DNA of 64,000 bases from Ancylobacter oerskovii. GTDB taxonomy: Bacteria > Pseudomonadota > Alphaproteobacteria > Rhizobiales > Xanthobacteraceae. The notes under the pieces are model-generated. The model ran no database searches, was not told where the DNA came from, and worked only from the letters and a program-made list of their open reading frames with translations. Numbering within the stretch: position 1 is the stretch's first letter; every line of letters begins with the position of its first letter. The position numbers and the translations under genes are program-made. Below are positions 1-64,000 of the stretch, in pieces. The stretch covers positions 461,424 through 525,423 of the forward strand of contig NZ_JAHBGB010000044.1 of NCBI RefSeq assembly GCF_018390555.1. Reading direction: 5' to 3'.

Positions 1-1209
1 CAGCCAATGGTCGAAGGGATCGCGGATCGCCTGCTCGACGATGCGGGAGGCTTCGGCGGTGGCGAGCTTCTCCTTGGTCTGGCCCTGGAATTCCGGCTCG
101 CGCACGAACACCGACAGCATCGCCGCGCAGCCGGACATGATGTCGTCGGAAGTCACCGAGCTCGCCCGCTTGGCGTTGCCGGTGCGCTCGGCATGGTCGC
201 GCAGGCCCCTCAGCAAGGCGGAGCGGAACCCCGCCTCATGGGTGCCGCCCTCGGCGGTGGGGATGGTGTTGCAATAGGAGGAGACCGCGCCGTCGGCGTC
301 GCCGAGCCAGGCCACCGCCCATTCCGCGGAGCCATGGCCGCCGGGCTTGGAGGTCTTGCCGGAGAAGATCTCCGGGTGCACCAGCGTGTGGCCGGCGATG
401 TCGGCGGCGAGATAGTCCTTGAGGCCGCCCGGAAACCGGAAGGTGGCCTCCGGCGGGATGTCGGTCCCGGCGACGAGCGCGGCGTCGCAGTTCCAGCGGA
501 TCTCGACGCCGCCGAACAGATAGGCCTTGGAGCGGGCCATCTTGAAGACCCGGGCCGGCTTGAAGCGCGCATCGGCGCCGAAGATCGTCGGGTCGGGATG
601 GAAGCGCACCCGGGTGCCGCGCCGGTTCTGCACCCGGCCGATCTCGACGAGCGGGCCCTGCGGCACGCCGCGCGAATAGGTCTGGCGGTAGAGCACCTGC
701 CCGCGCGCCACCTCCACCTCGAGCAGGTCGGACAGCGCGTTCACCACCGAGACACCGACGCCGTGCAGGCCGCCGGAGGTCTCGTAGACCTTGCTGTCGA
801 ACTTGCCGCCGGCGTGCAGCGTGGTGAGGATCACCTCCAGCGCCGACTTGCCGGGAAATTTCGGGTGGTTCTCGATCGGGATGCCGCGGCCATTGTCGGT
901 GACGGTCAGGAAGCCGTCGGCGGTGAGCTCGACATCGATGAAGCTGGCATGGCCGGCCACCGCCTCGTCCATCGAATTGTCGATCACCTCGGCGAAGAGG
1001 TGGTGCAGCGCCTTCTCGTCGGTGCCGCCAATATACATGCCCGGCCGGCGCCGTACCGGCTCCAGCCCTTCCAGCACCTCGATATGGGCGGCGGTATAGG
1101 CATTCTCCGCACCGGCCGGCTGGACGGCCGCGGCCGCGGCCCGCGGCGGCTTCGCGGCGGCAGGGCGCGGCGCCTGGGGCGGAAGGTCAAACAGGTTGGG
1201 GTCCGACAT
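1..1209 (-). CDS. parE: DNA topoisomerase IV subunit B, N-terminal part (cut by window edge)
   Basis: This is the ATPase subunit of topoisomerase IV, which decatenates daughter chromosomes together with ParC. Reading back from the ATG at 1209, the protein starts MSDPNLFDLPPQ and has a short Ala/Pro-rich linker. The GHKL ATPase domain follows, with the motifs RRPGMYIGGTDEKALHHL, EVIDNSMDEA, the glycine-rich DNGRGIPIE, and TLHAGGKFD followed by TSGGLHGVG. About 403 codons are present; the TOPRIM domain and C-terminus lie beyond base 1. The sequence KALHHLFAEVIDNSMDEA and the short N-terminus fit ParE better than GyrB. The upstream 137 bases to the next gene are AT-richer and probably hold its promoter. 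Confidence 0.93.
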   Translation of the reverse strand, partial: MSDPNLFDLPPQAPRPAAAKPPRAAAAAVQPAGAENAYTAAHIEVLEGLEPVRRRPGMYIGGTDEKALHHLFAEVIDNSMDEAVAGHASFIDVELTADGFLTVTDNGRGIPIENHPKFPGKSALEVILTTLHAGGKFDSKVYETSGGLHGVGVSVVNALSDLLEVEVARGQVLYRQTYSRGVPQGPLVEIGRVQNRRGTRVRFHPDPTIFGADARFKPARVFKMARSKAYLFGGVEIRWNCDAALVAGTDIPPEATFRFPGGLKDYLAADIAGHTLVHPEIFSGKTSKPGGHGSAEWAVAWLGDADGAVSSYCNTIPTAEGGTHEAGFRSALLRGLRDHAERTGNAKRASSVTSDDIMSGCAAMLSVFVREPEFQGQTKEKLATAEASRIVEQAIRDPFDHWL

Positions 1210-1346
1210 GGGGCGGGCAGGACTTTCGCTGGCGGCTATCGATCGATGATTCCATTACACCATAATATGCCAGTGTGAGTCACAGGCGTGAACGTTCCGT
1301 GAACGAAACGTCGGGCGAGGCGTCGGCCGCGCGGCGTCGCGCACGG

Positions 1347-1631
1347 TCACTTGCCGAGCCGGCGGCGGTTTGCCCGCACCTTGCGGCGGTAGAACCTCAC
1401 GATTTCCGGCCCCACCTTGTCGAGCGTGCCCGAGGCCGCCGCGCTGGCGAGGCGGGCGTTCACCTCGCCGAGCGCCAGCGTCTTTTCGGTCACCATGCGG
1501 GCGGCCTCGATGGCGGCGGCGACGTCGCCGCGCGCCAGCCGCCGCATGCGCTCGGCGATCACCACCTGCGCGTCGAGGCCGAGGCGGGTCATGTCGAGAC
1601 CCAGCGAGATGAAGGCGAGGGGATGCATCAT
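1347..1631 (-). CDS. Small conserved-looking protein, phasin-like helix pattern
   Basis: The product is 94-95 residues, predicted all-helical, with a basic tail (RFYRRKVRANRRRLGK). I chose the first of two tandem ATGs at 1631. The open frame runs upstream to 1877, but that part is Arg-rich low-complexity sequence overlapping argC and looks non-coding. The pattern of alternating hydrophobic and Ala residues (AERMRRLARGDVAAAIEAARMVTEK) resembles short phasin-type proteins of Rhizobiales, and phaC lies 3 kb away. I do not recognise a definite family. It is divergent from argC, with about 230 bases between them. Confidence 0.6.
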   Translation of the reverse strand: MMHPLAFISLGLDMTRLGLDAQVVIAERMRRLARGDVAAAIEAARMVTEKTLALGEVNARLASAAASGTLDKVGPEIVRFYRRKVRANRRRLGK

Positions 1632-1864
1632 GGGCGGCTTCCTTCGGGCCCGTTCCGGGCGGCGGGACGGCAAGAGCGATGCCCGTCCCTTCGTTCCCGG
1701 CTTTTTGCGCGCAGCAGCCCTGCGCAAATGCGGCAGCTTCCGGGCTGCCCTTCGGGTGCGCGCGTCTTCCGTTCGTCGTGCAACCGGTGTAGACGCGCGA
1801 ACTCGGCCCATGCTGGCCGACATGTGCTTACCAAATGCTTGCACCCTCTTCCGGGAGACGGACG

Positions 1865-2920
1865 ATGACGGAGACAAAGGCGCGGATCGCGATCCTCGGG
1901 GCCTCGGGCTACACCGGCTCGGAGCTGGTGCGACTGCTGGCCCGCCATCCGCGCGTCGAGATCGTCGCCCTCACCGCCGACCGCAAGGCCGGCCAGTCCA
2001 TGGCCGACGTGTTCCCGCAGTTCGGCAAGCTCGCTCTGCCCAAGCTCGTCACCATCGACGAGGTGGCGTGGGGCCATGTCGACCTCGCCTTCTGCGCCCT
2101 GCCGCACGGCACCACGCAGCAGGTGATCAAGCGGGTGTTCGAGACGGCGCCGCACATCAAGATGGTCGACCTGTCGGCGGATTTCCGGCTGCGCGATCCC
2201 GGCGCCTATGAGCAGTGGTACGGCCACGCGCACCAGGCGCTGGAGCTGCAGCAGGAGGCGGTCTACGGCCTCGTCGAGCTCTATCGCGACGACATCCGCA
2301 AGGCGCGGCTGATCGCCAATCCCGGCTGCTACACCACCACCGCCATCCTGCCGGTGGTGCCGCTGATCGAGGCCGGCGCCATCGAGCCGGAAGGGCTGGT
2401 CGTCGATGCCAAGAGCGGCGTCACCGGCGCCGGCCGTTCCGCCAAGGAATCGCTGCTCTTCACTGAGGTGACCGACGGCATGCACGCCTATGGCGTCGGC
2501 CATCACCGCCACATGGCCGAGCTCGACCAGGAATATTCCAAGGCCGCCGGCCGAGCGATCGTGCCGAGCTTCACCCCGCATCTCATCCCGATGAGCCGCG
2601 GCATCTATGCCACCATCTACGCGAAGACCGGTGACGGCGTCGCCGCCGCGGACGTCCATCGCGTGCTGGCGGAGTTCTACGCCTCCGAGCCCTTCGTGCA
2701 GGTGCTGCCGCTCGGCCAGGTGCCGCAGACCCGCTTCGTGAAGGGCTCGAATATGATAGTCATGGGGGTCGTCGCCGACCGCCAGCCGGGCCGTGTCATT
2801 CTGATCTCCACCACCGACAACCTCGTCAAGGGCGCGTCCGGTCAGGCGGTGCAGAACATGAACCTGGTGCTCGGCTATCCCGAGACGCTGGGGCTGGAGC
2901 AGCTGGCGCTGTTCCCCTGA
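1865..2920 (+). CDS. argC: N-acetyl-gamma-glutamyl-phosphate reductase
   Basis: ArgC reduces N-acetylglutamyl phosphate to the semialdehyde with NADPH in arginine biosynthesis. The 351-residue protein has the N-terminal Rossmann motif ILGASGYTGSELVRLL and the catalytic cysteine C155 in ANPGCYTT, typical of type 1 ArgC. Further markers are KSGVTGAGR and a C-terminal segment around MIVMGVVADRQPGR. The ATG at 1865 follows a GGGAGACGG ribosome site; an in-frame start 10 codons upstream is less likely. It stands alone here with no other arg gene beside it. Confidence 0.95.
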   Translation: MTETKARIAILGASGYTGSELVRLLARHPRVEIVALTADRKAGQSMADVFPQFGKLALPKLVTIDEVAWGHVDLAFCALPHGTTQQVIKRVFETAPHIKMVDLSADFRLRDPGAYEQWYGHAHQALELQQEAVYGLVELYRDDIRKARLIANPGCYTTTAILPVVPLIEAGAIEPEGLVVDAKSGVTGAGRSAKESLLFTEVTDGMHAYGVGHHRHMAELDQEYSKAAGRAIVPSFTPHLIPMSRGIYATIYAKTGDGVAAADVHRVLAEFYASEPFVQVLPLGQVPQTRFVKGSNMIVMGVVADRQPGRVILISTTDNLVKGASGQAVQNMNLVLGYPETLGLEQLALFP

Positions 2921-3028
2921 GCCGCGGCGGAGGGCGGCGGCGCGCTCGAGGTGCGCCGTCATGTCCCGCTTGTGGGCCTGGCATATTGTATATGCTCCTC
3001 GCGCTACCCGTAGTGTGAGGAGACCGCC

Positions 3029-3742
3029 ATGAGCTTTTCGCCCGTCCTGTCGCGTCGGAACCTGTTCGGCACCCTGGCCTGCGGCTGCGCCGCCGCGGCG
3101 GTGGGTTTCGGCTCCTCGCCCGTCCTTGCAGCCTCCGGGGTCGCCAGGACGGAACTGTCCGCCGATGCGGCGCTGGCGAAGCTGAAGGAGGGCAATGCCG
3201 CCTTCGTCGCGGGCGGCGCCTGCACCCCGGCGGGCGGCACGGCGCACATCTCGCCGCTCGCCGTCGGGCAGGCACCCTTCGCGGTCGTCATCGGCTGTTC
3301 GGATTCGCGCACGCCGCCGGAGCTCGTGTTCAATACCGGCCTCGGCGAGCTGTTCATCATCCGCGTCGCCGGCAACACGGTGGATGCCTCCGCCATCGGC
3401 TCCATCGAATATGGCGTCTCGGTGCTCGGCGCGCCGCTGGTGCTGGTGATGGGGCACAGCCAGTGCGGCGCCGTGCAGGCGGCGATCCAGATGGCGACCG
3501 AAGGCACCCATTTCCCCGGCTCGATCGACGATCTGGTGCAGCCGATCCTTCCCGCCGTGCTGCGGTCCCGCCATGACGGGCATTATCTGGTCGCGGATGC
3601 CGTCAGGGCCAATGTGGAGGACGTGACGGCGCGTATCGCCGCCGCCAGCCCGGTGGTGGCGCAGGCGGTCGCCGCGAAGAAGGTCCGCGTCGTCGGCAGC
3701 GTCTACGATCTCGCCAGCGGCAAGGTCGATTTCCTCGCCTGA
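3029..3742 (+). CDS. Beta-class carbonic anhydrase with Tat signal peptide
   Basis: This enzyme interconverts CO2 and bicarbonate. Zinc ligands and catalytic residues are visible: C90-x-D92-x-R94 in GCSDSRTPPE, and H143-x2-C146 in GHSQCGA. The N-terminus carries a twin-arginine motif (SRRNLFG) followed by a hydrophobic Ala-rich segment ending near VLAAS, so the mature enzyme is expected in the periplasm, folded before export. Length is 237 residues, normal for the family plus a signal. The ATG follows GTGAGGAGACC. The gene is convergent with the LprI-like gene downstream, only 9 bases away. Confidence 0.92.
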   Translation: MSFSPVLSRRNLFGTLACGCAAAAVGFGSSPVLAASGVARTELSADAALAKLKEGNAAFVAGGACTPAGGTAHISPLAVGQAPFAVVIGCSDSRTPPELVFNTGLGELFIIRVAGNTVDASAIGSIEYGVSVLGAPLVLVMGHSQCGAVQAAIQMATEGTHFPGSIDDLVQPILPAVLRSRHDGHYLVADAVRANVEDVTARIAAASPVVAQAVAAKKVRVVGSVYDLASGKVDFLA

Positions 3743-3751
3743 GGGCGCGGC

Positions 3752-4564
3752 TCAGGGCGCGCGTACGGCATAGGCCGGCTTCAGGGCGGTGCCGTTCCAG
3801 CGCCAGCTGCCCCAGCAGGCGGCGCCGGGAGCGGCGTCGCGGCACTGGCTGCGGTCGACCCAGAGATCGAGGCTGGCCTGTTCGGTGCCCTGCACCAGCG
3901 TCGGGCGGCTGCCGCGCAGCCTGAGCGGCGCATAGCCGGCGCTTGACAGGTTCACCGCGACGTCGCAGCCGTCATTGGCGCAGAAGGCGGTGGCGGCGCC
4001 GTCGCAGCGCAGGTTCTGCGCGTCGAGCACATAGTCCGGCCGGCCGTCGCGGTCGAGATCGGCGCTCATGGCCTGCGGCAGGGCATTGCCCTGCAACTCG
4101 CCGCCGAGGTCCCGGCACTGGGCGAAAAAGGCGCCGACCGTGTCCATCACCGGTTGCGGCATCGGCGGCGTGCCGGCGGGGGCCGGATCGGCATTGGCCT
4201 GCCGGGTTAGGTTGGTGATGGCGGCGGCGATCTGCTGCTTCAGCGCGGCGTTGCGCTGGCGGTAGAGCGGGGCGAGGCAGGCGGCGTCGGCGCCGCAGGC
4301 CGCCCGCGCCGCCAGGAAGGCGCGGGCATCGTCGCGCCGGGCGCCGCTCGCGCCCATCAGCAGCTGAAAGCGGCTGTAGCTGAACCACAGCGCGCCCATC
4401 TCGCTGTCGAGCGTTGAGAGGGTGGGGTCGGCGCAGACCGCGCGCTCGTCCGGTGTCCGCGCCTTGCCGCAGTCGAAGCTCGCGGCACCGGCGGATGCGG
4501 GCCACAACCCCGCCAGCAGCAGGACCGTCGCGCCGGCCAGGCGGACGCGGCCCGCTCGCCTCAA
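3752..4564 (-). CDS. LprI-like (DUF1311) secreted protein
   Basis: The product is about 270 residues. I place the start at the TTG at 4564, which overlaps the TGA of phaC and follows an AAGGTGAAG ribosome site; no ATG or GTG is suitably placed. That start gives a basic, hydrophobic signal peptide ending near SAGA. The mature N-terminus [25 protein letters not shown] is typical of the lysozyme-inhibitor LprI/DUF1311 module, with paired cysteines. The C-terminal half is rich in Cys and contains a [10 protein letters not shown] calcium-loop-like stretch. Probable location is the periplasm. Lysozyme inhibition is only suggested by family. The overlap implies co-transcription with phaC. Confidence 0.75.
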
Positions 4565-6969
4565 GACTTCACCTTCACATAGCTGCCCGGCGCGTCCTCG
4601 ATCGGATCGAGGACGCCGCCGCCCGGTTCGCGTGCCGGCGCCCGCTCGCTGTCCTGCGCTTCCAGCCAGGCGAGCCAGTCCGGCCACCAGGAGCCGGGAT
4701 GCATGTCGGCGGCGGCGATCCATTCCTCGAGGCTGCCGGCGGGGGCGTCGCCGGTCCAGTACTGGTACTTGGCGCGTGCCGGCGGGTTGATCACCCCGGC
4801 GATGTGGCCGGAGCCGGCCAGCACGAAGCGGACCGGCGCGCCGAACAGCTGGAGGCCGTTGAACACCGACACCGCCGGGGCGATATGGTCCTCGCGCGTC
4901 GCCAGGCTGTAGGTCGGGACCGTCACCTTGCCGAGGTCCAGCCTGTGCCCGGCCAGCGAGAGCGCGCCCCGGGCGAACTTGTTGTCGAGGTAGCAATTGC
5001 GCAGATAGAAGGAATGGTTCGCCCGCGGCAGCCGCGTGGAATCCGAGTTCCAGTACAATATGTCGAAGGGGAACGGCGCCTGCCCCTTCAGGTAGTTGTT
5101 CACCACATAGGGCCAGATCAGGTCGTTGGCGCGCAGCATGTTGAAGGCGTTGGCCATCACCCGGCCGTCCATGATGCCGGATTCCAGCATGCGCCGCTCC
5201 AGCACCGACACCTGCTCCTCGTCGATGAACACCTTCAGGTCGCCGGCCTGGGCGAAGTCGACCTGGGTGGTGAAATAGGTGGCCGAGCGGATGCCGACAT
5301 CCCGGCCGGCGGCGGCCAGCCAGGCCAGCGTCATGGCGAGCATGGTGCCGCCGACGCAATAGCCGACCGCATGCACCTGCTCGACATTGGCGGCCTGCTT
5401 GGCGACCTCGATCGCCGAGAGCACGCCGGAATGCATGTAGTCCTCGAAGCCCTTGTCGGCGAGCGCCGGGGAGGGGTTCACCCAGGAGACGATGAACACC
5501 GTCAGTCCCTGCTCCACCGCCCAGCGGACGAAGGATTTCTCGGGATTGAGGTCGAGCACGTAGAACTTGTTGATCCAGGGCGGCACGATCACCACCGGCG
5601 TCTTCAGCACGGTCTCGGTGGCGGGGCTGTACTGGATGAGCTGCATCAACTCGTTCTGGAAGACCACCTTGCCGGGCGTGACCGCAAGGTTGCCGCCAAC
5701 CTTGAACTTCGAATTGTCGGTCTGGCGGATCTTCAATTCGCCGTCGCCGGCCTCGATGTCCTCGGCCAGCATCTTCATGCCGCGCACCAGATTCTCGCCA
5801 TTCGAGGCGAAGGTGGCGCGCAGCAGTTCGGGATTGGTGAAGACGAAGTTGGACGGCGACACCGCGCTGGCGATCTGCCGCACGTAGAACTCCGCCTTGT
5901 GCTTGGTGTGCTTGTCGATCTCGGCGTCCTCGACCAGCTTTTCCGCCCAGCTGGCGGTGAGCAGATAGGTCTGCTTCAGCGCGTCGAAGAACGGGTTGCT
6001 GCTCCATTCCGGGTCGACGAAACGGCCGTCGCGCGCCGGCGGCTGGGCGACGGGCTCCACTTTCTCGCCGGCCAGCCGCTTCAGCGTCGAGGACCACAGC
6101 GAGAGATAGCCGCCGATCAGCCGCGACTGCACGTCGACGGTGCGCTTGGGGTCGGTCAGCCAGTATTCGGCGACATGGCCGAGCGTCTTCATGACGTCGG
6201 CGACCTCCTCGGCGATGTCGTCCTTTACCCGGCCTTCCTCGCGCGGGCGCAGATAGGCGGCCATCGCCTTGCCGCCTTCCTCGACCAGCCGGGCGAGATT
6301 GCCGGCGAAGGCCTCGAAGTCGACCGGGCGCGGCGCGGACGCCTCGGGGGGCTCCTTCGCCGGCGGGGCGACGACCGGGGCGGGAGAGGGCGCGACGGCG
6401 TGTTGCGTCGCGGCCGGCGCTTCGACGGCGGCGCTCCTCGGCGGGCGGGCGAGGCGCGCCGGGCTGGAGGCCGGCCTCGTCTGCGAGACCCGACGCGGCC
6501 GGGGCAGGGCGGCGGGAGCGGCCGGGGGCTCCACGGCGGCCCTGGCGGCGGTGCCGCGCACGGTCGGCGCTTTCGCCGCACCCTTCGCGGAGGCGGCCTT
6601 GCGGGAGGCCGCGGCGGGGGAGGGCGCCTTGGCAGGCGAGATCTTGGCGGGCGGCGCTTTGGCGGGCGGGATCTTGGCGGGCGGCGCCTTGGCGGGCGAG
6701 GTTTGGGGCGCGGATTTGCCGGCCGGCTTGCTCGGCGATTCGGCCGCGGCGGCCTTGGCCGCGCGCTTTGCCGGTGCCGGCGCCCGCTTGGCTTTGCCGG
6801 CCGTCTCCGGCTGGCCGGCGGCCTTGCCGGGGCGCTTCTCGGAGGTTTTCGCCGGGGCGGAAGCCGGCGGCGGCAGGGTGGTCGTGGTGTCCGTGGCGGT
6901 CTCGCCGGCGCCGTCGCGCGCATTGGCGCGTCGCCGGCTGGTGGAACGGTCGGCGTTTCGGTTACTCAC
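4561..6969 (-). CDS. phaC: Class I poly(3-hydroxyalkanoate) synthase with long basic N-terminal extension
   Basis: PhaC polymerises hydroxyacyl-CoA into PHA on the granule surface. The catalytic triad is visible: C538 in GYCVGG, D694 in REDHIAP and H722 in GSGHIAG. The C-D and D-H spacings (156 and 28) are close to those of the Cupriavidus enzyme (161 and 28). The protein has 802 residues against about 590 usual. The extra ~210 residues form a Lys/Ala/Pro-rich extension with repeated PAKAPPAK-type motifs (about residues 95-120), reminiscent of histone H1 and of the tails of PhaF and PhaM. No internal Met offers an alternative start before the conserved domain. It is divergent from the lipoprotein gene and overlaps the downstream LprI-like gene. 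Confidence 0.93.
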
Positions 6970-7079
6970 CGCTTGTCCCCGCGGGTGCGTGCGTTCATAG
7001 GTGGAGGCATCATAGACGCGACGCCCGGTTCGAGCGAGAGCCTAGCGCGGAGTCGATGACAGTTCGGGAAACTCGGGTC

Positions 7080-7376
7080 ATGACGCGCCGTATCGCCATT
7101 TCGTTCCCACCGCTCGCGACGGCGCGCCTTCTGGCCTGCGCGGCACTTGGCCTCGCTTTGTCCGCATGCGGCGCCAACCTGCCGAAGACCAGCGTGCCCG
7201 ACCAGAAGCTGCCCTATCCGAATTTCGGCACCCCGGCGCAGATCGGCACCCGCCCGGTGATGGACGCCCAGGCCCAGTCGCAGACGCAGTCGAGCCTCGA
7301 GAACATGGCCCGCAATCGCGCCAGCGAGATGGAGCAGCAGATCAACCAGGGCAACGACATGAACGTCGGCCAGTGA
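7080..7376 (+). CDS. Small lipoprotein of unknown function
   Basis: The 98-residue product has a basic N-terminus, a hydrophobic core and the lipobox LSAC, so it should be lipidated and membrane-anchored. The mature part is polar and Gln/Asn-rich with no recognised domain. I chose the ATG at 7080; an ATG 24 bases upstream (7056) is also in frame. It is divergent from phaC with about 110 bases between. A function cannot be assigned. Confidence 0.75.
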   Translation: MTRRIAISFPPLATARLLACAALGLALSACGANLPKTSVPDQKLPYPNFGTPAQIGTRPVMDAQAQSQTQSSLENMARNRASEMEQQINQGNDMNVGQ

Positions 7377-7541
7377 AAGCCGTCGTGAGATGGGGCCGCC
7401 AGAGCCCCGTTGCCGATTGATTCACCACGCTTGTGCCACCATCGCTTGTCATGCCTCCTGTAGTGGGCGTGGCGAACATGGTAGAAACGCCCGTTATGCC
7501 GCGCCGGATGAGGAAAACGGCCGGCCTGGAGCTTGAGACCG

Positions 7542-8759
7542 ATGACCGACTTCCACCGCATCCGCCGGCTGCCGCCTTATGTGTTCGAGCAGGTCAACCG
7601 CGTGAAGGCCGCCGCCCGCAACGGTGGCGCCGACATCGTGGATCTCGGCATGGGCAACCCGGATCTCGACGCTCCCGCGCATGTGGCGGAGAAGCTCAAG
7701 GAGACCATCGGCAAGCCCCGCACCGACCGCTATTCCGCCTCCAAGGGCATTCCCGGCCTGCGCCGCGCGCAGGCGGCCTATTATGAGCGCCGCTTCGGCG
7801 TGAAGGTGAACCCCGACACCCAGGTGGTCGCCACGCTCGGCTCCAAGGAAGGCTTCGCCAACATGGCGCAGGCGATCACCGCCCCCGGCGACGTGATCCT
7901 GGTGCCGAACCCCTCCTATCCGATCCACGCCTTCGGCTTCCTGATGGCCGGGGCGGCGATCCGCTCGGTGCCCTGCGAGCCGGGCCCGGAATTCTTCCGC
8001 GCGCTGGAGCGGGCGGTGGCGCATTCCATTCCCTCGCCGCTGGCGCTGGTGCTCTGCTATCCGTCGAACCCGACCGCCTGCGTCGCCGATCTCGATTTCT
8101 ACCGCGACGTCGTCGCCTTCGCGAAGAAGCACGATCTCATCGTGCTGTCCGACCTCGCCTATTCCGAGGTCTATTTCGACGGCGACCCGCCGCCCTCGGT
8201 GCTGCAGGTGCCGGGCGCCATGGACGTGACGGTGGAGTTCACCTCCATGTCGAAGACCTTCTCCATGGCCGGCTGGCGCATGGGCTTCGCGGTCGGCAAC
8301 GAGCGGCTCATCGCCGCGCTCGCCCGCGTGAAGTCCTATCTCGATTACGGCGCCTACACGCCGATCCAGGTCGCCGCCACCGCGGCGCTGAACGGCCCGC
8401 AGGACTGCATCGCCGAGATGCGCTCGGTCTACCGCAAGCGCCGCGACGCGCTGGTGGACAGCTTCGGCAAGGCCGGCTGGGAGATTCCCTCGCCGTCGGC
8501 GTCGATGTTCGCCTGGGCGCCGATCCCCGAGAAGTTCCGCCACCTCGGCAGCCTGGAATTCTCCAAGCTGCTGATCGAGAAGGCGGACGTGGCGGTGGCG
8601 CCGGGCGTCGGCTTCGGCGAGCACGGCGACGAATATGTGCGCATCGCGCTTGTGGAGAACGAACAGCGCATCCGTCAGGCGGCGCGCAATGTCCGCCGCT
8701 TCCTTGAAACGGGCGCGGAAACATTGCACAACGTCGTGCCGCTCGCTGCGGCGCGTTGA
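7542..8759 (+). CDS. PLP-dependent aminotransferase, AlaC-like (class I/II)
   Basis: This 405-residue fold-type I aminotransferase shows the substrate segment DLGMGNPDLDAP, the PLP-contact region TLGSKEGFANM, YPSNPTA and the PLP lysine in SMSKTFSMAGWRMGF. Sequence character and the position directly before hom match the alphaproteobacterial family annotated as alanine transaminase (AlaC) or LL-diaminopimelate aminotransferase-like; I favour alanine transaminase. The ATG at 7542 was chosen over an in-frame TTG nine bases upstream. Only 57 bases separate it from hom, so the two are probably co-transcribed. Confidence 0.88.
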   Translation: MTDFHRIRRLPPYVFEQVNRVKAAARNGGADIVDLGMGNPDLDAPAHVAEKLKETIGKPRTDRYSASKGIPGLRRAQAAYYERRFGVKVNPDTQVVATLGSKEGFANMAQAITAPGDVILVPNPSYPIHAFGFLMAGAAIRSVPCEPGPEFFRALERAVAHSIPSPLALVLCYPSNPTACVADLDFYRDVVAFAKKHDLIVLSDLAYSEVYFDGDPPPSVLQVPGAMDVTVEFTSMSKTFSMAGWRMGFAVGNERLIAALARVKSYLDYGAYTPIQVAATAALNGPQDCIAEMRSVYRKRRDALVDSFGKAGWEIPSPSASMFAWAPIPEKFRHLGSLEFSKLLIEKADVAVAPGVGFGEHGDEYVRIALVENEQRIRQAARNVRRFLETGAETLHNVVPLAAAR

Positions 8760-8816
8760 GTGCCCGTTTATTGCGGGCCGGCGCCGTCCTGTTGTTTTTG
8801 AAGTTCGGATTGTTTG

Positions 8817-10136
8817 ATGGCGCCGCCGCTTAAAATTGGCATCGCCGGCCTGGGTACGGTCGGAGCTGGCGTCATGCGCATGCTTGCCCGTCGCAACGAC
8901 GAGATCGCCGCCCGTTGCGGGCGCGCGGTGGAGGTCGTGGCGGTCAGCGCGCGTGACCGTTCGCGCAAGCGCGATTGCGATCTTTCCTCGGTCCGCTGGG
9001 CGGAAGGCCCGGTCGAGCTGGCCCGCGACCCCGGCATCGACGTCTTCGTCGAGCTGATCGGCGGGGCGGACGGCGCCGCCCGCGAGGCGGTGGCCGCCGC
9101 GCTGGCGGCCGGCAAGCCGGTCGTCACCGCCAACAAGGCGCTGCTCGCCCATCACGGCGTCGAGCTCGCCAAGCTGGCGGAGGAGAAGGGCGCGGGCATC
9201 CATTTCGAGGCGGCGGTCGCCGGCGGCATCCCCATCGTCAAGACGCTGCGCGAGGCCCTGCTCGGCAACCGCATGGCGCGCGTCTCCGGCATCCTCAACG
9301 GCACCTGCAACTACATCCTCACCAAGATGCGGGAGGAGGGGCTCTCCTTCGAGACCTGCCTCGCCGAGGCGCAGCAGCTTGGCTATGCCGAGGCCGATCC
9401 GACCTTCGACGTCGACGGCTTCGACACCGCCCACAAGCTGGCGCTGCTGGCGACGCTCGCCTTCGGCGTGCAGCCCGATCCCGACGCCATCCATGTCGAG
9501 GGCATCCGCTCGATCACCCTGGCCGACCTCGATGCGGCCGACGAGCTCGGCTACCGGGTGAAGCTGCTCGGCGTCGCCGCCCGCGCCGGCGATGAGGTCG
9601 AGCTGCGCGTGCACCCGACCATGGTGCCCAAGCACTGGCCGATCGCCCAGGTCTCCGGCGTCACCAATGCGGTGGCGGTGGATGGCGACGCGGTGGCGCT
9701 CACCCTGGTCGGCCCCGGCGCCGGCGGCGATGCCACCGCCTCGGCGGTGGTGGGCGATCTGTGCGATCTCGCCGCCGCGCGGGACAACCGCCCCTTCGGC
9801 TGGCCGGCGGCAAGGCTGCGCCCGGCCGGCAAGCCCGCCATCCAGCGGCACGAGGGCGGCTACTATATCCGCCTCGCGGCGGTCGACCGTCCGGGAACGG
9901 CGGCGGCGATCGCCCGCCACATGGCCGAGCGCAATATCTCGCTCGAATCCATCATGCAGCACCGGCGCGGCCGCCCGCATGGCGGCGACAAGGCGGACAG
10001 CGCCGGCGGGCCCGCGCCCGTGGTGCTGATCACCTATGCGACGACGGAAGAGGCGGTGCGCCGCGCGATCGATGCCATCGAGGCCGATGGCGTGATCACG
10101 TCGCCGCCGCAGGTTATTCGTATCGAGAAGGATTGA
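8817..10136 (+). CDS. hom: Homoserine dehydrogenase
   Basis: Hom reduces aspartate semialdehyde to homoserine, the branch point to threonine, methionine and isoleucine. The protein has 439 residues. It shows the NAD-binding motif GIAGLGTVGAGV, the ANKALLA segment, the signature AAVAGGIPIVKTLREAL with GILNGTCNYIL, and EADPTFDVDG. A C-terminal ACT domain (about residues 350-439, GTAAAIARHMAERNISLES) suggests feedback control by threonine. ATG at 8817 is preferred to the adjacent TTG. It is followed after 11 bases by glpX, the same order as in many alphaproteobacteria. Confidence 0.96.
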   Translation: MAPPLKIGIAGLGTVGAGVMRMLARRNDEIAARCGRAVEVVAVSARDRSRKRDCDLSSVRWAEGPVELARDPGIDVFVELIGGADGAAREAVAAALAAGKPVVTANKALLAHHGVELAKLAEEKGAGIHFEAAVAGGIPIVKTLREALLGNRMARVSGILNGTCNYILTKMREEGLSFETCLAEAQQLGYAEADPTFDVDGFDTAHKLALLATLAFGVQPDPDAIHVEGIRSITLADLDAADELGYRVKLLGVAARAGDEVELRVHPTMVPKHWPIAQVSGVTNAVAVDGDAVALTLVGPGAGGDATASAVVGDLCDLAAARDNRPFGWPAARLRPAGKPAIQRHEGGYYIRLAAVDRPGTAAAIARHMAERNISLESIMQHRRGRPHGGDKADSAGGPAPVVLITYATTEEAVRRAIDAIEADGVITSPPQVIRIEKD

Positions 10137-10147
10137 GGGCTGGGACG

Positions 10148-11143
10148 ATGGCGGAAATCACGGTCAAACCCGATCAGTTGCTGGAGCGTATTCTCACGCT
10201 GGAGCTGGTGCGCGTCACCGAGCGCGCGGCGGTCGCCTCGGCGAGCCTGCGCGGGCGCGGCGACGAGAAGGCCGCCGACAAGGCGGCGGTCGATGCCATG
10301 CGGCGCGAGCTGAACCGCCTGCCGATCGCCGGCCGCATCGTCATCGGCGAGGGCGAGCGCGACGAGGCGCCGATGCTGTTCATCGGCGAGGAGCTCGGCA
10401 CCGGCAAGGGCCCGGCGGTGGACATCGCCGTCGATCCGCTCGAGGGCACCACGCTCTGCGCCAAGAACATGCCCGGCTCCATCGCGGTGATGGCGATGGC
10501 CGAGGGCGGCACCATGCTCTATGCGCCCGATGTCTACATGGACAAGATCGCCATCGGGCCGGGCTACCCCAAGGGCACGATCGATATCGACGCCTCGCCG
10601 GCCGACAATATCCACTCGCTGGCCAAGGCCAAGGGCGTGAAGCCGCACGAGATCAACGCGCTGATCCTCGACCGTCCGCGCCATGCGGCGATCATCGAGG
10701 CGGTGCGCGCCACCGGCGCCTCGGTGCAGCTGATCACCGACGGCGACGTCGCCGGCGTCATCCACACCTCCGACCCGGAAGAGACCGGCGTCGACATCTA
10801 TCTCGGCACCGGCGGCGCCCCGGAAGGCGTGCTGGCGGCGGCGGCGCTGCGCTGCATCGGCGGCGAGATGTACACCCGCCTCATCCTCGACACCGAGGAG
10901 AAGCGCGAGCGCGCCAAGAAGATGGGCGTCTCCGACCCGAAGAAGATCTACACCGTCCACGACATGGTGCATGGCGACTGCCTGTTCGCGGCCACCGGCG
11001 TCACCACCGGCAACCTGCTCAAGGGCGTCAAGTACCGCGGCGACATCGTCACCACCCACACGGTGGTGATGCGCTCGGCCACCGGCACGGTGCGCTGGAT
11101 CGAGGCCGAGCACCGCAACCTCGCCAAGTTCCATCTCGGCTGA
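10148..11143 (+). CDS. glpX: Class II fructose-1,6-bisphosphatase
   Basis: GlpX hydrolyses fructose-1,6-bisphosphate in gluconeogenesis and, in autotrophs, the Calvin cycle. The 331-residue protein has the metal-site motifs GEGERDEAPMLFIGEELG and DPLEGTTLCAKNMPGS, typical of the lithium-sensitive class II phosphatases. It starts 11 bases after hom with the ribosome site GAGGGCTGGGACG and is followed by a terminator, so it closes the aminotransferase-hom-glpX operon. Confidence 0.95.
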   Translation: MAEITVKPDQLLERILTLELVRVTERAAVASASLRGRGDEKAADKAAVDAMRRELNRLPIAGRIVIGEGERDEAPMLFIGEELGTGKGPAVDIAVDPLEGTTLCAKNMPGSIAVMAMAEGGTMLYAPDVYMDKIAIGPGYPKGTIDIDASPADNIHSLAKAKGVKPHEINALILDRPRHAAIIEAVRATGASVQLITDGDVAGVIHTSDPEETGVDIYLGTGGAPEGVLAAAALRCIGGEMYTRLILDTEEKRERAKKMGVSDPKKIYTVHDMVHGDCLFAATGVTTGNLLKGVKYRGDIVTTHTVVMRSATGTVRWIEAEHRNLAKFHLG

Positions 11144-11184
11144 GGTCGTCCCGGCGAACCGTCGGGGCATGATGTTTTCGCTCA

Positions 11185-11213
11185 GGGGCGCGGCAACGCG
11201 CCCCTTTGCTTTT
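11185..11213 (+). terminator. Rho-independent terminator after glpX
   Basis: The 8-bp perfect stem GGGGCGCG/CGCGCCCC has a GCAA tetraloop and is followed by TTTGCTTTT. It lies 42 bases after the glpX stop and ends the operon. It also faces the 3' end of the convergent nucleotidyltransferase gene. Confidence 0.8.
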
Positions 11214-11228
11214 GCGAGGCTGCCGCCT

Positions 11229-11834
11229 TCAGAGCGCCGCGCCCCAGTCATGGCCGGGATGGGCGCGGGCGAGCCATGCTTTCAGCCGGCGGCGCTCCTC
11301 CACCGACAGGCGCGGCACGGCGCTGGCGAAGTCGGCCTCGTCCTTCGGTCGCCGGTGCCTGGCCTTGAACAGCAGCACGATGGCCGGCTTCAGATAGGGA
11401 AGGCCGTCGGGCGTCCGGCCCACGGCCTCGTCGCGGGCGCAGGTGATGGCCGGATCGCGCTTGTAGACCCAGGTCGCCGGCGTCCCGCGCTCGATCATCA
11501 TGTCCGCCCGCCAGCAGCCGGCCTCGACATCGCGGCACCAGATCTGCGCCACATGCGCCGGCGGCTCCATAGCGCCGGGCAGGGGAGCCAGCACCCCGGC
11601 ATGGGCGGTGTGGAACTCCATGCCGGCGAGCGCCTGCCGGAATGCCGGCAGGTCTTCGGCCAGCACGGTGAACTCGATATCCTCATGCGTGCGGGTCTGA
11701 GCGCCATGCCACAGATCGAGCGCCCAGCCGCCGGCAATGCACCAGGGCGCGGTCACTCCCGCCAGTCGCCGGGCCAGCTGCCGCGGCGACCAGGCGGACC
11801 AGTCGTTCTCGTCGCATCCGGGGGCGGGAGGCAT
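11229..11834 (-). CDS. Nucleotidyltransferase-fold protein (aminoglycoside 2''-adenylyltransferase-like)
   Basis: The 201-residue product carries the signature CIAGGWALDLWHG followed by THEDIEFTV, the minimal nucleotidyltransferase pattern of the aminoglycoside-2''-adenylyltransferase-like family (GGWA, then the acidic pair D/E). The usual C-terminal portion with RPKDEADF is also present. Members are often annotated as resistance enzymes, but most have no proven substrate, so I do not claim drug resistance. The ATG at 11834 was chosen because the longer open frame overlaps the divergent gene at 12001. Confidence 0.75.
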   Translation of the reverse strand: MPPAPGCDENDWSAWSPRQLARRLAGVTAPWCIAGGWALDLWHGAQTRTHEDIEFTVLAEDLPAFRQALAGMEFHTAHAGVLAPLPGAMEPPAHVAQIWCRDVEAGCWRADMMIERGTPATWVYKRDPAITCARDEAVGRTPDGLPYLKPAIVLLFKARHRRPKDEADFASAVPRLSVEERRRLKAWLARAHPGHDWGAAL

Positions 11835-12000
11835 GAATGTCCTCGAGGGCTCGGCGGCGGATGATCGTTTTTCATTCGCGGCGGGGGCAAGGCGGCAATC
11901 GGGAAATCCGACGCTTTGGAACTTGGCCGGTGTGCTGTATACCAGATGCCGCAGACCAGCATCCGCGAGGATGCAAAGACGTTCGCAAAGGGAAACACCC

Positions 12001-12342
12001 ATGTCCGCCCCCCATTCCGCGCTGCCCCCCTTCCTGAAGCAGGTGACGGGTCTCATCGACGCCGACAAGTACAAGGACGTCGCCGAGGCCTTCGCCGCCT
12101 TCGTGAAGGAGCATCCGACCACCCGCTACCTCGCTTCCGAACCGATCCCCTTCAAGGTGAGCGTCCGCCTGTCGACGAAGTACGGTTCCTCGGCCAACTC
12201 GACCTTCACCCTGCGCCACATCACCTGGGCGGAGGATCTGAAGCATGCGTTGTCGGAAGGCGCCGATGCCTTCGCCGCGCTCGCCGGCAAGTATGACGCC
12301 GAGGTCGCCGAGATTGCCAAGACGGTGAAGAAGGTCGCGTGA
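12001..12342 (+). CDS. Small unknown protein
   Basis: The 113-residue soluble product starts at an ATG preceded by AAGGGAAAC. It is rich in Lys, Ala and aromatic residues and looks like an alpha/beta or helical fold (DADKYKDVAEAFAAFVKEHP, later KYDAEVAEIAKTVKKVA). I do not recognise a family. It has its own promoter region, shared with the divergent nucleotidyltransferase gene, and a strong hairpin after its stop. Confidence 0.7.
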   Translation: MSAPHSALPPFLKQVTGLIDADKYKDVAEAFAAFVKEHPTTRYLASEPIPFKVSVRLSTKYGSSANSTFTLRHITWAEDLKHALSEGADAFAALAGKYDAEVAEIAKTVKKVA

Positions 12343-12350
12343 CCCTTCTG

Positions 12351-12375
12351 CGGGCGCCGGAGCTGCCGGCGCCCG
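12351..12375. terminator. GC-rich hairpin between convergent genes
   Basis: The 10-bp perfect stem CGGGCGCCGG/CCGGCGCCCG has a 5-base loop and lies 8 bases after the small gene's stop, followed by TCTTCC. It probably terminates the small gene and may serve the DUF3750 gene on the other strand too. There is no long T run. Confidence 0.55.
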
Positions 12376-12417
12376 TCTTCCGGCCTGCGGCCCCGTGCCC
12401 GGCCGATGATCGCTTCC

Positions 12418-13161
12418 CTAGAGCCCGATGCGCCCGAAGCCCGGCAGCTTGATCCCCGGCTGGCGCAGGTCGAGGCCGGCCACCGCGCCCAGCACGTTGA
12501 TCTCCACGCCCTCCACCCAGGCCAGCGTCGCCCCGGCATAGCCGCCGAGGCTGATCGTCACGCCGGTGCGCGACGGCGCCCAGTCCAGCCAGCGCCCTTC
12601 GACCGGATAGTCCTTGCCGATGGCGGTGGAGGGAAGGGCAGCCTGCAGTTCCGGCACCTGCCGCATCACATAGGCGATGAAGGTGTTGGAGTTCGGCCCC
12701 GGCCAGATCACGTAGTCGCCGGCATCCCCATGGGGATAGCGGGCGATCGCCGCCTCCACCTTCGGGATCATCGCCGCGGCCGCCGGCCCCGTCGTCTCGG
12801 CCACCAGTTCCGGGGTGTTGCCGAACCATCTGCCGTCCGGCGGGAAGCGGTTGTGGCGGATCGGCTCGCCGGAATAGCCCATGACGTCGTAGCGCTCATA
12901 GGCGGGCGCGCCGGCCTGCTTGTACACCACCCAGCAATGCACCGCGAAGATGCTGCGCCAGCCGCCGACCGGCGCGCAGTAGACGCGCAGCATCGCCTCG
13001 GGCATCTGGGCGGCGGCGGGCAGGGTGCCGGTGCTCGACCAGTCGGCCGAACGCCAGCCGAGCGAGAGGTCGGTGTTCTGCCATGTCACCAGCGCATGGG
13101 CGGCGAGCGGCAGGCCGAAGAAGAGAAGGCCGAGGCGGACGAAGCGGGTGGCGCGCAACAT
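12418..13161 (-). CDS. DUF3750 family membrane-associated protein
   Basis: The 247-residue protein has one N-terminal hydrophobic segment (FVRLGLLFFGLPLAAHAL). It is followed by the DUF3750 pattern: RVYCAPVGGWRSIFAVHCWVVYK, then APAYERYDVMGYSGEPIRHN, WFGNTPEL and GPNSNTFIAYV. The conserved His and Cys-containing segments suggest an enzyme related to NlpC/P60-type hydrolases (HCW and NSNTF), but no activity is established. The ATG at 13161 starts the hydrophobic segment. It is divergent from mntH. Confidence 0.8.
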   Translation of the reverse strand: MLRATRFVRLGLLFFGLPLAAHALVTWQNTDLSLGWRSADWSSTGTLPAAAQMPEAMLRVYCAPVGGWRSIFAVHCWVVYKQAGAPAYERYDVMGYSGEPIRHNRFPPDGRWFGNTPELVAETTGPAAAAMIPKVEAAIARYPHGDAGDYVIWPGPNSNTFIAYVMRQVPELQAALPSTAIGKDYPVEGRWLDWAPSRTGVTISLGGYAGATLAWVEGVEINVLGAVAGLDLRQPGIKLPGFGRIGL

Positions 13162-13252
13162 GGGCGCACAATGTGCGGGAAGCGGCGGCAAATCCAGAGC
13201 CGGCACCGCCGCTGGCGCAATCGTGTTCGCACGGCGCCGCGCCGTCCGCGCA

Positions 13253-13299
13253 TTGACAGAGTTGCGAACCGCTCTCATCTTTGTTGCGATTGATTTGCA
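13253..13299 (+). promoter_or_regulatory. Candidate mntH promoter with Mur/Fur-like operator
   Basis: A consensus -35 TTGACA lies at 13253-13258, and a weak -10 (CATCTT) follows after 17 bases. At 13285-13299 the imperfect palindrome TGC-GAT-TGA-TTTGCA pairs 5 of 7 positions. It resembles Fur/Mur boxes reported at manganese uptake genes of rhizobia, and its placement over the likely transcription start would allow repression. Seen in sequence; the regulator is an inference. Confidence 0.4.
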
Positions 13300-13314
13300 G
13301 AAGCGGATGAGATC

Positions 13315-14649
13315 GTGCTGGACGACGTGTCTTCGGGCGGATGGCGGCTGGAGCGGGGAGATCCCGCCCTGTCGGAGGTGCATGGCTCGATAAGCGTGCC
13401 GAAGCAGGCCGGGCTGCGCCGGATCTTCGCCTTTCTCGGCCCGGGCTTCCTGGTCGCCACCGGCTATATGGATCCGGGCAACTGGGCGACCTCGCTCGCC
13501 GGCGGCTCCAAATTCGGCTATGCGCTGCTCACCGTCGCGCTCCTCTCCAACATGATCGCCATCCTGCTGCAGGCCCTGTGCTCGCGGCTCGGCATCGCCT
13601 CGGGACGCGACCTCGCCCAGGCCTGCCGCGACGCCTTTCCCCGCCCGGTGGCCTTCGTGCTGTGGCTCCTCGCCGAGGCGGCGATCTGCGCCACCGACCT
13701 CGCGGAGGTGATCGGCACCGCCATCGGCCTCAATCTGCTGTTCGGCCTGCCGCTGGAGATCGGCGTCGTCGTCACCGCGCTCGACGTGTTCCTCATCCTG
13801 TGGCTGCAGCGCCTCGGCTTCCGATGGGTGGAGGCCATGGTGGTCGGCATGCTGGCGATCATCACCCTGTGCTTCGGCGTGCAGATCGCCCTCGCCGATC
13901 CCGATTGGGGCGCGGTGATCCGCGGCTTCGCGCCGACCACCGAGATCCTGCGCAATCCCGACATGCTCTATCTGGCGCTCGGCATCCTCGGCGCCACGGT
14001 GATGCCGCACAATCTCTATTTGCACTCCGCCATCGTGCAGACGCGCCGGCACGACGGCACGCTCGAAGGCAAGCGCGTCGCCATCCGGCTCGCCACCTTC
14101 GATTCCACCTTCGCGCTGATGTTCGCCCTGACCATCAACGCCTCCATCCTCATCCTCGCCGCCTCCGCCTTCCATGCCGGCGGGGCGGGGGAGGTGGCCG
14201 ATCTCGGCAAGGCGCACGAACTGCTCAACCCGCTGCTCGGCAGCGCGCTCGCCCCGACGCTGTTCGCCGTCGCGCTGCTGTGCTGCGGCCTGAACTCGAC
14301 GGTGACGGCTACCATCGCCGGGCAGGCGGTGATGGAGGGCTTCCTGCGCCTGCGCCTCCAGCCCTGGCTCCGCCGGCTGATCACCCGGGTGATCGCCATC
14401 GTGCCGGCGGCGTTGGTCACCATCGCCTATGGCGAGCAGGGGGCCGGCGCGCTGCTCATCTTCAGCCAGGTGATCCTCAGCCTGCAGCTGCCCTTCGCCA
14501 TCGTGCCGCTGGTGCTGTTCACCGCGGACCGCCGCAAGATGGGCGCGCTGGTCGCGCCGCGCTGGCAGACCGTTCTGGCGGCATTGGCGGCGGCGCTGAT
14601 CATCGCGCTCAACGCGAAATTGCTGGTCGACCTCGTGACGGGCTCGTGA
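13315..14649 (+). CDS. mntH: Nramp-family Mn2+/Fe2+ transporter
   Basis: MntH is a proton-coupled divalent metal importer of the inner membrane. The 444-residue protein has about 11 membrane helices, the TM1 metal motif DPGNWAT and the TM6 motif MPHNLYLHS. Both are hallmarks of the family. I use the GTG at 13315, with a purine-rich upstream stretch; no ATG fits before the conserved part. A possible Mur/Fur site overlaps its promoter. The next gene begins 111 bases downstream. Confidence 0.93.
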
Positions 14650-14760
14650 TGCACCCGGTCGAAAGGCGTCTTGCGCCCGTGGCGGCGAGGGCGTCTCATG
14701 GCGTCGAGGCAGGGGCGCCTCGTCGCCATCCGGGCGGCGCGGGCGAGCGGCGGGGGAGCC

Positions 14761-16146
14761 ATGAGCGACACGGCAAGCTTCTTCGGTGATCTGCTCGGCA
14801 CGATTGCCGAGCGCGGGCGGGCGCTGCTCGACCTCGGGCGCGAGCGCCGCCCGGCCGGCGCGATCAAGGCCGCGAGCCTGGTCGCCCTGTGCGAGCGATT
14901 GCTGTCGGGGCGTGGCGAGGCCTCGGGCGTGGCGCTGGCCCAGGAGATCCTGCTGGCCTATGGCGCGCTCAAGAGCGGCGAGCGCATCGCCTTCTTCGAG
15001 GCGCTGGCCGGCACGTTCGGCCCGGACATGGCGCGGCTCGATAAGGCGACCGCCGCCTATGCCGCCAAGCCGTCGGCGGCGACGGCCAGCGAGCTGCACC
15101 AGGCGAGCGAGCCGCGCCGGCAGGAGCTGATCCGCCGGCTGAACCTCGCTCCCGGGGCGACGGCGCGCCTGGTCGGCATGCGGGCCGACCTTCTTGCCAG
15201 CCTGCCGCGCCGCCGCGATCTTGCCGAGGTCGATCGCGACTTCACCCATCTCTTCGCGTCCTGGTTCAATCGGGGGTTTCTCGTGCTGCGCCGGATCGAC
15301 TGGTCGACGCCCGCCAATGTTCTGGAAAAGATCATCCGCTACGAGGCGGTGCACGAGATCCGCGACTGGAACGATCTGCGCGCCCGTGTCGATTCGCCGG
15401 ACCGGCGCTGCTACGCCTTCTTCCATCCCACCCTGGTCGACGAGCCGCTGATCTTCGTCGAGGTGGCGCTGATGAAGGACATCCCGGAGGCCATCGCGCC
15501 GGTGCTGGCCGAGAAGCGCGCCCATCTCGATCCCGCCAGGGCCAGCGTGGCGGTGTTCTATTCCATCTCCAACACCCAGATCGGCCTGGGCGGGGTGAGC
15601 TTCGGCAATTTCCTCATCAAGCAGGTGGTGGAGGAGATTTCCCGCGAGCTGCCCAATCTCAAGACCTTCGTCACCCTGTCGCCGGTGCCCACCTTCCGGG
15701 CCTGGCTGGAAGCGGAGCGCGCCTCGCCGGCTTCCGCCGTGCTCACCGACGAGGACCGGGCGGCGCTGGCGGCGCTCGATGCGCCGGGACTGGCGGAGGA
15801 CACGGCGCGGCAGGCGGCGCTCCGTCCGGTGCTGTCGGCGCTCGCCGCGCATTATTTCCTGATCGCACGCTCGCCGAAGGGGCGTCCGCTCGATCCGGTG
15901 GCGCGCTTCCATCTCGGCAACGGCGCCCGGCTGGAGCGCATCGACCCCTTCGGCGACCTCTCCGCCAAGGGGTTGAAGCAGGCGGCCGGGCTGATGGTGA
16001 ACTACCGCTACCTGCTCGACGACATCGAGGCCAACCACGAAGCCTTCTTCGACAAGGCGCAGATCGTGGCGAGCCCGGCGGTGCGCAAGCTCCTGCGCGC
16101 CGAGAGCCAGCAGAAGGCGCTGGCGGTGCGCGAGGCGGCGGGCTAG
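14761..16146 (+). CDS. Malonyl-CoA decarboxylase
   Basis: This enzyme converts malonyl-CoA to acetyl-CoA and CO2. The 461-residue protein matches the MCD family. An N-terminal helical domain carries FLVLRRIDWSTPANVLEKII and YEAVHEIRDW. The C-terminal GNAT-like catalytic domain has FYSISNTQIGLGGVSFGNFLIKQV and the catalytic His in LAAHYFLI. The DPVARFHLGNGARLERI segment near the end is diagnostic. The ATG at 14761 follows GGCGGGGGAGCC. Unlike the rhizobial matABC cluster, no malonyl-CoA synthetase or malonate transporter is adjacent. Confidence 0.93.
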   Translation: MSDTASFFGDLLGTIAERGRALLDLGRERRPAGAIKAASLVALCERLLSGRGEASGVALAQEILLAYGALKSGERIAFFEALAGTFGPDMARLDKATAAYAAKPSAATASELHQASEPRRQELIRRLNLAPGATARLVGMRADLLASLPRRRDLAEVDRDFTHLFASWFNRGFLVLRRIDWSTPANVLEKIIRYEAVHEIRDWNDLRARVDSPDRRCYAFFHPTLVDEPLIFVEVALMKDIPEAIAPVLAEKRAHLDPARASVAVFYSISNTQIGLGGVSFGNFLIKQVVEEISRELPNLKTFVTLSPVPTFRAWLEAERASPASAVLTDEDRAALAALDAPGLAEDTARQAALRPVLSALAAHYFLIARSPKGRPLDPVARFHLGNGARLERIDPFGDLSAKGLKQAAGLMVNYRYLLDDIEANHEAFFDKAQIVASPAVRKLLRAESQQKALAVREAAG

Positions 16147-16275
16147 CCCGCCGATCCCGCCTCGCACCCGGGCGGCTCGCGCGATGCCGGCCTTCGCCCG
16201 AACCGGCTCGCTTGACAGAGCGGCCCCTGCCATGCCCGATGCCGCGACTGTCCTCCGCTCCGGGTTGCCGCGCGT

Positions 16276-17499
16276 ATGTTCCTCCTCCCGCATCTTCTCA
16301 AGCGTTTCGTCGACAAGGGTCGGCTCGTCGTCATCGACGAGAAGGGAACCTCGCACAGCTTCGGCTCGGGCAAGGATGGCCCGAGCGTCACCATGCGGCT
16401 GCACGACGGCAAGCTCGACCGCGAGCTGTTCCTCAATCCCGAACTGGTGATGGCCGAGGCCTATATGGACGGCCGGCTCACCTTCGAGAACGGCTCGACC
16501 GTCTACGATTTCCTCTATCTGTTCTCGATCAATCGCAAGGGCCTCGCCTCGCACCCCGTGCAGCAGGCGCTGCGCCGCTCCTGGCGGTCGCTCAAGCGCT
16601 GGCATCAGGCCAACGCGCTCGGCAAGGCCGCGAAGAACGCCCAGAGCCACTACGACAATCCGCCGGATTTCTACCGGCTGTGGCTCGACAGCCAGATGAT
16701 CTATTCCTGCGCCTATTTCCCCACTCCCGACGCCTCGCTGGAGGAGGCGCAGCAGGCCAAGCTCCGCCACATCGCCGCCAAGCTGAAGCTGGAGCCGGGC
16801 ATGCGGGTGGCCGAGATCGGCTCCGGCTGGGGGGCGCTCGCCATCTATCTGGCGAAGCTCGGCGCGCATGTCACCGCCATCAACGTCGCCACCGAGCAGC
16901 TGGCCGAATCGAAGCGGCGCGCCGCCGAGGCCGGCGTGCTCGACCGCATCACCTTCTTCGAACGCGACTATCGCGAGCTCACCGGCACCTTCGACCGGGT
17001 GGTGTCGGTCGGCATGATGGAGCATGTCGGCGTCAATCATTTCGACGACTATTTCAACACCATCAAGCGCCTGCTGGTGCCCGGCGGCTGGGCGATGATC
17101 CACGCCATCGGCCGCATGTCGCCGCCCGGCTCCACCGCGCCCTTCATCCGCAAATACATCTTCCCCGGCGGCTATGTGCCGGCGATGTCCGAGGTGTTCG
17201 CCTCGCTGGAGCGCACCGGCATGTGGGTGGGCGACTGCGAGATGCTGCGCCTGCACTATTACTGGACCATCCGCCACTGGCGGCTGAACTTCGAGGCCAA
17301 GCGGCCTGAGGTGGTGGCGATGATGGGCGAGCGCTTCGCCCGCATGTGGGAGTTCTATCTGGTCGCCGTCGAGCTCGGCTTCCTGCACGGCTCGAACATG
17401 GTCTACCAACTGCTCTTGGCGAATGAGCGCGACGCGGTGCCGGTGATCCGCGACTTCATCACCGATGACGAGCGGGCGCTGGCGCGGGCGGAAAATTAG
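16276..17499 (+). CDS. cfa: Cyclopropane-fatty-acyl-phospholipid synthase
   Basis: Cfa transfers a methylene group from SAM to unsaturated acyl chains of membrane phospholipids, usually at stationary phase or under acid stress. The 407-residue protein shows the SAM-binding motif VAEIGSGWGALAIYLA, the active-site Cys in IYSCAYF, SVGMMEHVG and the C-terminal HYYWTIRHWRLNF. The ATG at 16276 was chosen; the longer open frame runs through a low-quality region. No EcfG-type promoter was seen in front of it. Confidence 0.94.
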   Translation: MFLLPHLLKRFVDKGRLVVIDEKGTSHSFGSGKDGPSVTMRLHDGKLDRELFLNPELVMAEAYMDGRLTFENGSTVYDFLYLFSINRKGLASHPVQQALRRSWRSLKRWHQANALGKAAKNAQSHYDNPPDFYRLWLDSQMIYSCAYFPTPDASLEEAQQAKLRHIAAKLKLEPGMRVAEIGSGWGALAIYLAKLGAHVTAINVATEQLAESKRRAAEAGVLDRITFFERDYRELTGTFDRVVSVGMMEHVGVNHFDDYFNTIKRLLVPGGWAMIHAIGRMSPPGSTAPFIRKYIFPGGYVPAMSEVFASLERTGMWVGDCEMLRLHYYWTIRHWRLNFEAKRPEVVAMMGERFARMWEFYLVAVELGFLHGSNMVYQLLLANERDAVPVIRDFITDDERALARAEN

Positions 17500-17510
17500 C
17501 CGATAGCCAG

Positions 17511-17535
17511 GGAACAGTTCGGCGATTAAGTCGTT
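17511..17535 (+). promoter_or_regulatory. EcfG-type (general stress) promoter of bphO-bphP
   Basis: GGAAC at 17511-17515, a 16-base spacer and CGTT at 17532-17535 match the alphaproteobacterial EcfG consensus exactly. The -10 element lies 53 bases before the bphO ATG, a normal leader length. Function is inferred from the consensus. Confidence 0.7.
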
Positions 17536-17588
17536 TTACGGGTTATTCGACGTCGGACGGTTCCGGCGGCCCTGATCTGTGTCTCCTG

Positions 17589-18146
17589 ATGTCTCACGAT
17601 TCCCGCCGCCATCTCCTGCGTTCCCTCACCCAGCAAGCCCATGCCGAACTCGACGCCAGCATCGGCGGCTTCGACAGCGCGGGCGATTATGCCGGCTATC
17701 TCAAGGGCCAATATGTCTTCCGCCGGGCCGTGGAGGTGGGGCTGGCAGGTGTGACGTGGCCGGCGGGCTTCGGCGACTGGCGGCCGCGGCCGCTCGCGCC
17801 GCTCCTGCTCGCCGACCTCGAGGATCTCGATCTCGATCCCCCGTCCTCGACCCTGCCGGCCATCGAGATGACGCCGGCGGATCTGCTCGGCGTGCTCTAC
17901 GTGCTGGAAGGTTCCGGCCTCGGCGCGCGCGTGCTGCATCGCCGGGCGGCGGAGATCGGCTTCGATGGCCGCTTCGGCGCCCGCCATCTCGCCGCGCAGG
18001 CGGGGGATCGCGAGAGTTGGCCGGCTTTCCTCGCCCTGCTCGAATCAGCCGAGCCCTTCGACATGGGACGCACGGTCAGCGCTGCGCTCGCCACCTTCGC
18101 CGCCGCCGGGGCGGCGTTCGAAAGGCCGCTCGATGCCGTCGGCTGA
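17589..18146 (+). CDS. bphO: Heme oxygenase (biliverdin-producing)
   Basis: BphO opens heme to biliverdin IXalpha, the chromophore of bacteriophytochromes. The 185-residue protein has the N-terminal LRSLTQQAHAELDA containing the proximal-ligand histidine and the distal-helix glycine-rich motif VLEGSGLGARVL. Its length is normal. The last 14 bases overlap bphP, showing translational coupling of chromophore and apoprotein synthesis. It lies under a perfect EcfG-type promoter. Confidence 0.93.
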   Translation: MSHDSRRHLLRSLTQQAHAELDASIGGFDSAGDYAGYLKGQYVFRRAVEVGLAGVTWPAGFGDWRPRPLAPLLLADLEDLDLDPPSSTLPAIEMTPADLLGVLYVLEGSGLGARVLHRRAAEIGFDGRFGARHLAAQAGDRESWPAFLALLESAEPFDMGRTVSAALATFAAAGAAFERPLDAVG

Positions 18147-20691
18147 GGTCGTCGACCTCTCCAATTGCGACCGAGAGCCGATCCACATCCCCGGCAGCAC
18201 CCAGCCTCACGGCTGCCTGGTGGTCAGCGCCCTGGAGGACGGCCGGCTGCTGCGATGGTCGTCCAACGCGCCGGCCTTCCTGGCGTCCGGCGAGGCGATG
18301 CAGGGGCGCCGCCTCGCCGATCTGGTCGGCGAGGACGCGGCCGGCCGGATTGCGACCATTCTGGCCGATACCCGCGAGGGAATGCCGCCGCGCCTCGCCT
18401 TCGGCGTCGCCACCGCCTCCGGCGCGCGCTTCGACGTCGCGGTGCACCGTGCCGGCGGCGCCGGCATCGTCGAGTTCGAGCGCCATAGCGACGCGCACGG
18501 GCCGGCGCTCGATATCGCGCGCACCATGATCGCCCGCATCGCCCGCGAGATCTCGGTCGACGACCTGCTGGCCGAGGCGCCGCGCGTGGTGCGCGAGGCG
18601 CTCGGCTACGACCGGGTGATGGTCTATCGCTTCGCCCAGGACGGTGCCGGCCAGGTGGTCGGCGAGGACAGGCTGCCGGAGCTGGAAAGCTTCCTCGGCC
18701 AGTGGTTCCCGGCCAGCGACATTCCCCAGCAGGCCCGCGAGCTCTACACGCGCAACATCATCCGCGTCATCGGCGATGCCGGCGGCGAGCGTTGCAGCCT
18801 GGTGCCGGAGCTCGACGACCATGGCCGGCCGCTCGACCTGTCGCACGCGCATCTGCGCTCGGTCTCGCCCATCCATCTGGAATATCTGCGCAATATGGGG
18901 GTAGCGGCCTCCATGTCGATCTCGGTGATGGTGGACGGCGTGCTCTGGGGGCTGATCGCCTGCCATCATTATTCGCCGCGTGCGCTGCCCATGGCGCAGC
19001 GGGCGGCGGCGGAGATGTTCGGGGCGTTCTTCGCCCTGCATTTGCATGCGCTCCGGCAGAAGCGCACGCTGGAGGTGGCCACCGCCGCCCGCGGCGCGCT
19101 CGACCGCTTCCTGCGCCTCGCCTCGCATCACACCGATGTCGGCGAGCTGCTGCGCGGCAATATCGAGGAATTCGCCGGGCTGATGCCCTGCGACGGCGTC
19201 GGCCTGTGGCTCGGCGGCCGCTGGACCGCGCAGGGCGCCACTCCGCCGGCCTCCGCCTTGCCCGAGCTCGCCGCCTTCATCGGCACGCAGGCGCAGGGGC
19301 GGGTGTGGTCGACCGATTCGCTGGTCGAGGTCTGGCCGCCGGCCGAGGCCTTCTGGGAATCGGCCGCCGGCGTGCTGGCCCTGCCGCTGTCGCAGCTGCC
19401 GCGCGACTACCTGCTGTTCTTCCGCCGCGAGATCGTGCAGACGCTGGCCTGGGCCGGCCGGCCGGAGAAGATCTACGAGACCGGCCCGCATGGCGACCGC
19501 CTCACCCCGCGCAAGAGCTTCGCGATCTGGAAGGAGACGGTGCGCCGCCGCGCCAGCCCGTGGACCGACGCCGACCGCGAGATCGCCGAGGCGGCGCGCT
19601 CGGCCCTGGTCGAGATCGTGCTGCGCCACAACGAGCTGATGGCGGAGGAGCGCGAGAAGGCCGACACCCGCCAGCGCCTGCTCAACGAGGAACTGAACCA
19701 CCGGGTGAAGAACATCCTCGCGGTGATCAAGTCGCTGGTCGAGCATTCGGCGCAGGACGGGCGCAGCGTCGAGGATTACGTCGCCTCGCTGCGCGGGCGC
19801 ATCCAGTCGCTGGCCCTGGCGCATGACCAGGTGGTGCGGGGCGCCGGCGGCGGCGCGCTTGCCGACCTGCTGCGGGCCGAGCTCTCGCCCTATGAGGGCG
19901 CGTCCGCCCGCGCCAGCCTCGGCGGGCCGGTGGTGCGGCTCGATGCCCGTGCCTTCTCGGTCATGGCGCTGGTGCTGCACGAGCTCGCCACCAATGCCGC
20001 GAAATACGGCGCGCTGTCGCGTCCGGGCGGCCAGGTCGAGGTGCGCTGGAGCGTGGACGCCGCCGGCGATTGCGAGATCTTCTGGCGCGAGCGCGGCGGC
20101 CCGCCGGTCGCGCGGCCGGGACGCAGCGGCTTCGGCACCGCGCTGATCGAGCGCAGCATCCCCTACGATCTCGGGGGAGAGAGCGAGATGCGCTACGAGC
20201 CGGGCGGATTCGTCGCGCGGCTGAAGCTGCCGGGCCGGCACATTGCCGCCGGTTCCGCGGGTGACGAGGAATGGGCCGGCCGCCCGGCCGCGGAGGAGGA
20301 GGCGCCGGTCTCGCTCGCCGAGGCCTCCGTGCTGCTGGTCGAGGACCAGATGATCATCGCGATGGATGTCGAGTCCATGATGAACGAGGCCGGCATCGAG
20401 AGGATCACCACCGCCGCCTCGGCCGCCGATGCGTTGCGCCGGCTGCAGGAGATGACGCCCGACGTCGCGGTGCTCGACGTCAATCTCGGCTCGGGCACCT
20501 CGGCCCCGGTGGCGGAGGAACTGGAGCGCCGCGGCGTTCCCTTCGTCTTCGTCACCGGCTATGGCGACCGCTCGATGATCCCGCCGGGCAGCGCGCATAT
20601 CCGCGTGCTCACCAAGCCCTATGACCGCGACGTGCTGGTCGCGGCGCTGCGCGAACTCCATGCATCGAGGCGCGTGCCGGCCGCCGGCTAG
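18133..20691 (+). CDS. bphP: Bacteriophytochrome with HWE histidine kinase and C-terminal receiver
   Basis: The 852-residue red/far-red sensor has the biliverdin-binding Cys12 in NCDREPIHIPGSTQPHG. It continues with PAS, a GAF domain with PASDIPQQA (D196) and a PHY domain with the tongue motif PRKSF (459-463). The kinase is of the HWE/HisKA_2 type, with phospho-acceptor H523 in ELNHRVKNILAVIKSLV and the N-box HELATNAAKYGALS. The receiver domain at about 740-848 has D782 in VLDVNL. The architecture is that of Agrobacterium Agp2-like proteins, some of which are bathy-phytochromes. No separate response regulator is adjacent, so output may pass through its own receiver or a distant partner. Confidence 0.95.
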   Translation: MPSAEVVDLSNCDREPIHIPGSTQPHGCLVVSALEDGRLLRWSSNAPAFLASGEAMQGRRLADLVGEDAAGRIATILADTREGMPPRLAFGVATASGARFDVAVHRAGGAGIVEFERHSDAHGPALDIARTMIARIAREISVDDLLAEAPRVVREALGYDRVMVYRFAQDGAGQVVGEDRLPELESFLGQWFPASDIPQQARELYTRNIIRVIGDAGGERCSLVPELDDHGRPLDLSHAHLRSVSPIHLEYLRNMGVAASMSISVMVDGVLWGLIACHHYSPRALPMAQRAAAEMFGAFFALHLHALRQKRTLEVATAARGALDRFLRLASHHTDVGELLRGNIEEFAGLMPCDGVGLWLGGRWTAQGATPPASALPELAAFIGTQAQGRVWSTDSLVEVWPPAEAFWESAAGVLALPLSQLPRDYLLFFRREIVQTLAWAGRPEKIYETGPHGDRLTPRKSFAIWKETVRRRASPWTDADREIAEAARSALVEIVLRHNELMAEEREKADTRQRLLNEELNHRVKNILAVIKSLVEHSAQDGRSVEDYVASLRGRIQSLALAHDQVVRGAGGGALADLLRAELSPYEGASARASLGGPVVRLDARAFSVMALVLHELATNAAKYGALSRPGGQVEVRWSVDAAGDCEIFWRERGGPPVARPGRSGFGTALIERSIPYDLGGESEMRYEPGGFVARLKLPGRHIAAGSAGDEEWAGRPAAEEEAPVSLAEASVLLVEDQMIIAMDVESMMNEAGIERITTAASAADALRRLQEMTPDVAVLDVNLGSGTSAPVAEELERRGVPFVFVTGYGDRSMIPPGSAHIRVLTKPYDRDVLVAALRELHASRRVPAAG

Positions 20692-20697
20692 GCACGC

Positions 20698-20769
20698 CGC
20701 CCGCGCAGGGGGGAGAACTATCGCCCGCGCAGGGTGGAGAACCGCCGCCCGTGCAAGGTGGGCGAACGG
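20698..20769. repeat. Three tandem 24-bp units
   Basis: Units start at 20698, 20722 and 20746, each beginning CGCCCG(C/T)GCA followed by a G-rich block and GAAC. They diverge in a few positions. They lie just after bphP and before the leuA leader promoter. No function is evident. Confidence 0.7.
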
Positions 20770-20772
20770 GGC

Positions 20773-20801
20773 TTGCCAGGCCCGGCCTGTTTCCATTATG
20801 A
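20773..20801 (+). promoter_or_regulatory. Candidate leuL-leuA promoter
   Basis: TTGCCA at 20773-20778 and TTATGA at 20796-20801 are separated by 17 bases, and transcription would begin about 25-30 bases before the leader start codon. The match is moderate and unconfirmed. Confidence 0.35.
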
Positions 20802-20834
20802 CGACGTTCAGAGCAACCTCGCGAGAGCCGAGCC

Positions 20835-20939
20835 GTGACGATATCGTCCGCCCGCTGCATTTCCGCGACCCCGGCCGCCGAGCGGTCTGCGGGGAACGCT
20901 CTCCTTCTGTCCGGCCTGCTTCTTCTTAGCCGCCCCTGA
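20835..20939 (+). CDS. leuL: Leucine-rich leader peptide of leuA
   Basis: A 34-codon ORF starts at GTG 20835, seven bases after GAGAG. Codons 23-31 encode LLLSGLLLL: seven leucines in nine codons, of which four are CTT, a rare codon in this GC-rich genome. It stops at TGA 20937-20939, inside the left arm of an inverted repeat, 126 bases before leuA. This is the layout of a transcription-attenuation leader: scarcity of charged Leu-tRNA would stall the ribosome and change mRNA folding. The coding frame is open only from 20802, after an in-frame stop. Confidence 0.75.
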   Translation: MTISSARCISATPAAERSAGNALLLSGLLLLSRP

Positions 20940-20974
20940 GGGCCGGCCGGGCTGCGTGCCTGGGCGCTCAGGGG
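20933..20974 (+). promoter_or_regulatory. Inverted repeat of the leuA attenuator region
   Basis: CCCCTGAG at 20933-20940 pairs perfectly with CTCAGGGG at 20967-20974. The left arm contains the leader peptide stop codon, so a terminating ribosome would block this stem while a ribosome stalled on the Leu codons would leave it free. A competing short pairing is GGGCG (20962-20966) with CGCCC (20979-20983). No T run follows, so the output could be Rho-dependent or translational. Confidence 0.5.
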
Positions 20975-21065
20975 ATGACGCCCGAACCCGCTTCAGACAT
21001 CCAGATCCGTGCCGATGGAAGCCCCCAGTCAGGGCACCGGCTGCGTGACAGAAGGAAAGACGCCA

Positions 21066-22649
21066 ATGTCCACCGATAACGCTCATGATCGCCAGCACGA
21101 CCGCGTCGTCATCTTCGACACCACCCTGCGCGATGGCGAGCAGTGCCCCGGCGCCTCGATGACCTTCGAGGAGAAGCTGGAGGTCGCCGAGCTGCTCGAC
21201 GAGATGGGCGTCGACATCATCGAGGCCGGCTTCCCCATCGCCTCCAATGGCGATTTCGAGAGCGTCGCCGAGATTGCCCGCCGCACCCGCTGCGCGGTGA
21301 TCGCCGGTCTCGCCCGGGCCATTCCCGCCGACATCGCCCGCGCCGGCGAGGCGGTGCGCCATGCGCAGCGCCCGCGCATCCACACCTTCGTCTCCACCTC
21401 GCCGATCCATCTGGAGCACCAGATGCGCAAGACGCAGGATCAGGTGATCGACATCATCGCCGCCACGGTGGCGCAGGCGCGAAACCTCGTCGAGGATGTG
21501 GAATGGTCGGCGATGGACGCCACCCGCACCCCGATCGACTATCTGGCGCGCTGCGTCGAGACGGCGATCAAGGCCGGCGCCACCACCATCAACCTGCCGG
21601 ACACGGTGGGTTACGCCACCCCGTCGGAATATGAGGCGATGTTCCGGCAGGTGCGCGCCCACATCCAGGATCGGGTCGCGAACGCCGAGCGCATCGTGTT
21701 CTCCGCCCATTGCCATGACGATCTGGGCCTGGCGGTCGCCAATTCGCTGGCGGCGCTGGCCGGCGGCGCGCGACAGATCGAGTGCACCATCAACGGCCTC
21801 GGCGAGCGCGCGGGCAATGCGGCGCTGGAAGAGGTGGTGATGGCGATCCGCACCCGCGGCGACGTGCTGCCCTTCGCGACCGGCATCGAGGTCGGCATGC
21901 TCACGCGTGCCTCCAAGATGGTTTCCGCCGTGACCTCGTTCCCGGTGCAGTACAACAAGGCGATCGTCGGCCGGAACGCCTTCGCCCATGAGAGCGGCAT
22001 CCATCAGGACGGCATGCTCAAGAACACCACCACCTACGAGATCATGACGCCGGAGAGCGTCGGCGTGACCAAGACCTCGCTGGTGATGGGCAAGCATTCC
22101 GGCCGCGCCGCCTTCCGCGACAAGCTGAAGGCGCTGGGCTACGAACTGGGCGAGAACGCGCTCAACGACGCCTTCACCCGCTTCAAGGATTTGGCCGACC
22201 GCAAGAAGGTCGTCTATGACGAGGACATCGAGGCGCTGGTCGATCAGGGCATCGCGGTGGCGCATGACCGCATGAGGCTGGTGTCGCTGTCGGTCATCGC
22301 CGGCAGCCACGGCCCGCAGCGGGCCACCATGAAGATGGAAGTCGAGGGCAGCCGCTTCACCGTCGAGGAAGAAGGGAACGGCCCGGTGGATGCGGTGTTC
22401 AACTGCATCAAGGCCATCGTGCCGCATGTCGCCAAGCTGGCGCTCTATCAGGTGCATGCCGTCACCGAGGGCACCGACGCGCAGGCGGAGGTCTCGGTAC
22501 GGCTGGAGGACGGCGACAAGGCGGTCACCGGTCGCGGCTCCGACCCGGATACGCTGGTGGCGTCGGCGCAGGCCTACATCATTGCGCTCAACAAGCTGCA
22601 GGCGAAGCGCCAGAGCCTGAACGCACAGGCCAGCCCGGCGGCCGAATGA
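21066..22649 (+). CDS. leuA: 2-isopropylmalate synthase
   Basis: LeuA condenses acetyl-CoA with 2-oxoisovalerate, the first committed step of leucine synthesis. The 527-residue protein shows FDTTLRDGEQCPGASM, the metal-binding HCHDDLGLAVANSLAA, NGLGERAGNAALEEV and a C-terminal LeuA regulatory domain (about residues 390-515) that usually confers leucine feedback. ATG 21066 follows AGAAGGAAAG; the open frame extends 19 codons further upstream. A leucine-rich leader peptide precedes it. Confidence 0.96.
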   Translation: MSTDNAHDRQHDRVVIFDTTLRDGEQCPGASMTFEEKLEVAELLDEMGVDIIEAGFPIASNGDFESVAEIARRTRCAVIAGLARAIPADIARAGEAVRHAQRPRIHTFVSTSPIHLEHQMRKTQDQVIDIIAATVAQARNLVEDVEWSAMDATRTPIDYLARCVETAIKAGATTINLPDTVGYATPSEYEAMFRQVRAHIQDRVANAERIVFSAHCHDDLGLAVANSLAALAGGARQIECTINGLGERAGNAALEEVVMAIRTRGDVLPFATGIEVGMLTRASKMVSAVTSFPVQYNKAIVGRNAFAHESGIHQDGMLKNTTTYEIMTPESVGVTKTSLVMGKHSGRAAFRDKLKALGYELGENALNDAFTRFKDLADRKKVVYDEDIEALVDQGIAVAHDRMRLVSLSVIAGSHGPQRATMKMEVEGSRFTVEEEGNGPVDAVFNCIKAIVPHVAKLALYQVHAVTEGTDAQAEVSVRLEDGDKAVTGRGSDPDTLVASAQAYIIALNKLQAKRQSLNAQASPAAE

Positions 22650-22671
22650 GCCTGCCGTCTGTTGGATAAGG

Positions 22672-22703
22672 AAAACCCCGGCCCTCGAGGGCCGGGGTTT
22701 TTT
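22672..22703. terminator. Strong bidirectional terminator after leuA
   Basis: A perfect palindrome AAAACCCCGGCCCT/AGGGCCGGGGTTTT with a tiny CG centre is followed by TTTTTT on the plus strand and has the mirrored T run on the minus strand. It can terminate leuA and the convergent DUF6600 gene. Confidence 0.9.
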
Positions 22704-22729
22704 GTTGCGATGGACGAGGCGCGTTCCCG

Positions 22730-24781
22730 CTACTGCTGGTCGGGCTGCGGGGGCCGCGGACGGGGCTTGCCGCCGCCGTCGCCACCGCCGCCTCCCTGCT
22801 GCGGCGGCGGACCGCGCCGCTGTTCCTGCTGGGGCCGCGGCTGGTCGGCCTGCTGCCGGCGCTGCTCCATCTGTTGCCGGCGCTGCTCCATCTGCTGGCG
22901 CTGCTGATCGCCTTGCTGGCGGCGCTGCTCCATCTGCTGGCGCTGCTGGTCGCCCTGCTGGCGACGTTGTTCCATCTGCTGGCGCTGCTGATCGCCTTGC
23001 TGGCGGCGCTGCTCCATCTGCAGTCGCTGCTGGTCGCCCTGCTGGCGACGCTGCTCCATCTGCTGGCGCTGCTGATCACCCTGCTGGCGGCGCTGCTCCA
23101 TCTGCTGGCGCTGTTGATCGCCCTGCTGGCGGCGCTGCTCCATCTGCTGGCGCTGCTGATCACCCTGCTGCCGGCGTCGTTCGATCTCCTGCTGCCGCTG
23201 CTGGTCGATCTGCGGGCGCGGCGGTTCCGCCTGCGGACGTTGCTGGTTGCCCTGCTGGCGGCGCTGTTCGATCTCCTGCTGCCGCTGCTGGTCGATCTGG
23301 GGGCGCGGGGGCTCGGCCTGCAGTCGCTGCTGGTTGCCCTGCTGGCGACGCTGTTCGATCTCTTGCTGCCGTTGCCGATCGATCTGCGGGCGCGGCGGCT
23401 CCGCTTGCGGACGCTGTGCGTCGTCCGGCCGCGGAGCGGGCTGGCCCGGGCCAGGACCCGGGCCAGGACCCGGGCGAGGGCTCCGGGTGGCGTCGGGGCC
23501 GGCCGGCGGCATGCCGGGCCGCGGCGCGGGTGGCATGTCGGGCCGCGCATCCGGGCGGACACCGGGGGCCATCCCCGGCCGCTGGCCCGGGGCACCATCC
23601 GGGCGGGCATTGACCCGTTCCGCCCGCGCGCGCTGCTCGCTGCGGATGCGCTCGACCTGCTGGCGGCGCTGCTCCACCGTCTGGCGCCGTTCGCGCTCCA
23701 CGGCGTCGGCGCGCGAATCGGCTTCGCGCCGCAATTCGCGGATGCGGTCGCCGCGCTCGCGCTCGATCCGGTCGAGATCGCGGCGATAGCCGTCCGGGTC
23801 GCCGAAGCGGCGTTCGCGCAGTTCGCGCCGCTGCTCGGGCTCCAGCGCCCCCAGCAGTGCCGCCGAGGGGGCGAACAGGCCGGGCTGCCGGCGATCGTCG
23901 CGGTCCTCGCGGACATATTGCCGGATCAGGGCACGCTGATCGGGCGCGACCCGGCGCTCATAGCGCGGCGGCGGCGCGTAGCGGTCGCCGAAGGCGATGA
24001 AGGGCGCGAAGATCGCCAGCGTACCGGCGCTGTAGAACAGCTCGTCCTGCTGGTCGACATAGACCACCTCGCGCGAGACGATGCGCTCGCGGATCGGCGG
24101 GCCATAGACATCGGCGCCGAAGCCGCGATTCACGTAATAACCGTCGCCCCAGCTCGGCTCGTAATAGTCCGGCGCCGCGTTCAGATAGGTGCCGATGGCG
24201 GGGATGGGCGCGACATAGGGGGACAGGTCCTCCTCGCCCATGTAGCGATCCTCGACGAAGACCCAGCTCTCCGCCACCGGCGGCGCATAGGCGACGGGCC
24301 GTCCCACGGCGTAGCCGGGACGGTCCGGGGCGATCGGCGCCCAGCCGGTGCGCCCGCCGCCGCGGCGCCAGGTCACCCAGGCCGGGGCCCAGGTATCGCC
24401 GGGCACCCAGAACCAGCCATAGGCGGGGTCGTAGCCCCAGCGGCCATAGTGATAGGTCGCCCAGCCAAAGGGCTCGTAGGATTCCCAGTACCAGCCATAG
24501 GCGTCCGTCCACACCCAGCGCCCTTCCTGATAGGGGCGCCAGCCGGGGCTGACATTGGAGGGGATGAAGACATACTGGTAGTCGGGGTGCTCGACCCAGG
24601 AGCCGTGCTCGCCGAGCCGATCATAGAACACGTTCACGTCGAGCGTGGCACCACCCTGCGGCGGGCCGGCCTGCGCCAGCCGTATCGGACCGCTCTGGGC
24701 GACGGCGGGCAGCGTGGCGACGGTGGCGAGCAGGCTCGCGGTCAGGCCCATGGCGAGCAGCGGGCGGGTGAGACGAAGCAT
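22730..24781 (-). CDS. Secreted DUF6600 protein with Gln/Arg repeat tail
   Basis: The 683-residue protein starts at ATG 24781 with a signal peptide ending near AVAQ, so it should be periplasmic or outer-envelope. Residues about 35-240 carry the Tyr/Trp-rich DUF6600 pattern (YDRLGEHGSW, GWRPYQEGRWVWTDAYGWYWESYEP, YHYGRWGYDPAYGWFWVPG). A basic coiled-coil-like section follows (ELRERRFGDPDGYRRDL). The tail has a Pro/Gly stretch, three 28-residue units (PPRPQIDQQRQQEIEQRRQQ) and six 14-residue units (QQMEQRRQQGDQQR). The family has no known activity; the charged tail may bind cell-wall or nucleic-acid polymers. Confidence 0.85.
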   Translation of the reverse strand: MLRLTRPLLAMGLTASLLATVATLPAVAQSGPIRLAQAGPPQGGATLDVNVFYDRLGEHGSWVEHPDYQYVFIPSNVSPGWRPYQEGRWVWTDAYGWYWESYEPFGWATYHYGRWGYDPAYGWFWVPGDTWAPAWVTWRRGGGRTGWAPIAPDRPGYAVGRPVAYAPPVAESWVFVEDRYMGEEDLSPYVAPIPAIGTYLNAAPDYYEPSWGDGYYVNRGFGADVYGPPIRERIVSREVVYVDQQDELFYSAGTLAIFAPFIAFGDRYAPPPRYERRVAPDQRALIRQYVREDRDDRRQPGLFAPSAALLGALEPEQRRELRERRFGDPDGYRRDLDRIERERGDRIRELRREADSRADAVERERRQTVEQRRQQVERIRSEQRARAERVNARPDGAPGQRPGMAPGVRPDARPDMPPAPRPGMPPAGPDATRSPRPGPGPGPGPGQPAPRPDDAQRPQAEPPRPQIDRQRQQEIEQRRQQGNQQRLQAEPPRPQIDQQRQQEIEQRRQQGNQQRPQAEPPRPQIDQQRQQEIERRRQQGDQQRQQMEQRRQQGDQQRQQMEQRRQQGDQQRQQMEQRRQQGDQQRLQMEQRRQQGDQQRQQMEQRRQQGDQQRQQMEQRRQQGDQQRQQMEQRRQQMEQRRQQADQPRPQQEQRRGPPPQQGGGGGDGGGKPRPRPPQPDQQ
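22856..23401. repeat. 84-bp and 42-bp in-frame tandem repeats in the DUF6600 gene
   Basis: Reading in gene direction there are three 28-codon units, then six complete 14-codon units and two partial ones. All keep the frame. The bases are nearly identical between units, so slippage or recombination could change copy number without breaking the protein. Confidence 0.85.
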
Positions 24782-25102
24782 GAGCGCACCTCGTATTGAC
24801 GGACGCGAAGTCAAAACCAACGTCGTCCGGTCAGAAAAGTTTCAGATGAGAAAATGATTCTGACGTTTCTTGTGGAGGCAATATTTCCATTACAAGGATA
24901 ATGTCGAAATCATGGCTGCGTATTGATCTGGTCTCATGTAGAATTTGTGCCGTTCCTCTGGGGTTGCTAGGCGTAAAATGGGTCGGAAATGCGGATCGCT
25001 GCGCGATGATTTCCCCGATCTGCCCTGTGTGCTTGCCGCGCGGCGCGCCTTCCGGTCGTGCGCCGCCGCTCCGCCGCCATAATGCTGCCGGCCGGGTCGG
25101 GA
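24782..25102. other. Intergenic region, relatively AT-rich
   Basis: About 320 bases lie between the divergent DUF6600 and DUF930 genes. The part near 24800-25000 is clearly AT-richer than its surroundings and probably contains promoters for both. The DUF6600 ribosome site GAGGTG is visible on the minus strand. I see no convincing small gene, tRNA or EcfG-type promoter. Confidence 0.5.
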
Positions 25103-25891
25103 ATGGCTGAGCGCCTGACCGGAGATCCGCAGCATGGCGCCGTCCGCATGATCGCTGCCCCGTGCGTCGAGCTGGGCGCGCTGGATGCGCCTGTCCCGCC
25201 CGCCGCCCCGTCACGGCGAGGGATCGGCGCGGCGTGGCTTGCCGGCGCGCTGCTGCTGCATCTCGCGGTCCTCGCCCCGGCCGTGCGCATCGGCACTGCG
25301 CCGCCGCCGGCGCCGGGCGAGGGGCCGGCGGTGGAGACCGAGATCATCAGCGCCCGCGATTTCGACGGCCTGCGCAGCGGCGCCCCGCCGCCCGCTGTCG
25401 CGCAGCCCGCCGATCCGGCGCCATCCGTCCCGGAGGCGGCGGCCGACGCAACCCCTTCCGCCTCGCCCGCCGTCCATCCGCCGGCGACGGCGGCGCGGCC
25501 GGACGACATGATCCGGCCCGCCCGCATGCTGTCCGCGCGGCTGCTCGCCGATCCGCGCGGCCGGGCGACCCGCCGGGCCCTCGCCACGCTGGCGGATGAG
25601 GAGCGCGTCGCCCAGCTCTGCGACCTGGAAGCGATGGAGCAGATCCATGCGTGGCAACCGGCCTACCAGCCCGACCGGCTGGTGGACTATGCCCGCGCCG
25701 ATACCCGCCAGCACGGCAACAGCCTCGTCGCCGGCGGCGGCGCCTTCCGCAGCGGCCGGAAATGGTACGAGGTGTCGTTCTCCTGCGACCTCGACGCCGG
25801 CCTGCGCGAGGTGGTGGGCTTCGCCTTCAAGGTCGGCGAGGCGATCCCGCGCCAGGAATGGACGGCCCTCAACCTGCCGGCGGTTCACTGA
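25103..25891 (+). CDS. DUF930 domain protein with one membrane segment
   Basis: The product has about 262 residues. An N-terminal membrane helix (AAWLAGALLLHLAVLAPAV) is followed by a Pro/Ala-rich linker and a C-terminal DUF930 domain (ARMLSARLLADPRGRATRRAL, then VAQLCDLEAMEQIHAW). Topology resembles TonB-like anchored proteins, but no TonB motif is seen. The start is uncertain: GTG 25058, ATG 25082, ATG 25103 and ATG 25148 are all in frame, and none has a strong ribosome site. It ends convergently, overlapping pabC by 7 bases. Confidence 0.75.
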   Translation: MAERLTGDPQHGAVRMIAAPCVELGALDAPVPPAAPSRRGIGAAWLAGALLLHLAVLAPAVRIGTAPPPAPGEGPAVETEIISARDFDGLRSGAPPPAVAQPADPAPSVPEAAADATPSASPAVHPPATAARPDDMIRPARMLSARLLADPRGRATRRALATLADEERVAQLCDLEAMEQIHAWQPAYQPDRLVDYARADTRQHGNSLVAGGGAFRSGRKWYEVSFSCDLDAGLREVVGFAFKVGEAIPRQEWTALNLPAVH

Positions 25892-26700
25892 TCGCCGAAG
25901 TTGAGCTCCACGCCGCATTCGGCGACGACACGCCGTCGAAGCTGCCGCATCAGTGCCTCCGCCACGTCGGAGGCGGTGCCCAGCGCGCGGCCGTCGAGCA
26001 CCGTCGCCGGGCGGAGGAAGCGGACGCTGTTGGTGAGGAACACTGCCGTGGCGGCGTGGAGCTCGCCGGCAGCGAGCGGGCGCTCCTCCAGCGCCAGCCC
26101 GAGCGTCGGGGCGATGTCGCGCACCAGCCCCCGCATGATGCCGGGCAGGCAGCCCTCGGCGAGAGGCGGCGTCACCAGCCGGCCGCCGATCACCGCGAAA
26201 ACATTGGCGATGGTGGTGCAGGCCACGCGTCCCTGCGTGTTGAGCAGCAGCGCGTCATCCGCTCCCGCCAGCGTCGCCTCGCGGGCGGCGAGGATTGCGT
26301 CGAGATAGCCGATGGCCTTGAGGTTGGCGGCTGGCGAGAATTCGTTGCGACGCCCGCGCGCGGTGACGAGCCGCGCCGGCTGGCCGAGCAGCGCCGGGTT
26401 CCACTGTGCCGTCGTCACGACCACCGTGGGTTCGCCGACGCTGGCGGGCCAGAGGCCGCGCGCCGCGATGCCCCGCGTCACCGTGGTGCGGAGGACGGCC
26501 GGAGCCGGGGACAGCGCCGCGTCGATCGCCGCCTCGACGCGTTCGCGCGGCACGGCGATGCCGATCCCGGCGCAGGCGGCGAGCAGCCGCGCGACATGGC
26601 GTTCGCGGGCGAAGACCACGCCGCCGAGGGCGAGCGCGGTGTCGAACACCCCGTCGCCGAGGGTGAAGCCGCGATCCTCGACGCTGACGGTCGCGGTCAC
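25885..26700 (-). CDS. pabC: Aminodeoxychorismate lyase-like aminotransferase class IV
   Basis: The gene probably completes p-aminobenzoate synthesis by splitting 4-amino-4-deoxychorismate. The 271-residue fold-type IV PLP protein shows the start RGFTLGDGVFDTALALGG, the PLP lysine in NLKAIGYLDAILA and the TIANVFAVIGG segment. GTG at 26700 overlaps the TGA of pabA (GTGA), giving tight coupling. A branched-chain or D-amino acid aminotransferase is the alternative by fold, but the pabB-pabA context decides. Confidence 0.85.
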   Translation of the reverse strand: MTATVSVEDRGFTLGDGVFDTALALGGVVFARERHVARLLAACAGIGIAVPRERVEAAIDAALSPAPAVLRTTVTRGIAARGLWPASVGEPTVVVTTAQWNPALLGQPARLVTARGRRNEFSPAANLKAIGYLDAILAAREATLAGADDALLLNTQGRVACTTIANVFAVIGGRLVTPPLAEGCLPGIMRGLVRDIAPTLGLALEERPLAAGELHAATAVFLTNSVRFLRPATVLDGRALGTASDVAEALMRQLRRRVVAECGVELNFGDQ

Positions 26701-27401
26701 GCGCGGCGCTCCTCGCCGCGGCCCACGCCCCAATAGAGCGAGGCGGCGGAAGGCCGGCCATCGCCGGGGTTCTCCTCCTCGCGGCTCCCGGTGGCGGAAA
26801 GCCCGGCAAGCCGCGCCGGATCGATGGCCGCCATCCCCGCCAGCCGCAGGAAATTGCCGATCAGCGTGTAGCCATGCTCGGTCAGCACCGATTCCGGGTG
26901 GAACTGCACGCCGTAGGTGGGGTGGTTGCGATGCGCGAGACCCATGATCTCGCCATCCGCGCTCCAGGCCGTCGCCTCCAGCGGTCCGGCGGGGTCGAGC
27001 TCCACCGCCAGCGAATGGTAGCGCCCGGCCGCGAAGGGCGAGGGCAGGCCGGCGAACACGTCGCTGCCGCGATGGGTGATGGCCGAGGGCCGCCCATGCA
27101 TCGGCTCCCTCGCGCCGAGAACCCGCCCGCCCAGCGCCTGGGCGATGCACTGGTGGCCGAGGCAGATGCCGAGGATCGGCACGCGCCCGGAGAGCTGCCG
27201 GATCGCTTCCAGCGAGACGCCCGCCTCGTTGGGGGCGCAGGGGCCGGGCGAGATCACCAGCGCCTCGATATCGGCGCGGGCAGCCAGCGTCGCGGCGTCC
27301 ACCGCGTCGTTGCGCAGCACCTCCACCTCGGCGCCGAGCTCGACGAGATAGCGCGCCACGTTGAAGGCGAAGCTGTCGTAATTGTCGATAAGGACGATCA
27401 T
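26697..27401 (-). CDS. pabA: Glutamine amidotransferase of aminodeoxychorismate synthase
   Basis: PabA supplies ammonia from glutamine to PabB in folate synthesis; in many bacteria this subunit also serves anthranilate synthase. The class I GATase of 234 residues has LIDNYDSFAFN, the nucleophile C80 in GICLGHQ and the His/Glu pair in VQFHPESVLTEHG. The C-terminal ~40 residues beyond the domain are polar and unusual in length. It lies 15 bases after pabB and overlaps pabC. Confidence 0.92.
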   Translation of the reverse strand: MIVLIDNYDSFAFNVARYLVELGAEVEVLRNDAVDAATLAARADIEALVISPGPCAPNEAGVSLEAIRQLSGRVPILGICLGHQCIAQALGGRVLGAREPMHGRPSAITHRGSDVFAGLPSPFAAGRYHSLAVELDPAGPLEATAWSADGEIMGLAHRNHPTYGVQFHPESVLTEHGYTLIGNFLRLAGMAAIDPARLAGLSATGSREEENPGDGRPSAASLYWGVGRGEERRA

Positions 27402-27416
27402 GTCATCGCTCCCGCC

Positions 27417-28817
27417 TCATCGCTCCGCCGGCCGGAAGGCACGGAAGATGCGCTCGGCCTTGGTCAGGCTCTCGCGATATTCCGCCGCCGGGTCGGAGAG
27501 CAGGGTGATGCCGCCGCCGACCCCGAAATGGGCCTCGCCCTTCTCCAGCGTCACGGTGCGGATGGCGATGTTGAGGTCCACCGTGCCGTCGAAGCCGAGA
27601 TAGCCGATCGCGCCGCAATAGACCCCGCGCGGGCGGCCTTCCAGCTCGCGGATGATCTCCATGGCGCGGATCTTCGGCGCGCCAGTGATCGAGCCGCCGG
27701 GAAAGGAGGCGGCGATCAGGTCGAGCCCGTCCCGTCCCTCCTTCAGCGTGCCCGTCACCACCGAGACCAGATGATGCACATTGGCATAGGTCTCCAGCCC
27801 GCACAGCCGCGGCACCCGCACCGTGCCCGGCCGGCACACCCGCGAGAGATCGTTGCGCAGCAGGTCGACGATCATCACGTTCTCGGCGCGGTCCTTCTCG
27901 CTGGCGACCAGTTCGCGGCCGCGAAAGGCGTCGAGCGTCGGCTCCACCGAGCGCGGCAGCGTGCCCTTGATCGGCCGGGTCTCGACCTCCCTCCCGCGCA
28001 GGGTGAGGAAGCGCTCCGGCGAGGAGGAGGCGACGGCGCGGCCCTCGCTGAGGATCAGCGCCGCGAAGGTGGCGGGATTGGCGTTGCGCAGCCGCTCGTG
28101 GACGGCGAGCGGGTCGACCGGGCCGATGGCGGCGCGGAACTGCTGGGTGAAGTTGGCCTGGAAGATGTCGCCGGCGCGGATATAGGCGATCACCTGCGCC
28201 ACCGCGGCCTCGTAGCGCCCGGCGTCGAAATTCGATGTCCAGGCGGCGGGCGGCAAGGCGGTGTCGAGCGCCGGCAGTGGCGCGGCGAGCGCGGCGCTCA
28301 TCTGCGCCATGCGCTCGCGGGCGCGGGCCAGCCGCGCCTGCGGCTCGGCTTCCGGCCAGCCGGTGGAGATCAGATAGGCCCGTCGGGTGGCGCCGTCGAA
28401 GGCCAGCACCACGTCGTAGAAGCCGAGGTCGATCTCCGGTCCTTCGCCCGGCTCGGGATGCGGTGTCGGGAAACGGTCGAACAGCCGGCCGGCCTCATAG
28501 GCGAAGGTGCCGATGGCGCCGCCCTGGAAGGGGGCGTCGCAGGGCAGGGCAGCCTGCGCATGACGCGCGAGCCGGCGGCGCAGCGCCTTGATGGGCGGGC
28601 CGTCCTCGGCTTTGCCGTTCCAGAAGGCGGTGCCGCCCTCGACGCGAAAGCGGCCGAACGGGTCCGCCGCCACGAAGGACCACCGCCCCAGCTGCGGATG
28701 GCCCATGGCGCTGTCGAGAAAGGCCAGCCCGTCGAACGCGGCCGCCAGCCGCCGGGCGGCGTGCCAGGGATCGGTATGGTCGATCGAGACGACGAGGGGA
28801 GGCGGCTCCTGAATCAT
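27417..28817 (-). CDS. pabB: Aminodeoxychorismate synthase component I
   Basis: PabB converts chorismate to 4-amino-4-deoxychorismate for folate. The 466-residue chorismate-binding enzyme carries SSPERFLTLRGREVETRPIKGT, in which K284 of PIKGT marks PabB (anthranilate synthases have PIAGT). FPGGSITGAPKIRAMEII and GYLGFDGTVDLNIAIRT are also present. ATG 28817 was chosen; the open frame continues upstream but into the divergent tctC region. It is first in a pabB-pabA-pabC operon. Confidence 0.93.
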   Translation of the reverse strand: MIQEPPPLVVSIDHTDPWHAARRLAAAFDGLAFLDSAMGHPQLGRWSFVAADPFGRFRVEGGTAFWNGKAEDGPPIKALRRRLARHAQAALPCDAPFQGGAIGTFAYEAGRLFDRFPTPHPEPGEGPEIDLGFYDVVLAFDGATRRAYLISTGWPEAEPQARLARARERMAQMSAALAAPLPALDTALPPAAWTSNFDAGRYEAAVAQVIAYIRAGDIFQANFTQQFRAAIGPVDPLAVHERLRNANPATFAALILSEGRAVASSSPERFLTLRGREVETRPIKGTLPRSVEPTLDAFRGRELVASEKDRAENVMIVDLLRNDLSRVCRPGTVRVPRLCGLETYANVHHLVSVVTGTLKEGRDGLDLIAASFPGGSITGAPKIRAMEIIRELEGRPRGVYCGAIGYLGFDGTVDLNIAIRTVTLEKGEAHFGVGGGITLLSDPAAEYRESLTKAERIFRAFRPAER

Positions 28818-29057
28818 GAGGGGAATATGGGGCGAACCCGCCCGACTTCCTAGCCGGCGGCTTTGGGGGATGCCCTTTGGTCGCAATTGGTGTTCTAATG
28901 CATCAGTGGCGCAAACATGTTGAGAATAGGCCAAAAGCCGGCTTGACGATGAGGCGGTCGGATGATGGCCTAGCCGCAACCGAAAAAGGCGTTGCCGGGC
29001 AGGGACGGCGCCGACCATAAAAACGCACCCAATAACCGTTTCTGGAGGAACGCCACG

Positions 29058-30041
29058 ATGAAATGGAAGACCGTCGCCGCGGGTGTTGCGGCTCTCGCCC
29101 TGGGTCTGATGCCGCTCGCCGGCGCGAAGGCGCAGGATTATCCCACCCGCGCCATCTCGATGATCGTGCCGTTCGCGGCCGGTGGGCCCACCGATACCGT
29201 TGCCCGCCTCATCGCCGAATCCATGTCGCGCACCCTCGGCCAGCAGATCGTGGTGGAGAATGTCGGCGGCGCCGGCGGCACCCGCGGCGCCGGGCAGGTC
29301 GCGAAGGCGACGCCGGACGGCTACACCGTGCTGCTGCACCATATCGGCCAGGCGACCTCGGCGACGCTCTACCGCAAGCTGCCCTACAACGTGCTCACCG
29401 ATTTCGAGGAGGTCGGCCTCGTCACCGACGTGCCGATGACGATGATCGCCAAGGCCTCGCTGGAGCCCAAGGACGTCGCCGCCCTCGTCGCCTATGTGAA
29501 GCAGAACAAGGACAAGGTGATCTACGGCAATGCCGGTGTCGGCTCGGCGTCGCATCTGTGCGGCATGCTGTTCATGTCGGCGCTGGGCACCCAGATGACC
29601 ACCGTGCCCTACCAAGGCACCGGCCCGGCGATGAACGACCTCGTCGGCGGGCAGATCGACCTGATGTGCGACCAGACCACCAACACCACCGGCCAGATCA
29701 AGGCGGGCAAGGTGAAGGCCTATGCCGTGACCACCAAGGAGCGCCTGAAGGCGCTGCCCGATGTCCCCACCATGCAGGAAGGCGGGGTGAAGGACTTCGA
29801 GATCGCGGTGTGGCACGGCATGTACGCCCCGAAGGGCACGCCGCCGGCGGTCGTCGCCAAGCTCAATGCGGCGCTGAAGCAGGCGCTGCAGGATCCCAAG
29901 GTCATCGCCCGCTTCGCCGATCTCGGTACCGAGCCGGTGTCGCAGGAGCGCGCCACGCCGGAGGTGCACAAGGCCTTCGTCGCCTCGGAAGTGGCGAAGT
30001 GGAAGCCCGTCATCGAGCAGGCCGGCGTCTTCGCCGACTGA
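29058..30041 (+). CDS. tctC: Tripartite tricarboxylate transporter, substrate-binding protein
   Basis: The 327-residue periplasmic binding protein has a cleavable signal ending near AKAQ. It shows the Bug/TctC pattern: DYPTRAISMIVPFAAGGPTDTVARL, ENVGGAGGTRGA, GNAGVGSASHL and LPDVPTMQEGGV. The ligand (citrate or another carboxylate) cannot be read from sequence. A good ribosome site, GGAGGA, precedes the ATG. It is the first gene of tctCBA. Confidence 0.93.
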   Translation: MKWKTVAAGVAALALGLMPLAGAKAQDYPTRAISMIVPFAAGGPTDTVARLIAESMSRTLGQQIVVENVGGAGGTRGAGQVAKATPDGYTVLLHHIGQATSATLYRKLPYNVLTDFEEVGLVTDVPMTMIAKASLEPKDVAALVAYVKQNKDKVIYGNAGVGSASHLCGMLFMSALGTQMTTVPYQGTGPAMNDLVGGQIDLMCDQTTNTTGQIKAGKVKAYAVTTKERLKALPDVPTMQEGGVKDFEIAVWHGMYAPKGTPPAVVAKLNAALKQALQDPKVIARFADLGTEPVSQERATPEVHKAFVASEVAKWKPVIEQAGVFAD

Positions 30042-30135
30042 TCCGCCTCTTTCCTGAAACGCCGTTCCCGTTCGACCTCCTTCCCCTGGGGTAGGTGGCC
30101 GGACGGGTGCAGCCTCTTCTCATCGCGAGGTTCGC

Positions 30136-30621
30136 ATGGGTCGCTTTATCCGAAGCCCGAAGGACGTCGGCACCGGCCTCCTGCTCATTGCCCTGGCCGC
30201 CTGGTTCGCATGGCTCGGCTCCGATCTGCCGATCGGTCGGGCGATCCGAATGGGGCCGGGCTACTTCCCGCTGGTCCTGTGCGGCATTCTGGCCGCACTT
30301 GGCCTCATCGTACTTCTCACCGGCCTCGCCTTCGGCGGTGACGCGGAAGCCGACGACGAAGCGCAGCGGATCGCCGTGCCGTGGCGGGGCATCCTGCTCG
30401 TGACCCTCTCGGTGGTGGTATTCGGGCTTGCCGTGGCTCCGCTGGGGCTCGGCCCGGCAATGGGCCTCGCGGTCTTCATCTCCTCGGCCGCGAGCCGGCG
30501 CTTCTCGCTTCCGGGCGGCGCGCTCATGGCGATCATCATGGTCGCCTTCGCCTGGGCGGTGTTCATCAAGGGCCTCGGCCTGCCGCTCCCCATGCTCGGC
30601 CCCTGGCTCGGCGGCTATTGA
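30136..30621 (+). CDS. tctB: Tripartite tricarboxylate transporter, small membrane subunit
   Basis: The 161-residue protein has four predicted membrane helices, the size and topology of TctB. GPGYFPLVLCGILAALGLIVLL is typical of the family. It sits between tctC and tctA, 16 bases from tctA. Confidence 0.9.
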   Translation: MGRFIRSPKDVGTGLLLIALAAWFAWLGSDLPIGRAIRMGPGYFPLVLCGILAALGLIVLLTGLAFGGDAEADDEAQRIAVPWRGILLVTLSVVVFGLAVAPLGLGPAMGLAVFISSAASRRFSLPGGALMAIIMVAFAWAVFIKGLGLPLPMLGPWLGGY

Positions 30622-30637
30622 TCGGAGAGTTAAGTCT

Positions 30638-32137
30638 ATGGAAATCTTCGATCATCTGGCGCTGGGCTTCTCGGTCGCCTTCACCTTCCAGAACCTGTTC
30701 TACTGCTTCATCGGCGTGCTGCTGGGCACGCTGATCGGCGTGCTGCCCGGCCTCGGCCCGGTGCCGACCATCGCCATGCTGCTGCCGATCACCTTCGGCC
30801 TGCCGCCGGTCTCGGCGCTGATCATGCTCGCCGGCATCTATTACGGCGCGCAATATGGCGGCTCGACCACCGCCATCCTGATCAACCTGCCGGGCGAGAG
30901 CTCCTCGGTGGTCACCGCCATCGATGGCTACCAGATGGCACGGCAAGGGCGCGCGGGGGCGGCGCTGGCCACCGCGGCGCTCGGCTCCTTCTTCGCCGGC
31001 TCGGTCGCCACCTTCCTGCTCGCCGTCTTCGCCCCGCCGCTGGCCGACATCGCGCTGAAATTCGGCCCGCCGGAATATTTTTCGCTGATGGTTCTAGGGC
31101 TTGTGGCGTCGGTCTCGCTGGCGTCGGGCTCGGTGATCAAGGCGCTGGCGATGGTGGTGCTGGGTATCCTGCTCGGCCTGTCCGGTCAGGACGTCTATAC
31201 CGGCACGCCGCGCTTCACCTTCGATATCGTGGAACTGGCTGACGGCATCGAGTTCGTGGCGCTCGCCATGGGCCTGTTCGGCCTGGTCGAGATCATCCGC
31301 AACCTCGAGGACGAGCACACCCGCACCGTCATGGTGCAGAAGGTGCAGGGCCTCATGCTGTCCAGGGACGACATCAAGCGCATCATCGCTCCGGTGCTGC
31401 GCGGGACGGTGCTGGGCTCCTTCCTCGGCATCCTGCCGGGCGGGGGCGCCATGCTGTCCTCCTTCGCCTCCTATTCGATCGAGAAGCGGGTCTCGAAGGA
31501 TCCGCGGCAGTTCGGCAAGGGAGCCATCGAGGGAGTCGCCGGGCCGGAAAGCGCCAACAATGCCGGCGCGCAGACCTCGTTCATCCCCATGCTGACGCTC
31601 GGTATCCCGTCCAACCCGGTGATGGCGCTGATGATCGGCGCGCTGATCATCCAGGGCATCGTGCCGGGCCCCAATGTGGTGAACGAGCAGCCGAATCTGT
31701 TCTGGGGCATCATCGCCTCCATGTGGATCGGCAATTTCATGCTGGTGGTGCTGAACCTGCCGCTGATCGGCATCTGGGTGCGGCTGCTGACGGTGCCGTA
31801 CCACATCCTGTTCCCGCTGATCATCGGCTTCTGCTGCATCGGCGTCTACAGCGTGAACAACAACGTCTACGACGTCTATGCGATGGCGCTGTTCGGCGTG
31901 GTTGGCTACCTGCTCGTGAAGCTGGAATGCGAGCCGGCGCCGTTGCTTCTGGGCTTCATCATCGGGCCGATGCTGGAGGAATATCTCCGCCGCGCCATGC
32001 TGATTTCCCGCGGCGATCCGAGCGTGTTCGTCACCCGCCCGCTTTCGGCGGTAATGCTTGGCATTGCGGTGCTGGCGTTGGCGGTGGTGCTGCTGCCTTC
32101 GGTGCGCAAGAAGCGCGAAGAAGCATTTAAGGAGTGA
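30638..32137 (+). CDS. tctA: Tripartite tricarboxylate transporter, large membrane subunit
   Basis: The 499-residue permease has about 12 helices. It carries the duplicated glycine-rich motifs GVLPGLGPVPTIAMLLPIT and LGILPGGGAMLSS, plus YGAQYGGSTTAILIN and GPESANNAGAQ, all characteristic of TctA. The ATG at 30638 follows CGGAGAG. A hairpin follows the stop. Confidence 0.94.
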   Translation: MEIFDHLALGFSVAFTFQNLFYCFIGVLLGTLIGVLPGLGPVPTIAMLLPITFGLPPVSALIMLAGIYYGAQYGGSTTAILINLPGESSSVVTAIDGYQMARQGRAGAALATAALGSFFAGSVATFLLAVFAPPLADIALKFGPPEYFSLMVLGLVASVSLASGSVIKALAMVVLGILLGLSGQDVYTGTPRFTFDIVELADGIEFVALAMGLFGLVEIIRNLEDEHTRTVMVQKVQGLMLSRDDIKRIIAPVLRGTVLGSFLGILPGGGAMLSSFASYSIEKRVSKDPRQFGKGAIEGVAGPESANNAGAQTSFIPMLTLGIPSNPVMALMIGALIIQGIVPGPNVVNEQPNLFWGIIASMWIGNFMLVVLNLPLIGIWVRLLTVPYHILFPLIIGFCCIGVYSVNNNVYDVYAMALFGVVGYLLVKLECEPAPLLLGFIIGPMLEEYLRRAMLISRGDPSVFVTRPLSAVMLGIAVLALAVVLLPSVRKKREEAFKE

Positions 32138-32143
32138 AAAAAT

Positions 32144-32173
32144 TGCCCGGGCCCATAGACAGGCCCGGGCAGC
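32144..32173 (+). terminator. Hairpin after tctA
   Basis: The 9-bp perfect stem GCCCGGGCC/GGCCCGGGC has an 8-base loop and lies 7 bases after the tctA stop. Only a weak T tract follows (AGCTTTGG), so termination may be partial or Rho-assisted. Confidence 0.6.
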
Positions 32174-32228
32174 TTTGGTACACGACCGCCGCTCGCGAGG
32201 GAAATGTCCTCGCCGAAGCAACCCGGTC

Positions 32229-32304
<76 letters not shown>

Positions 32305-32430
32305 CTCTTCAAGAGTGGATCTTTCCGACCGGTTCGTTGCCGAGCGCCAAATCTCATCAGGATTGGATGCGGCGATATCGCTGGTGCGATTCGACGATCT
32401 TTCTCCGTCCCCGCCGGGCCCGCCGCGCCG

Positions 32431-33291
32431 CTAGAGCATGGGCGCTCCGCCGGTGACGGCGATGGTGGCGCCGGAGACGTAGCTCGACAGCGGGTCCGCC
32501 AGCATGACATAGGCCGTGGCCAGCTCGGCCGGCTGGCCGGGCCGCTTCATCGGCACCTGTTCGCCGAAATGCGCCACCTTCTCAGCCGACATGGTGGAGG
32601 GAATCAGCGGCGTCCAGATCGGGCCGGGCGCCACCGCATTGGCGCGGATGCCCTTCTCCGCGAGCATCTGCGCCAGACCGGCGGTGAAATTCTGGATCGC
32701 CCCCTTGGTGGTCGCATAGGCGAGCAGCGACGGATTCGGCTTGTCGGAATTGATCGAGGCGGTGTTGATGATGGCACTGCCCGGCTTCATGTGAGGCACC
32801 GCCGCCTTGCTGATGTAGAACATCGCATGGATGTTGACCCGGAACGTCAGCTCCCATTCCTCGTCGCTGATATCGCCGATTTCCGCGAAGGTCGCCTGGT
32901 GCGCAGCGTTATTGACGAGGATGTCGATGCCGCCCAACTGCGCCATGGCTTCCTCCACGATGTGGCGGCAATGCGCGGCATACTGGATGTCGCCGGGAAG
33001 AAGCACGGCCTTGCGCCCGGCACCGCGCACCAATTCGGCGGTTTCGGCGGCGTCCTCGTCTTCCTCCAGATAGGAGATCAGCACATCCGCCCCCTCGCGG
33101 GCATAGGCGATGGCGACGGCGCGGCCGATGCCGCTATCCGCGCCGGTGATGATCGCCTTCTTGCCGAGGAGGCGACCGGAACCGCGATAGGTCCATTCCC
33201 CATGGTCGGGACGTGGCTTCATCGCTTCGGTACGGCCCGGCATGGGCTGACGCTGTTCGGGAAAGGGCGGCTCGGGACGATTGTCCAGCAT
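32431..33291 (-). CDS. YghA-like SDR oxidoreductase (stress-associated)
   Basis: The 286-residue short-chain dehydrogenase has an N-terminal extension rich in Pro, then the cofactor motif TGADSGIG, NNAAHQ and the catalytic YATTK with Ser in NTASINS. The extension and the motif LLPGDI are typical of the YghA/YdaD group, often annotated as general stress protein 39-like oxidoreductases acting on aldehydes or ketones. An EcfG-type promoter lies 42 bases upstream. It is divergent from the DUF72 gene. Confidence 0.9.
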   Translation of the reverse strand: MLDNRPEPPFPEQRQPMPGRTEAMKPRPDHGEWTYRGSGRLLGKKAIITGADSGIGRAVAIAYAREGADVLISYLEEDEDAAETAELVRGAGRKAVLLPGDIQYAAHCRHIVEEAMAQLGGIDILVNNAAHQATFAEIGDISDEEWELTFRVNIHAMFYISKAAVPHMKPGSAIINTASINSDKPNPSLLAYATTKGAIQNFTAGLAQMLAEKGIRANAVAPGPIWTPLIPSTMSAEKVAHFGEQVPMKRPGQPAELATAYVMLADPLSSYVSGATIAVTGGAPML

Positions 33292-33332
33292 GGTCAGGCC
33301 TCCTGATCCTTGAAGGGCGGAATCCAACGGCC

Positions 33333-33357
33333 AACCGTCTGCGATGCCGATGGTTCC
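33333..33357 (-). promoter_or_regulatory. EcfG-type promoter of the SDR gene
   Basis: On the minus strand GGAAC (33357-33353), a 16-base spacer and GGTT (33336-33333) match the general-stress consensus with one permitted variation. The -10 lies about 42 bases from the SDR start. Confidence 0.65.
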
Positions 33358-33365
33358 CATGCGAG

Positions 33366-33390
33366 GGAACTCGCCCCGGCGCCGTCGGTT
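33366..33390 (+). promoter_or_regulatory. EcfG-type promoter of the DUF72 gene
   Basis: GGAAC (33366-33370), a 16-base spacer and GGTT (33387-33390) lie 33 bases before the DUF72 ATG. Together with the opposite site it forms a back-to-back pair only 8 bases apart. Confidence 0.65.
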
Positions 33391-33422
33391 CTCGCCCCAA
33401 GGACGAGTGACGAGGGCAGGCG

Positions 33423-34355
33423 ATGACCCGATCTTCCCGCACGCGACACCATGACGGGCCGGGCGCTATCCGCATCGGCGTTTCCGGCTGGACCTATGCT
33501 CCCTGGCGCGGCCATTTCTACCCGCAGGGGTTGGTGCAGAAAAAGGAGCTCGCCTATGCGGCCGGGCAGTTTCCGGCGCTGGAGATCAACGGCACCTTCT
33601 ATGGCTTGCAGAAACCGGATGTCTTTGCGCGCTGGGCGGACGAGACGCCGGAGGATTTCGTCTTCACGGTGAAGGGCTCGCGCTACATCACCCATACCCT
33701 CAGACTGAGGGAGGCCGAGGTGCCGCTCGCCAATTTCCTCGCCTCCGGCGTCTTGAGGCTCGGGCGGAAGCTCGGGCCGCTGCTCTGGCAATTGCCGCCG
33801 AGCTTCGCCTTCGATCGGGAACGGATGGAGGCGTTTCTGGCGCTGCTGCCGAAGGACACCGAGGCGGCGGCCACGCTTGCCCGGCGCCACGATGCCCGCC
33901 TCGAGGGGAGGGACTGGGCGCGGACCGATGCTCACCGCCCGTTGCGGCACGCGGTGGAAATCCGCCATGACAGCTTCCGCGATCCGGCATTCATCGCGCT
34001 GTTGCGGCGGCATGGAGTGGCGCTGGTTTGCGCGGATACGGTGAAGTGGCCGAGGCTGATGGATCTCACCTCCGACTTCGTCTATTGCCGCCTGCATGGC
34101 TCTACCGAGCTTTATCGTTCCGGCTATGACGGCAAGGATCTGCGGCGCTGGGCCGAGCGCGTCGCGGCATGGTCGCGTGGCCGCGAGATGCCGGACGGTG
34201 AATTCGCGGGCAAGGCTGGGGCGCCTCACCAACCGCGCGATGTCTTCCTGTTCTTCGACAATACCGACAAGCGCCATGCGCCCGCGAACGCCAGGACCCT
34301 GATGGAACTCCTGCACGTGGACTGGCAGGGAGATTCCGGCCGGTCGGCGGCGTGA
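33423..34355 (+). CDS. DUF72 (YecE-like) protein
   Basis: The 310-residue TIM-barrel-like protein has the DUF72 signatures IGVSGWTYAPWRGHFYP, EINGTFYGLQKP, FVFTVKGSRYITH and YCRLHGSTELYRSGY. The biochemical role of the family is unknown; members often sit among DNA-repair or stress genes, as here. The ATG at 33423 is preceded by an EcfG-type promoter. Confidence 0.9.
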   Translation: MTRSSRTRHHDGPGAIRIGVSGWTYAPWRGHFYPQGLVQKKELAYAAGQFPALEINGTFYGLQKPDVFARWADETPEDFVFTVKGSRYITHTLRLREAEVPLANFLASGVLRLGRKLGPLLWQLPPSFAFDRERMEAFLALLPKDTEAAATLARRHDARLEGRDWARTDAHRPLRHAVEIRHDSFRDPAFIALLRRHGVALVCADTVKWPRLMDLTSDFVYCRLHGSTELYRSGYDGKDLRRWAERVAAWSRGREMPDGEFAGKAGAPHQPRDVFLFFDNTDKRHAPANARTLMELLHVDWQGDSGRSAA

Positions 34356-34361
34356 GGGGCG

Positions 34362-34386
34362 GGAACCACGCCCTGCGCCCGACGTT
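34362..34386 (+). promoter_or_regulatory. EcfG-type promoter of pfpI-udgX
   Basis: GGAAC (34362-34366), 16 bases, then CGTT (34383-34386) is a perfect consensus. It begins only 7 bases after the DUF72 stop and lies 33 bases before the next ATG. Confidence 0.7.
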
Positions 34387-34419
34387 CGGCTTGAGGGGGA
34401 GCGAACAAGGGAGCGTTCC

Positions 34420-34983
34420 ATGCCGGACATTCACGATGCCCGCATCCTCATCATCTCCGCGAACGGCTTCGAGCAATCGGAACTGACGGTTCCGCGCGAC
34501 GACCTGCGTGCCGCCGGCGCGCGCGTCGAGGTGGCAAGCCCCGACGGACAACCGATCCGCGGCTGGAAGGGAAAGGACTGGGCCGATACGGTGGAGGTCG
34601 ATCTGTCGCTGACGGCGGTGCGGCCACAGGATTACGACGCACTGGTCATCCCCGGCGGGCAGATCAACCCGGATCTGCTGCGGGTGGACGCGAACGCGAT
34701 GAAGATCGTCAGGAGTTTCCTCGACAGCGGCAAGGTCGTGGCCGCGATCTGCCACGGGCCGTGGGTTCTAGTAGAGGCGGATGCCGTGCGCGGGCGCACC
34801 GTGACGTCCTACGCCTCGATCCGCACCGATGTGAGGAATGCGGGGGGGAGGTGGGTCGACCGCGAGGTTGCGGCCGATCAGGGCATCGTCACCAGCCGTT
34901 CGCCGGCCGATCTCAAGGCCTTCGTCGCCAAGATCGTCGAGGAAATCCGGGAAGGCCGCCATGATCGGCGGAGGGTGGCGTGA
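34420..34983 (+). CDS. PfpI/DJ-1 family protein (YhbO-like)
   Basis: The 187-residue class I glutamine-amidotransferase-fold protein has the nucleophile elbow AICHGPW, with Cys then His, and the acidic residue in SANGFEQSEL. Family members are called intracellular proteases, general stress protein 18 or glyoxalase/deglycase; which activity applies here is unknown. The last four bases overlap udgX (GTGA), so both proteins are translationally coupled and under the same stress promoter. Confidence 0.9.
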   Translation: MPDIHDARILIISANGFEQSELTVPRDDLRAAGARVEVASPDGQPIRGWKGKDWADTVEVDLSLTAVRPQDYDALVIPGGQINPDLLRVDANAMKIVRSFLDSGKVVAAICHGPWVLVEADAVRGRTVTSYASIRTDVRNAGGRWVDREVAADQGIVTSRSPADLKAFVAKIVEEIREGRHDRRRVA

Positions 34984-35645
34984 CGTCCGAACGGGGGCGG
35001 GTGGGGCGGGATTTCGCGTCGCTCGGCGACCTGAACGAGGCCCTGCGGGCGGCGCTGTCGCCCGGCCCCGGCATCGGCCGGGTGGTGGCGGGCGAGGGGC
35101 CGGCCCCCGCCTCTGTCGCCTTTGTGGGCGAGCAGCCCGGCGACGAGGAAGACCGCCAGGGGCGCCCTTTTGTCGGCCCGGCCGGCCGCCTTTTCGATCG
35201 CGCGCTCGGCGAGGCGGGCATCGACCGGCGCCGCATCTATGTGACTAACGCCGTGAAGCGCTTCAATTTTCTGGAACGCGGCAAGCGCCGGCTGCACCGC
35301 AAGCCGACGGCCGGCGAGGTGTCGCATGAGCGCTGGTGGCTGGAGCGGGAGCTCGAACTGGTGGAACCGCGCCTGGTGGTCGCGCTCGGCGCCACCGCCG
35401 GGCAGGCGCTGGCGGGACGGCGGGTGGCGGTGACGCGCGAGCGGGGGCCGCTCGCCTTCGGGCCGTGGCGGGGCTACCTCACCGTGCACCCCTCCTATTT
35501 GCTGCGGATACCCGACGAGGCGGCGAAGCAGGAGGCCCATGCCGCCTTCGTCGCCGACCTCGTCGCGGTGCGCCAGCTGGCCGGGCCGCTGGGCGGCGGC
35601 CGGTACGATGAGGTGGAGGATGGGAACGATATGCCGGCCCCGTAG
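34980..35645 (+). CDS. UdgX-type uracil-DNA glycosylase
   Basis: The 221-residue protein belongs to the family 4/UdgX group: GEQPGDEEDRQGRPFVGPAGRLFD, YVTNAVKRFNF, then GKRRLHRKP. The KRRxH insertion with H106 is the signature of UdgX, which in mycobacteria attaches covalently to the abasic site left after uracil removal. Family 4 iron-sulfur cysteines are not seen in the expected pattern. GTG 34980 overlaps the pfpI stop. It probably acts in DNA repair during stress. Confidence 0.88.
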   Translation: MTSERGRVGRDFASLGDLNEALRAALSPGPGIGRVVAGEGPAPASVAFVGEQPGDEEDRQGRPFVGPAGRLFDRALGEAGIDRRRIYVTNAVKRFNFLERGKRRLHRKPTAGEVSHERWWLERELELVEPRLVVALGATAGQALAGRRVAVTRERGPLAFGPWRGYLTVHPSYLLRIPDEAAKQEAHAAFVADLVAVRQLAGPLGGGRYDEVEDGNDMPAP

Positions 35646-35660
35646 GCCGATCGGGCCGAT

Positions 35661-36398
35661 TCACGACGAACCGCGCGCGCCCAGCACCATTTCCCGGAAC
35701 CAGCCGAGCAGCAGGGTCGAATAGGCCTCGCGGAATTCCTTCTCGGAGAGCGCGTGGTCGGCGCCCTCGATCACCCGGTAGGTGAGCGACCGGGCGTTGC
35801 GGAAGGCGGCGACGTAATTGGCGACCGTGGTGTGGGGGACGAGGTCGTCATGCTCGGATTCGATCGCCAGCACGTCGCCCTCGAAGCGGGAGCAGGCGGC
35901 GAGCGCGCGGTTGTCGTCCGGCCCCACCTGCGAGTTGCGGTAGGTGGTGAGGTCGAGCCGGTCGAGCTGCCCCTTGGCCAGCGCCCAATGCTCGTCGCGA
36001 TAGAGGGCGGGCACCCGCAGCGACAGCCAGCGGACCGGGCGGAACGAGGAGAGGATGGTGGCGAGATAGGCGCCATAGCTGGAGCCGATCACCGCCATCG
36101 ATTTCCGGTCGACGAGGGGATGGCCGGCGAGCGCGTCATAGGCGGCCACCGCATCGTGCAGGTTCTGCCGCGGGGTGACGCTCATGCGCATCGCCTCGGT
36201 GGCGGCATGGCCGCGCAGGTCGAAGGTCAGGCAGACGCAGCCGAGCTCGGCGATGGCCTTGGCGCGCTTGAGGTCGCCCTGCTGGCTGCCGGTCCAGCCA
36301 TGCAGGAACAGCACGCCGGGCACCCCGGTGCGCGGCACGGCAAAGGTGCCGTCGATGTGTTCGCCATCGACGGCGATGCAGATCTTCTCATGATGCAC
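35661..36398 (-). CDS. Alpha/beta hydrolase
   Basis: The 245-residue protein has the fold markers LFLHGWTGSQQG (oxyanion HG), the nucleophile S107 in GSSYGAY, an acid in SEHDDLVPH and the final His in GADHALSEKEF. This resembles dienelactone hydrolase or peptidase S9-like hydrolases. The substrate is unknown. Its first 11 bases overlap the end of the DUF3182 gene, so the two form one transcription unit, which starts at an EcfG-type promoter. Confidence 0.85.
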   Translation of the reverse strand: MHHEKICIAVDGEHIDGTFAVPRTGVPGVLFLHGWTGSQQGDLKRAKAIAELGCVCLTFDLRGHAATEAMRMSVTPRQNLHDAVAAYDALAGHPLVDRKSMAVIGSSYGAYLATILSSFRPVRWLSLRVPALYRDEHWALAKGQLDRLDLTTYRNSQVGPDDNRALAACSRFEGDVLAIESEHDDLVPHTTVANYVAAFRNARSLTYRVIEGADHALSEKEFREAYSTLLLGWFREMVLGARGSS

Positions 36399-37551
36399 GG
36401 TAGCGGGCCTCGATGGTGGCGTATTTGAGCAGCGGGCCGACCACGGGATCGTCGCCCTGGTAGTAGACGAAGCTGTCGTCCGGCAGGTCGCCGGCGCGCC
36501 GGCCGATGGCGCCGTAGCGCTCGGTGCAGGAGGTGCGCACGGCGACGAGGTCGGGCTCGTCGTGGAAGGCCTCGAAGGCGGCGATCTCCGCCCCCGAGGC
36601 CCCGCCGATGCGCCAGGATTGCTCGAGCACGCCGATGCGCGGCTTGCCGCGCGCGTCGCGGCCGGCGATGACGTCGTAATTGCGCCGGGAGGCGATCAGG
36701 CCCGGGAAATGCTGCATCGCCGCGCCGTCATAGACGAGCGCGCATTCCACGGCGCGGCGCGCCGTGGCGTCGAGCTCGAGGGCGAGCAGCGCCTCAAGAT
36801 CGCCGGGCACCACGGTGAGCGTCGAGCCGCCATAGGCCGCGACGCCGGCATTGTCCCGGGTCGTGCTCTGCTGCCCGACATAGGACAGGATGGTGTCGTC
36901 GATACGCACCCGGCCGATGCTGAAGGTGACGGCGTCCGACAGATCCTCCTCCAGCACCACTCCCTGCTCGGCCAGCAGATCCCGCTCCAGTGCCGCGAGG
37001 GCGGCCTCGCAGGCCACGGCATCGGCGACGATCGCCTGTTCGCGGCCGCCATCCGACCAGCCGGGCTTCACCCGCAGCGGGCCGCGCGGCAGCAGGAGGC
37101 CGGCGGCACGGCGGGCGGCATCGATGTCGAAGGCGGAAAAGCCGGCGGGCACCACCTCGCGGACGGCGAGGCCGAAAGCGTTCGACCAGCCTTCCGGCCG
37201 CGTGGCGTCGTCGTCGGGCAGGGGGTGGGTGATCGCCTTGCCGGCCTGCACGGCATAAGGCACCAGGCCGCCGAAGAAATCGCGCTCGCTCTCGATGCCG
37301 AGCCGCGCCGCGAATTCCCCGCCCACCAGGGTCTCGACCGGAACGGCGTAGACGCGCAGCTGCGCCATGCCACCCTCGGACAGCGTGAGGATGGGGCTGC
37401 CGCGCAGGCTGGCGATGCGGCGCGCCAGCGCCTCCACCGCCTGATGGCGATGGCCGAGCATGTCGCCCGGCTCGGCTACCAGCGCGACCGCGGCACCGGT
37501 CGGCCGGGCGACGGGACGGTTCGAGAGCGGCAATCCTTCGAGAGAACCCAT
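36388..37551 (-). CDS. DUF3182 family protein
   Basis: The 387-residue protein is mostly soluble. The segment LLPRGPLRVKPGWSDGGREQ, followed later by the acidic VVLEEDL, resembles ATP-grasp ligase motifs, and DUF3182 proteins have been grouped near that fold; the assignment is tentative. I chose ATG 37551, since the 59 codons upstream are low-complexity. Pairing with the alpha/beta hydrolase by overlap suggests a joint job. An EcfG-type promoter lies upstream. Confidence 0.8.
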   Translation of the reverse strand: MGSLEGLPLSNRPVARPTGAAVALVAEPGDMLGHRHQAVEALARRIASLRGSPILTLSEGGMAQLRVYAVPVETLVGGEFAARLGIESERDFFGGLVPYAVQAGKAITHPLPDDDATRPEGWSNAFGLAVREVVPAGFSAFDIDAARRAAGLLLPRGPLRVKPGWSDGGREQAIVADAVACEAALAALERDLLAEQGVVLEEDLSDAVTFSIGRVRIDDTILSYVGQQSTTRDNAGVAAYGGSTLTVVPGDLEALLALELDATARRAVECALVYDGAAMQHFPGLIASRRNYDVIAGRDARGKPRIGVLEQSWRIGGASGAEIAAFEAFHDEPDLVAVRTSCTERYGAIGRRAGDLPDDSFVYYQGDDPVVGPLLKYATIEARYRAS

Positions 37552-37593
37552 GCGCGGTTTCCTTCCTCGCAGCGGCAAACGAACTGCCGGATC

Positions 37594-37619
37594 AACCGGC
37601 CGGGCTCCATCCGGGTTCC
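37594..37619 (-). promoter_or_regulatory. EcfG-type promoter of the DUF3182-hydrolase operon
   Basis: On the minus strand GGAAC (37619-37615), a 17-base spacer and GGTT (37597-37594) lie 43 bases before the DUF3182 ATG. Confidence 0.6.
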
Positions 37620-37672
37620 CTCTCGTCACGAAGCTTTGGCAGCCGGCCGGGCGGCCCCGGCCTCGCATGAAT

Positions 37673-37706
37673 GCGGCCGCCCCGATCCGCAGATCGGGAC
37701 GGCCGC
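37673..37706. terminator. Long hairpin after the KGG gene
   Basis: A 15-bp stem with one mismatch and a CGCA loop lies between the KGG gene (minus strand) and the DUF3182 promoter. No T run follows on either strand, so it may be an mRNA 3' stabiliser or a Rho-assisted terminator. Confidence 0.5.
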
Positions 37707-37733
37707 CGCTCGTGTCAGGCCTCGTCAAGGCGA

Positions 37734-37958
37734 CTAGCGCTGGCCGCCCTTGTGGCCGGCCTCACGCGCCCGTTCCTTGTCATTGGCGAAATTGCCGGGG
37801 TTGCCGTGCTGGCCACCCTGCTGGCGCGGCTCGCCGCCCGACTGGGCGTGCTGCTGGCCGCCGTGGGAGTGTTCACCGCCCTTGCGGCCGGCTTCGCTGG
37901 CGCGTTCACGATCCTCGGCAAAATTGCCGGAACCGCCACGATGTTGCGTGTTCGCCAT
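37734..37958 (-). CDS. KGG-repeat stress-induced protein
   Basis: The 74-residue hydrophilic protein contains two KGG units (GNFAEDRERASEAGRKGG and GNFANDKERAREAGHKGG) separated by a Gly/Gln/His-rich linker. The family (con-10/YciG-like) is intrinsically disordered and accumulates under general stress; molecular function is unknown. An EcfG-type promoter lies 40 bases before the start. Confidence 0.9.
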   Translation of the reverse strand: MANTQHRGGSGNFAEDRERASEAGRKGGEHSHGGQQHAQSGGEPRQQGGQHGNPGNFANDKERAREAGHKGGQR

Positions 37959-37997
37959 ATCGAATTCTCCTGTCGGATTTCGCCCCCCTGTCGAACC

Positions 37998-38022
37998 AAC
38001 CGATCAGGATGGAGCCTGTTCC
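37998..38022 (-). promoter_or_regulatory. EcfG-type promoter of the KGG gene
   Basis: On the minus strand GGAAC (38022-38018), 16 bases, then GGTT (38001-37998), with a 40-base leader to the KGG start. Confidence 0.65.
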
Positions 38023-38097
38023 AAGGTAAAATCGGCAGGAGCCGAGGCCGCCTGGGCAGGCTTTCGACGGCGTCGTGCCGCCCTGGCGCGCCTGCCT

Positions 38098-38123
38098 CGA
38101 ACCCTCGGGCCCGGTCGGGCGTT
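38098..38123 (+). promoter_or_regulatory. Weak EcfG-like promoter before mgtC
   Basis: CGAAC (38098-38102, one mismatch), a 17-base spacer and CGTT (38120-38123) lie 73 bases before the MgtC start. The mismatch and long leader make it less certain than the others. Confidence 0.35.
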
Positions 38124-38196
38124 GTGAGGCGGGACGAGGCGGCTCGCGGCGGCTCGCGGGGTCCCGCAAGAGGATCACCACGGCCGGAGCTTCGAG

Positions 38197-38715
38197 ATGG
38201 ACCTGCTGGCGCCAGCGGATTTGGAGGCGATGATGCGGCTGCTCGCGGCGGTCGCCTGCGGCATGCTCGTCGGGCTGAACCGCGATTTGCGGGGCAAGCC
38301 GACCGGCATGCGCACGCTCGGCCTCGTCAGCCTCGGCGCCGCGCTGGTCTCGCTGACCGCCATGGGCGTCGCGGGCATCGAGGGACATGCCGACGCCACC
38401 AGCCGCGTGGTCCAGGGCATCATCCAGGGCGTGCTCACCGGCATCGGCTTCGTCGGGGCGGGGGTGGTGCTGCGCAATCATCGCGACCTGGAGGTGCACG
38501 GCCTGACCACGGCGGCGGCGGTATGGGTCACTGCGGCGCTGGGCATCGCCTGCGCGCTGGCCTCATGGCACCTCATCGTGATGGCCCTGGTCATCACGCT
38601 GGTGCTGCTGGAGCTGGTGCGGCCGCTCGAGCGGCTGCTGGAAGGCCGGGGGCCCGCCTCCGGCCGGCCGCCACCGGCGGGCGAGAAAGAAGCGGGCGAG
38701 GAGCCCAGGAGCTGA
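38197..38715 (+). CDS. MgtC/SapB family membrane protein
   Basis: The 172-residue protein has four to five membrane helices. It shows the MgtC-type signatures GMLVGLNRDLRGKPTGMRTLGLVSLGAAL, GVLTGIGFVGAGVVLR and GLTTAAAVWVTAALGIA. Members support growth at low magnesium or modulate the ATP synthase in pathogens; no such role is shown here. The short C-terminal tail is charged. It sits in the stress island. Confidence 0.9.
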   Translation: MDLLAPADLEAMMRLLAAVACGMLVGLNRDLRGKPTGMRTLGLVSLGAALVSLTAMGVAGIEGHADATSRVVQGIIQGVLTGIGFVGAGVVLRNHRDLEVHGLTTAAAVWVTAALGIACALASWHLIVMALVITLVLLELVRPLERLLEGRGPASGRPPPAGEKEAGEEPRS

Positions 38716-38720
38716 ACCGG

Positions 38721-38745
38721 GGAACGCCGCCTCGCACCGGGCGTT
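38721..38745 (+). promoter_or_regulatory. EcfG-type promoter of the 55-residue ORF
   Basis: GGAAC (38721-38725), 16 bases, CGTT (38742-38745): a perfect consensus starting 5 bases after the mgtC stop, with 51 bases to the next ATG. Confidence 0.65.
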
Positions 38746-38796
38746 CTTCCCTGGAGCCGGCCACGGCCGGCATGGTCGAAAACGAGGAGGTGGCCG

Positions 38797-38964
38797 ATGC
38801 GCTGGCTGGCGCAGCTTCTGGTGGATTTCGGGCTGATGCGGCCCCGGCGCGAACGGCCGGGCCGGCAGCGGCAGGCACGGCCGCCCATGGACGACCGCCC
38901 CGCCGGGGACGGCACGCTGGACGGGGTGCCGAGCACTCCGCGCCCGCGCCCGGAGCGGGGCTGA
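38797..38964 (+). CDS. Small stress-island protein, 55 residues
   Basis: ATG 38797 is preceded by GAGGAGG with a six-base gap, one of the best ribosome sites in the window, and by a perfect EcfG-type promoter. The product begins MRWLAQLLVDFGLMRPRRER, an amphipathic helix, then becomes Arg/Pro-rich and probably disordered. No family is recognised. It ends 12 bases before the convergent oxidoreductase gene. Coding status rests on the promoter and ribosome site. Confidence 0.55.
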   Translation: MRWLAQLLVDFGLMRPRRERPGRQRQARPPMDDRPAGDGTLDGVPSTPRPRPERG

Positions 38965-38976
38965 CGGCGCCGCCGG

Positions 38977-40401
38977 CTAGGACGGCAGGCCGTCGGACGG
39001 GTCGACCATGGCGCCGGGGTTCATGATCCCCTGCGGGTCGAACAGCCCCTTGATGCCGCGCAGCACCCGGTAGCGGCCGGGATCGGCATAATGCTGCAGC
39101 AGCTCGCGCTTCAGCCGTCCCACCCCGTGCTCGGCGCTGAAGGTGCCGTCCATGCCCGCCGCGATGTCGTAGAGCTGCGGCGCCAGTTCGCGCCCGATGC
39201 GGGCGGTGAAGGCGAGGCGCTCCTCGCCCGGCGGCACCAATATGTTGTAGTGGAGATTGCCGTCGCCGACATGGCCGTAGACGGAGAGTTCGAGGCGCGG
39301 ATCATAGGCGGCGACGGCGGCGCCGCCCTGCGCCAGGAAGTCGACGGTGCGACTGAGCGGCACCGAGATGTCGTGCTTCACCGAGCCGCCGGCCCGCTTC
39401 TCGCCCTCGGGGATGGTCTCGCGGATCTGCCACATATCCGCGCGCTGGGCTTCGGTCTGGGCGATGATGATGTCCTCCGCCCAGCCCTGCTCGACCAGCT
39501 CGCCCATCGCGCCTTCCAGCACCGCCTCGACCGGCAGGTGACGGGAGGAGGAGGAGAGCTCGACCAGGATGACACCGCCGCTGCCGCTCTTCAGCCGGCC
39601 GCCGGGCGCGCGCACCAAGGCGAGCGAGCGGGCGGTGATGAACTCGAAGGAGGAGACGAGCTCGCTGGTCTCGCGGCGGACCAGCGCCAGCATCTCCGGC
39701 AGCGGCACGCCGGGCGCCAGCTCGACCCAGGCGGTGGCGCGGCGGGTGGGGGCGGGGATCAGCTTGAGCACCGCGCCGGTGACGACGCCGAGGGTGCCCT
39801 CCGCCCCGATGAAGTTCTGCCTTATGTCGTAGCCGGTGTTGTTCTTGCGCAGCCGCCTCATGTCCGACACCAGCGTGCCGTCCGGCAGCACCACCTCCAG
39901 GCCGAGGATGAGGTCGCGGGTCATGCCGTAACGCAGCACGGACAGGCCGCCGGCATTGGTGCCGATGACGCCGCCGATGCGGCAGCTCCCCTCCGAGCCG
40001 AGGCTGAGCGGCAGATAGAGGCCCGCCGCCTCGGCCGCCTCCTGCGCGTGCTTGAGGATGACGCCGGCATCCACCGACAGCGCGGCGTCGAGCGGATCGA
40101 CCGAGCGCACCTTGTCGAGGCGCTCCAGGCTGAGCACGAATTGCCGGCCGGAGGCGTCCGGCGTGGCGCCGGCGCAATAGCTGGTATTGCCGGCTTGCGG
40201 CACGATGCCGACGCGGTGGCGGGCGGCGAGGCGCATGATCGCCATCACCTGCGGGGTGGAGGCCGGTCGCAGCACCGCCGGGGTGCTGCCCTTCACAAGA
40301 TCGCGCTGATCCACCACATAGGGGACGAGCCGCTCGGGATCCGTCAGCACGCCGGCTTCGCCGAGCTCGTCGCGCAGGGCGCGCAGCATCTCGTCGGACA
40401 T
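38977..40401 (-). CDS. FAD-linked oxidoreductase (D-2-hydroxyacid dehydrogenase type)
   Basis: The 474-residue protein has an N-terminal PCMH-type FAD-binding domain (VPQAGNTSYCAGATP, GSEGSCRIGGVIGTNAGG, NFIGAEGTLGVVTG). The C-terminal FAD-oxidase domain has YGHVGDGNLHYNI, FSAEHGVGRLKRELL and DPQGIMNPGAM. It belongs to the GlcD / D-lactate / D-2-hydroxyglutarate dehydrogenase group; the electron acceptor and exact substrate cannot be told. No glcE or glcF is beside it. Confidence 0.88.
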   Translation of the reverse strand: MSDEMLRALRDELGEAGVLTDPERLVPYVVDQRDLVKGSTPAVLRPASTPQVMAIMRLAARHRVGIVPQAGNTSYCAGATPDASGRQFVLSLERLDKVRSVDPLDAALSVDAGVILKHAQEAAEAAGLYLPLSLGSEGSCRIGGVIGTNAGGLSVLRYGMTRDLILGLEVVLPDGTLVSDMRRLRKNNTGYDIRQNFIGAEGTLGVVTGAVLKLIPAPTRRATAWVELAPGVPLPEMLALVRRETSELVSSFEFITARSLALVRAPGGRLKSGSGGVILVELSSSSRHLPVEAVLEGAMGELVEQGWAEDIIIAQTEAQRADMWQIRETIPEGEKRAGGSVKHDISVPLSRTVDFLAQGGAAVAAYDPRLELSVYGHVGDGNLHYNILVPPGEERLAFTARIGRELAPQLYDIAAGMDGTFSAEHGVGRLKRELLQHYADPGRYRVLRGIKGLFDPQGIMNPGAMVDPSDGLPS

Positions 40402-40430
40402 GGGCTTTCCTTCCCTCGCTCGCCTGACCG

Positions 40431-40712
40431 GTGCGGAATGCGGTCGGGTGTCGACATAGCCGATTCACCGGCCCATTGTCCGCGTTTCAGGAGTTCGCCG
40501 CCATTCACGCCACCAGCATCCTCTGCGCCCGCTGCCTGCGCTGCGGGCGACGCTCCATCCTCGGACGCAGCGAGCAGCTGGACGCGCTGCCCGACGCGGA
40601 CGGCGCGCCACCGGCGCGGCTGCGCTGCGACATTTGCGGCGGGCGGCGCATCGAGATCGTCCACGCCCAGGGGCCGACCGAGGTGGTAGCGTTCATCTCC
40701 GGGCGCCGCTGA
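40431..40712 (+). CDS. Small zinc-ribbon-like protein
   Basis: The 93-residue frame opens with GTG 40431; no ATG is available. It contains two CxxC pairs, CARCLRC near residue 32 and CDIC near residue 70, which would make a zinc ribbon. The final part predicts beta strands. No family name can be given. It is divergent from the FAD oxidoreductase gene with only 29 bases between starts, so the true start could be further downstream. Confidence 0.5.
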   Translation: MRNAVGCRHSRFTGPLSAFQEFAAIHATSILCARCLRCGRRSILGRSEQLDALPDADGAPPARLRCDICGGRRIEIVHAQGPTEVVAFISGRR

Positions 40713-40716
40713 GGCG

Positions 40717-40741
40717 CGAACCAAAATCGGCGCCGCGCGTT
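40717..40741 (+). promoter_or_regulatory. Weak EcfG-like promoter
   Basis: CGAAC (40717-40721, one mismatch), 16 bases, CGTT (40738-40741) lie 36 bases before the ATG of the next small membrane protein gene. Confidence 0.4.
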
Positions 40742-40777
40742 GTGCCGTCGGGTCCCCTTCGGAACAGGAGAGTGGAG

Positions 40778-41035
40778 ATGGCCAAGCGCGACACCTCGAA
40801 CATGGCCGCCGGTACGGCAAGCGTGCGCCCCCGCGCCGCGATGGCCGCCCGGGCGCCGCGGACGACGCAGGACATCGTCTCGGCGCTGCCGGACGTGCCG
40901 CTGCCCGACGATGTCGGGCTCGAGCCGTCCCTGCCGGAGCGGAACGCCGGGCTGCCGGAGCGCAAATATTCGTTCAACGCGCTGGTGGCGGTCGGGATCG
41001 CCGGTTTTCTCGTCGGCCGTTTGCTGTCACGCTGA
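40778..41035 (+). CDS. Small C-terminally membrane-anchored protein (YqjD/ElaB-like topology)
   Basis: The 85-residue protein has a disordered N-terminal part and one C-terminal helix, FNALVAVGIAGFLVGRLLSR. A terminal helix ending in GRLLSR is the pattern of DUF883 (YqjD/ElaB) inner-membrane proteins that bind ribosomes in stationary phase, but the body lacks clear similarity. AGGAGAG precedes the ATG. A possible EcfG-like promoter fits a stress role. Confidence 0.65.
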   Translation: MAKRDTSNMAAGTASVRPRAAMAARAPRTTQDIVSALPDVPLPDDVGLEPSLPERNAGLPERKYSFNALVAVGIAGFLVGRLLSR

Positions 41036-41061
41036 GCGCCGATCCGCAAGGAACCGTCTTC

Positions 41062-42057
41062 ATGCAAACGCTTACCGTGCGCCATGTCACGCACTACGCC
41101 TATGCCAATCCCGTGGTGTTCCAGCCGCACCGGCTGATGCTGCGCCCGCGCGACAGCCACGACCTGCGGCTGGTGGGGGCCGAATTGACGCTGTGGCCGC
41201 ACGGCAATATCCGCTGGATGCACGACGTGTTCGGCAACTCGGTCGCGGTGGTGGACTTCATCGAGCCGTCCAACGAGCTGAAGATCGAGAGCCTGCTGAC
41301 CATCGAGCGCTATGGCCTCGGCTCGCCGGTCTTCGAGGTGGACGAGGGGGCGGCGAGCTACCCCTTCGTCTATTCCACCGACGACCGCACCGATCTCGGG
41401 CGCATGCTCGAATGCCACTATCCCGATCCGAATGGCGAGCTGGAGGCCTGGGCCAAGGGCTTCATCGCCAGCCGGCCGACCGACACCCTGGCGCTGCTCG
41501 CCGACATCAATGCCGGCATCCATACCGGCTTCGCCTACCAGGTGCGGCACGAGCAGGGCACCCAGCCGCCGCTGGAGACGCTGCGGCTCGGCTCGGGCTC
41601 CTGCCGCGATTTCGCGCTGCTGCTGATCGAGGCGGTGCGCGCGCTGGGCTTCGGCGCCCGCTTCGTCACCGGCTATCTCTACGACCCGGCGCTCGACGGT
41701 GCCAATGCCGGCATCGTCGGCGGCGGCGCCACCCATGCCTGGGCGGACATCTACCTGCCGGGCGCCGGCTGGATCGAGTTCGACCCCACCAACGGCCTGA
41801 TCGCCGCCGACAACCTGATCCGGGTAGCGGTGACGCGCGATCCCAGCCAGGCGGTGCCGGTGGCCGGCGGCTTCACCGGGCTGGTGGGCGACTATCTCGG
41901 CATGACGGTCGACGTGGCGGTGCGCAGCTATCAGCCGGAGATGCCGGCCGCCGAGGCGCCGCCGGCGGAGGCGATTGTCCCTGCCGGGGAGGCGCAAGAC
42001 GGGGAGACGGAGGAGGGGGCGGTGCCGGGCGCCCCGTCGGAAAAGATCGTGGCCTGA
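41062..42057 (+). CDS. Transglutaminase-like cysteine protease family protein
   Basis: The 331-residue protein has an N-terminal beta domain (TVRHVTHYAYANPVVFQPHRLMLRPR) and a transglutaminase-like core. The catalytic triad is C181 in GSCRDFA, His in THAWADIYLPGAGW and Asp in FDPTNG. Such bacterial proteins probably act as peptidases or amidases; the substrate is unknown. The C-terminal ~50 residues are Pro/Ala/Glu-rich. It lies 26 bases after the small membrane protein gene and ends at a strong terminator. Confidence 0.9.
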   Translation: MQTLTVRHVTHYAYANPVVFQPHRLMLRPRDSHDLRLVGAELTLWPHGNIRWMHDVFGNSVAVVDFIEPSNELKIESLLTIERYGLGSPVFEVDEGAASYPFVYSTDDRTDLGRMLECHYPDPNGELEAWAKGFIASRPTDTLALLADINAGIHTGFAYQVRHEQGTQPPLETLRLGSGSCRDFALLLIEAVRALGFGARFVTGYLYDPALDGANAGIVGGGATHAWADIYLPGAGWIEFDPTNGLIAADNLIRVAVTRDPSQAVPVAGGFTGLVGDYLGMTVDVAVRSYQPEMPAAEAPPAEAIVPAGEAQDGETEEGAVPGAPSEKIVA

Positions 42058-42085
42058 CGGCCTGCGCGCGAAGCGCCAGCTCACG

Positions 42086-42120
42086 AAAAAAGGGCCGCCC
42101 CGAGGGGCGGCCCTTTCGTT
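42086..42120. terminator. Bidirectional terminator
   Basis: AAAAAAGGGCCGCCCC and GGGGCGGCCCTTT form a 10-bp perfect GC stem with A and T flanks. It separates the convergent transglutaminase and Old Yellow Enzyme genes. Confidence 0.85.
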
Positions 42121-42130
42121 CTGCCGGGTG

Positions 42131-43222
42131 TCAGGCGCCGGCGGCTTCCAGCGTCGGATAATCGGTGTAGCCCTTCTCGCCGCCGCCATAGAGATGGTCG
42201 CGGTCGAGTTCGTTGAAGGGCAGGTCGCGCTTCAGCCGCTCCACCGCATCGGGCGAGGAGATGAACGGCTTGCCGAAGGCGACGAGGTCCGCCTTGCCGG
42301 AGGCGACGACCTGCTCGGCCAGCGCCTTGTCGTAGCCGTTGTTCACCATCCAGGTGCCGCTGAACCGCTTGTGCAGCGCCTCGAAATCGAAGCCGGGCAC
42401 GATGTCGCGCGGGCCGCCGGTGGCGCCCTCGATCAGGTGCACATAGACCGGGGCGAGCTTTTCCAGCACATCCACCACATGGGCGAACAGGGCGGCGGGG
42501 TCGCTGTCGGTGAGGCCGTTGGCCGGGGTGACCGGGGAGATGCGGATGCCGGTGCGCCCGGCGCCGATCTCGCCGATGATCGCTTCCGTCACTTCCTTGA
42601 GGAAGCGGGTGCGGTTCTCGATCGAGCCGCCATACTGATCGGTGCGCTGGTTGGCGCCGTCGCGCAGGAACTGGTCGATGAGATAGCCATTGGCGCCGTG
42701 GATCTCGACACCGTCGAAGCCGGCGGCGATGGCGTTGGCGGCCGCCTTGCGGAAGTCGTCGACGACGCCGGCGGCCTCATGGGTCTCCAGCGCGCGGGGC
42801 GCGTCGACCTCGGTGAACTGGTTGTTCACGAAGGTCTTGGTTTCCGCGCGGATCGCCGAGGGGGCGAGCGGGGCGGCGCCGCCGGGCTGCAGCGAGCGGT
42901 GCGACACCCGCCCGACATGCCAGAGTTGCACGAAGATGCGGCCGCCCCTGGCGTGTACCGCCTCGGTGATCGGCTTCCAGCCCTCGACCTGCGCCGGGGT
43001 GTGGAGGCCGGGCGTGTCCTGGTAGCCCTGGGCGGTGTCGGAGACCTGGGTGGCCTCGGTGACGATGAGCCCGGCGCTGGCGCGCTGGGCGTAATACTTG
43101 ACGGACAAGGGGTTGGGCACGTTGCCCGCCACCGCGCGGTTGCGGGTGAGCGGCGCCATGACGATGCGGTTCGCCAGGGTGATGTCGCCGAGGCGATAGG
43201 GGTCGAAAAGCGAGGCAGTCAT
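42131..43222 (-). CDS. Old Yellow Enzyme-family alkene reductase (NemA-like)
   Basis: The 363-residue FMN enzyme reduces activated C=C bonds or nitro compounds with NAD(P)H. It shows RIVMAPLTRNRA, FVQLWHVGR, the substrate His/Asn in VEIHGANGYLIDQFLRDGANQRTDQYGGS, and AFGKPFISSPD. ATG 43222 was chosen over an upstream in-frame start. It is divergent from a marR-emrA-emrB operon with a shared palindromic operator, suggesting joint control by electrophiles or drugs, as with NemR-nemA. Confidence 0.92.
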   Translation of the reverse strand: MTASLFDPYRLGDITLANRIVMAPLTRNRAVAGNVPNPLSVKYYAQRASAGLIVTEATQVSDTAQGYQDTPGLHTPAQVEGWKPITEAVHARGGRIFVQLWHVGRVSHRSLQPGGAAPLAPSAIRAETKTFVNNQFTEVDAPRALETHEAAGVVDDFRKAAANAIAAGFDGVEIHGANGYLIDQFLRDGANQRTDQYGGSIENRTRFLKEVTEAIIGEIGAGRTGIRISPVTPANGLTDSDPAALFAHVVDVLEKLAPVYVHLIEGATGGPRDIVPGFDFEALHKRFSGTWMVNNGYDKALAEQVVASGKADLVAFGKPFISSPDAVERLKRDLPFNELDRDHLYGGGEKGYTDYPTLEAAGA

Positions 43223-43320
43223 CTGGAATGGTCCTCGAATGGGGAGCTTCCCAGCACAGATAGATACCGGTGTGCACTGCACCAGACATGCGGAGCGGGT
43301 AGCGGTCTACTGCTTTGGTA

Positions 43321-43373
43321 GCATAACCTAGCGTATATTATTGTAGGTGATCATAACGTGCGTTATGTTATGC
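43321..43373. promoter_or_regulatory. Probable MarR operator in the divergent promoter region
   Basis: A perfect inverted repeat CATAACG-TG-CGTTATG lies at 43352-43367. Outer half-sites GCATAAC (43321-43327) and GTTATGC (43367-43373) point the same way. The segment is AT-rich and lies just before marR, fitting autoregulation by the MarR protein and control of the oppositely oriented OYE gene. Confidence 0.65.
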
Positions 43374-43387
43374 CGCGTAGGTGATAC

Positions 43388-43855
43388 ATGACATGCCAAC
43401 CCGACGTCGATTTCCTGTCGCTGCTTCACGAGCTGGCGCATCTCATGCGCATCAAGTTCGACCAGCGGGCGCGCACCCATGACATGACGCGGGCCCAGTG
43501 GGTGATCCTGGTGAAGCTGGACCGCTCGCCGGGCCTGACCCAGAACGAACTCGCCCAGCTGATCGAGGTGGAGCCGATCACCGTCGCCCGCCTGGTCGAC
43601 CGGCTGCAGGCGCGGGGCTTCGTGGAGCGCCGGCACGACCCGCAGGACCGGCGGGTGTGGCGCCTGCACCTGCTGCCGGCGGCAGCGCCGATCCTCGAGG
43701 AGATCGCCCGCGCCCGCCGCGAGATGGTGGCGCTGGTCGTCGGGACCAATGTGCCGCCGGAAGCGCTCGCCGGCCTCGAAGCGACGCTCGGCCTGATGAA
43801 AGCGAACCTGATCGGCGACGCCCGCACGGGCTGCGCGCCGGATACCGCCGCGTGA
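43388..43855 (+). CDS. MarR family transcriptional regulator
   Basis: The 155-residue winged-helix protein has the recognition helix LTQNELAQLIEVEPITVARLVDRL and the wing DPQDRRVWRLHL. It probably represses the downstream emrAB genes and perhaps itself and the OYE gene, with release on binding a phenolic or electrophilic ligand. It ends 9 bases before emrA. Confidence 0.92.
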   Translation: MTCQPDVDFLSLLHELAHLMRIKFDQRARTHDMTRAQWVILVKLDRSPGLTQNELAQLIEVEPITVARLVDRLQARGFVERRHDPQDRRVWRLHLLPAAAPILEEIARARREMVALVVGTNVPPEALAGLEATLGLMKANLIGDARTGCAPDTAA

Positions 43856-43864
43856 GACACCTCC

Positions 43865-45028
43865 ATGCTTGACCGCACCAAGGACCCTTCCGCCCTCGAC
43901 GCCGAGGCGCCGGCCGCCGCGACGGCGTCCGCCGAGCTGGCCGCCGCGCCCGCGAGGCCGGAGGCCGCGCCCAGGGCCCGGCGCCGCGCCCGCCTGCGGA
44001 TGCCGCTGATGCTCGGCGGCATCGCCGTGGTGGCGCTCGGCGCCTTCTATGTGTGGCTGACCGGCGGACGCTACGTTTCCACCGACGATGCCTATGTCCG
44101 GGCCGGCAAGCTGATGGTCTCCACCGACGTGTCGGGGATCGTCACCGATGTCGACGTCAGGCAGGGCCAGCATGTCGCCGCCGGCGACGTGCTGTTCCGG
44201 GTCGATCCGCGGCAATACGAGATCGCGGTGCGCAACGCCCGGGCCAATCTCGACCAGACGCGGCTGACGCTGGAATCGATGAAGGTGGACTACCAGCGCA
44301 TGGCGAGTGACATCGCCGCCGCCAATGCCACGGTGCAGAACGACCAGGCGATCTTCGACCGCTACGCGGTGCTGGTGAAGGACGCCGCCGCCGTCTCCCG
44401 CGCCGCCTACGACCAGGCGCGCTTCACGCTCGACACCGACCGCGCCAAGCTCGATTCCAGCAAGCAGCAGGCGGCGGTGCTGCTCGCCAAGCTGGGCGGC
44501 AAGCCCGATTTCGACGTCGAGCAGCACCCGCTCTACCTGCAGGCCAAGGCGAGCCTCGACGAGGCGCAGCGCCAGCTCGACCATGCGGTGGTGAAGGCGC
44601 CGTTCGCCGGCATCGTGACCGAGGTCGACAACCTCCAGCCCGGCCTCTACCTCGTCGCGGCCACCGCGGCGCTCACCAACCAGGGCGCGGTCGGGCTGAT
44701 CGCCGACGACGAGATGTGGGTCGAGGCCAACATCAAGGAGACCGACCTCACCTATCTGAAGGCCGGCGACACGGTGGAGGTGGGCATCGACGCCTATCCC
44801 GGCCACAGCTGGAGCGGCGTGGTGGACAGCATCGCCCCGGCCAGCGGCGCCGAGTTCTCGGTGCTGCCGGCGCAGAACGCCAGCGGCAACTGGGTGAAGG
44901 TGGTGCAGCGCGTGCCGGTGCGGATCCTGGTCAAGCACCAGGCCGACGACCCGGTGCTGCGCGCCGGCATGAGCGCCTATGTCGAGATCGATACCGGGCA
45001 TGCGCGTCGCCTGAGCGACGTCCTTTAG
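43865..45028 (+). CDS. emrA: Membrane fusion protein, EmrA-like (HlyD family)
   Basis: The 387-residue periplasmic adaptor has one N-terminal membrane helix after a basic stretch. STDDAYVRAGKLMVSTDVSGIVTDVDVRQGQHVAAGDVLFRVD is the lipoyl half; a coiled-coil hairpin (about 110-230) and VVKAPFAGIVTEV follow. It would bridge EmrB and an outer-membrane channel, which is not encoded nearby. Confidence 0.92.
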   Translation: MLDRTKDPSALDAEAPAAATASAELAAAPARPEAAPRARRRARLRMPLMLGGIAVVALGAFYVWLTGGRYVSTDDAYVRAGKLMVSTDVSGIVTDVDVRQGQHVAAGDVLFRVDPRQYEIAVRNARANLDQTRLTLESMKVDYQRMASDIAAANATVQNDQAIFDRYAVLVKDAAAVSRAAYDQARFTLDTDRAKLDSSKQQAAVLLAKLGGKPDFDVEQHPLYLQAKASLDEAQRQLDHAVVKAPFAGIVTEVDNLQPGLYLVAATAALTNQGAVGLIADDEMWVEANIKETDLTYLKAGDTVEVGIDAYPGHSWSGVVDSIAPASGAEFSVLPAQNASGNWVKVVQRVPVRILVKHQADDPVLRAGMSAYVEIDTGHARRLSDVL

Positions 45029-45159
45029 GATTTTCCGATCGGCTGCCTCCGCCCCCCAGGGCAGCCGGTGGAGACGGGTGGGGCCCGGTCCCGCAGGTCT
45101 GTGACCCCGCCCGTCTCATCGTTTCTCCGGCCCGATGGCCGGCCACGAGGCCCGCGAAC

Positions 45160-46701
45160 ATGTCCGCCGCCGCCGCGCGCCCCGAGGGCGCCACCCGCGC
45201 CATCATCACCGTCTGCGCCATGCTGGCGACGCTGATGCAGGCACTGGATTCCACCATCGCCAACGTGGCGCTGCCCTATATGCAGGGCTCGCTCTCCGCC
45301 ACCGCCGACCAGATCACCTGGGTGCTGACCTCCTACATCGTCGCCGCCGCCATCATGACGGCGCCGGTCGGCTGGCTGTCGGCCCGCTTCGGCCGCAAGA
45401 ACGTGTTCCTGGCCAGCCTGATCGGCTTCACCGTCGCCTCCATGCTGTGCGGGGTGGCGCAGTCGCTCACCCAGATGGTGGTGTTCCGCCTGGCGCAGGG
45501 CGTGTTCGGCGCGGCGCTGGTGCCGCTGTCGCAGGCGACGATGATGGACATCTACCCGCTGCACCAGCGCGGCCAGGCGATGGCGATCTGGGGCATGGGC
45601 GTGATGCTCGGCCCCATCCTCGGGCCGACGCTCGGCGGCTGGCTGACCGACGCCTATAACTGGCGCTGGGTGTTCTATGTGAACCTGCCCTTCGGCCTGC
45701 TCGCCATCGCCGGCCTCATCGTCTTCATGAAGGACGAGGGCCGCAATGACGGGCTGCGCTTCGACTGGACCGGCTTCGGCGTGCTGGCGCTGGGGATCGG
45801 CGCGCTGCAGATGATGCTCGACCGCGGCGAGCAGCTCGACTGGTTCGGCTCGACCGAGATCGTCGCGGAGGCGGTGCTGGCGGCGCTCGGCCTGTATCTG
45901 TTCGCCGTGCACATGCTCACCCACGACAAGCCGTTCCTCAGCCCGCGCCTGTTCCGCGACCGCAACTTCGCCGCCGGCCTCGTCATCATGTTCGCCATCG
46001 GCATGGTGCTGCTCGCCACCTCGGCGCTGCTGGCGCCCTATCTGCAGCGGCTCGGCGGCTATCCCGTGCAGACCGCCGGCCTGTTGATGGCGCCGCGCGG
46101 CTTCGGCACCATGCTCGCCATGATGATCGCCGGCCGGCTGGTGTCGCGGCTGGAGCCGCGGCTCGTCATGCTGGCCGGCCTGGCGATGATCGCCTGGAGC
46201 CTGTGGGACATGACCGGCTGGACGCCGGACATCGACACCCGCTCGATGATCCTCAACAGCATCGCCCAGGGAGCGGGGCTCGGCTTCGTGTTCACCCCGC
46301 TCACCGTCGTCGCCTTCGCGACGCTGGCCCCGGAGCTGCGCACCGACGGCACGGCGCTGTTCAGCCTGGTGCGCAATGTCGGCAGCGCCATCGGCGTGTC
46401 GATCACCTCGTTCCTGCTGGCGCAGAACACCCAGATCATGCATGCGCAGATCGCCGAGCACGTCACCCCGTTCAACCCGATGGTGCAGAGCGGCGGCGCC
46501 TACCAGTTCTGGAACATCGCCAACCCGTCCTCGCTGGCGGCGATGAACGCCGAGATCACCCGCCAGGCCACCGCCATCGCCTATGTCGACGACTTCAAGC
46601 TGATGATGCTGGTGACGCTGCCGACCGCGCTGCTGCTCCTCATGATGAAGGCGCCGCCGCGCGCGCCGGCCGGCGGCGGCCATGTCGAGGTGCTGGACTG
46701 A
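45160..46701 (+). CDS. emrB: DHA2-family MFS drug exporter, EmrB-like
   Basis: The 513-residue transporter has 14 predicted helices. TLMQALDSTIANVALPYMQGSL and GWLSARFGRKNVF are the standard DHA2 N-terminal motifs, and GIMLGPILGPTLGGWL-like motif C is present. It is the exporter partner of EmrA, 131 bases upstream; the gap contains no other gene. Substrates are probably amphipathic drugs or uncouplers. Confidence 0.92.
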   Translation: MSAAAARPEGATRAIITVCAMLATLMQALDSTIANVALPYMQGSLSATADQITWVLTSYIVAAAIMTAPVGWLSARFGRKNVFLASLIGFTVASMLCGVAQSLTQMVVFRLAQGVFGAALVPLSQATMMDIYPLHQRGQAMAIWGMGVMLGPILGPTLGGWLTDAYNWRWVFYVNLPFGLLAIAGLIVFMKDEGRNDGLRFDWTGFGVLALGIGALQMMLDRGEQLDWFGSTEIVAEAVLAALGLYLFAVHMLTHDKPFLSPRLFRDRNFAAGLVIMFAIGMVLLATSALLAPYLQRLGGYPVQTAGLLMAPRGFGTMLAMMIAGRLVSRLEPRLVMLAGLAMIAWSLWDMTGWTPDIDTRSMILNSIAQGAGLGFVFTPLTVVAFATLAPELRTDGTALFSLVRNVGSAIGVSITSFLLAQNTQIMHAQIAEHVTPFNPMVQSGGAYQFWNIANPSSLAAMNAEITRQATAIAYVDDFKLMMLVTLPTALLLLMMKAPPRAPAGGGHVEVLD

Positions 46702-46838
46702 CCCGCGCGGCGGCGGTTGCCCGAAAGTGATTGGAAAGGCTCCAAGTTCAACGGCTTGAGCCGATTGCCCCCGTCCGGGTTATTTCGGTCTGCGCGCAAT
46801 CTGGTCTAGAAGAGGCGCGCCGGAGTTGGGCGGGGCTC

Positions 46839-48131
46839 ATGATCGACATCGCATCGCGCGTCTATAATCACACCTGGAAGATCGATCCGATCGTCCGTTC
46901 CGTGCTCGACACGGATTTCTACAAGCTGTTGATGGCGCAGACGATCTATCGCCGCCATTTCCAGACCCGCGTCACCTTCGGCATCATCAACCGCACCAGC
47001 CGCGTGCGCCTCGCCGACTTCATCGACGAGAGCGAATTGCGCGAGCAGCTCGACCATGTGCGCACGCTGAGCCTGACGCGCGGGGAATCGACCTGGCTGC
47101 GCGGCAACATGTTCTACGGCAAGCGCCAGATGTTCTCGCCGGACTTCATCGCCTGGCTCGAGGGCTTCCGCTTCCCGCCCTATCACCTGGAAAAGCGCGA
47201 CGGGCAGTTCGAGCTCACCTTCGAGGGGCCGTGGATCGAGACCACCATGTGGGAGATCCCGGCGCTCGCCATCGTCAACGAGCTGCGCTCGCGGGCGGTG
47301 CTGCGCGGCATGGGGCGCTTCGAGCTGCAGGTGCTCTATGCCCGCGCCATGACGCGGGTGTGGGAGAAGGTGGAGCGGCTGCGCGCGCTGGACGGGGTGA
47401 ACGTCGCCGATTTCGGCACCCGGCGCCGCCACGGCTTCCTGTGGCAGGACTGGTGCGTGCAGGCGATGATCGAGGGGCTCGGCGACAGCTTCCTCGGCAC
47501 CTCCAACTGCCTGATCGCGCTCCGGCGGGAGGTGGAGGCGACCGGCACCAACGCCCATGAGCTGCCGATGGTCTATGCCGCGCTCGCCGATACCGACGAG
47601 CAGCTCGCCGAGGCGCCCTACCGGGTGCTGCTCGACTGGCAGCAGGATTATGACGGCAATCTGCGCATTCTCCTGCCCGACACGTTCGGCACCACCGGCT
47701 TCCTCGCCCATGCCCCGGATTGGGTGGACAAGTGGACCGGCATCCGAATCGACAGCAAGGAACCGATCGCCGGCGGCGAGGAGGCCATCGCCTGGTGGCG
47801 CTCCCGCGGCCAGGACCCGAAGGAGAAGCTCGCCATCTTCTCCGACGCGCTGGACGTCGACGACATCGAGCGCATCCACCGGCATTTCCATGGCCGGATG
47901 AAGCTCGGCTTCGGCTGGGGAACGCTGCTCACCAACGATTTCCGCGGCTTCGTCGCCGATGGCGGGCTCGACCCGATCTCCATCGTCTGCAAGGTGATTT
48001 CCGCCGACGGGCGCCCCACCGTGAAGCTTTCCGACAACCCGACCAAGGCGATGGGGCCGGCCGGGGAAATCGCCCGCTACAAGCGGGTGTTCGGCGTCGC
48101 GGCGCAGGCCGAGCGCGAAATTCTGGTATGA
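46839..48131 (+). CDS. pncB: Nicotinate phosphoribosyltransferase
   Basis: PncB joins nicotinate with PRPP in NAD salvage. The 430-residue protein has [20 protein letters not shown], the autophosphorylated His H198 in [16 protein letters not shown] and [10 protein letters not shown] near the end. The ATG at 46839 was chosen; the open frame extends upstream but starts outside the conserved protein. It has its own 137-base upstream region. Confidence 0.94.
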
Positions 48132-48520
48132 GGCGAAGCTGAGGATAACCGCACGGAAGCGGTATTCGAGGACCGTAAACGCGAACGCGCACAGAAAGCT
48201 TGGCCAAGAGTTGCCGCAATCGATCGGCATGGTGAAAATTCAGGCGTGTGTCTTTCTTGCATCAAGATACCTTCTGTCGGTAGTGTGCGGCGGGCTGACG
48301 AATCGATGCAGGGTGGACGAATCAGTGCGGAGCCTTGGGGGCTCCGTTGGAAAGAGTTGGGCGTAACGCATGATGAACGGGTTTGACCGCGGGTTCGGGC
48401 GGACGGGCGCAATGGCCGCAATTGGCCGTAGTGATGAAGATCTTTCCCATTCCCCTCGCCGTTGCCCGTCCCAGGCTTCCGTTCTTCTCGTCCTGCGCCG
48501 ACTGAAAGGTTGAAGTCGCC
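48132..48520. other. Intergenic region of about 390 bases
   Basis: It contains no ORF I trust. A TTGCAT/TAGTGT pair near 48260-48290 could be a promoter, and GGAGCC/GGCTCC at 48329-48345 forms a short hairpin. No tRNA or EcfG-type promoter was found. A small RNA cannot be excluded. Confidence 0.4.
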
Positions 48521-49813
48521 ATGACGACCAACCCGCAAGGACGATCCGCCTCGGAGCTTTCCGCTTCGCTCGTACGCGACTACCGCGCCATGATCAGCTC
48601 GCTGGAGGACACCAGGGGCGAGGGGCCGCAGCAGCCCGCCGCCGAGCGGGCTCCCGCTGCCGGAGCGGCGCCGGCACAAGGCCGGACGCCGGGCCAGCCA
48701 CTGATCCGCCCGCTGCGCTCGGCGGCCGCATCGCCCGCCGCTTCCGCCCCGGCGGCCGCCGCCCGTCCCGCTCCCCTGGGATTCGCCGAGCTCCGCAGCA
48801 AGCTTTCCGCCCTGAGCGATGCCCGCAACATCCTGCCGTCGCGCCGAGGGGCCGAGGATTCCGAGGCGGGTGCGGGCGCTTCCGCCGGAGCCTCCGAGAC
48901 GACGGCCGACAGCCAGGCCGCGCGCCGGCGGATGTTCGGCGCCTCCAGCCGCGCCGAGAGCGCGCCGGCGCCGCGCCGGCGCCGCGCGGCCTCCGGCGAG
49001 GCCTTCACCTGGCGGCGCCTGGGCGTGCTGGCGGTCTGCATCGCGGCGCTCGGGGGCGCGGCGATCGCGCTGCAATCCGTCGTCGGTCGCGAGGAGGCGC
49101 ATGTGGCGCCGGAAGTGATCGGCAACGCCGCCATCGCCGCGGTGGCGCCCACGGCGCCGGCACCGGCGCTCGCCACACCCGCCGCCGAGCCGGCCCGGGT
49201 CGCGGTGGTCGAGCCGGCCGCAGCGGCTGCCGCGCGCCTTGCCGCCCCGGAACCGATCTCCTCGCCGCCGCCGGTATTGCCGACCATTTCCGCCCGCACG
49301 CTGCTGGCGCCGGAGACGGCCGAGCCGGGTCCGGCCGTGCCGGGGCTGACCGCCTTCGCCGCGACGGACCCGTCCCCGCTCGCCGCCGCACCGGAAACCC
49401 ACATGCCGCGCCAGGCGCCGCTGCCGCCGCCGGCGCCGCGCTACGCCGCCGCGGCGACGCTCTCCGCCGCCCCCAGCCCCGCCGCTCCCAAGCCCGCGCC
49501 CGCCGCCAAGCCGGCCGCCGTGCAGACGGCGGCGGCGCCCGCCGCGCAGGTCGAGGCGGATGGCGAGACGGCCGACGCGACGACCGGCGCCGACCCGACC
49601 GGCGCGGCGACCATCCGCTCGCCCGTCACCATGCGCACCGGGCCGAACAAGGGCGCCGCGGCGATGCAGACGCTGAAGAGCGGCCAGCAGGTCGAACTGG
49701 TGTCGTGCAGCAGCTGGTGCGAGGTCGTCGCCGACGGCAAGCGCGGCTTCGTCTACAAGAGCTTCGTCAGCGCCGGCGCGCCCAAGGAGGCGGACGCCTC
49801 CACGACCGAATAG
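48521..49813 (+). CDS. Membrane-anchored protein with C-terminal SH3 domain
   Basis: The 430-residue protein has a disordered Ala/Pro-rich N-terminal part, one membrane helix (RLGVLAVCIAALGGAAIALQSVV, about 165-190) and a long Ala/Pro linker. The C-terminal bacterial SH3 (SH3_3) domain has SPVTMRTGPNKGAAAMQTLKSGQQVE followed by SCSSWCEVVADGKRGFVYKSFV. The orientation suggests an inner-membrane protein whose SH3 domain contacts peptidoglycan in the periplasm. No partner is evident. Confidence 0.85.
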   Translation: MTTNPQGRSASELSASLVRDYRAMISSLEDTRGEGPQQPAAERAPAAGAAPAQGRTPGQPLIRPLRSAAASPAASAPAAAARPAPLGFAELRSKLSALSDARNILPSRRGAEDSEAGAGASAGASETTADSQAARRRMFGASSRAESAPAPRRRRAASGEAFTWRRLGVLAVCIAALGGAAIALQSVVGREEAHVAPEVIGNAAIAAVAPTAPAPALATPAAEPARVAVVEPAAAAAARLAAPEPISSPPPVLPTISARTLLAPETAEPGPAVPGLTAFAATDPSPLAAAPETHMPRQAPLPPPAPRYAAAATLSAAPSPAAPKPAPAAKPAAVQTAAAPAAQVEADGETADATTGADPTGAATIRSPVTMRTGPNKGAAAMQTLKSGQQVELVSCSSWCEVVADGKRGFVYKSFVSAGAPKEADASTTE

Positions 49814-49946
49814 GCCGGCCTTCGCGGTAACAAGCTGAATCAATTAGTGAAGCGCCGTCCGGGCCTTCCGGCGGGCCGGCGCCTCGCCAGCCTGCCGCGC
49901 GCATGTTAGACGGCGCTGGTCACGCTGGCAGTCAAGGAATCGTCGC

Positions 49947-50945
49947 ATGTCGAACAGCCTGAAAGAGGCGCCTCGCCCGGTCCGCGTCGGGGTGGTGGGC
50001 GTCGGGGTCATGGGTGCGAACCATGCCCGCGTGCTGGCCGACCTGCCCGGTGCCGAACTGGTGGGCATCGCCGATCCCGATGCCGCCCAGGCCGGCAAGG
50101 TCGCCGGGCTGCTCGGCTGCGCCGCGGTCGCCGATGTCGAGGCGCTCACCGCGCTCGGCGTCGACGCGGTGGTGGTCGCCGCTCCCACGCATCTGCATCA
50201 CGACGTGGCGCTGGCCGCCATCGGCGCCGGCGCGCATGTGCTGGTGGAGAAGCCGATCGCTCCCAGCGTCGCCGAGGGCGAGGCCATCGTCGCCGCCGCC
50301 AGGGCCCGCGGCGTCGCGCTGATGGTCGGCCATGTCGAGCGCTTCAACCCGGCGGTCGAGGCGGTGAAGAAGGCCATCGACGGCGAGGAGATCCTCTCCA
50401 TCGGCATCACCCGCGTCGGGCCGTTCCCGCCGCGCATGTCGAATGTCGGCGTGGTGATCGACCTCGCCGTGCACGACATCGACCTGATCTGCCATTTCAC
50501 CGGCTCGGAGATCGCCGAAATCCAGCCGCAGGTGAAGGCGGCGGTGGCCGAGCGCGAGGACATCGCGCTCCTGCAGTTCCGCACCGCCAACGGCGTGCTG
50601 GCGCACATCAACACCAACTGGCTGACGCCGTTCAAGGCGCGCACGGTGCATGTCGCCACCCGCAAGAAATACGTCATCGGCGACCTGCTCACCCGGCAGG
50701 TGACCGAGTGCTTCGACTACAAGCCCGATGGCAGCTACTCCATGCGCCATCTGCCCGTCGCCTATGCCGAGCCCTTGCGCGTCGAGCTGTCGCGCTTCCT
50801 CGCCGCGGTGCGCGGGGAGGCGGCCCCGCCGGTGACCGGCGAGGACGGCGTCGCCAGCATCGCCACCGCCATTCGCTGCCTGGAAGGCCCCGAGGCCGCG
50901 CGCCCGGCTTCCGTTTCGACCGCGCGCGCCCGCGCCGCCGTCTAG
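49947..50945 (+). CDS. gnnA: Gfo/Idh/MocA dehydrogenase, probable UDP-GlcNAc 3-dehydrogenase
   Basis: The 332-residue NAD(P) oxidoreductase shows VGVVGVGVMGANHARVLAD, VVAAPTHLHHDVALAAI, VLVEKPIAPS and DLAVHDIDLICHF. With the DegT aminotransferase 14 bases later it matches the GnnA-GnnB pair, which oxidises and aminates UDP-GlcNAc at C3. The product allows amide-linked acyl chains in lipid A (2,3-diaminoglucose), known from Xanthobacteraceae and Bradyrhizobiaceae. The symbol rests on context. Confidence 0.75.
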   Translation: MSNSLKEAPRPVRVGVVGVGVMGANHARVLADLPGAELVGIADPDAAQAGKVAGLLGCAAVADVEALTALGVDAVVVAAPTHLHHDVALAAIGAGAHVLVEKPIAPSVAEGEAIVAAARARGVALMVGHVERFNPAVEAVKKAIDGEEILSIGITRVGPFPPRMSNVGVVIDLAVHDIDLICHFTGSEIAEIQPQVKAAVAEREDIALLQFRTANGVLAHINTNWLTPFKARTVHVATRKKYVIGDLLTRQVTECFDYKPDGSYSMRHLPVAYAEPLRVELSRFLAAVRGEAAPPVTGEDGVASIATAIRCLEGPEAARPASVSTARARAAV

Positions 50946-50959
50946 TCCGAGAGACCGAC

Positions 50960-52114
50960 ATGAACGACCATGTGAACGCCAACGCCGCGCCGCTTCCCTT
51001 CATCGACGTCGCCTCGCAGCGTGCCCGGCTCGGCACCCGCGTCGACGAGGCGGTGAAGCGCGTGCTCGACCATTGCCGCTTCGTCAACGGCCCGGAGGTC
51101 ATCGAGCTGGAGAAGCAGCTGGCGGCATTCGCCGGCGCGAAGCATGCGATCTCCTGCTCCAGCGGCACCGATGCGCTGGCGATGCTGCTGATGGCCTGGG
51201 GCGTGAAGGCCGGCGATGCGGTGTTCTGCCCGGCCTTCACCTTCTGCGCCACCGCCGAGGTGGTGCCGTGGGTGGGGGCGACGCCGGTGTTCGTCGACGT
51301 GCTGCCCGACACCTTCAACATGGACCCGGCGAGCCTCGAGGCCGCCATCGCGGTCGCCGAGCGGCAGGGGCTGAACCCCCGCGTGGTGATCCCGGTCGAC
51401 CTGTTCGGCCAGCCGGCCGACATGGACGCGATCCTCGCCATCGCCAGGGCGCATGGGCTGAAGGTGCTGTGCGACACCGCGCAGGGCTTCGGCGCCACCT
51501 GGAACGGCCAGCGCACCGGCTCCTTCGGCGATGCCTCCGCCACCAGCTTCTTCCCGGCCAAGCCGCTGGGCTGCTTCGGCGACGGCGGCGCGGTGTTCAC
51601 CGATGACGACGATCTGGTGCCGGTGCTGAAGAGCGTGCGCGAGCACGGGCAGGGCGTCGACAAATACGAGAACGTCCGCATCGGCATGACCGGCCGCCTC
51701 GACACCATCCAGGCGGCGATCCTTCTGGAAAAGCTCGCCATCTTCGAGGACGAGATCGCCGCCCGCGACCGCGCCGCCAAGCGCTACAACGAGGCGCTGG
51801 CCGATGTGTGCACCGTGCCGGTGGTCGATCCGCGCGCGACCTCGGTGTGGGCGCAGTACACGATCCGCCTGCCGCACGGGGTGCGCGACGGGCTCGCCGC
51901 GGCGCTGCAGAAGGAAGGCGTGCCGACGGCGGTGTATTACCGCATCCCGATGCACCGGCAGCCGGCCTATGCGCACTATCCCGCCGCCGGCAACGGCCTT
52001 CCGGTGAGCGAGGCGCTGGCGGGCGAGGTGATCAGCCTGCCGATCCACGCCTATCTCGACGAGGCCTCGCAGGACCGGGTGATCGCCGCCGTGCGCCGGG
52101 CGCTGGGGAAGTAG
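50960..52114 (+). CDS. gnnB: DegT/DnrJ/EryC1 aminotransferase, probable GnnB
   Basis: The 384-residue PLP enzyme has the DegT signatures FVNGPEVIELEKQLAAFAGAKHAI, SSGTDALAMLLMAWGV, AFTFCATAEVV, the PLP lysine in SFFPAKPLGCFGDGGAVFT and MTGRLDTIQAAILL. It would transfer an amino group to the 3-keto sugar nucleotide made by the preceding dehydrogenase. Other nucleotide amino-sugar pathways (WlbE-like) are possible. Confidence 0.82.
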   Translation: MNDHVNANAAPLPFIDVASQRARLGTRVDEAVKRVLDHCRFVNGPEVIELEKQLAAFAGAKHAISCSSGTDALAMLLMAWGVKAGDAVFCPAFTFCATAEVVPWVGATPVFVDVLPDTFNMDPASLEAAIAVAERQGLNPRVVIPVDLFGQPADMDAILAIARAHGLKVLCDTAQGFGATWNGQRTGSFGDASATSFFPAKPLGCFGDGGAVFTDDDDLVPVLKSVREHGQGVDKYENVRIGMTGRLDTIQAAILLEKLAIFEDEIAARDRAAKRYNEALADVCTVPVVDPRATSVWAQYTIRLPHGVRDGLAAALQKEGVPTAVYYRIPMHRQPAYAHYPAAGNGLPVSEALAGEVISLPIHAYLDEASQDRVIAAVRRALGK

Positions 52115-52154
52115 GGCGGGGCGCCGGCCTCACATCCGTTTCGGAATCGAGCGA

Positions 52155-52252
52155 CGTCATGCCCGGACCCGTTCCGGGCATCCACGTCTTGGGTAGGGCC
52201 CGGCGCACCAGGCGGGACCGCGTGGATGGCCGGGCCAAGCCCGGCCATGACG
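52155..52252. repeat. Dispersed palindromic repeat, family A
   Basis: CGTCATGCCCGG with GGGCATCCACG on the left and CGTGGATGGCCGGG with CCGGCCATGACG on the right form nested inverted arms over 98 bases. The wording CGTCATGCCCGG...CATCCACG is common in Rhizobiales intergenic spaces and is probably a RIME-like non-autonomous element. Confidence 0.75.
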
Positions 52253-52379
52253 GCTTGCCCATGGACGGGCTGCGCGGGTTTCAGGCTTCGTTCCCTGCCG
52301 GGAGCGATTGTTCGCACAACCGAGTCGTCAATCCTCGCACGTTTTCGTACGATGGTCCGGTTCTGGAAGGAGCCGCTCC

Positions 52380-52973
52380 ATGGCACCACCCGGGCTGAAG
52401 CGCATGACGCCCGAAGAGTTCTTCCGCTGGCCCGGCGAGGAGGGCGTCCGCTATGAACTGGTGGACGGTTTTCCGCTCAAGGCGATGACCGGGGCGAGCC
52501 AGCGTCACGATACGATCACGCTGAATATTCTGGCGACGCTGCGTCGCAAGTTGCGTGGCTCCCCCTGCCACGCGCATACCGCCGATATCGCGGTGGCCAC
52601 CATGTCGGGCAATATTCGGCGCCCTGACGCGCAGGTCGATTGCGGTACGCGCGCCGATACCGCCTTCGAAGCCACCGCTCCCCGCCTCGTCGTCGAAGTG
52701 CTGTCGCCCTCCACGCGCCAGACCGACCTCGTGCGCAAGCTGGAGGAGTACAAGGCGCTGCCGTCGCTCGCCTATATCCTGCTGGTCGAGCCGGATTTGC
52801 CGCGCGCCCTGCTTTGGTGGCGCGCGGCGGGCAGCTCCTGGGAGCTCGCGCAGTTCGACGGCCTCGACGGGGCGATCGACCTTTCCGCCATCGGCACCGA
52901 ACTCACCATGGCCGAGCTCTACGAGGACGTCGCCTTTCCCGACCCGCTGGCGGGGGAGGGCGGGCTCCGTTAG
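52380..52973 (+). CDS. Uma2 family (DUF820) restriction-endonuclease-like protein
   Basis: The 197-residue protein shows the Uma2 pattern: MTPEEFFRWPGEEGVRYELVDG, RRPDAQVDCG, LVVEVLSPSTRQTDLVRKLEEYKALPSLAYILLV. The PD-(D/E)XK-type residues are D in RPDAQVD and the E-x-K in VVEVLSPSTR... with K in RKLEEY. Cellular role is unknown; the family is expanded in cyanobacteria. It follows the repeat element and precedes murJ by 33 bases, so it may have been inserted there. Confidence 0.85.
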   Translation: MAPPGLKRMTPEEFFRWPGEEGVRYELVDGFPLKAMTGASQRHDTITLNILATLRRKLRGSPCHAHTADIAVATMSGNIRRPDAQVDCGTRADTAFEATAPRLVVEVLSPSTRQTDLVRKLEEYKALPSLAYILLVEPDLPRALLWWRAAGSSWELAQFDGLDGAIDLSAIGTELTMAELYEDVAFPDPLAGEGGLR

Positions 52974-53006
52974 GGTCCGCGCGACCTCACCGCAGCCGGG
53001 CCTTCC

Positions 53007-54536
53007 ATGATTCGTTCCATCTTCTCGGTCGGCGGCTGGACGCTGCTGTCCCGGCTCACCGGCTTCCTGCGCGACATCATGATGGCGGCGGTGCTCGGCG
53101 CCGGGCCGGTGGCCGACGCCTTCTACCTTGCCTTCCGCCTGCCCAACCATTTCCGCGCCATCTTCGCCGAAGGGGCCTTCAACACCGCCTTCATCCCCGC
53201 CTATGCGCGGGTGAAGACGCAGGAGGGGACCGCCAAGGCGGCGCGCTTCGCCGATGGCGTGCTCTCGGGCGTGGTGGTGGTGCAGCTCGCGCTGCTGGCC
53301 TTCGCCCTGCTGGCGACGCCGCTGGTGGTGGCGACGCTGGCGCCGGGCCTCGCCGACGACCCGGAGCGCTTCGCGCTGACCGTCGACTATACCCGCATCA
53401 CCTTTCCCTATCTCGGGCTCATCGCGGTGGTGACGCTGGTCGGCGGCGTGCTCAACGCCAATGAGCGCTTCTGGGCGGCGGCGGCGGCCTCGATCCTGCT
53501 GAACGTCGCCATGGTCGGCACGCTGAGCGTCGCCGGCTGGTTCCCGACCGCCGGCGACGCCGCCGCCTGGGGCGTGCTGATCTCCGGCTTCCTGCAGGTG
53601 GGGCTGCTGGTGTTCGACGCCGAGCGGCACGGGCTGGGCCCGCGCTTCGCGCTGCCGCGGCTCGATCCCGAGACCCGGCGCTTTCTCATCGCGCTCGGGC
53701 CGGCGATCCTCGGCTCGGCCGGGCTGCAGCTCGCCATCTTCGCCGACACCATCGTCGCTTCCTTCCTGCCGCAGGGATCGGTCGCGGCGCTGTTCTATGC
53801 CGAGCGCATCTACCAGTTGCCGGTGGGGGTGATCGGCATCGCTGCCGGCATCGTGCTGCTGCCGGAGATGTCGCGCCGCGTCGCCGCCGGTGACGAGGCC
53901 GGCGCCCGTCATGCCCAGGCGCGGGCGCTGGAGCTCATCCTGCTATTGGTGCTGCCCTTCCTCGCCGCCTGCCTCATCGTGCCGGAGGAGATCATGCGCG
54001 GGCTGTTCCTGCGCGGCGCCTTCACCGGCGAGGCGGCGCGGGCGGCGGCGCAGACGCTGGCGGCCTATGCCATCGGGCTCATCCCCTTCGTGGTGATGCG
54101 CGCCTTCATGTCGCCCTTCTACGCCCGCGGCGATACCCGCACGCCGGTGATCGCCACGCTGGGCGCCGCGGTGGTGAACATCGCGCTGAAGGTGTGGCTG
54201 ATGGACGATTTCGCGCAGGTGGGCCTCGCCTTCGCCACCTCGGTCGGCGGCTGGATCAGCCTCGCTTTGCTGATCGGCTTCGCGCTGCGCCGCGGCTATG
54301 GGTGCGGCGATGCGGCGCTGCTCGCCCTGCTGCCGCGCCTCGCCCTCATCGGGCTGGGCGTCGCCGCGGCGCTGTTCGCCGCCGTGCGGTTCGGCGAGCC
54401 GCTGATCGACGCGCTGCCCGGCCTGCATGACGAGGCGAAGCTCGCTTTGTGCGTCGCGGCAGGCGGCGGCGCCTATGTTTTCCTGATGGCGATATTGGTG
54501 GGTCCGCGCCGGCTCAAGGCCTTGCTGCGCCCCTGA
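53007..54536 (+). CDS. murJ: Lipid II flippase
   Basis: MurJ flips lipid II across the inner membrane for peptidoglycan synthesis. The 509-residue protein has 14 predicted helices, SIFSVGGWTLLSRLTGFLRDIMMAAVLGAGPVADAFYLAFRLPN with the conserved early Arg residues, EGAFNTAFIPAY, and the TM-region YAERIYQLPVGVIGIA. It is essential in most bacteria. Confidence 0.95.
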   Translation: MIRSIFSVGGWTLLSRLTGFLRDIMMAAVLGAGPVADAFYLAFRLPNHFRAIFAEGAFNTAFIPAYARVKTQEGTAKAARFADGVLSGVVVVQLALLAFALLATPLVVATLAPGLADDPERFALTVDYTRITFPYLGLIAVVTLVGGVLNANERFWAAAAASILLNVAMVGTLSVAGWFPTAGDAAAWGVLISGFLQVGLLVFDAERHGLGPRFALPRLDPETRRFLIALGPAILGSAGLQLAIFADTIVASFLPQGSVAALFYAERIYQLPVGVIGIAAGIVLLPEMSRRVAAGDEAGARHAQARALELILLLVLPFLAACLIVPEEIMRGLFLRGAFTGEAARAAAQTLAAYAIGLIPFVVMRAFMSPFYARGDTRTPVIATLGAAVVNIALKVWLMDDFAQVGLAFATSVGGWISLALLIGFALRRGYGCGDAALLALLPRLALIGLGVAAALFAAVRFGEPLIDALPGLHDEAKLALCVAAGGGAYVFLMAILVGPRRLKALLRP

Positions 54537-54696
54537 TCGATCACACGATCGTATGAATTTTATTGCTTACGCAGTGCAGCAAAACTGTGTTACCCACCCT
54601 AACGACAATGCCGGTCGACGAGGGATGGCGGCCCCCGTCGAGCGGCCCGACGCGCTTTGAAAAGGCGTCGGAGATGCTGGTCCCGGAGTTGAACTC

Positions 54697-55911
54697 ATGA
54701 CGTTTCTTCCGCTTCGCCGTTTGGCGCCCGTTCTCGTCCTGGCCGGGCTCGGGCTCGCCGCCTGCTCGGACCAGAAGCAGCAGCAGGCCGCCGCGCCGCA
54801 GGCGGCGCCGGTGACGGTCGCCAAGCCGCAGGTGAAGCAGATCACCGATTATGACGAGTATGTCGGGCGCTTCACCGCCGTGGACCTCGTCAATGTCTAT
54901 GCGCGCGTCTCCGGCTATCTGGACAGCATCAACTTCACCGACGGCCAGCTGGTGAAGAAGGGCGACCTCTTGTTCAGCATCGACAAGCGGCCGTTCCAGG
55001 TGGCGCTCGACCAGGCCAAGGCCAACCTGCAGAAGGCGCAGGCGGATGTCGACTTCGCCGCCTCGGACCTGCAGCGCGCCCAGACCCTGATCGAGGACAA
55101 GACCTCGACCGCGATCTCCAAGCAGACCTACGACCAGCGCCTGCAGACCGAGCGCTCGGCCCGCGCCTCGGCAATGGCGGCGCAGGCGGCGGTCGACGCC
55201 GCGCAGCTCGACCTCGACTTTACCCAGCTGCATTCGCCCGTCACCGGCCGCATCGGCGACCGCAAGGCCTCGGTCGGCAACCTCGTCACCGGCGGCTCCG
55301 GCGGCACCAATACCAATACGCTGCTCGCCACCATCGTCTCGCTGGACCCGATCTACTTCGAGTTCACCTATGACGAGGCCTCCTATCTGCGCTACCAGCG
55401 CCTCGCCAAGCAGATGGGCGCCGACAACAAGCCGATCACCGTCTATCTGGCGCTGATCGACGAGAAGGGCTTCCCGCACCAGGGCACGCTGAACTTCGTC
55501 GACAACCGCATCAGCGAGACCACCGGCACCATTCGCGGCCGCGCGGTGTTCGCCAATCCCGACGGCGCTTTCACGCCCGGCATGTTCGGCCGCGTGCGCG
55601 TGCCGGCGGCCGCGCCGCACGATGCGGTGCTGGTGCCGGACGTCGCCATCGGCACCGAGCAGACCCGCAAATTCGTCTATGTGATGCAGCCGGGCGGCGA
55701 GCCGCAGGTGCCGCAGATCAAATACGTCACCCTCGGCCGTCAGGAGGACGGGCTGCGCGTCATCACCTCGGGCCTCGGCAAGGATGACCTCGTGGTGGTC
55801 AACGGGCTGGTGCGCATCCGTCCCGGCGCGAAGGTGATCGGCAAGCCGGAAGAGGCCAAGCCGGCCGCCGCCCCGGCGGGCGAGGGCGCCGCCGCCAAGC
55901 CCGCCAACTGA
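54697..55911 (+). CDS. RND efflux membrane fusion lipoprotein (MexE/AcrA-like)
   Basis: The 404-residue protein has a lipobox LAAC near residue 23. YVGRFTAVDLVNVYARVSGYLDSINFTDGQLVKKGDLLFSIDKRPFQVALDQAKA forms the lipoyl domain; a coiled-coil hairpin (about 100-165) and GRIGDRKASVGNLV follow. The motifs resemble MexE more than AcrA. It starts 160 bases after murJ and 17 bases before the transporter gene. No TetR or LysR regulator is adjacent. Confidence 0.92.
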   Translation: MTFLPLRRLAPVLVLAGLGLAACSDQKQQQAAAPQAAPVTVAKPQVKQITDYDEYVGRFTAVDLVNVYARVSGYLDSINFTDGQLVKKGDLLFSIDKRPFQVALDQAKANLQKAQADVDFAASDLQRAQTLIEDKTSTAISKQTYDQRLQTERSARASAMAAQAAVDAAQLDLDFTQLHSPVTGRIGDRKASVGNLVTGGSGGTNTNTLLATIVSLDPIYFEFTYDEASYLRYQRLAKQMGADNKPITVYLALIDEKGFPHQGTLNFVDNRISETTGTIRGRAVFANPDGAFTPGMFGRVRVPAAAPHDAVLVPDVAIGTEQTRKFVYVMQPGGEPQVPQIKYVTLGRQEDGLRVITSGLGKDDLVVVNGLVRIRPGAKVIGKPEEAKPAAAPAGEGAAAKPAN

Positions 55912-55928
55912 GCGCGGGAGCCTCGGAC

Positions 55929-58900
55929 ATGAAATTCTCGCACTTCTTCATCGATCGCCCGATCTTCGCCTCGGTGGTCTCCATCGTGGTGATGATCCTC
56001 GGCGCGGTGGCGTATATCTCGCTGCCGGTCGCGCAATATCCCGACATCGCCCCGCCGGTGGTGAACGTCACCGGGCAGTTTCCCGGCGCCTCGGCCGAGA
56101 CGGTGGCCGACACCGTGGTCTCGCCGATCGAACAGCAGATCAACGGCGTGGAGGGGATGCTCTACATCTCCTCCAACTCCACCGCCGACGGCCGCTTCTC
56201 CATCGCGGTGACGTTCGACATCGGCACCGACCTCGACATCGCGCAGGTGCAGGTGCAGAATCGCGTCTCCACCGCGACGCCGCGCCTGCCGCAGGAAGTG
56301 CAGCAGATCGGCGTGACGGTGGCGAAGTCCTCGCCGGACATCCTGATGGTGGTGAGCCTGTTCTCGCCGGACGATTCCCGCGACAGCCTGTTCATCTCCA
56401 ACTACGCCAACCTGCAGATCAAGGACCAGCTGCAGCGCGTGCCGGGCGTCGGCTCGATCACCGTGTTCGGCTCGCGCGACTATGCGATGCAGGTCTGGCT
56501 CGACCCGCAGAAGATGCAGGCGCTGAACCTCGCGCCCACCGACATCACCGCCGCGCTGCAGGCGCAGAACGTGCAGGTGGCGTCCGGCGTGCTGAACGCG
56601 CCGCCGGTGGAGAACCAGCTCGCCTTCCAGGTGGCGGTGCGCACGCTCGGCCGCCTGTCGACGCCGGAGGAGTTCGGCAACATCGTGGTGCGCCAGACCG
56701 GCGACGCCGTGGTGCGGCTGCGCGACGTCGCGCGCATCGACATCGAGGGGCAGGACAATTCCTCGATCTCCTACTTCGATTCCAAGCCCTCGGTGGCGCT
56801 CGGCATCTTCCAGCTGCCGGGCTCCAACGCGCTGGCCACCGGCCAGGCGATCGAGCGCGAAATCCAGAACATCGCCAGGAGCTTCCCGGCCGGCCTCGCC
56901 TATTCGACGGCCTACAACCCGACGCAGTTCATCGCCGAATCGGTGAAGGCGGTGGAGCACACCATCTTCGAGGCGATCATCCTGGTGGTGATCGTGGTGG
57001 TGCTGTTCCTGCAATCCTGGCGGGCGGCGATCATCCCGATCCTCGCGATTCCCGTGTCGCTGATCGGCACCTTCTTCATCATGAGCCTGTTCGGCTTCTC
57101 GCTGAACAACCTGTCGCTGTTCGGCCTGGTGTTGGCGATCGGCATCGTGGTGGACGACGCCATCGTGGTGGTGGAGAGCGTCGAGCACAACATCTCGACG
57201 GGACTCTCCCCGCGCGATGCCGCCTACAAGACCATGGACGAAGTGGGCGGCGCGCTGGTCGCCATCTCGCTGGTGCTGGCCTCGGTGTTCATCCCCTCGG
57301 CCTTCATCACCGGCATCTCCGGCGAGTTCTACCGCCAGTTCGCGCTGACCATCGCCGGCTCGACGCTGATCTCGCTGCTGGTGTCGCTGACGCTGTCGCC
57401 GGCGATGTGCGCGCTGCTCCTGAAGTCGCACGATCCCGACTACAAGCCGGCCTGGTACGCCCGGCCGATCACCGGCTTCTTCCACTACTTCAACAAGGGC
57501 TTCAACGGCCTGTCGCACGGCTATGCCTGGCTGACCGGCCGGCTGGTGCGCTTCGCGGTGCTGGTGCTGATCGTCTATGCCGTCATCCTCGCCGGCGGCC
57601 TGCAGATGTTCCGCTCCACCCCGCAGGGCTTCATCCCGGCGCAGGACCGCGGCTACCTGATCGTCGCCTCGCAGCTGCCGGGCGGCGCCTCGCTCACCCG
57701 CACCAACGAGGTGATGACGCTGGCGGCGCAGAAGGTGCTCTCCACCCCCGGCGTCGCCCATGTGGTGAACATCGTCGGCTTCTCCGGCGCCACCTTCACC
57801 AATGCGCCGAACGCCGGCGCCATGTTCGTCATCCTCGGCCCGGCCGACGAGCGCGCCAAGCATCCCGAGCAATCGGCGAGCGCGATCCAGGGCGCGCTGT
57901 TCGGCAAGCTCGCCTCCATCGAGGAGGCGTTCATGATCGTCGTGCAGCCGCCGCCGGTGAACGGCATCGGCAATGCCGGCGGCTACCGGATGATGATCGA
58001 GGATCGCGGTGGGCGTGGCTATGAGGCGCTGCAGGGCGCGGTCTACGCCATGATGGGCCGGGCCAACCAGACGCCGGGGCTCAAGCAGGTCTACTCGCTG
58101 TTCGAGACCTCGACGCCGCAGCTGTTCCTCGACATCGACCGCACCAAGGCGCAGCTGCTCGGCATCAACATGGCCGACGCCTTCTCGACGCTGCAGACCT
58201 ATATCGGCTCGACCTATGTCAACGACTTCAACCTGTTCGGCCGTACCTACCGCGTGCAGGCGCAGGCCGACGCGCCCTATCGCCTGACGCCGGACGACCT
58301 GCTGAAGCTGCGGGTGAAGAACGCCGACGGCGAGACGGTGCCGTTCGGCTCCTTCGCCACGGTGCGGGACATTTCCGGCCCCTACCGCGTGCCGCGCTAC
58401 AACCTGTATCCAGCGGCCGAGCTCGACGGCGACGTCGCCGGCATCTCCCAGGGCCAGGCGATCCAGCTGATGCAGCAGATCGCGGCCGAGACGCTGCCGG
58501 ACGGCTTCTCCTATGAATGGACGACGCTGGCCTTCCAGCAGGTGAGGGCTGGCAACACGGCGATCTTCGCCTTCGGGCTCGGCGTGGTGTTCGTCTTCCT
58601 GGTGCTGGCGGCGCAATATGAGAGCCTGACCCTGCCCCTTGCGGTCATCCTCATCGTGCCGATGTGTCTGATCGCGGCGGTGACGGGCATCCTCATACGC
58701 GGCCAGGACAACAACATCCTCAGCCAGGTGGGCTTCATCGTGCTGATCGGCCTCGCGGCGAAGAACGCGATCCTGATCGTCGAGTTCGCCAAGCAGCTGG
58801 AGGACCGGGGCTCGACCCGCTTCGAGGCGGCGATCCAGGCGGCGCAGCTGCGCCTTCGGCCGATCATCATGACCTCGCTGGCCTTCATCCTCGGCGTGGT

Positions 58901-59105
58901 GCCGCTGGTGATCGCCACCGGCGCCGGCGCCGAGCTGCGCCAGGCGCTGGGCACGGCGGTGTTCTCCGGCATGATCGGCGTGACCTTCTTCGGCCTGCTG
59001 TTCACCCCGACCTTCTATGTGGTGTGCCGCTGGCTCGCGAGCTTCGGCGAGAAGCGGCGCGCCCGCAAGGAAGCGGAGAGGGCCGCGGCGGGCGGCGCCC
59101 ACTAG
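55929..59105 (+). CDS. RND multidrug efflux transporter (AcrB/MexF-like)
   Basis: The 1058-residue inner-membrane pump starts KFSHFFIDRPIFASVVSIVVMILGAVAYISLPVAQYPDIAPP. It has 12 helices with two large periplasmic loops. Proton-relay residues appear in GIVVDDAIVVVESVEHN, and GFIPAQDRGYLIV and GLAAKNAILIVEFAKQLE are typical of the HAE1 family. Substrate range cannot be told. An outer-membrane channel gene is not next to it. Confidence 0.94.
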   Translation: MKFSHFFIDRPIFASVVSIVVMILGAVAYISLPVAQYPDIAPPVVNVTGQFPGASAETVADTVVSPIEQQINGVEGMLYISSNSTADGRFSIAVTFDIGTDLDIAQVQVQNRVSTATPRLPQEVQQIGVTVAKSSPDILMVVSLFSPDDSRDSLFISNYANLQIKDQLQRVPGVGSITVFGSRDYAMQVWLDPQKMQALNLAPTDITAALQAQNVQVASGVLNAPPVENQLAFQVAVRTLGRLSTPEEFGNIVVRQTGDAVVRLRDVARIDIEGQDNSSISYFDSKPSVALGIFQLPGSNALATGQAIEREIQNIARSFPAGLAYSTAYNPTQFIAESVKAVEHTIFEAIILVVIVVVLFLQSWRAAIIPILAIPVSLIGTFFIMSLFGFSLNNLSLFGLVLAIGIVVDDAIVVVESVEHNISTGLSPRDAAYKTMDEVGGALVAISLVLASVFIPSAFITGISGEFYRQFALTIAGSTLISLLVSLTLSPAMCALLLKSHDPDYKPAWYARPITGFFHYFNKGFNGLSHGYAWLTGRLVRFAVLVLIVYAVILAGGLQMFRSTPQGFIPAQDRGYLIVASQLPGGASLTRTNEVMTLAAQKVLSTPGVAHVVNIVGFSGATFTNAPNAGAMFVILGPADERAKHPEQSASAIQGALFGKLASIEEAFMIVVQPPPVNGIGNAGGYRMMIEDRGGRGYEALQGAVYAMMGRANQTPGLKQVYSLFETSTPQLFLDIDRTKAQLLGINMADAFSTLQTYIGSTYVNDFNLFGRTYRVQAQADAPYRLTPDDLLKLRVKNADGETVPFGSFATVRDISGPYRVPRYNLYPAAELDGDVAGISQGQAIQLMQQIAAETLPDGFSYEWTTLAFQQVRAGNTAIFAFGLGVVFVFLVLAAQYESLTLPLAVILIVPMCLIAAVTGILIRGQDNNILSQVGFIVLIGLAAKNAILIVEFAKQLEDRGSTRFEAAIQAAQLRLRPIIMTSLAFILGVVPLVIATGAGAELRQALGTAVFSGMIGVTFFGLLFTPTFYVVCRWLASFGEKRRARKEAERAAAGGAH

Positions 59106-59128
59106 GCCGCTCGCCCTCGCCAACAGAA

Positions 59129-59164
59129 AAGGCCCCGCTGCCGATGGCCGCGGGGCCTTCTTTC
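59129..59164 (+). terminator. Terminator after the RND operon
   Basis: AAGGCCCCGC pairs with GCGGGGCCTT around an 11-base loop and is followed by CTTTC, 25 bases after the transporter stop. Confidence 0.8.
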
Positions 59165-59195
59165 GTTCCGCGCCCGGTGTGGCGCGCCGCAGGGT

Positions 59196-59816
59196 TCAGT
59201 CCAGCACGGCGGCCTTCAGCAGGCACACCATGGTGGCGTGCGCTGGCTCGGTGCCGGTGTTGCGGATGACGTGGCGGCGGTCGCAGCGATAGCGCAGCGT
59301 CTCGCCGGCGCGGGCGACTTCGTTGATGTCGGCGCATTCCACTTCCAGCTCGCCGGACAGCACCGACAGGCATTCGATGGAGCCGCGCTGGTGGCCATCC
59401 GACACCAGCTCGCCGCCGGGCTCGGCGACGAAGTCGAACCATTGCAGCCATTCCACCGTCTTGATCCAGCCGGTGATGGTGAGGCGGCACTTGCCGTCCT
59501 CCGAGACCAGGATCGGCGTGTCGGCGCGGGTGAGGTGCTCGACGAAGGGCTCGTCGTCGGTGGCGGCGAGGAAGCGCTCGATGGAGACGTCCAGCGCCTG
59601 CGACAGCCGCCACACCGTGGCCAGCGTCGGGTTGGTCTCGTTGCGCTCGATCTGGCTGATGATCGACTTGGCCACGCCCGACTGCTCGGAGAGCTCGGAC
59701 AGCGACAGGTTGTAGGTCTTGCGCAGCCGCTGGATGGTGCGGCCGAGCTGCCCGGTGATGGCCAGGGCGCCGGCTTCCATGCCGCCACGATCCAAGCTGC
59801 GCGTGCGGCCGGACAT
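59196..59816 (-). CDS. XRE-cupin transcriptional regulator
   Basis: The 206-residue protein has an N-terminal XRE helix-turn-helix (TIQRLRKTYNLSLSELSEQSGVAKSIISQIERNETNPTLATVWRLSQAL, roughly 30-80) and a C-terminal cupin (about 130-200, ECLSVLSGELEVE ... RCDRRHVIRNTG). Such regulators sense small metabolites. It is divergent from the threonine dehydratase-like gene with 159 bases between, so it may control that gene and itself. ATG 59816 was chosen. Confidence 0.88.
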   Translation of the reverse strand: MSGRTRSLDRGGMEAGALAITGQLGRTIQRLRKTYNLSLSELSEQSGVAKSIISQIERNETNPTLATVWRLSQALDVSIERFLAATDDEPFVEHLTRADTPILVSEDGKCRLTITGWIKTVEWLQWFDFVAEPGGELVSDGHQRGSIECLSVLSGELEVECADINEVARAGETLRYRCDRRHVIRNTGTEPAHATMVCLLKAAVLD

Positions 59817-59975
59817 GCTGTCTCCTTCGTCGATGGACGCGAATTTTACGGTGCCGCGCCGTGCCGGCGCAAGCGCGGCCGCAACCGGGGCCGCGGGGCG
59901 AACAATGTTGTGCCCACGCGAGCGCACCGCGACAAGGGCGGTGCGGAATCGCTCCGCCGGCGCTAAGTTGCCGGC

Positions 59976-60977
59976 ATGACCGAGCCGCTCCTCCCCAATT
60001 TCGACGATGTCGTCTCCGCCGCCGATCGCCTGCACGGCGTGGCGGTGCGCACCCCCCTTCTGCATTCGGCGCGCCTCGACGCGCTGACCGGCGGGCGGGT
60101 GTTCCTCAAGGCCGAGCCGTTGCAGCGCACCGGCTCGTTCAAGTTCCGCGGCGCCTGTAACCGCATCTCCCGCCTGCCGGAGAGCCAGAAGACCGGGGGC
60201 GTGGTCGCCTGCTCCTCCGGCAACCACGCGCAGGGCGTGGCGGCGGCGGCCACCCTGATGGGCATGCCCTCGGTGATCGTGATGCCCAAGGACGCGCCGG
60301 CGATGAAGAAGGCGCGCACCATCGCCTTCGGCGCCGAGGTGGTGGAATATGACCGCGAGACCGAGGATCGCGACGCCATCGCCAATGCCATCGCCGCCGA
60401 GCGCGGCGCGGTGTTCGTGCCGCCTTACGACGATTTCCACATCATCGCCGGGCAGGGCACGGTGGGACTGGAAATCGTGCGCGACCTCTCCGGGCGCGAC
60501 CTCGCGCCGGACGTGGTGATCTCCAATGCCTCCGGCGGCGGGCTGGTGTCCGGCATCGCGCTGGCGGTGAAGGAGATGTTCCCCGAGGCGCGGGTGCTGA
60601 CCGCCGAGCCGGCGGGCTTCGACGACCATGCACGCTCCTTCCGCGCCGGCGGCCGCGAGCGCAACAACCGGGTGTCCGGCTCGATCTGCGACGCGCTGCT
60701 GGCGCCGACGCCGGGGCGGCTGACGTTCCAGATTTCCTCGCACCTGGTCGGCGAGGGCGTCTCCGCCACCGACGAGGAGGTGATGCGGGCGGTGGCCTTC
60801 GCCTTCGAGGAGCTGAAGCTGGTGGTCGAGCCGGGCGGCGCGGTGGCGCTGGCGGCGGTGCTGGCCGGCAAGGTGGATCTCGCGGGCAAGGTGGCGGCGG
60901 TGGTGCTGTCCGGCGGCAATGTCGATGCCGGCATGTTCCAGCGCTGCCTCGATTTCGCGGCGGCGGAGCCGGCCTGA
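59976..60977 (+). CDS. Threonine/serine dehydratase-like PLP enzyme
   Basis: The 333-residue fold-type II enzyme has the PLP lysine K56 in GSFKFRGACNRI, SSGNHAQGVAAAATLMG and the phosphate loop SGGGLVSGIALAV. There is no C-terminal ACT domain, so it is the catabolic type. Members include catabolic threonine dehydratase, serine racemase and hydroxy-aspartate dehydratase; I cannot choose. Divergent from the XRE-cupin regulator. Confidence 0.87.
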   Translation: MTEPLLPNFDDVVSAADRLHGVAVRTPLLHSARLDALTGGRVFLKAEPLQRTGSFKFRGACNRISRLPESQKTGGVVACSSGNHAQGVAAAATLMGMPSVIVMPKDAPAMKKARTIAFGAEVVEYDRETEDRDAIANAIAAERGAVFVPPYDDFHIIAGQGTVGLEIVRDLSGRDLAPDVVISNASGGGLVSGIALAVKEMFPEARVLTAEPAGFDDHARSFRAGGRERNNRVSGSICDALLAPTPGRLTFQISSHLVGEGVSATDEEVMRAVAFAFEELKLVVEPGGAVALAAVLAGKVDLAGKVAAVVLSGGNVDAGMFQRCLDFAAAEPA

Positions 60978-61034
60978 GGCGCGGGGAGGTGCCAACGGAG
61001 CGCCGTCGCTCGCGATGGCCGATCTCCAGAGCCA

Positions 61035-61142
61035 CCTCATCCTGAGGTGCGAGCGATAGCGGGCCTCGAAGGATGTTCGCTGAAGCGCATCCGGGCGAGC
61101 ATCCTTCGAGGCTCGCCTGACGGCGGGTACCTCAGGATGAGG
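61035..61142. repeat. Dispersed palindromic repeat, family B
   Basis: CCTCATCCTGAGGT at the left pairs with ACCTCAGGATGAGG at the right, and inner arms CCTCGAAGGATG and CATCCTTCGAGG form a nested stem over 108 bases. This wording is widespread between genes of Rhizobiales. It fills the gap between the dehydratase and glycosyltransferase genes. Confidence 0.78.
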
Positions 61143-61211
61143 GCGTTCCTTGGGGACTGAGACCTCCGTGCGGGTCTCGGGAAGCGAGATCCGGGGCGGG
61201 AAACCCGCCGA

Positions 61212-62285
61212 TCACCCCGCCAGCGCCCGGGTGCGCTCGGCCGCGGTTTGCGCCTGCTCGACATTGTCCAGGAATTGCCGGGTGCAGGCACGCCAATCGT
61301 GGCGCAGCGCGAAGGCGCGCGGGGCGTCCCGGCCGATCTCCAGCGCGGCCAGCGCCGCGCGGCGCAGATCGTTGTCGAGCACGCCGACCGGCGCGCCGGC
61401 CGGGGCCGAGCCGATGACATCGAGCGGGCCGGCGACCGGGAAGGCCGCCACCGGCAGGCCGCTCGCCAGCGCCTCCAGCAGCACGATCCCGAAGGTATCG
61501 GTGAGGCTGGGGAAGACGAAGACGTCGGCCGCGGCATAGGCGCGGGCGAGCGCCTCGCCTTCGCGCAGGCCGAGGAAGCGGGCTTCCGGGTGCTTCGCCT
61601 GCAGTTCCGCACGCGCCGGTCCGTCGCCGACCACCAGCTTGCTGCCGGGCAGGTCGAGATCGAGGAAGGCGCCGATGTTCTTCTCCACCGCCACCCGGCC
61701 GACATAGAGGAAGATCGGTCGCGGCAGGTCGAGCAGCGGGTCGACGAGCCGGTCGGCGGCGCGCTCGGCCTCGTCGCGCGGGCGGAACAGCTCGGAATCG
61801 ACGCCGCGCGACCAGGGCAGCAGCCGCAGGAAGCCGCGTTTCTTCAGCTCGGTCTCGATGGTCGGCGTGGCGACCATGATGCCGGCGCCGGCATTGTGGA
61901 AGCGCCGCAGCCAGGCATAGGACAGCGCCCGCGGCACCGGGGCGCGGGCGGCGAGATATTCCGGGAAGCGGGTGTGGTAGCTGGTGGTGAACACCCGCCC
62001 GCGCGCCAGGCAGACGCGGCGCGCCAGCACGCCGATCGGCCCCTCGGTGGCGATGTGCACGAAATCGGCGCCGATATCGTCCATCCGCCGCGCCACCATG
62101 GCGCGGGTGGCCAGCGCCAGCCGCACCTCGGGATAGGTCGGCATCGGGACGGTGCGGAAATCCTGCGGCGTCAGGAAGGAAATGCGGGCGCCGAGGGACG
62201 CGGCCTCGCGGGCGGTGTGCTCCAGCGAGCGGACCACGCCGTTGACCTGCGGGGCCCAGGCATCGGTGGCGATGAGAATGTGCAT
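61212..62285 (-). CDS. Glycosyltransferase family 4
   Basis: The 357-residue GT-B enzyme begins MHILIATDAWAPQVNGVVRSLEH, then FLYVGRVAVEKNIGAFLDLDLPGSKLVVGDGP and ends with SLTDTFGIVLLEALASGLPV, the EX7E-type sugar-nucleotide site. It resembles glycolipid transferases (mannosyl, glucosyl or glucuronosyl transferases onto diacylglycerol or phosphatidylinositol). Its ATG overlaps the stop of the metallophosphoesterase gene by one base, which implies a joint pathway. Confidence 0.88.
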   Translation of the reverse strand: MHILIATDAWAPQVNGVVRSLEHTAREAASLGARISFLTPQDFRTVPMPTYPEVRLALATRAMVARRMDDIGADFVHIATEGPIGVLARRVCLARGRVFTTSYHTRFPEYLAARAPVPRALSYAWLRRFHNAGAGIMVATPTIETELKKRGFLRLLPWSRGVDSELFRPRDEAERAADRLVDPLLDLPRPIFLYVGRVAVEKNIGAFLDLDLPGSKLVVGDGPARAELQAKHPEARFLGLREGEALARAYAAADVFVFPSLTDTFGIVLLEALASGLPVAAFPVAGPLDVIGSAPAGAPVGVLDNDLRRAALAALEIGRDAPRAFALRHDWRACTRQFLDNVEQAQTAAERTRALAG

Positions 62286-63091
62286 CAGGCGGCGACTTTC
62301 GGGGCGGGCAGCGCGACCGGCAGCTCGACACCTTCGCGCGAACGGCGCGCCCAGTCGATCATCTCGAAGCGCCCGTCGGGATGCTCGACGATGGCGGTGC
62401 AGCTTTCCACCCAGTCGCCGCAGTTCAGATAGTCGACGCCGAAGCGGTCATGCATGACGGCGTGGTGGATGTGGCCGCAGATGACGCCGTCCACCTTGTG
62501 CCGGCGCGCCTCGTTCGCCACCGCTTCCTCGAAGCGGCCGATGAAGTTCACCGCGTTCTTCACCTTCAGCTTGGCCCACTGGCTGAGCGACCAGTAGGGG
62601 AAGCCGAGCTTGCGGCGGCACCAGTTGAGATAGGTGTTGACGCCGAGCGCGGCGGTGTAGGCGCCGTCGCCCAGGAAGGCGAGCCATTTGGCGTGGCGCA
62701 CCACCACGTCGAACACGTCGCCATGGATGACCAGGAAGCGCTTGCCGTCGGCGGATTCGTGGATGGCGGTCTCCACCACCTCGATGCCGCCGAAATGGCT
62801 GCCGTAATAGTCGCGCAGGAACTCGTCGTGATTGCCCGGCAGATAGACCATGCGCGCGCCCTTGCGGCCCTTGCGCAGCAGCTTCTGCACCACGTCGTTA
62901 TGCGCCTGCGGCCAGTACCAGCCCGAGCGCAGCCGCCAGCCATCGACGATGTCGCCGACCAGATAGATGGTGTCAGCGTCGTGCCAGCGCAGGAAATCCA
63001 GCAGCATGTCCGCCTGGCAGCCCTTGGTGCCGAGATGGACGTCCGACAGGAAGATGGTGCGGTAGCGCCGGGCGTCGGGTGCGTCGTTCAC
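62285..63091 (-). CDS. LpxH-like metallophosphoesterase
   Basis: The 268-residue calcineurin-type phosphoesterase has all metal motifs: FLSDVHLGTKG, LVGDIVDGW, YLPGNHDEFL, VIHGDVFD and ICGHIHHAV. It is related to UDP-2,3-diacylglucosamine diphosphatase (LpxH) of lipid A synthesis, but the closer context is glycolipid assembly with the glycosyltransferase. GTG 63091 is the start. In Rhizobiales this pair recurs as a two-gene unit. Confidence 0.85.
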   Translation of the reverse strand: MNDAPDARRYRTIFLSDVHLGTKGCQADMLLDFLRWHDADTIYLVGDIVDGWRLRSGWYWPQAHNDVVQKLLRKGRKGARMVYLPGNHDEFLRDYYGSHFGGIEVVETAIHESADGKRFLVIHGDVFDVVVRHAKWLAFLGDGAYTAALGVNTYLNWCRRKLGFPYWSLSQWAKLKVKNAVNFIGRFEEAVANEARRHKVDGVICGHIHHAVMHDRFGVDYLNCGDWVESCTAIVEHPDGRFEMIDWARRSREGVELPVALPAPKVAA

Positions 63092-63241
63092 CGCGAAGGG
63101 CCTCCCCCGTCATTGCGCCACCGCAAGCCAGAGCGGGCGCTTCCATAGGGTCATGACGGCAGATAGCCCGACTCGGGTCACGATTTTATGACACGCGCCC
63201 CGTCGTGAAATCCCGTTGTCACAGAGGCGATGGTCGCGATC

Positions 63242-63835
63242 TCAAAGGAACAGCGTGACCACGCTGAGCGCCACCAGCCCGCCCATGACGATGTTGAGGA
63301 TGCGGTGCTGGCGCGGCGTCGAGAGCAGGCGGCCGATCAGCACGCCGAAGCCCGCCCATACCGCGAGGCAGGGAAGGCTGAGCAGGCCGAGCACCGCGGC
63401 GATGAGCAGCACTTCGGCGAGCAGCTCGCCGCCCGGCGTGGTGAAGGCGGGGATCACGCTGAGCGCGAAGGCCCAGGCTTTGGGATTCACCCACTGGAAC
63501 AGCGCCGATTGCAGGAAGGTGGGCGGCCTCTCCATCGCGGCGGCGCCCACGCCGCCGGCGGCGCTGGCGATCTTCCAGGCAAGGAACAGCAGATAGGCGC
63601 CGCCGACCAGCTTCAGGATCCAGTGCAGTTGCGGCACGGCAACGAACAGGCCGCCGAGCCCGAGCCCGACCGCCACCACCATGATCGCGAAGCCGACGGC
63701 GACCCCGAAGATCTGCGGCAGGGTGCGGCGGAAGCCGAAGGCGGCGCCGGTGCCGGCGGAGATCATGTTGTTCGGCCCCGGCGTGATGCCCCCCGCGAGG
63801 CCGAACAGGATGAGGGACAGGATCGGCAGGCTCAT
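63242..63835 (-). CDS. LysE/RhtB-family amino acid exporter
   Basis: The 197-residue membrane protein has six helices and the family motif GGITPGPNNMISAGTGAAFGFRRTLPQIFGVAVGF. QWVNPKAWAFALSVIPAF is another signature. ATG 63835 was chosen over a GTG three codons upstream. The exported compound is unknown. Confidence 0.9.
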   Translation of the reverse strand: MSLPILSLILFGLAGGITPGPNNMISAGTGAAFGFRRTLPQIFGVAVGFAIMVVAVGLGLGGLFVAVPQLHWILKLVGGAYLLFLAWKIASAAGGVGAAAMERPPTFLQSALFQWVNPKAWAFALSVIPAFTTPGGELLAEVLLIAAVLGLLSLPCLAVWAGFGVLIGRLLSTPRQHRILNIVMGGLVALSVVTLFL

Positions 63836-63880
63836 GATCACCACTTGAACGCCGCCGGCACGAGCACGGCGCGGCTAGAG

Positions 63881-64000
63881 CTAGTGCCGCCGCCGGGGCT
63901 CCGCAACCCGGAATCGACGCGCGGGCGGCGCCGGCTTGCCTCGCGCCGCCGGGCGGACGATGATCCCGGCCATTCCGATCAAGATGAGGATGACGACATG
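63881..64000 (-). CDS. C-terminus of a small membrane protein (cut by window edge)
   Basis: An open minus-strand frame enters at 64000 and stops at 63881. The visible 39 residues show one hydrophobic helix (VVILILIGMAGIIV) followed by a basic Arg/Pro tail. It has no recognised family, and coding status is uncertain because only a fragment is seen. It would be co-directional with the LysE gene. Confidence 0.35.
   Translation of the reverse strand, partial: HVVILILIGMAGIIVRPAARGKPAPPARRFRVAEPRRRH

Follow-up and report, generated by a model that had tools for sequence, protein, structure and literature searches.

Regulons are commonly assumed to expand through individual genes that gain a promoter in place. 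The closest described counterpart of the locus analyzed here is the regulon of the alphaproteobacterial sigma factor EcfG (also sigma-EcfG, RpoE2 or SigT), for which excerpts of work on M. extorquens give the same master switch and the same promoter, with the consensus GAAC-N16,17-C/GGTT (PMC4814048). In the excerpted data on S. melonis, many EcfG genes have promoter-to-start distances similar to those at our locus, and Ku, topoisomerase IB and catalase are among the targets listed (PMC6599016). Known EcfG targets are described in these excerpts by gene or operon, whereas the present genes form a compact inserted block that lacks the regulators and whose site is empty in relatives.

Three further systems bear comparison. 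Similar to tRNA-associated islands, the block directly follows a tRNA gene, occupies a variable site, is absent in 28/28 testable relatives and likely carries adaptive cargo. It differs from them in that the tRNA is undamaged, its 3′ end is not repeated within the window, the scanned proteins include no integrase, and six units are preceded by a promoter type that a sigma factor of the host recognizes. Stress genes on plasmids of Rhizobium, Bosea and others share with it DUF72, SDR, the DUF3182–hydrolase pair and some EcfG-type sites, whereas the copy described here resides on an 850-kb contig beside genus-conserved genes. Finally, one product matches the UdgX family (TIGR03914) in its above-cut-off score and its GEQPG and KRR[IL]H motifs, but its gene overlaps a PfpI gene within a stress islet. 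The promoter class is already known; for a mobile, shuffled pool of units that carry it, we found no report.

The window, a 64,000-nucleotide stretch of Ancylobacter oerskovii DNA, appears to contain a horizontally acquired islet at tRNA-Lys that carries EcfG-wired damage-protection genes, a reading to which we assign a probability of about 0.72. The islet of ~8.16 kb (about 32,340 to 40,500) would have entered between tRNA-Lys(CTT) on one side and the conserved orf93–transglutaminase (TGase) block on the other, and comprises six units led by putative EcfG promoters, together with an MgtC gene (weak site) and an FAD oxidase gene (no site):

32229..32304, + strand: left landmark, an intact tRNA-Lys(CTT) gene that includes CCA
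32334..32340: left junction, where nucleotide similarity to G704 and G709 stops (that to G258 stops at 32304)
32431..33291, − strand: SDR oxidoreductase (adh_short_C2, Pfam); same-genus orthologues 83–84% identical
33333..33357, − strand: EcfG-type promoter of SDR, N16, strict motif, 41 nt before the start
33366..33390, + strand: EcfG-type promoter of DUF72, N16, strict motif, 32 nt before the start
33423..34355, + strand: DUF72 protein (Pfam, 239.7 bits)
34362..34386, + strand: EcfG-type promoter of PfpI, N16, strict motif, 33 nt before the start
34420..34983, + strand: PfpI/DJ-1 family deglycase or protease (Pfam; TIGR01382 above cut-off)
34980..35645, + strand: UdgX, a uracil-DNA binding protein whose gene overlaps the stop codon of PfpI (TIGR03914, 243 bits; cut-off 190)
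35661..36398, − strand: alpha/beta hydrolase (Pfam), overlapping the end of DUF3182
36388..37551, − strand: DUF3182 protein (Pfam, 423.9 bits)
37594..37619, − strand: EcfG-type promoter of DUF3182, N17, strict motif, 42 nt before the start
37734..37958, − strand: KGG-repeat small stress protein (Pfam PF10685)
37998..38022, − strand: EcfG-type promoter of KGG, N16, strict motif, 39 nt before the start
38098..38123, + strand: weak site CGAAC-N17-CGTT, 73 nt before MgtC
38197..38715, + strand: MgtC-family membrane protein (Pfam)
38721..38745, + strand: EcfG-type promoter of the 55-aa ORF, N16, strict motif, 51 nt before the start
38797..38964, + strand: 55-aa ORF, without a Pfam family
38977..40401, − strand: FAD-linked oxidase, GlcD-like but below the cut-off of the GlcD model; within the inserted block
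40497..40502: right junction, where similarity resumes (40500–40502 in G258, G704 and G709)
40500..40712, + strand: right landmark, the portion of orf93 that is conserved (the ORF as listed begins at 40431)
40717..40741, + strand: weak site CGAAC-N16-CGTT, 38 nt before orf84; in the conserved neighborhood, outside the islet

The original prediction had extended the stress island to 41035, which takes in two genes beyond the inserted block. Both landmarks are visible in 28 relatives of the same genus, and none of these, the closest clade included, holds any of nine islet proteins at this place at 55% identity or more (the count leaves out G279, and TctA is out of view in G697 and G694). The interval behind tRNA-Lys is itself a variable spot, with other cargo of 1.3–6.2 kb in 8/28 relatives. 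Base composition does not clearly set the islet apart, as its G+C in 1-kb windows is 0.63–0.74 inside and 0.64–0.74 outside.

These empty sites could also result if the cluster were old and vertically inherited, lost or moved in the relatives without any transfer, with its genes drifting jointly under a common sigma factor. In favor of such a history, overlapping gene sets occur elsewhere in the same-genus genomes G258, G697, G695, G077 and G700, the six SDR proteins from the genus cluster together (98/97), and no mobility genes are seen in the islet. Identity to G258 at first sight separates the islet (58–86% for SDR, DUF72, UdgX, hydrolase and DUF3182) from its flanks (83–97% for TctA, TctC, TctB, TGase and OYE). 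However, further flanking proteins are diverged from G258 to a degree similar to that of islet proteins (orf93 78%, TrpE-like 74%, HlyD 80%, MarR 87%, EmrB 87%), which weakens the contrast and raises the standing of vertical descent. Against it, the block is missing at tRNA-Lys even from the closest clade, and the near relatives G704 and G709 possess no DUF72 orthologue, their best matches reaching 53% and 55%. Moreover, DUF72 of G258 clusters with another genus (97/97) and SDR of G258 with G697 (96/92), both unlike the TGase and TctA trees, and gene order varies between most lineages; the window's own DUF72 and SDR are placed without resolution. On balance, we regard purely vertical descent as unlikely.

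A second alternative holds that the block arrived at tRNA-Lys as a conventional integrase-borne element, of which the integrase and the right attachment site later disappeared, with the stress genes as passengers. Its position ~30 nt past the tRNA gene and the variable cargo of the interval would fit such an origin, but the tRNA remains whole, and the match with G704 and G709 runs ~30 nt beyond it, so that the break does not fall inside the tRNA. Scans of the window revealed the tRNA 3′ end only once, no repeat common to both islet ends, and no integrase or transposase domain in ten islet proteins. The missing tRNA-end repeat and the continued match past the tRNA disfavor insertion of the integrase type, and we consider this origin very improbable.

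A motif scan recovered all six predicted matches to GGAAC-N16/17-[CG]GTT at their positions and strands, each in the correct direction at 32–51 nt before a start codon, within the ~30–55 nt proposed at the outset. In the two weak matches at 38098 and 40717, CGAAC replaces GGAAC. As predicted, chance matches are rare: a first-order Markov null of the 8.8-kb region yielded a mean of 0.115 and a maximum of 2 over 400 runs. When spacers of 10–24 were scanned across this region, 16 gave five matches, 17 and 20 one each, 23 two, and the rest none; spacer 16 is thus distinct within the islet, whereas spacer 17 is distinct only in related stretches. Around the empty site of 14 islet-less relatives, neither spacer is enriched (6 and 0 matches; other spacers 0–6).

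Across the genome, the strict motif occurs 97 + 54 = 151 times, compared with 53 + 31 = 84 for the reversed control, so a single match is weak evidence and the cluster strong evidence. When 146 merged sites were placed at random on 5.48 Mb, six fell within 5.5 kb in 0/20,000 trials. At the 5.5-kb scale, the islet cluster is level with the nepR–ecfG/phyR locus as the densest place (6 sites each), and at 8.6 kb it ranks second (6 vs 8). The single NepR match of the genome lies beside ecfG and phyR on contig C12, whereas the window belongs to contig C39, and the same motif precedes both nepR–ecfG and phyR. The description as a physical module of likely EcfG regulon members away from this master locus holds. 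Such a cluster is not unique, since shuffled versions recur in other genomes.

The motif is also kept before orthologues. At SDR loci chosen by SDR similarity alone, it lies upstream in 10/29 (11/30 with L115 included), whereas 319 scrambled decoy motifs averaged 0.13 on the 30 loci and never exceeded 3. Across 12 gene families, a strict site precedes 48/90 orthologues, in a sample to which some loci had been added for their richness in sites, compared with 0, 1 and 0 for three controls; the antisense control reached 14/90, partly from divergent neighbors. By family, strict sites precede 6/7 PfpI, 9/15 DUF72 and 5/11 DUF3182 orthologues, one of the last being doubtful because the A. fabrum plasmid site falls inside the annotated gene; within 250 nt, none is found in 6/15 DUF72 and 9/21 SDR orthologues. 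That the matches arose by chance or serve another regulator, and that their co-location has no regulatory meaning, is hardly credible: although over half of lone matches genome-wide may be chance on the 151 vs 84 comparison, the cluster statistics and spacer profile, the placement before starts, the persistence of the motif through rearrangement and its presence at the master locus all speak against it.

Assignment of sites to genes largely followed expectation, with SDR, DUF72, PfpI, DUF3182, KGG and the small ORF each directly led by a site; UdgX, which had been counted with PfpI, lacks one. The orthologue check found no own conserved promoter for UdgX (0/6), MgtC (0/2) or the FAD oxidase, and no strict site precedes the islet's FAD-linked oxidase. 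The SDR site falls inside the longest possible SDR ORF (to 33360), but homology and an AGGAGG sequence favor the start at 33291.

In the proposed mechanism, HWE/HisKA2-type stress-sensing kinases would activate PhyR, which would strip NepR off EcfG, a switch established in other alphaproteobacteria. EcfG–RNA polymerase would then start the six units together. The SDR reductase, DUF72, the KGG protein and the small protein would limit damage, as would the PfpI-type enzyme (deglycase or protease), with UdgX as a uracil-DNA binder made from the same transcript, and DUF3182 and the hydrolase as a putative ATP-grasp/hydrolase pair. Proteins of the UdgX family capture uracil-DNA covalently, and the islet protein carries GEQPGDEE and KRRLH motifs, the latter fitting the R-loop motif KRR[IL]H of the family. 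For a UdgX gene overlapping PfpI in a stress islet, our searches returned no report; one paper, PMC5519681, contains both UdgX and "general stress", and UdgX is absent from the 10 of 2,520 papers that a further search listed. DUF3182 is classed as ATP-grasp in the excerpted text of PMC4431377. Our profile matches to ATP-grasp proteins appear only at E 0.36 and above, and single-sequence and profile searches of DUF3182 against solved structures returned nothing significant. Its pairing with the alpha/beta hydrolase recurs in the 13 other mapped loci. A search for known RNA elements over 32000–41200 found none beyond the tRNA.

Elsewhere, both in same-genus genomes and in those of other families, the gene set recurs in re-shuffled form, with many genes carrying their own EcfG sites. 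Several of these modules adjoin Ku genes, and relatives of both Ku and topoisomerase IB, listed among the S. melonis targets in the excerpts above, sit in related modules. Two annotations in this material were discarded: the name KatE is wrong for a 732-aa protein of G077 and for its relative in G700, the G077 protein being PLD-VTT, and a 91-aa protein has no Pfam support as DUF2188.

Since the whole class conserves EcfG as well as its promoter, a gene importing its own promoter would immediately be wired into the stress response of the recipient. We tentatively propose, as a possibility of less than even odds, a mobile pool of stress cassettes common to Alphaproteobacteria, each a single gene or operon behind its own EcfG promoter, which would move between chromosomes and plasmids, assemble in varying sets and function on arrival; the pool would include stress-induced Ku-dependent end joining that could help to capture the next cassette. 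The stress regulon appears to expand here through the import of genes with the right promoter in front, within an islet that has no regulator of its own. If so, one transfer could alter the stress-hardiness of a soil or plant-associated species, the functionally unassigned DUF72, DUF3182 with its hydrolase and UdgX would come with a condition in which their action can be tested, and clusters of EcfG sites could be used for finding new stress genes.

The weak site before orf84 is found in 3/29 relatives (G258, G704 and G709), in a search anchored on one orf93 sequence that may miss others. Among plasmids, relatives of DUF72, SDR and the DUF3182–hydrolase pair occur, with EcfG-type sites before some DUF72 and SDR genes, and none of the 13 mapped stretches holds the full gene set. 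R. tropici CIAT 899 has eight sites in 20.9 kb compared with spacer controls of 2 and 4, a case weaker than it appears because three of the sites are one repeated sequence and two an overlapping pair. In Bosea Tri-49 and Rhizobium T136, DUF72 adjoins trehalose genes.

The six EcfG-type promoter sites of the original prediction (strict matches to GGAAC-N16/17-[CG]GTT) are all present where it put them, 32 to 51 nt upstream of start codons in the islet, the stress-gene block between tRNA-Lys(CTT) and orf93. The prediction's expectation that chance matches would be rare also holds: a first-order Markov model of 8.8 kb gave a mean of 0.115 sites and a maximum of 2 in 400 runs, and when the 146 merged sites found genome-wide were scattered at random, six fell within 5.5 kb in 0 of 20,000 trials. 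Across the genome there are 97 CGTT and 54 GGTT strict sites, whereas the reversed pattern yields 53 and 31, and lone matches are therefore often due to chance. When spacers of 10 to 24 nt were scanned, the islet yielded five sites at 16, one at 17, one at 20, two at 23, and none at the rest. Nine same-genus stretches, picked by DUF72 or UdgX similarity, gave 23 sites at spacer 16 and 17 at spacer 17 (0-5 at every other length); five other-family stretches, three of them (L192, L193, and L196) picked as site-rich or module-adjoining, gave 29 and 11 (0-2 at the remaining lengths). The 14 relatives' stretches around the empty site lacked this peak, with six sites at 16, none at 17, and 0-6 elsewhere.

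The cluster stands apart from the nepR-ecfG/phyR locus, as had been proposed. The genome's single NepR match lies on contig C12, where nepR-ecfG and phyR point in opposite directions and strict sites precede them (8800-8824(-) and 8863-8887(+) of the fetched stretch L047), and Pfam supports PhyR, NepR, and a sigma-70-type factor (regions 2 and 4) there. These sites serve as the organism's own positive control for the motif. In other alphaproteobacteria, the PhyR-NepR-EcfG chain is established and takes its inputs from HWE/HisKA2 kinases (PMC4814048 and PMC12148442). Sequence evidence strongly suggests that the six islet promoters would answer to this chain.

The least biased test of promoter conservation used loci picked by SDR-protein similarity alone (the best 29, our own row dropped). 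A strict site lies within 300 nt upstream of the SDR gene in 10/29 loci, or 11/30 with L115, a stretch picked for DUF72 and UdgX, not SDR. Four more loci carry a CGAAC site; the reversed control matched 1/30, and 319 scrambled motifs averaged 0.13 per 30 loci (maximum 3). Across twelve families, a strict site occurs in the 250 nt upstream of 48/90 orthologues, a count less clean than the SDR test because some loci were fetched for their sites. Controls scored 0 for spacers 13/14, 1 for 19/20, 0 for the reversed motif, and 14 for the antisense strand, the last partly from divergent neighbours.

Orthologues with a strict site upstream
SDR: 12/21
DUF72: 9/15
PfpI: 6/7
UdgX: 0/6
DUF3182: 5/11
KGG: 1/1
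MgtC: 0/2
Ku: 6/8 and 3/8
PLD-VTT: 2/2
Topoisomerase IB: 2/3
91-aa protein: 2/6

Pfam assigns the islet proteins to the SDR, DUF72, DJ-1/PfpI, UDG superfamily, alpha/beta hydrolase, DUF3182, KGG, and MgtC families, and their putative stress roles follow from these family names. The UDG superfamily member is UdgX by NCBIfam, scoring above the cut-off, and contains KRRLH and GEQPGDEE, which we take to be UdgX motifs. The PfpI/UdgX and DUF3182/hydrolase gene pairs overlap. DUF3182 is classed as an ATP-grasp domain in an excerpt of PMC4431377; our profile search against solved structures returned ATP-grasp proteins at E 0.36 and above only. No Pfam family matches the 55-aa ORF, orf93, or orf84.

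In same-genus relatives, tRNA-Lys adjoins orf93 and the transglutaminase (TGase) gene. Among 29 relatives examined, tRNA and orf93 are both in view in 28 (G279 excluded), with the left neighbour TctA outside the stretch in two (G697 and G694). No match to any of nine islet proteins (at least 55% identity) occurs at the site in these 28 relatives. In 20 of them, 41-433 nt separate the tRNA from orf93, and the other eight (G713, G702, G707, G697, G711, G699, G695, and G706) have a longer interval of 1.3-6.2 kb that contains other cargo; no strict site was found in that cargo, where, by eye, several relatives share a similar signalling-type protein.

Features of the inserted block
32304: 3' limit of tRNA-Lys(CTT)
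32304-32340: left junction, where similarity to the closest relatives stops
38977-40401: GlcD-like FAD-linked oxidase gene, within the block, no strict EcfG site before it
40500-40502: right junction, where similarity to G258, G704, and G709 restarts (40497 for G707)

The break in similarity thus defines ~8.16 kb of inserted DNA. Neither a second copy of the tRNA end nor a repeat common to both islet ends was found, and islet G+C is not unusual. The oxidase may be a passenger or a gene with other control.

TGase and TctA trees group our species with its near relatives G258, G704, and G709. DUF72 lacks an orthologue in G704 and G709 (top matches 53% and 55%), and G258 carries DUF3182, hydrolase, UdgX, DUF72, and SDR on a different contig and in a different order (L115). 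Identity to G258 is 94% for TctA, 97% for TctC, 83% for TctB, 88% for TGase, and 91% for OYE in the flanks, and 83% for SDR, 74% for DUF72, 75% for UdgX, 86% for hydrolase, and 58% for DUF3182 in the islet, a modest contrast because further neighbours also fall at 74-87% (orf93 78, TrpE-like 74, HlyD 80, MarR 87, EmrB 87). G258 pairs with G199, from another genus, in the DUF72 tree and with G697 in the SDR tree; these placements favour separate acquisition, though neither tree gives our own sequences a well-supported place.

DUF72 orthologues (at least 66% identity) occur in 10/30 genus genomes, our own counted, and islet genes recur in reshuffled modules (Ku, PLD-VTT, and isochorismatase probe identities are from Pfam).

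Modules in other genomes
G077, G700: SDR, DUF72, PfpI, two Ku, MgtC, PLD-VTT protein, together
G258: DUF3182-hydrolase, UdgX, DUF72, SDR, topoisomerase IB
G697: topoisomerase IB, isochorismatase, UdgX, DUF72, SDR; elsewhere PfpI and two Ku
G695: DUF3182-hydrolase, DUF72, SDR
G045 (another family): Ku, DUF72, UdgX, KGG, SDR, DUF3182-hydrolase
G121 (third family): UdgX, PfpI, DUF72, two Ku, in a site-rich region
G711, G699, G696, G692: DUF72, with PfpI in 3/4; other units absent

The G121 region (C11:300500-334000; L192 and L193 adjoining, 33.5 kb) holds 21 strict sites and one reversed-control match, and encodes UdgX, PfpI, DUF72, topoisomerase IB, and two Ku. In family f41, DUF3182-hydrolase lies in ~19-kb stretches (L130, L131, and L132) where strict sites number 10, 11, and 9 and the reversed control is absent; several sites precede small hypothetical proteins. 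Our own genome encodes Ku-LigD-Ku at C25:220642-225419 (L233). Both Ku genes are preceded by a strict site, near the gene in one case and ~380 nt away in the other; end joining may possibly be stress-controlled here. Contig C31 carries topoisomerase IB, DUF2934, and DUF892 genes with sites. In S. melonis, genes for a Ku protein and topoisomerase IB are among the EcfG-dependent genes with such motifs (excerpt of PMC6599016), which fits the companions of islet genes here.

DUF3182 exceeds the cut-off in 6/199 genomes of the order and 2/385 of the class (ours in both), with weaker partial matches in 8 and 11 more. Plasmid records number 9 for DUF3182, 174 for DUF72, and 317 for SDR (E 1e-80 or better). 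In 13 plasmid stretches, map reading placed a right-strand strict site before SDR in 3/5, DUF72 in 2/6, and DUF3182 clearly in 0/4. The Bosea Tri-49 plasmid has one site before DUF72 and one before a trehalose operon; on the Rhizobium T136 plasmid, DUF72 adjoins the same kind of operon, with a site before each. Titles and abstracts of the open-licence literature gave no report joining EcfG with genomic islands, EcfG with horizontal transfer and plasmids, or UdgX with stress, and in the same literature DUF72 was absent among the matches listed for DUF72 with RpoE2 or EcfG.

A seventh strict site in the window, at 17511-17535 (+), lies 53 nt upstream of an ORF that resembles heme oxygenase, with a Pfam score under the cut-off, and overlaps the gene for a bacteriophytochrome of 908 aa containing HWE kinase and receiver domains (region 17511-20691). 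The bacteriophytochrome could possibly feed red-light signals into the same stress switch while itself being under that switch.
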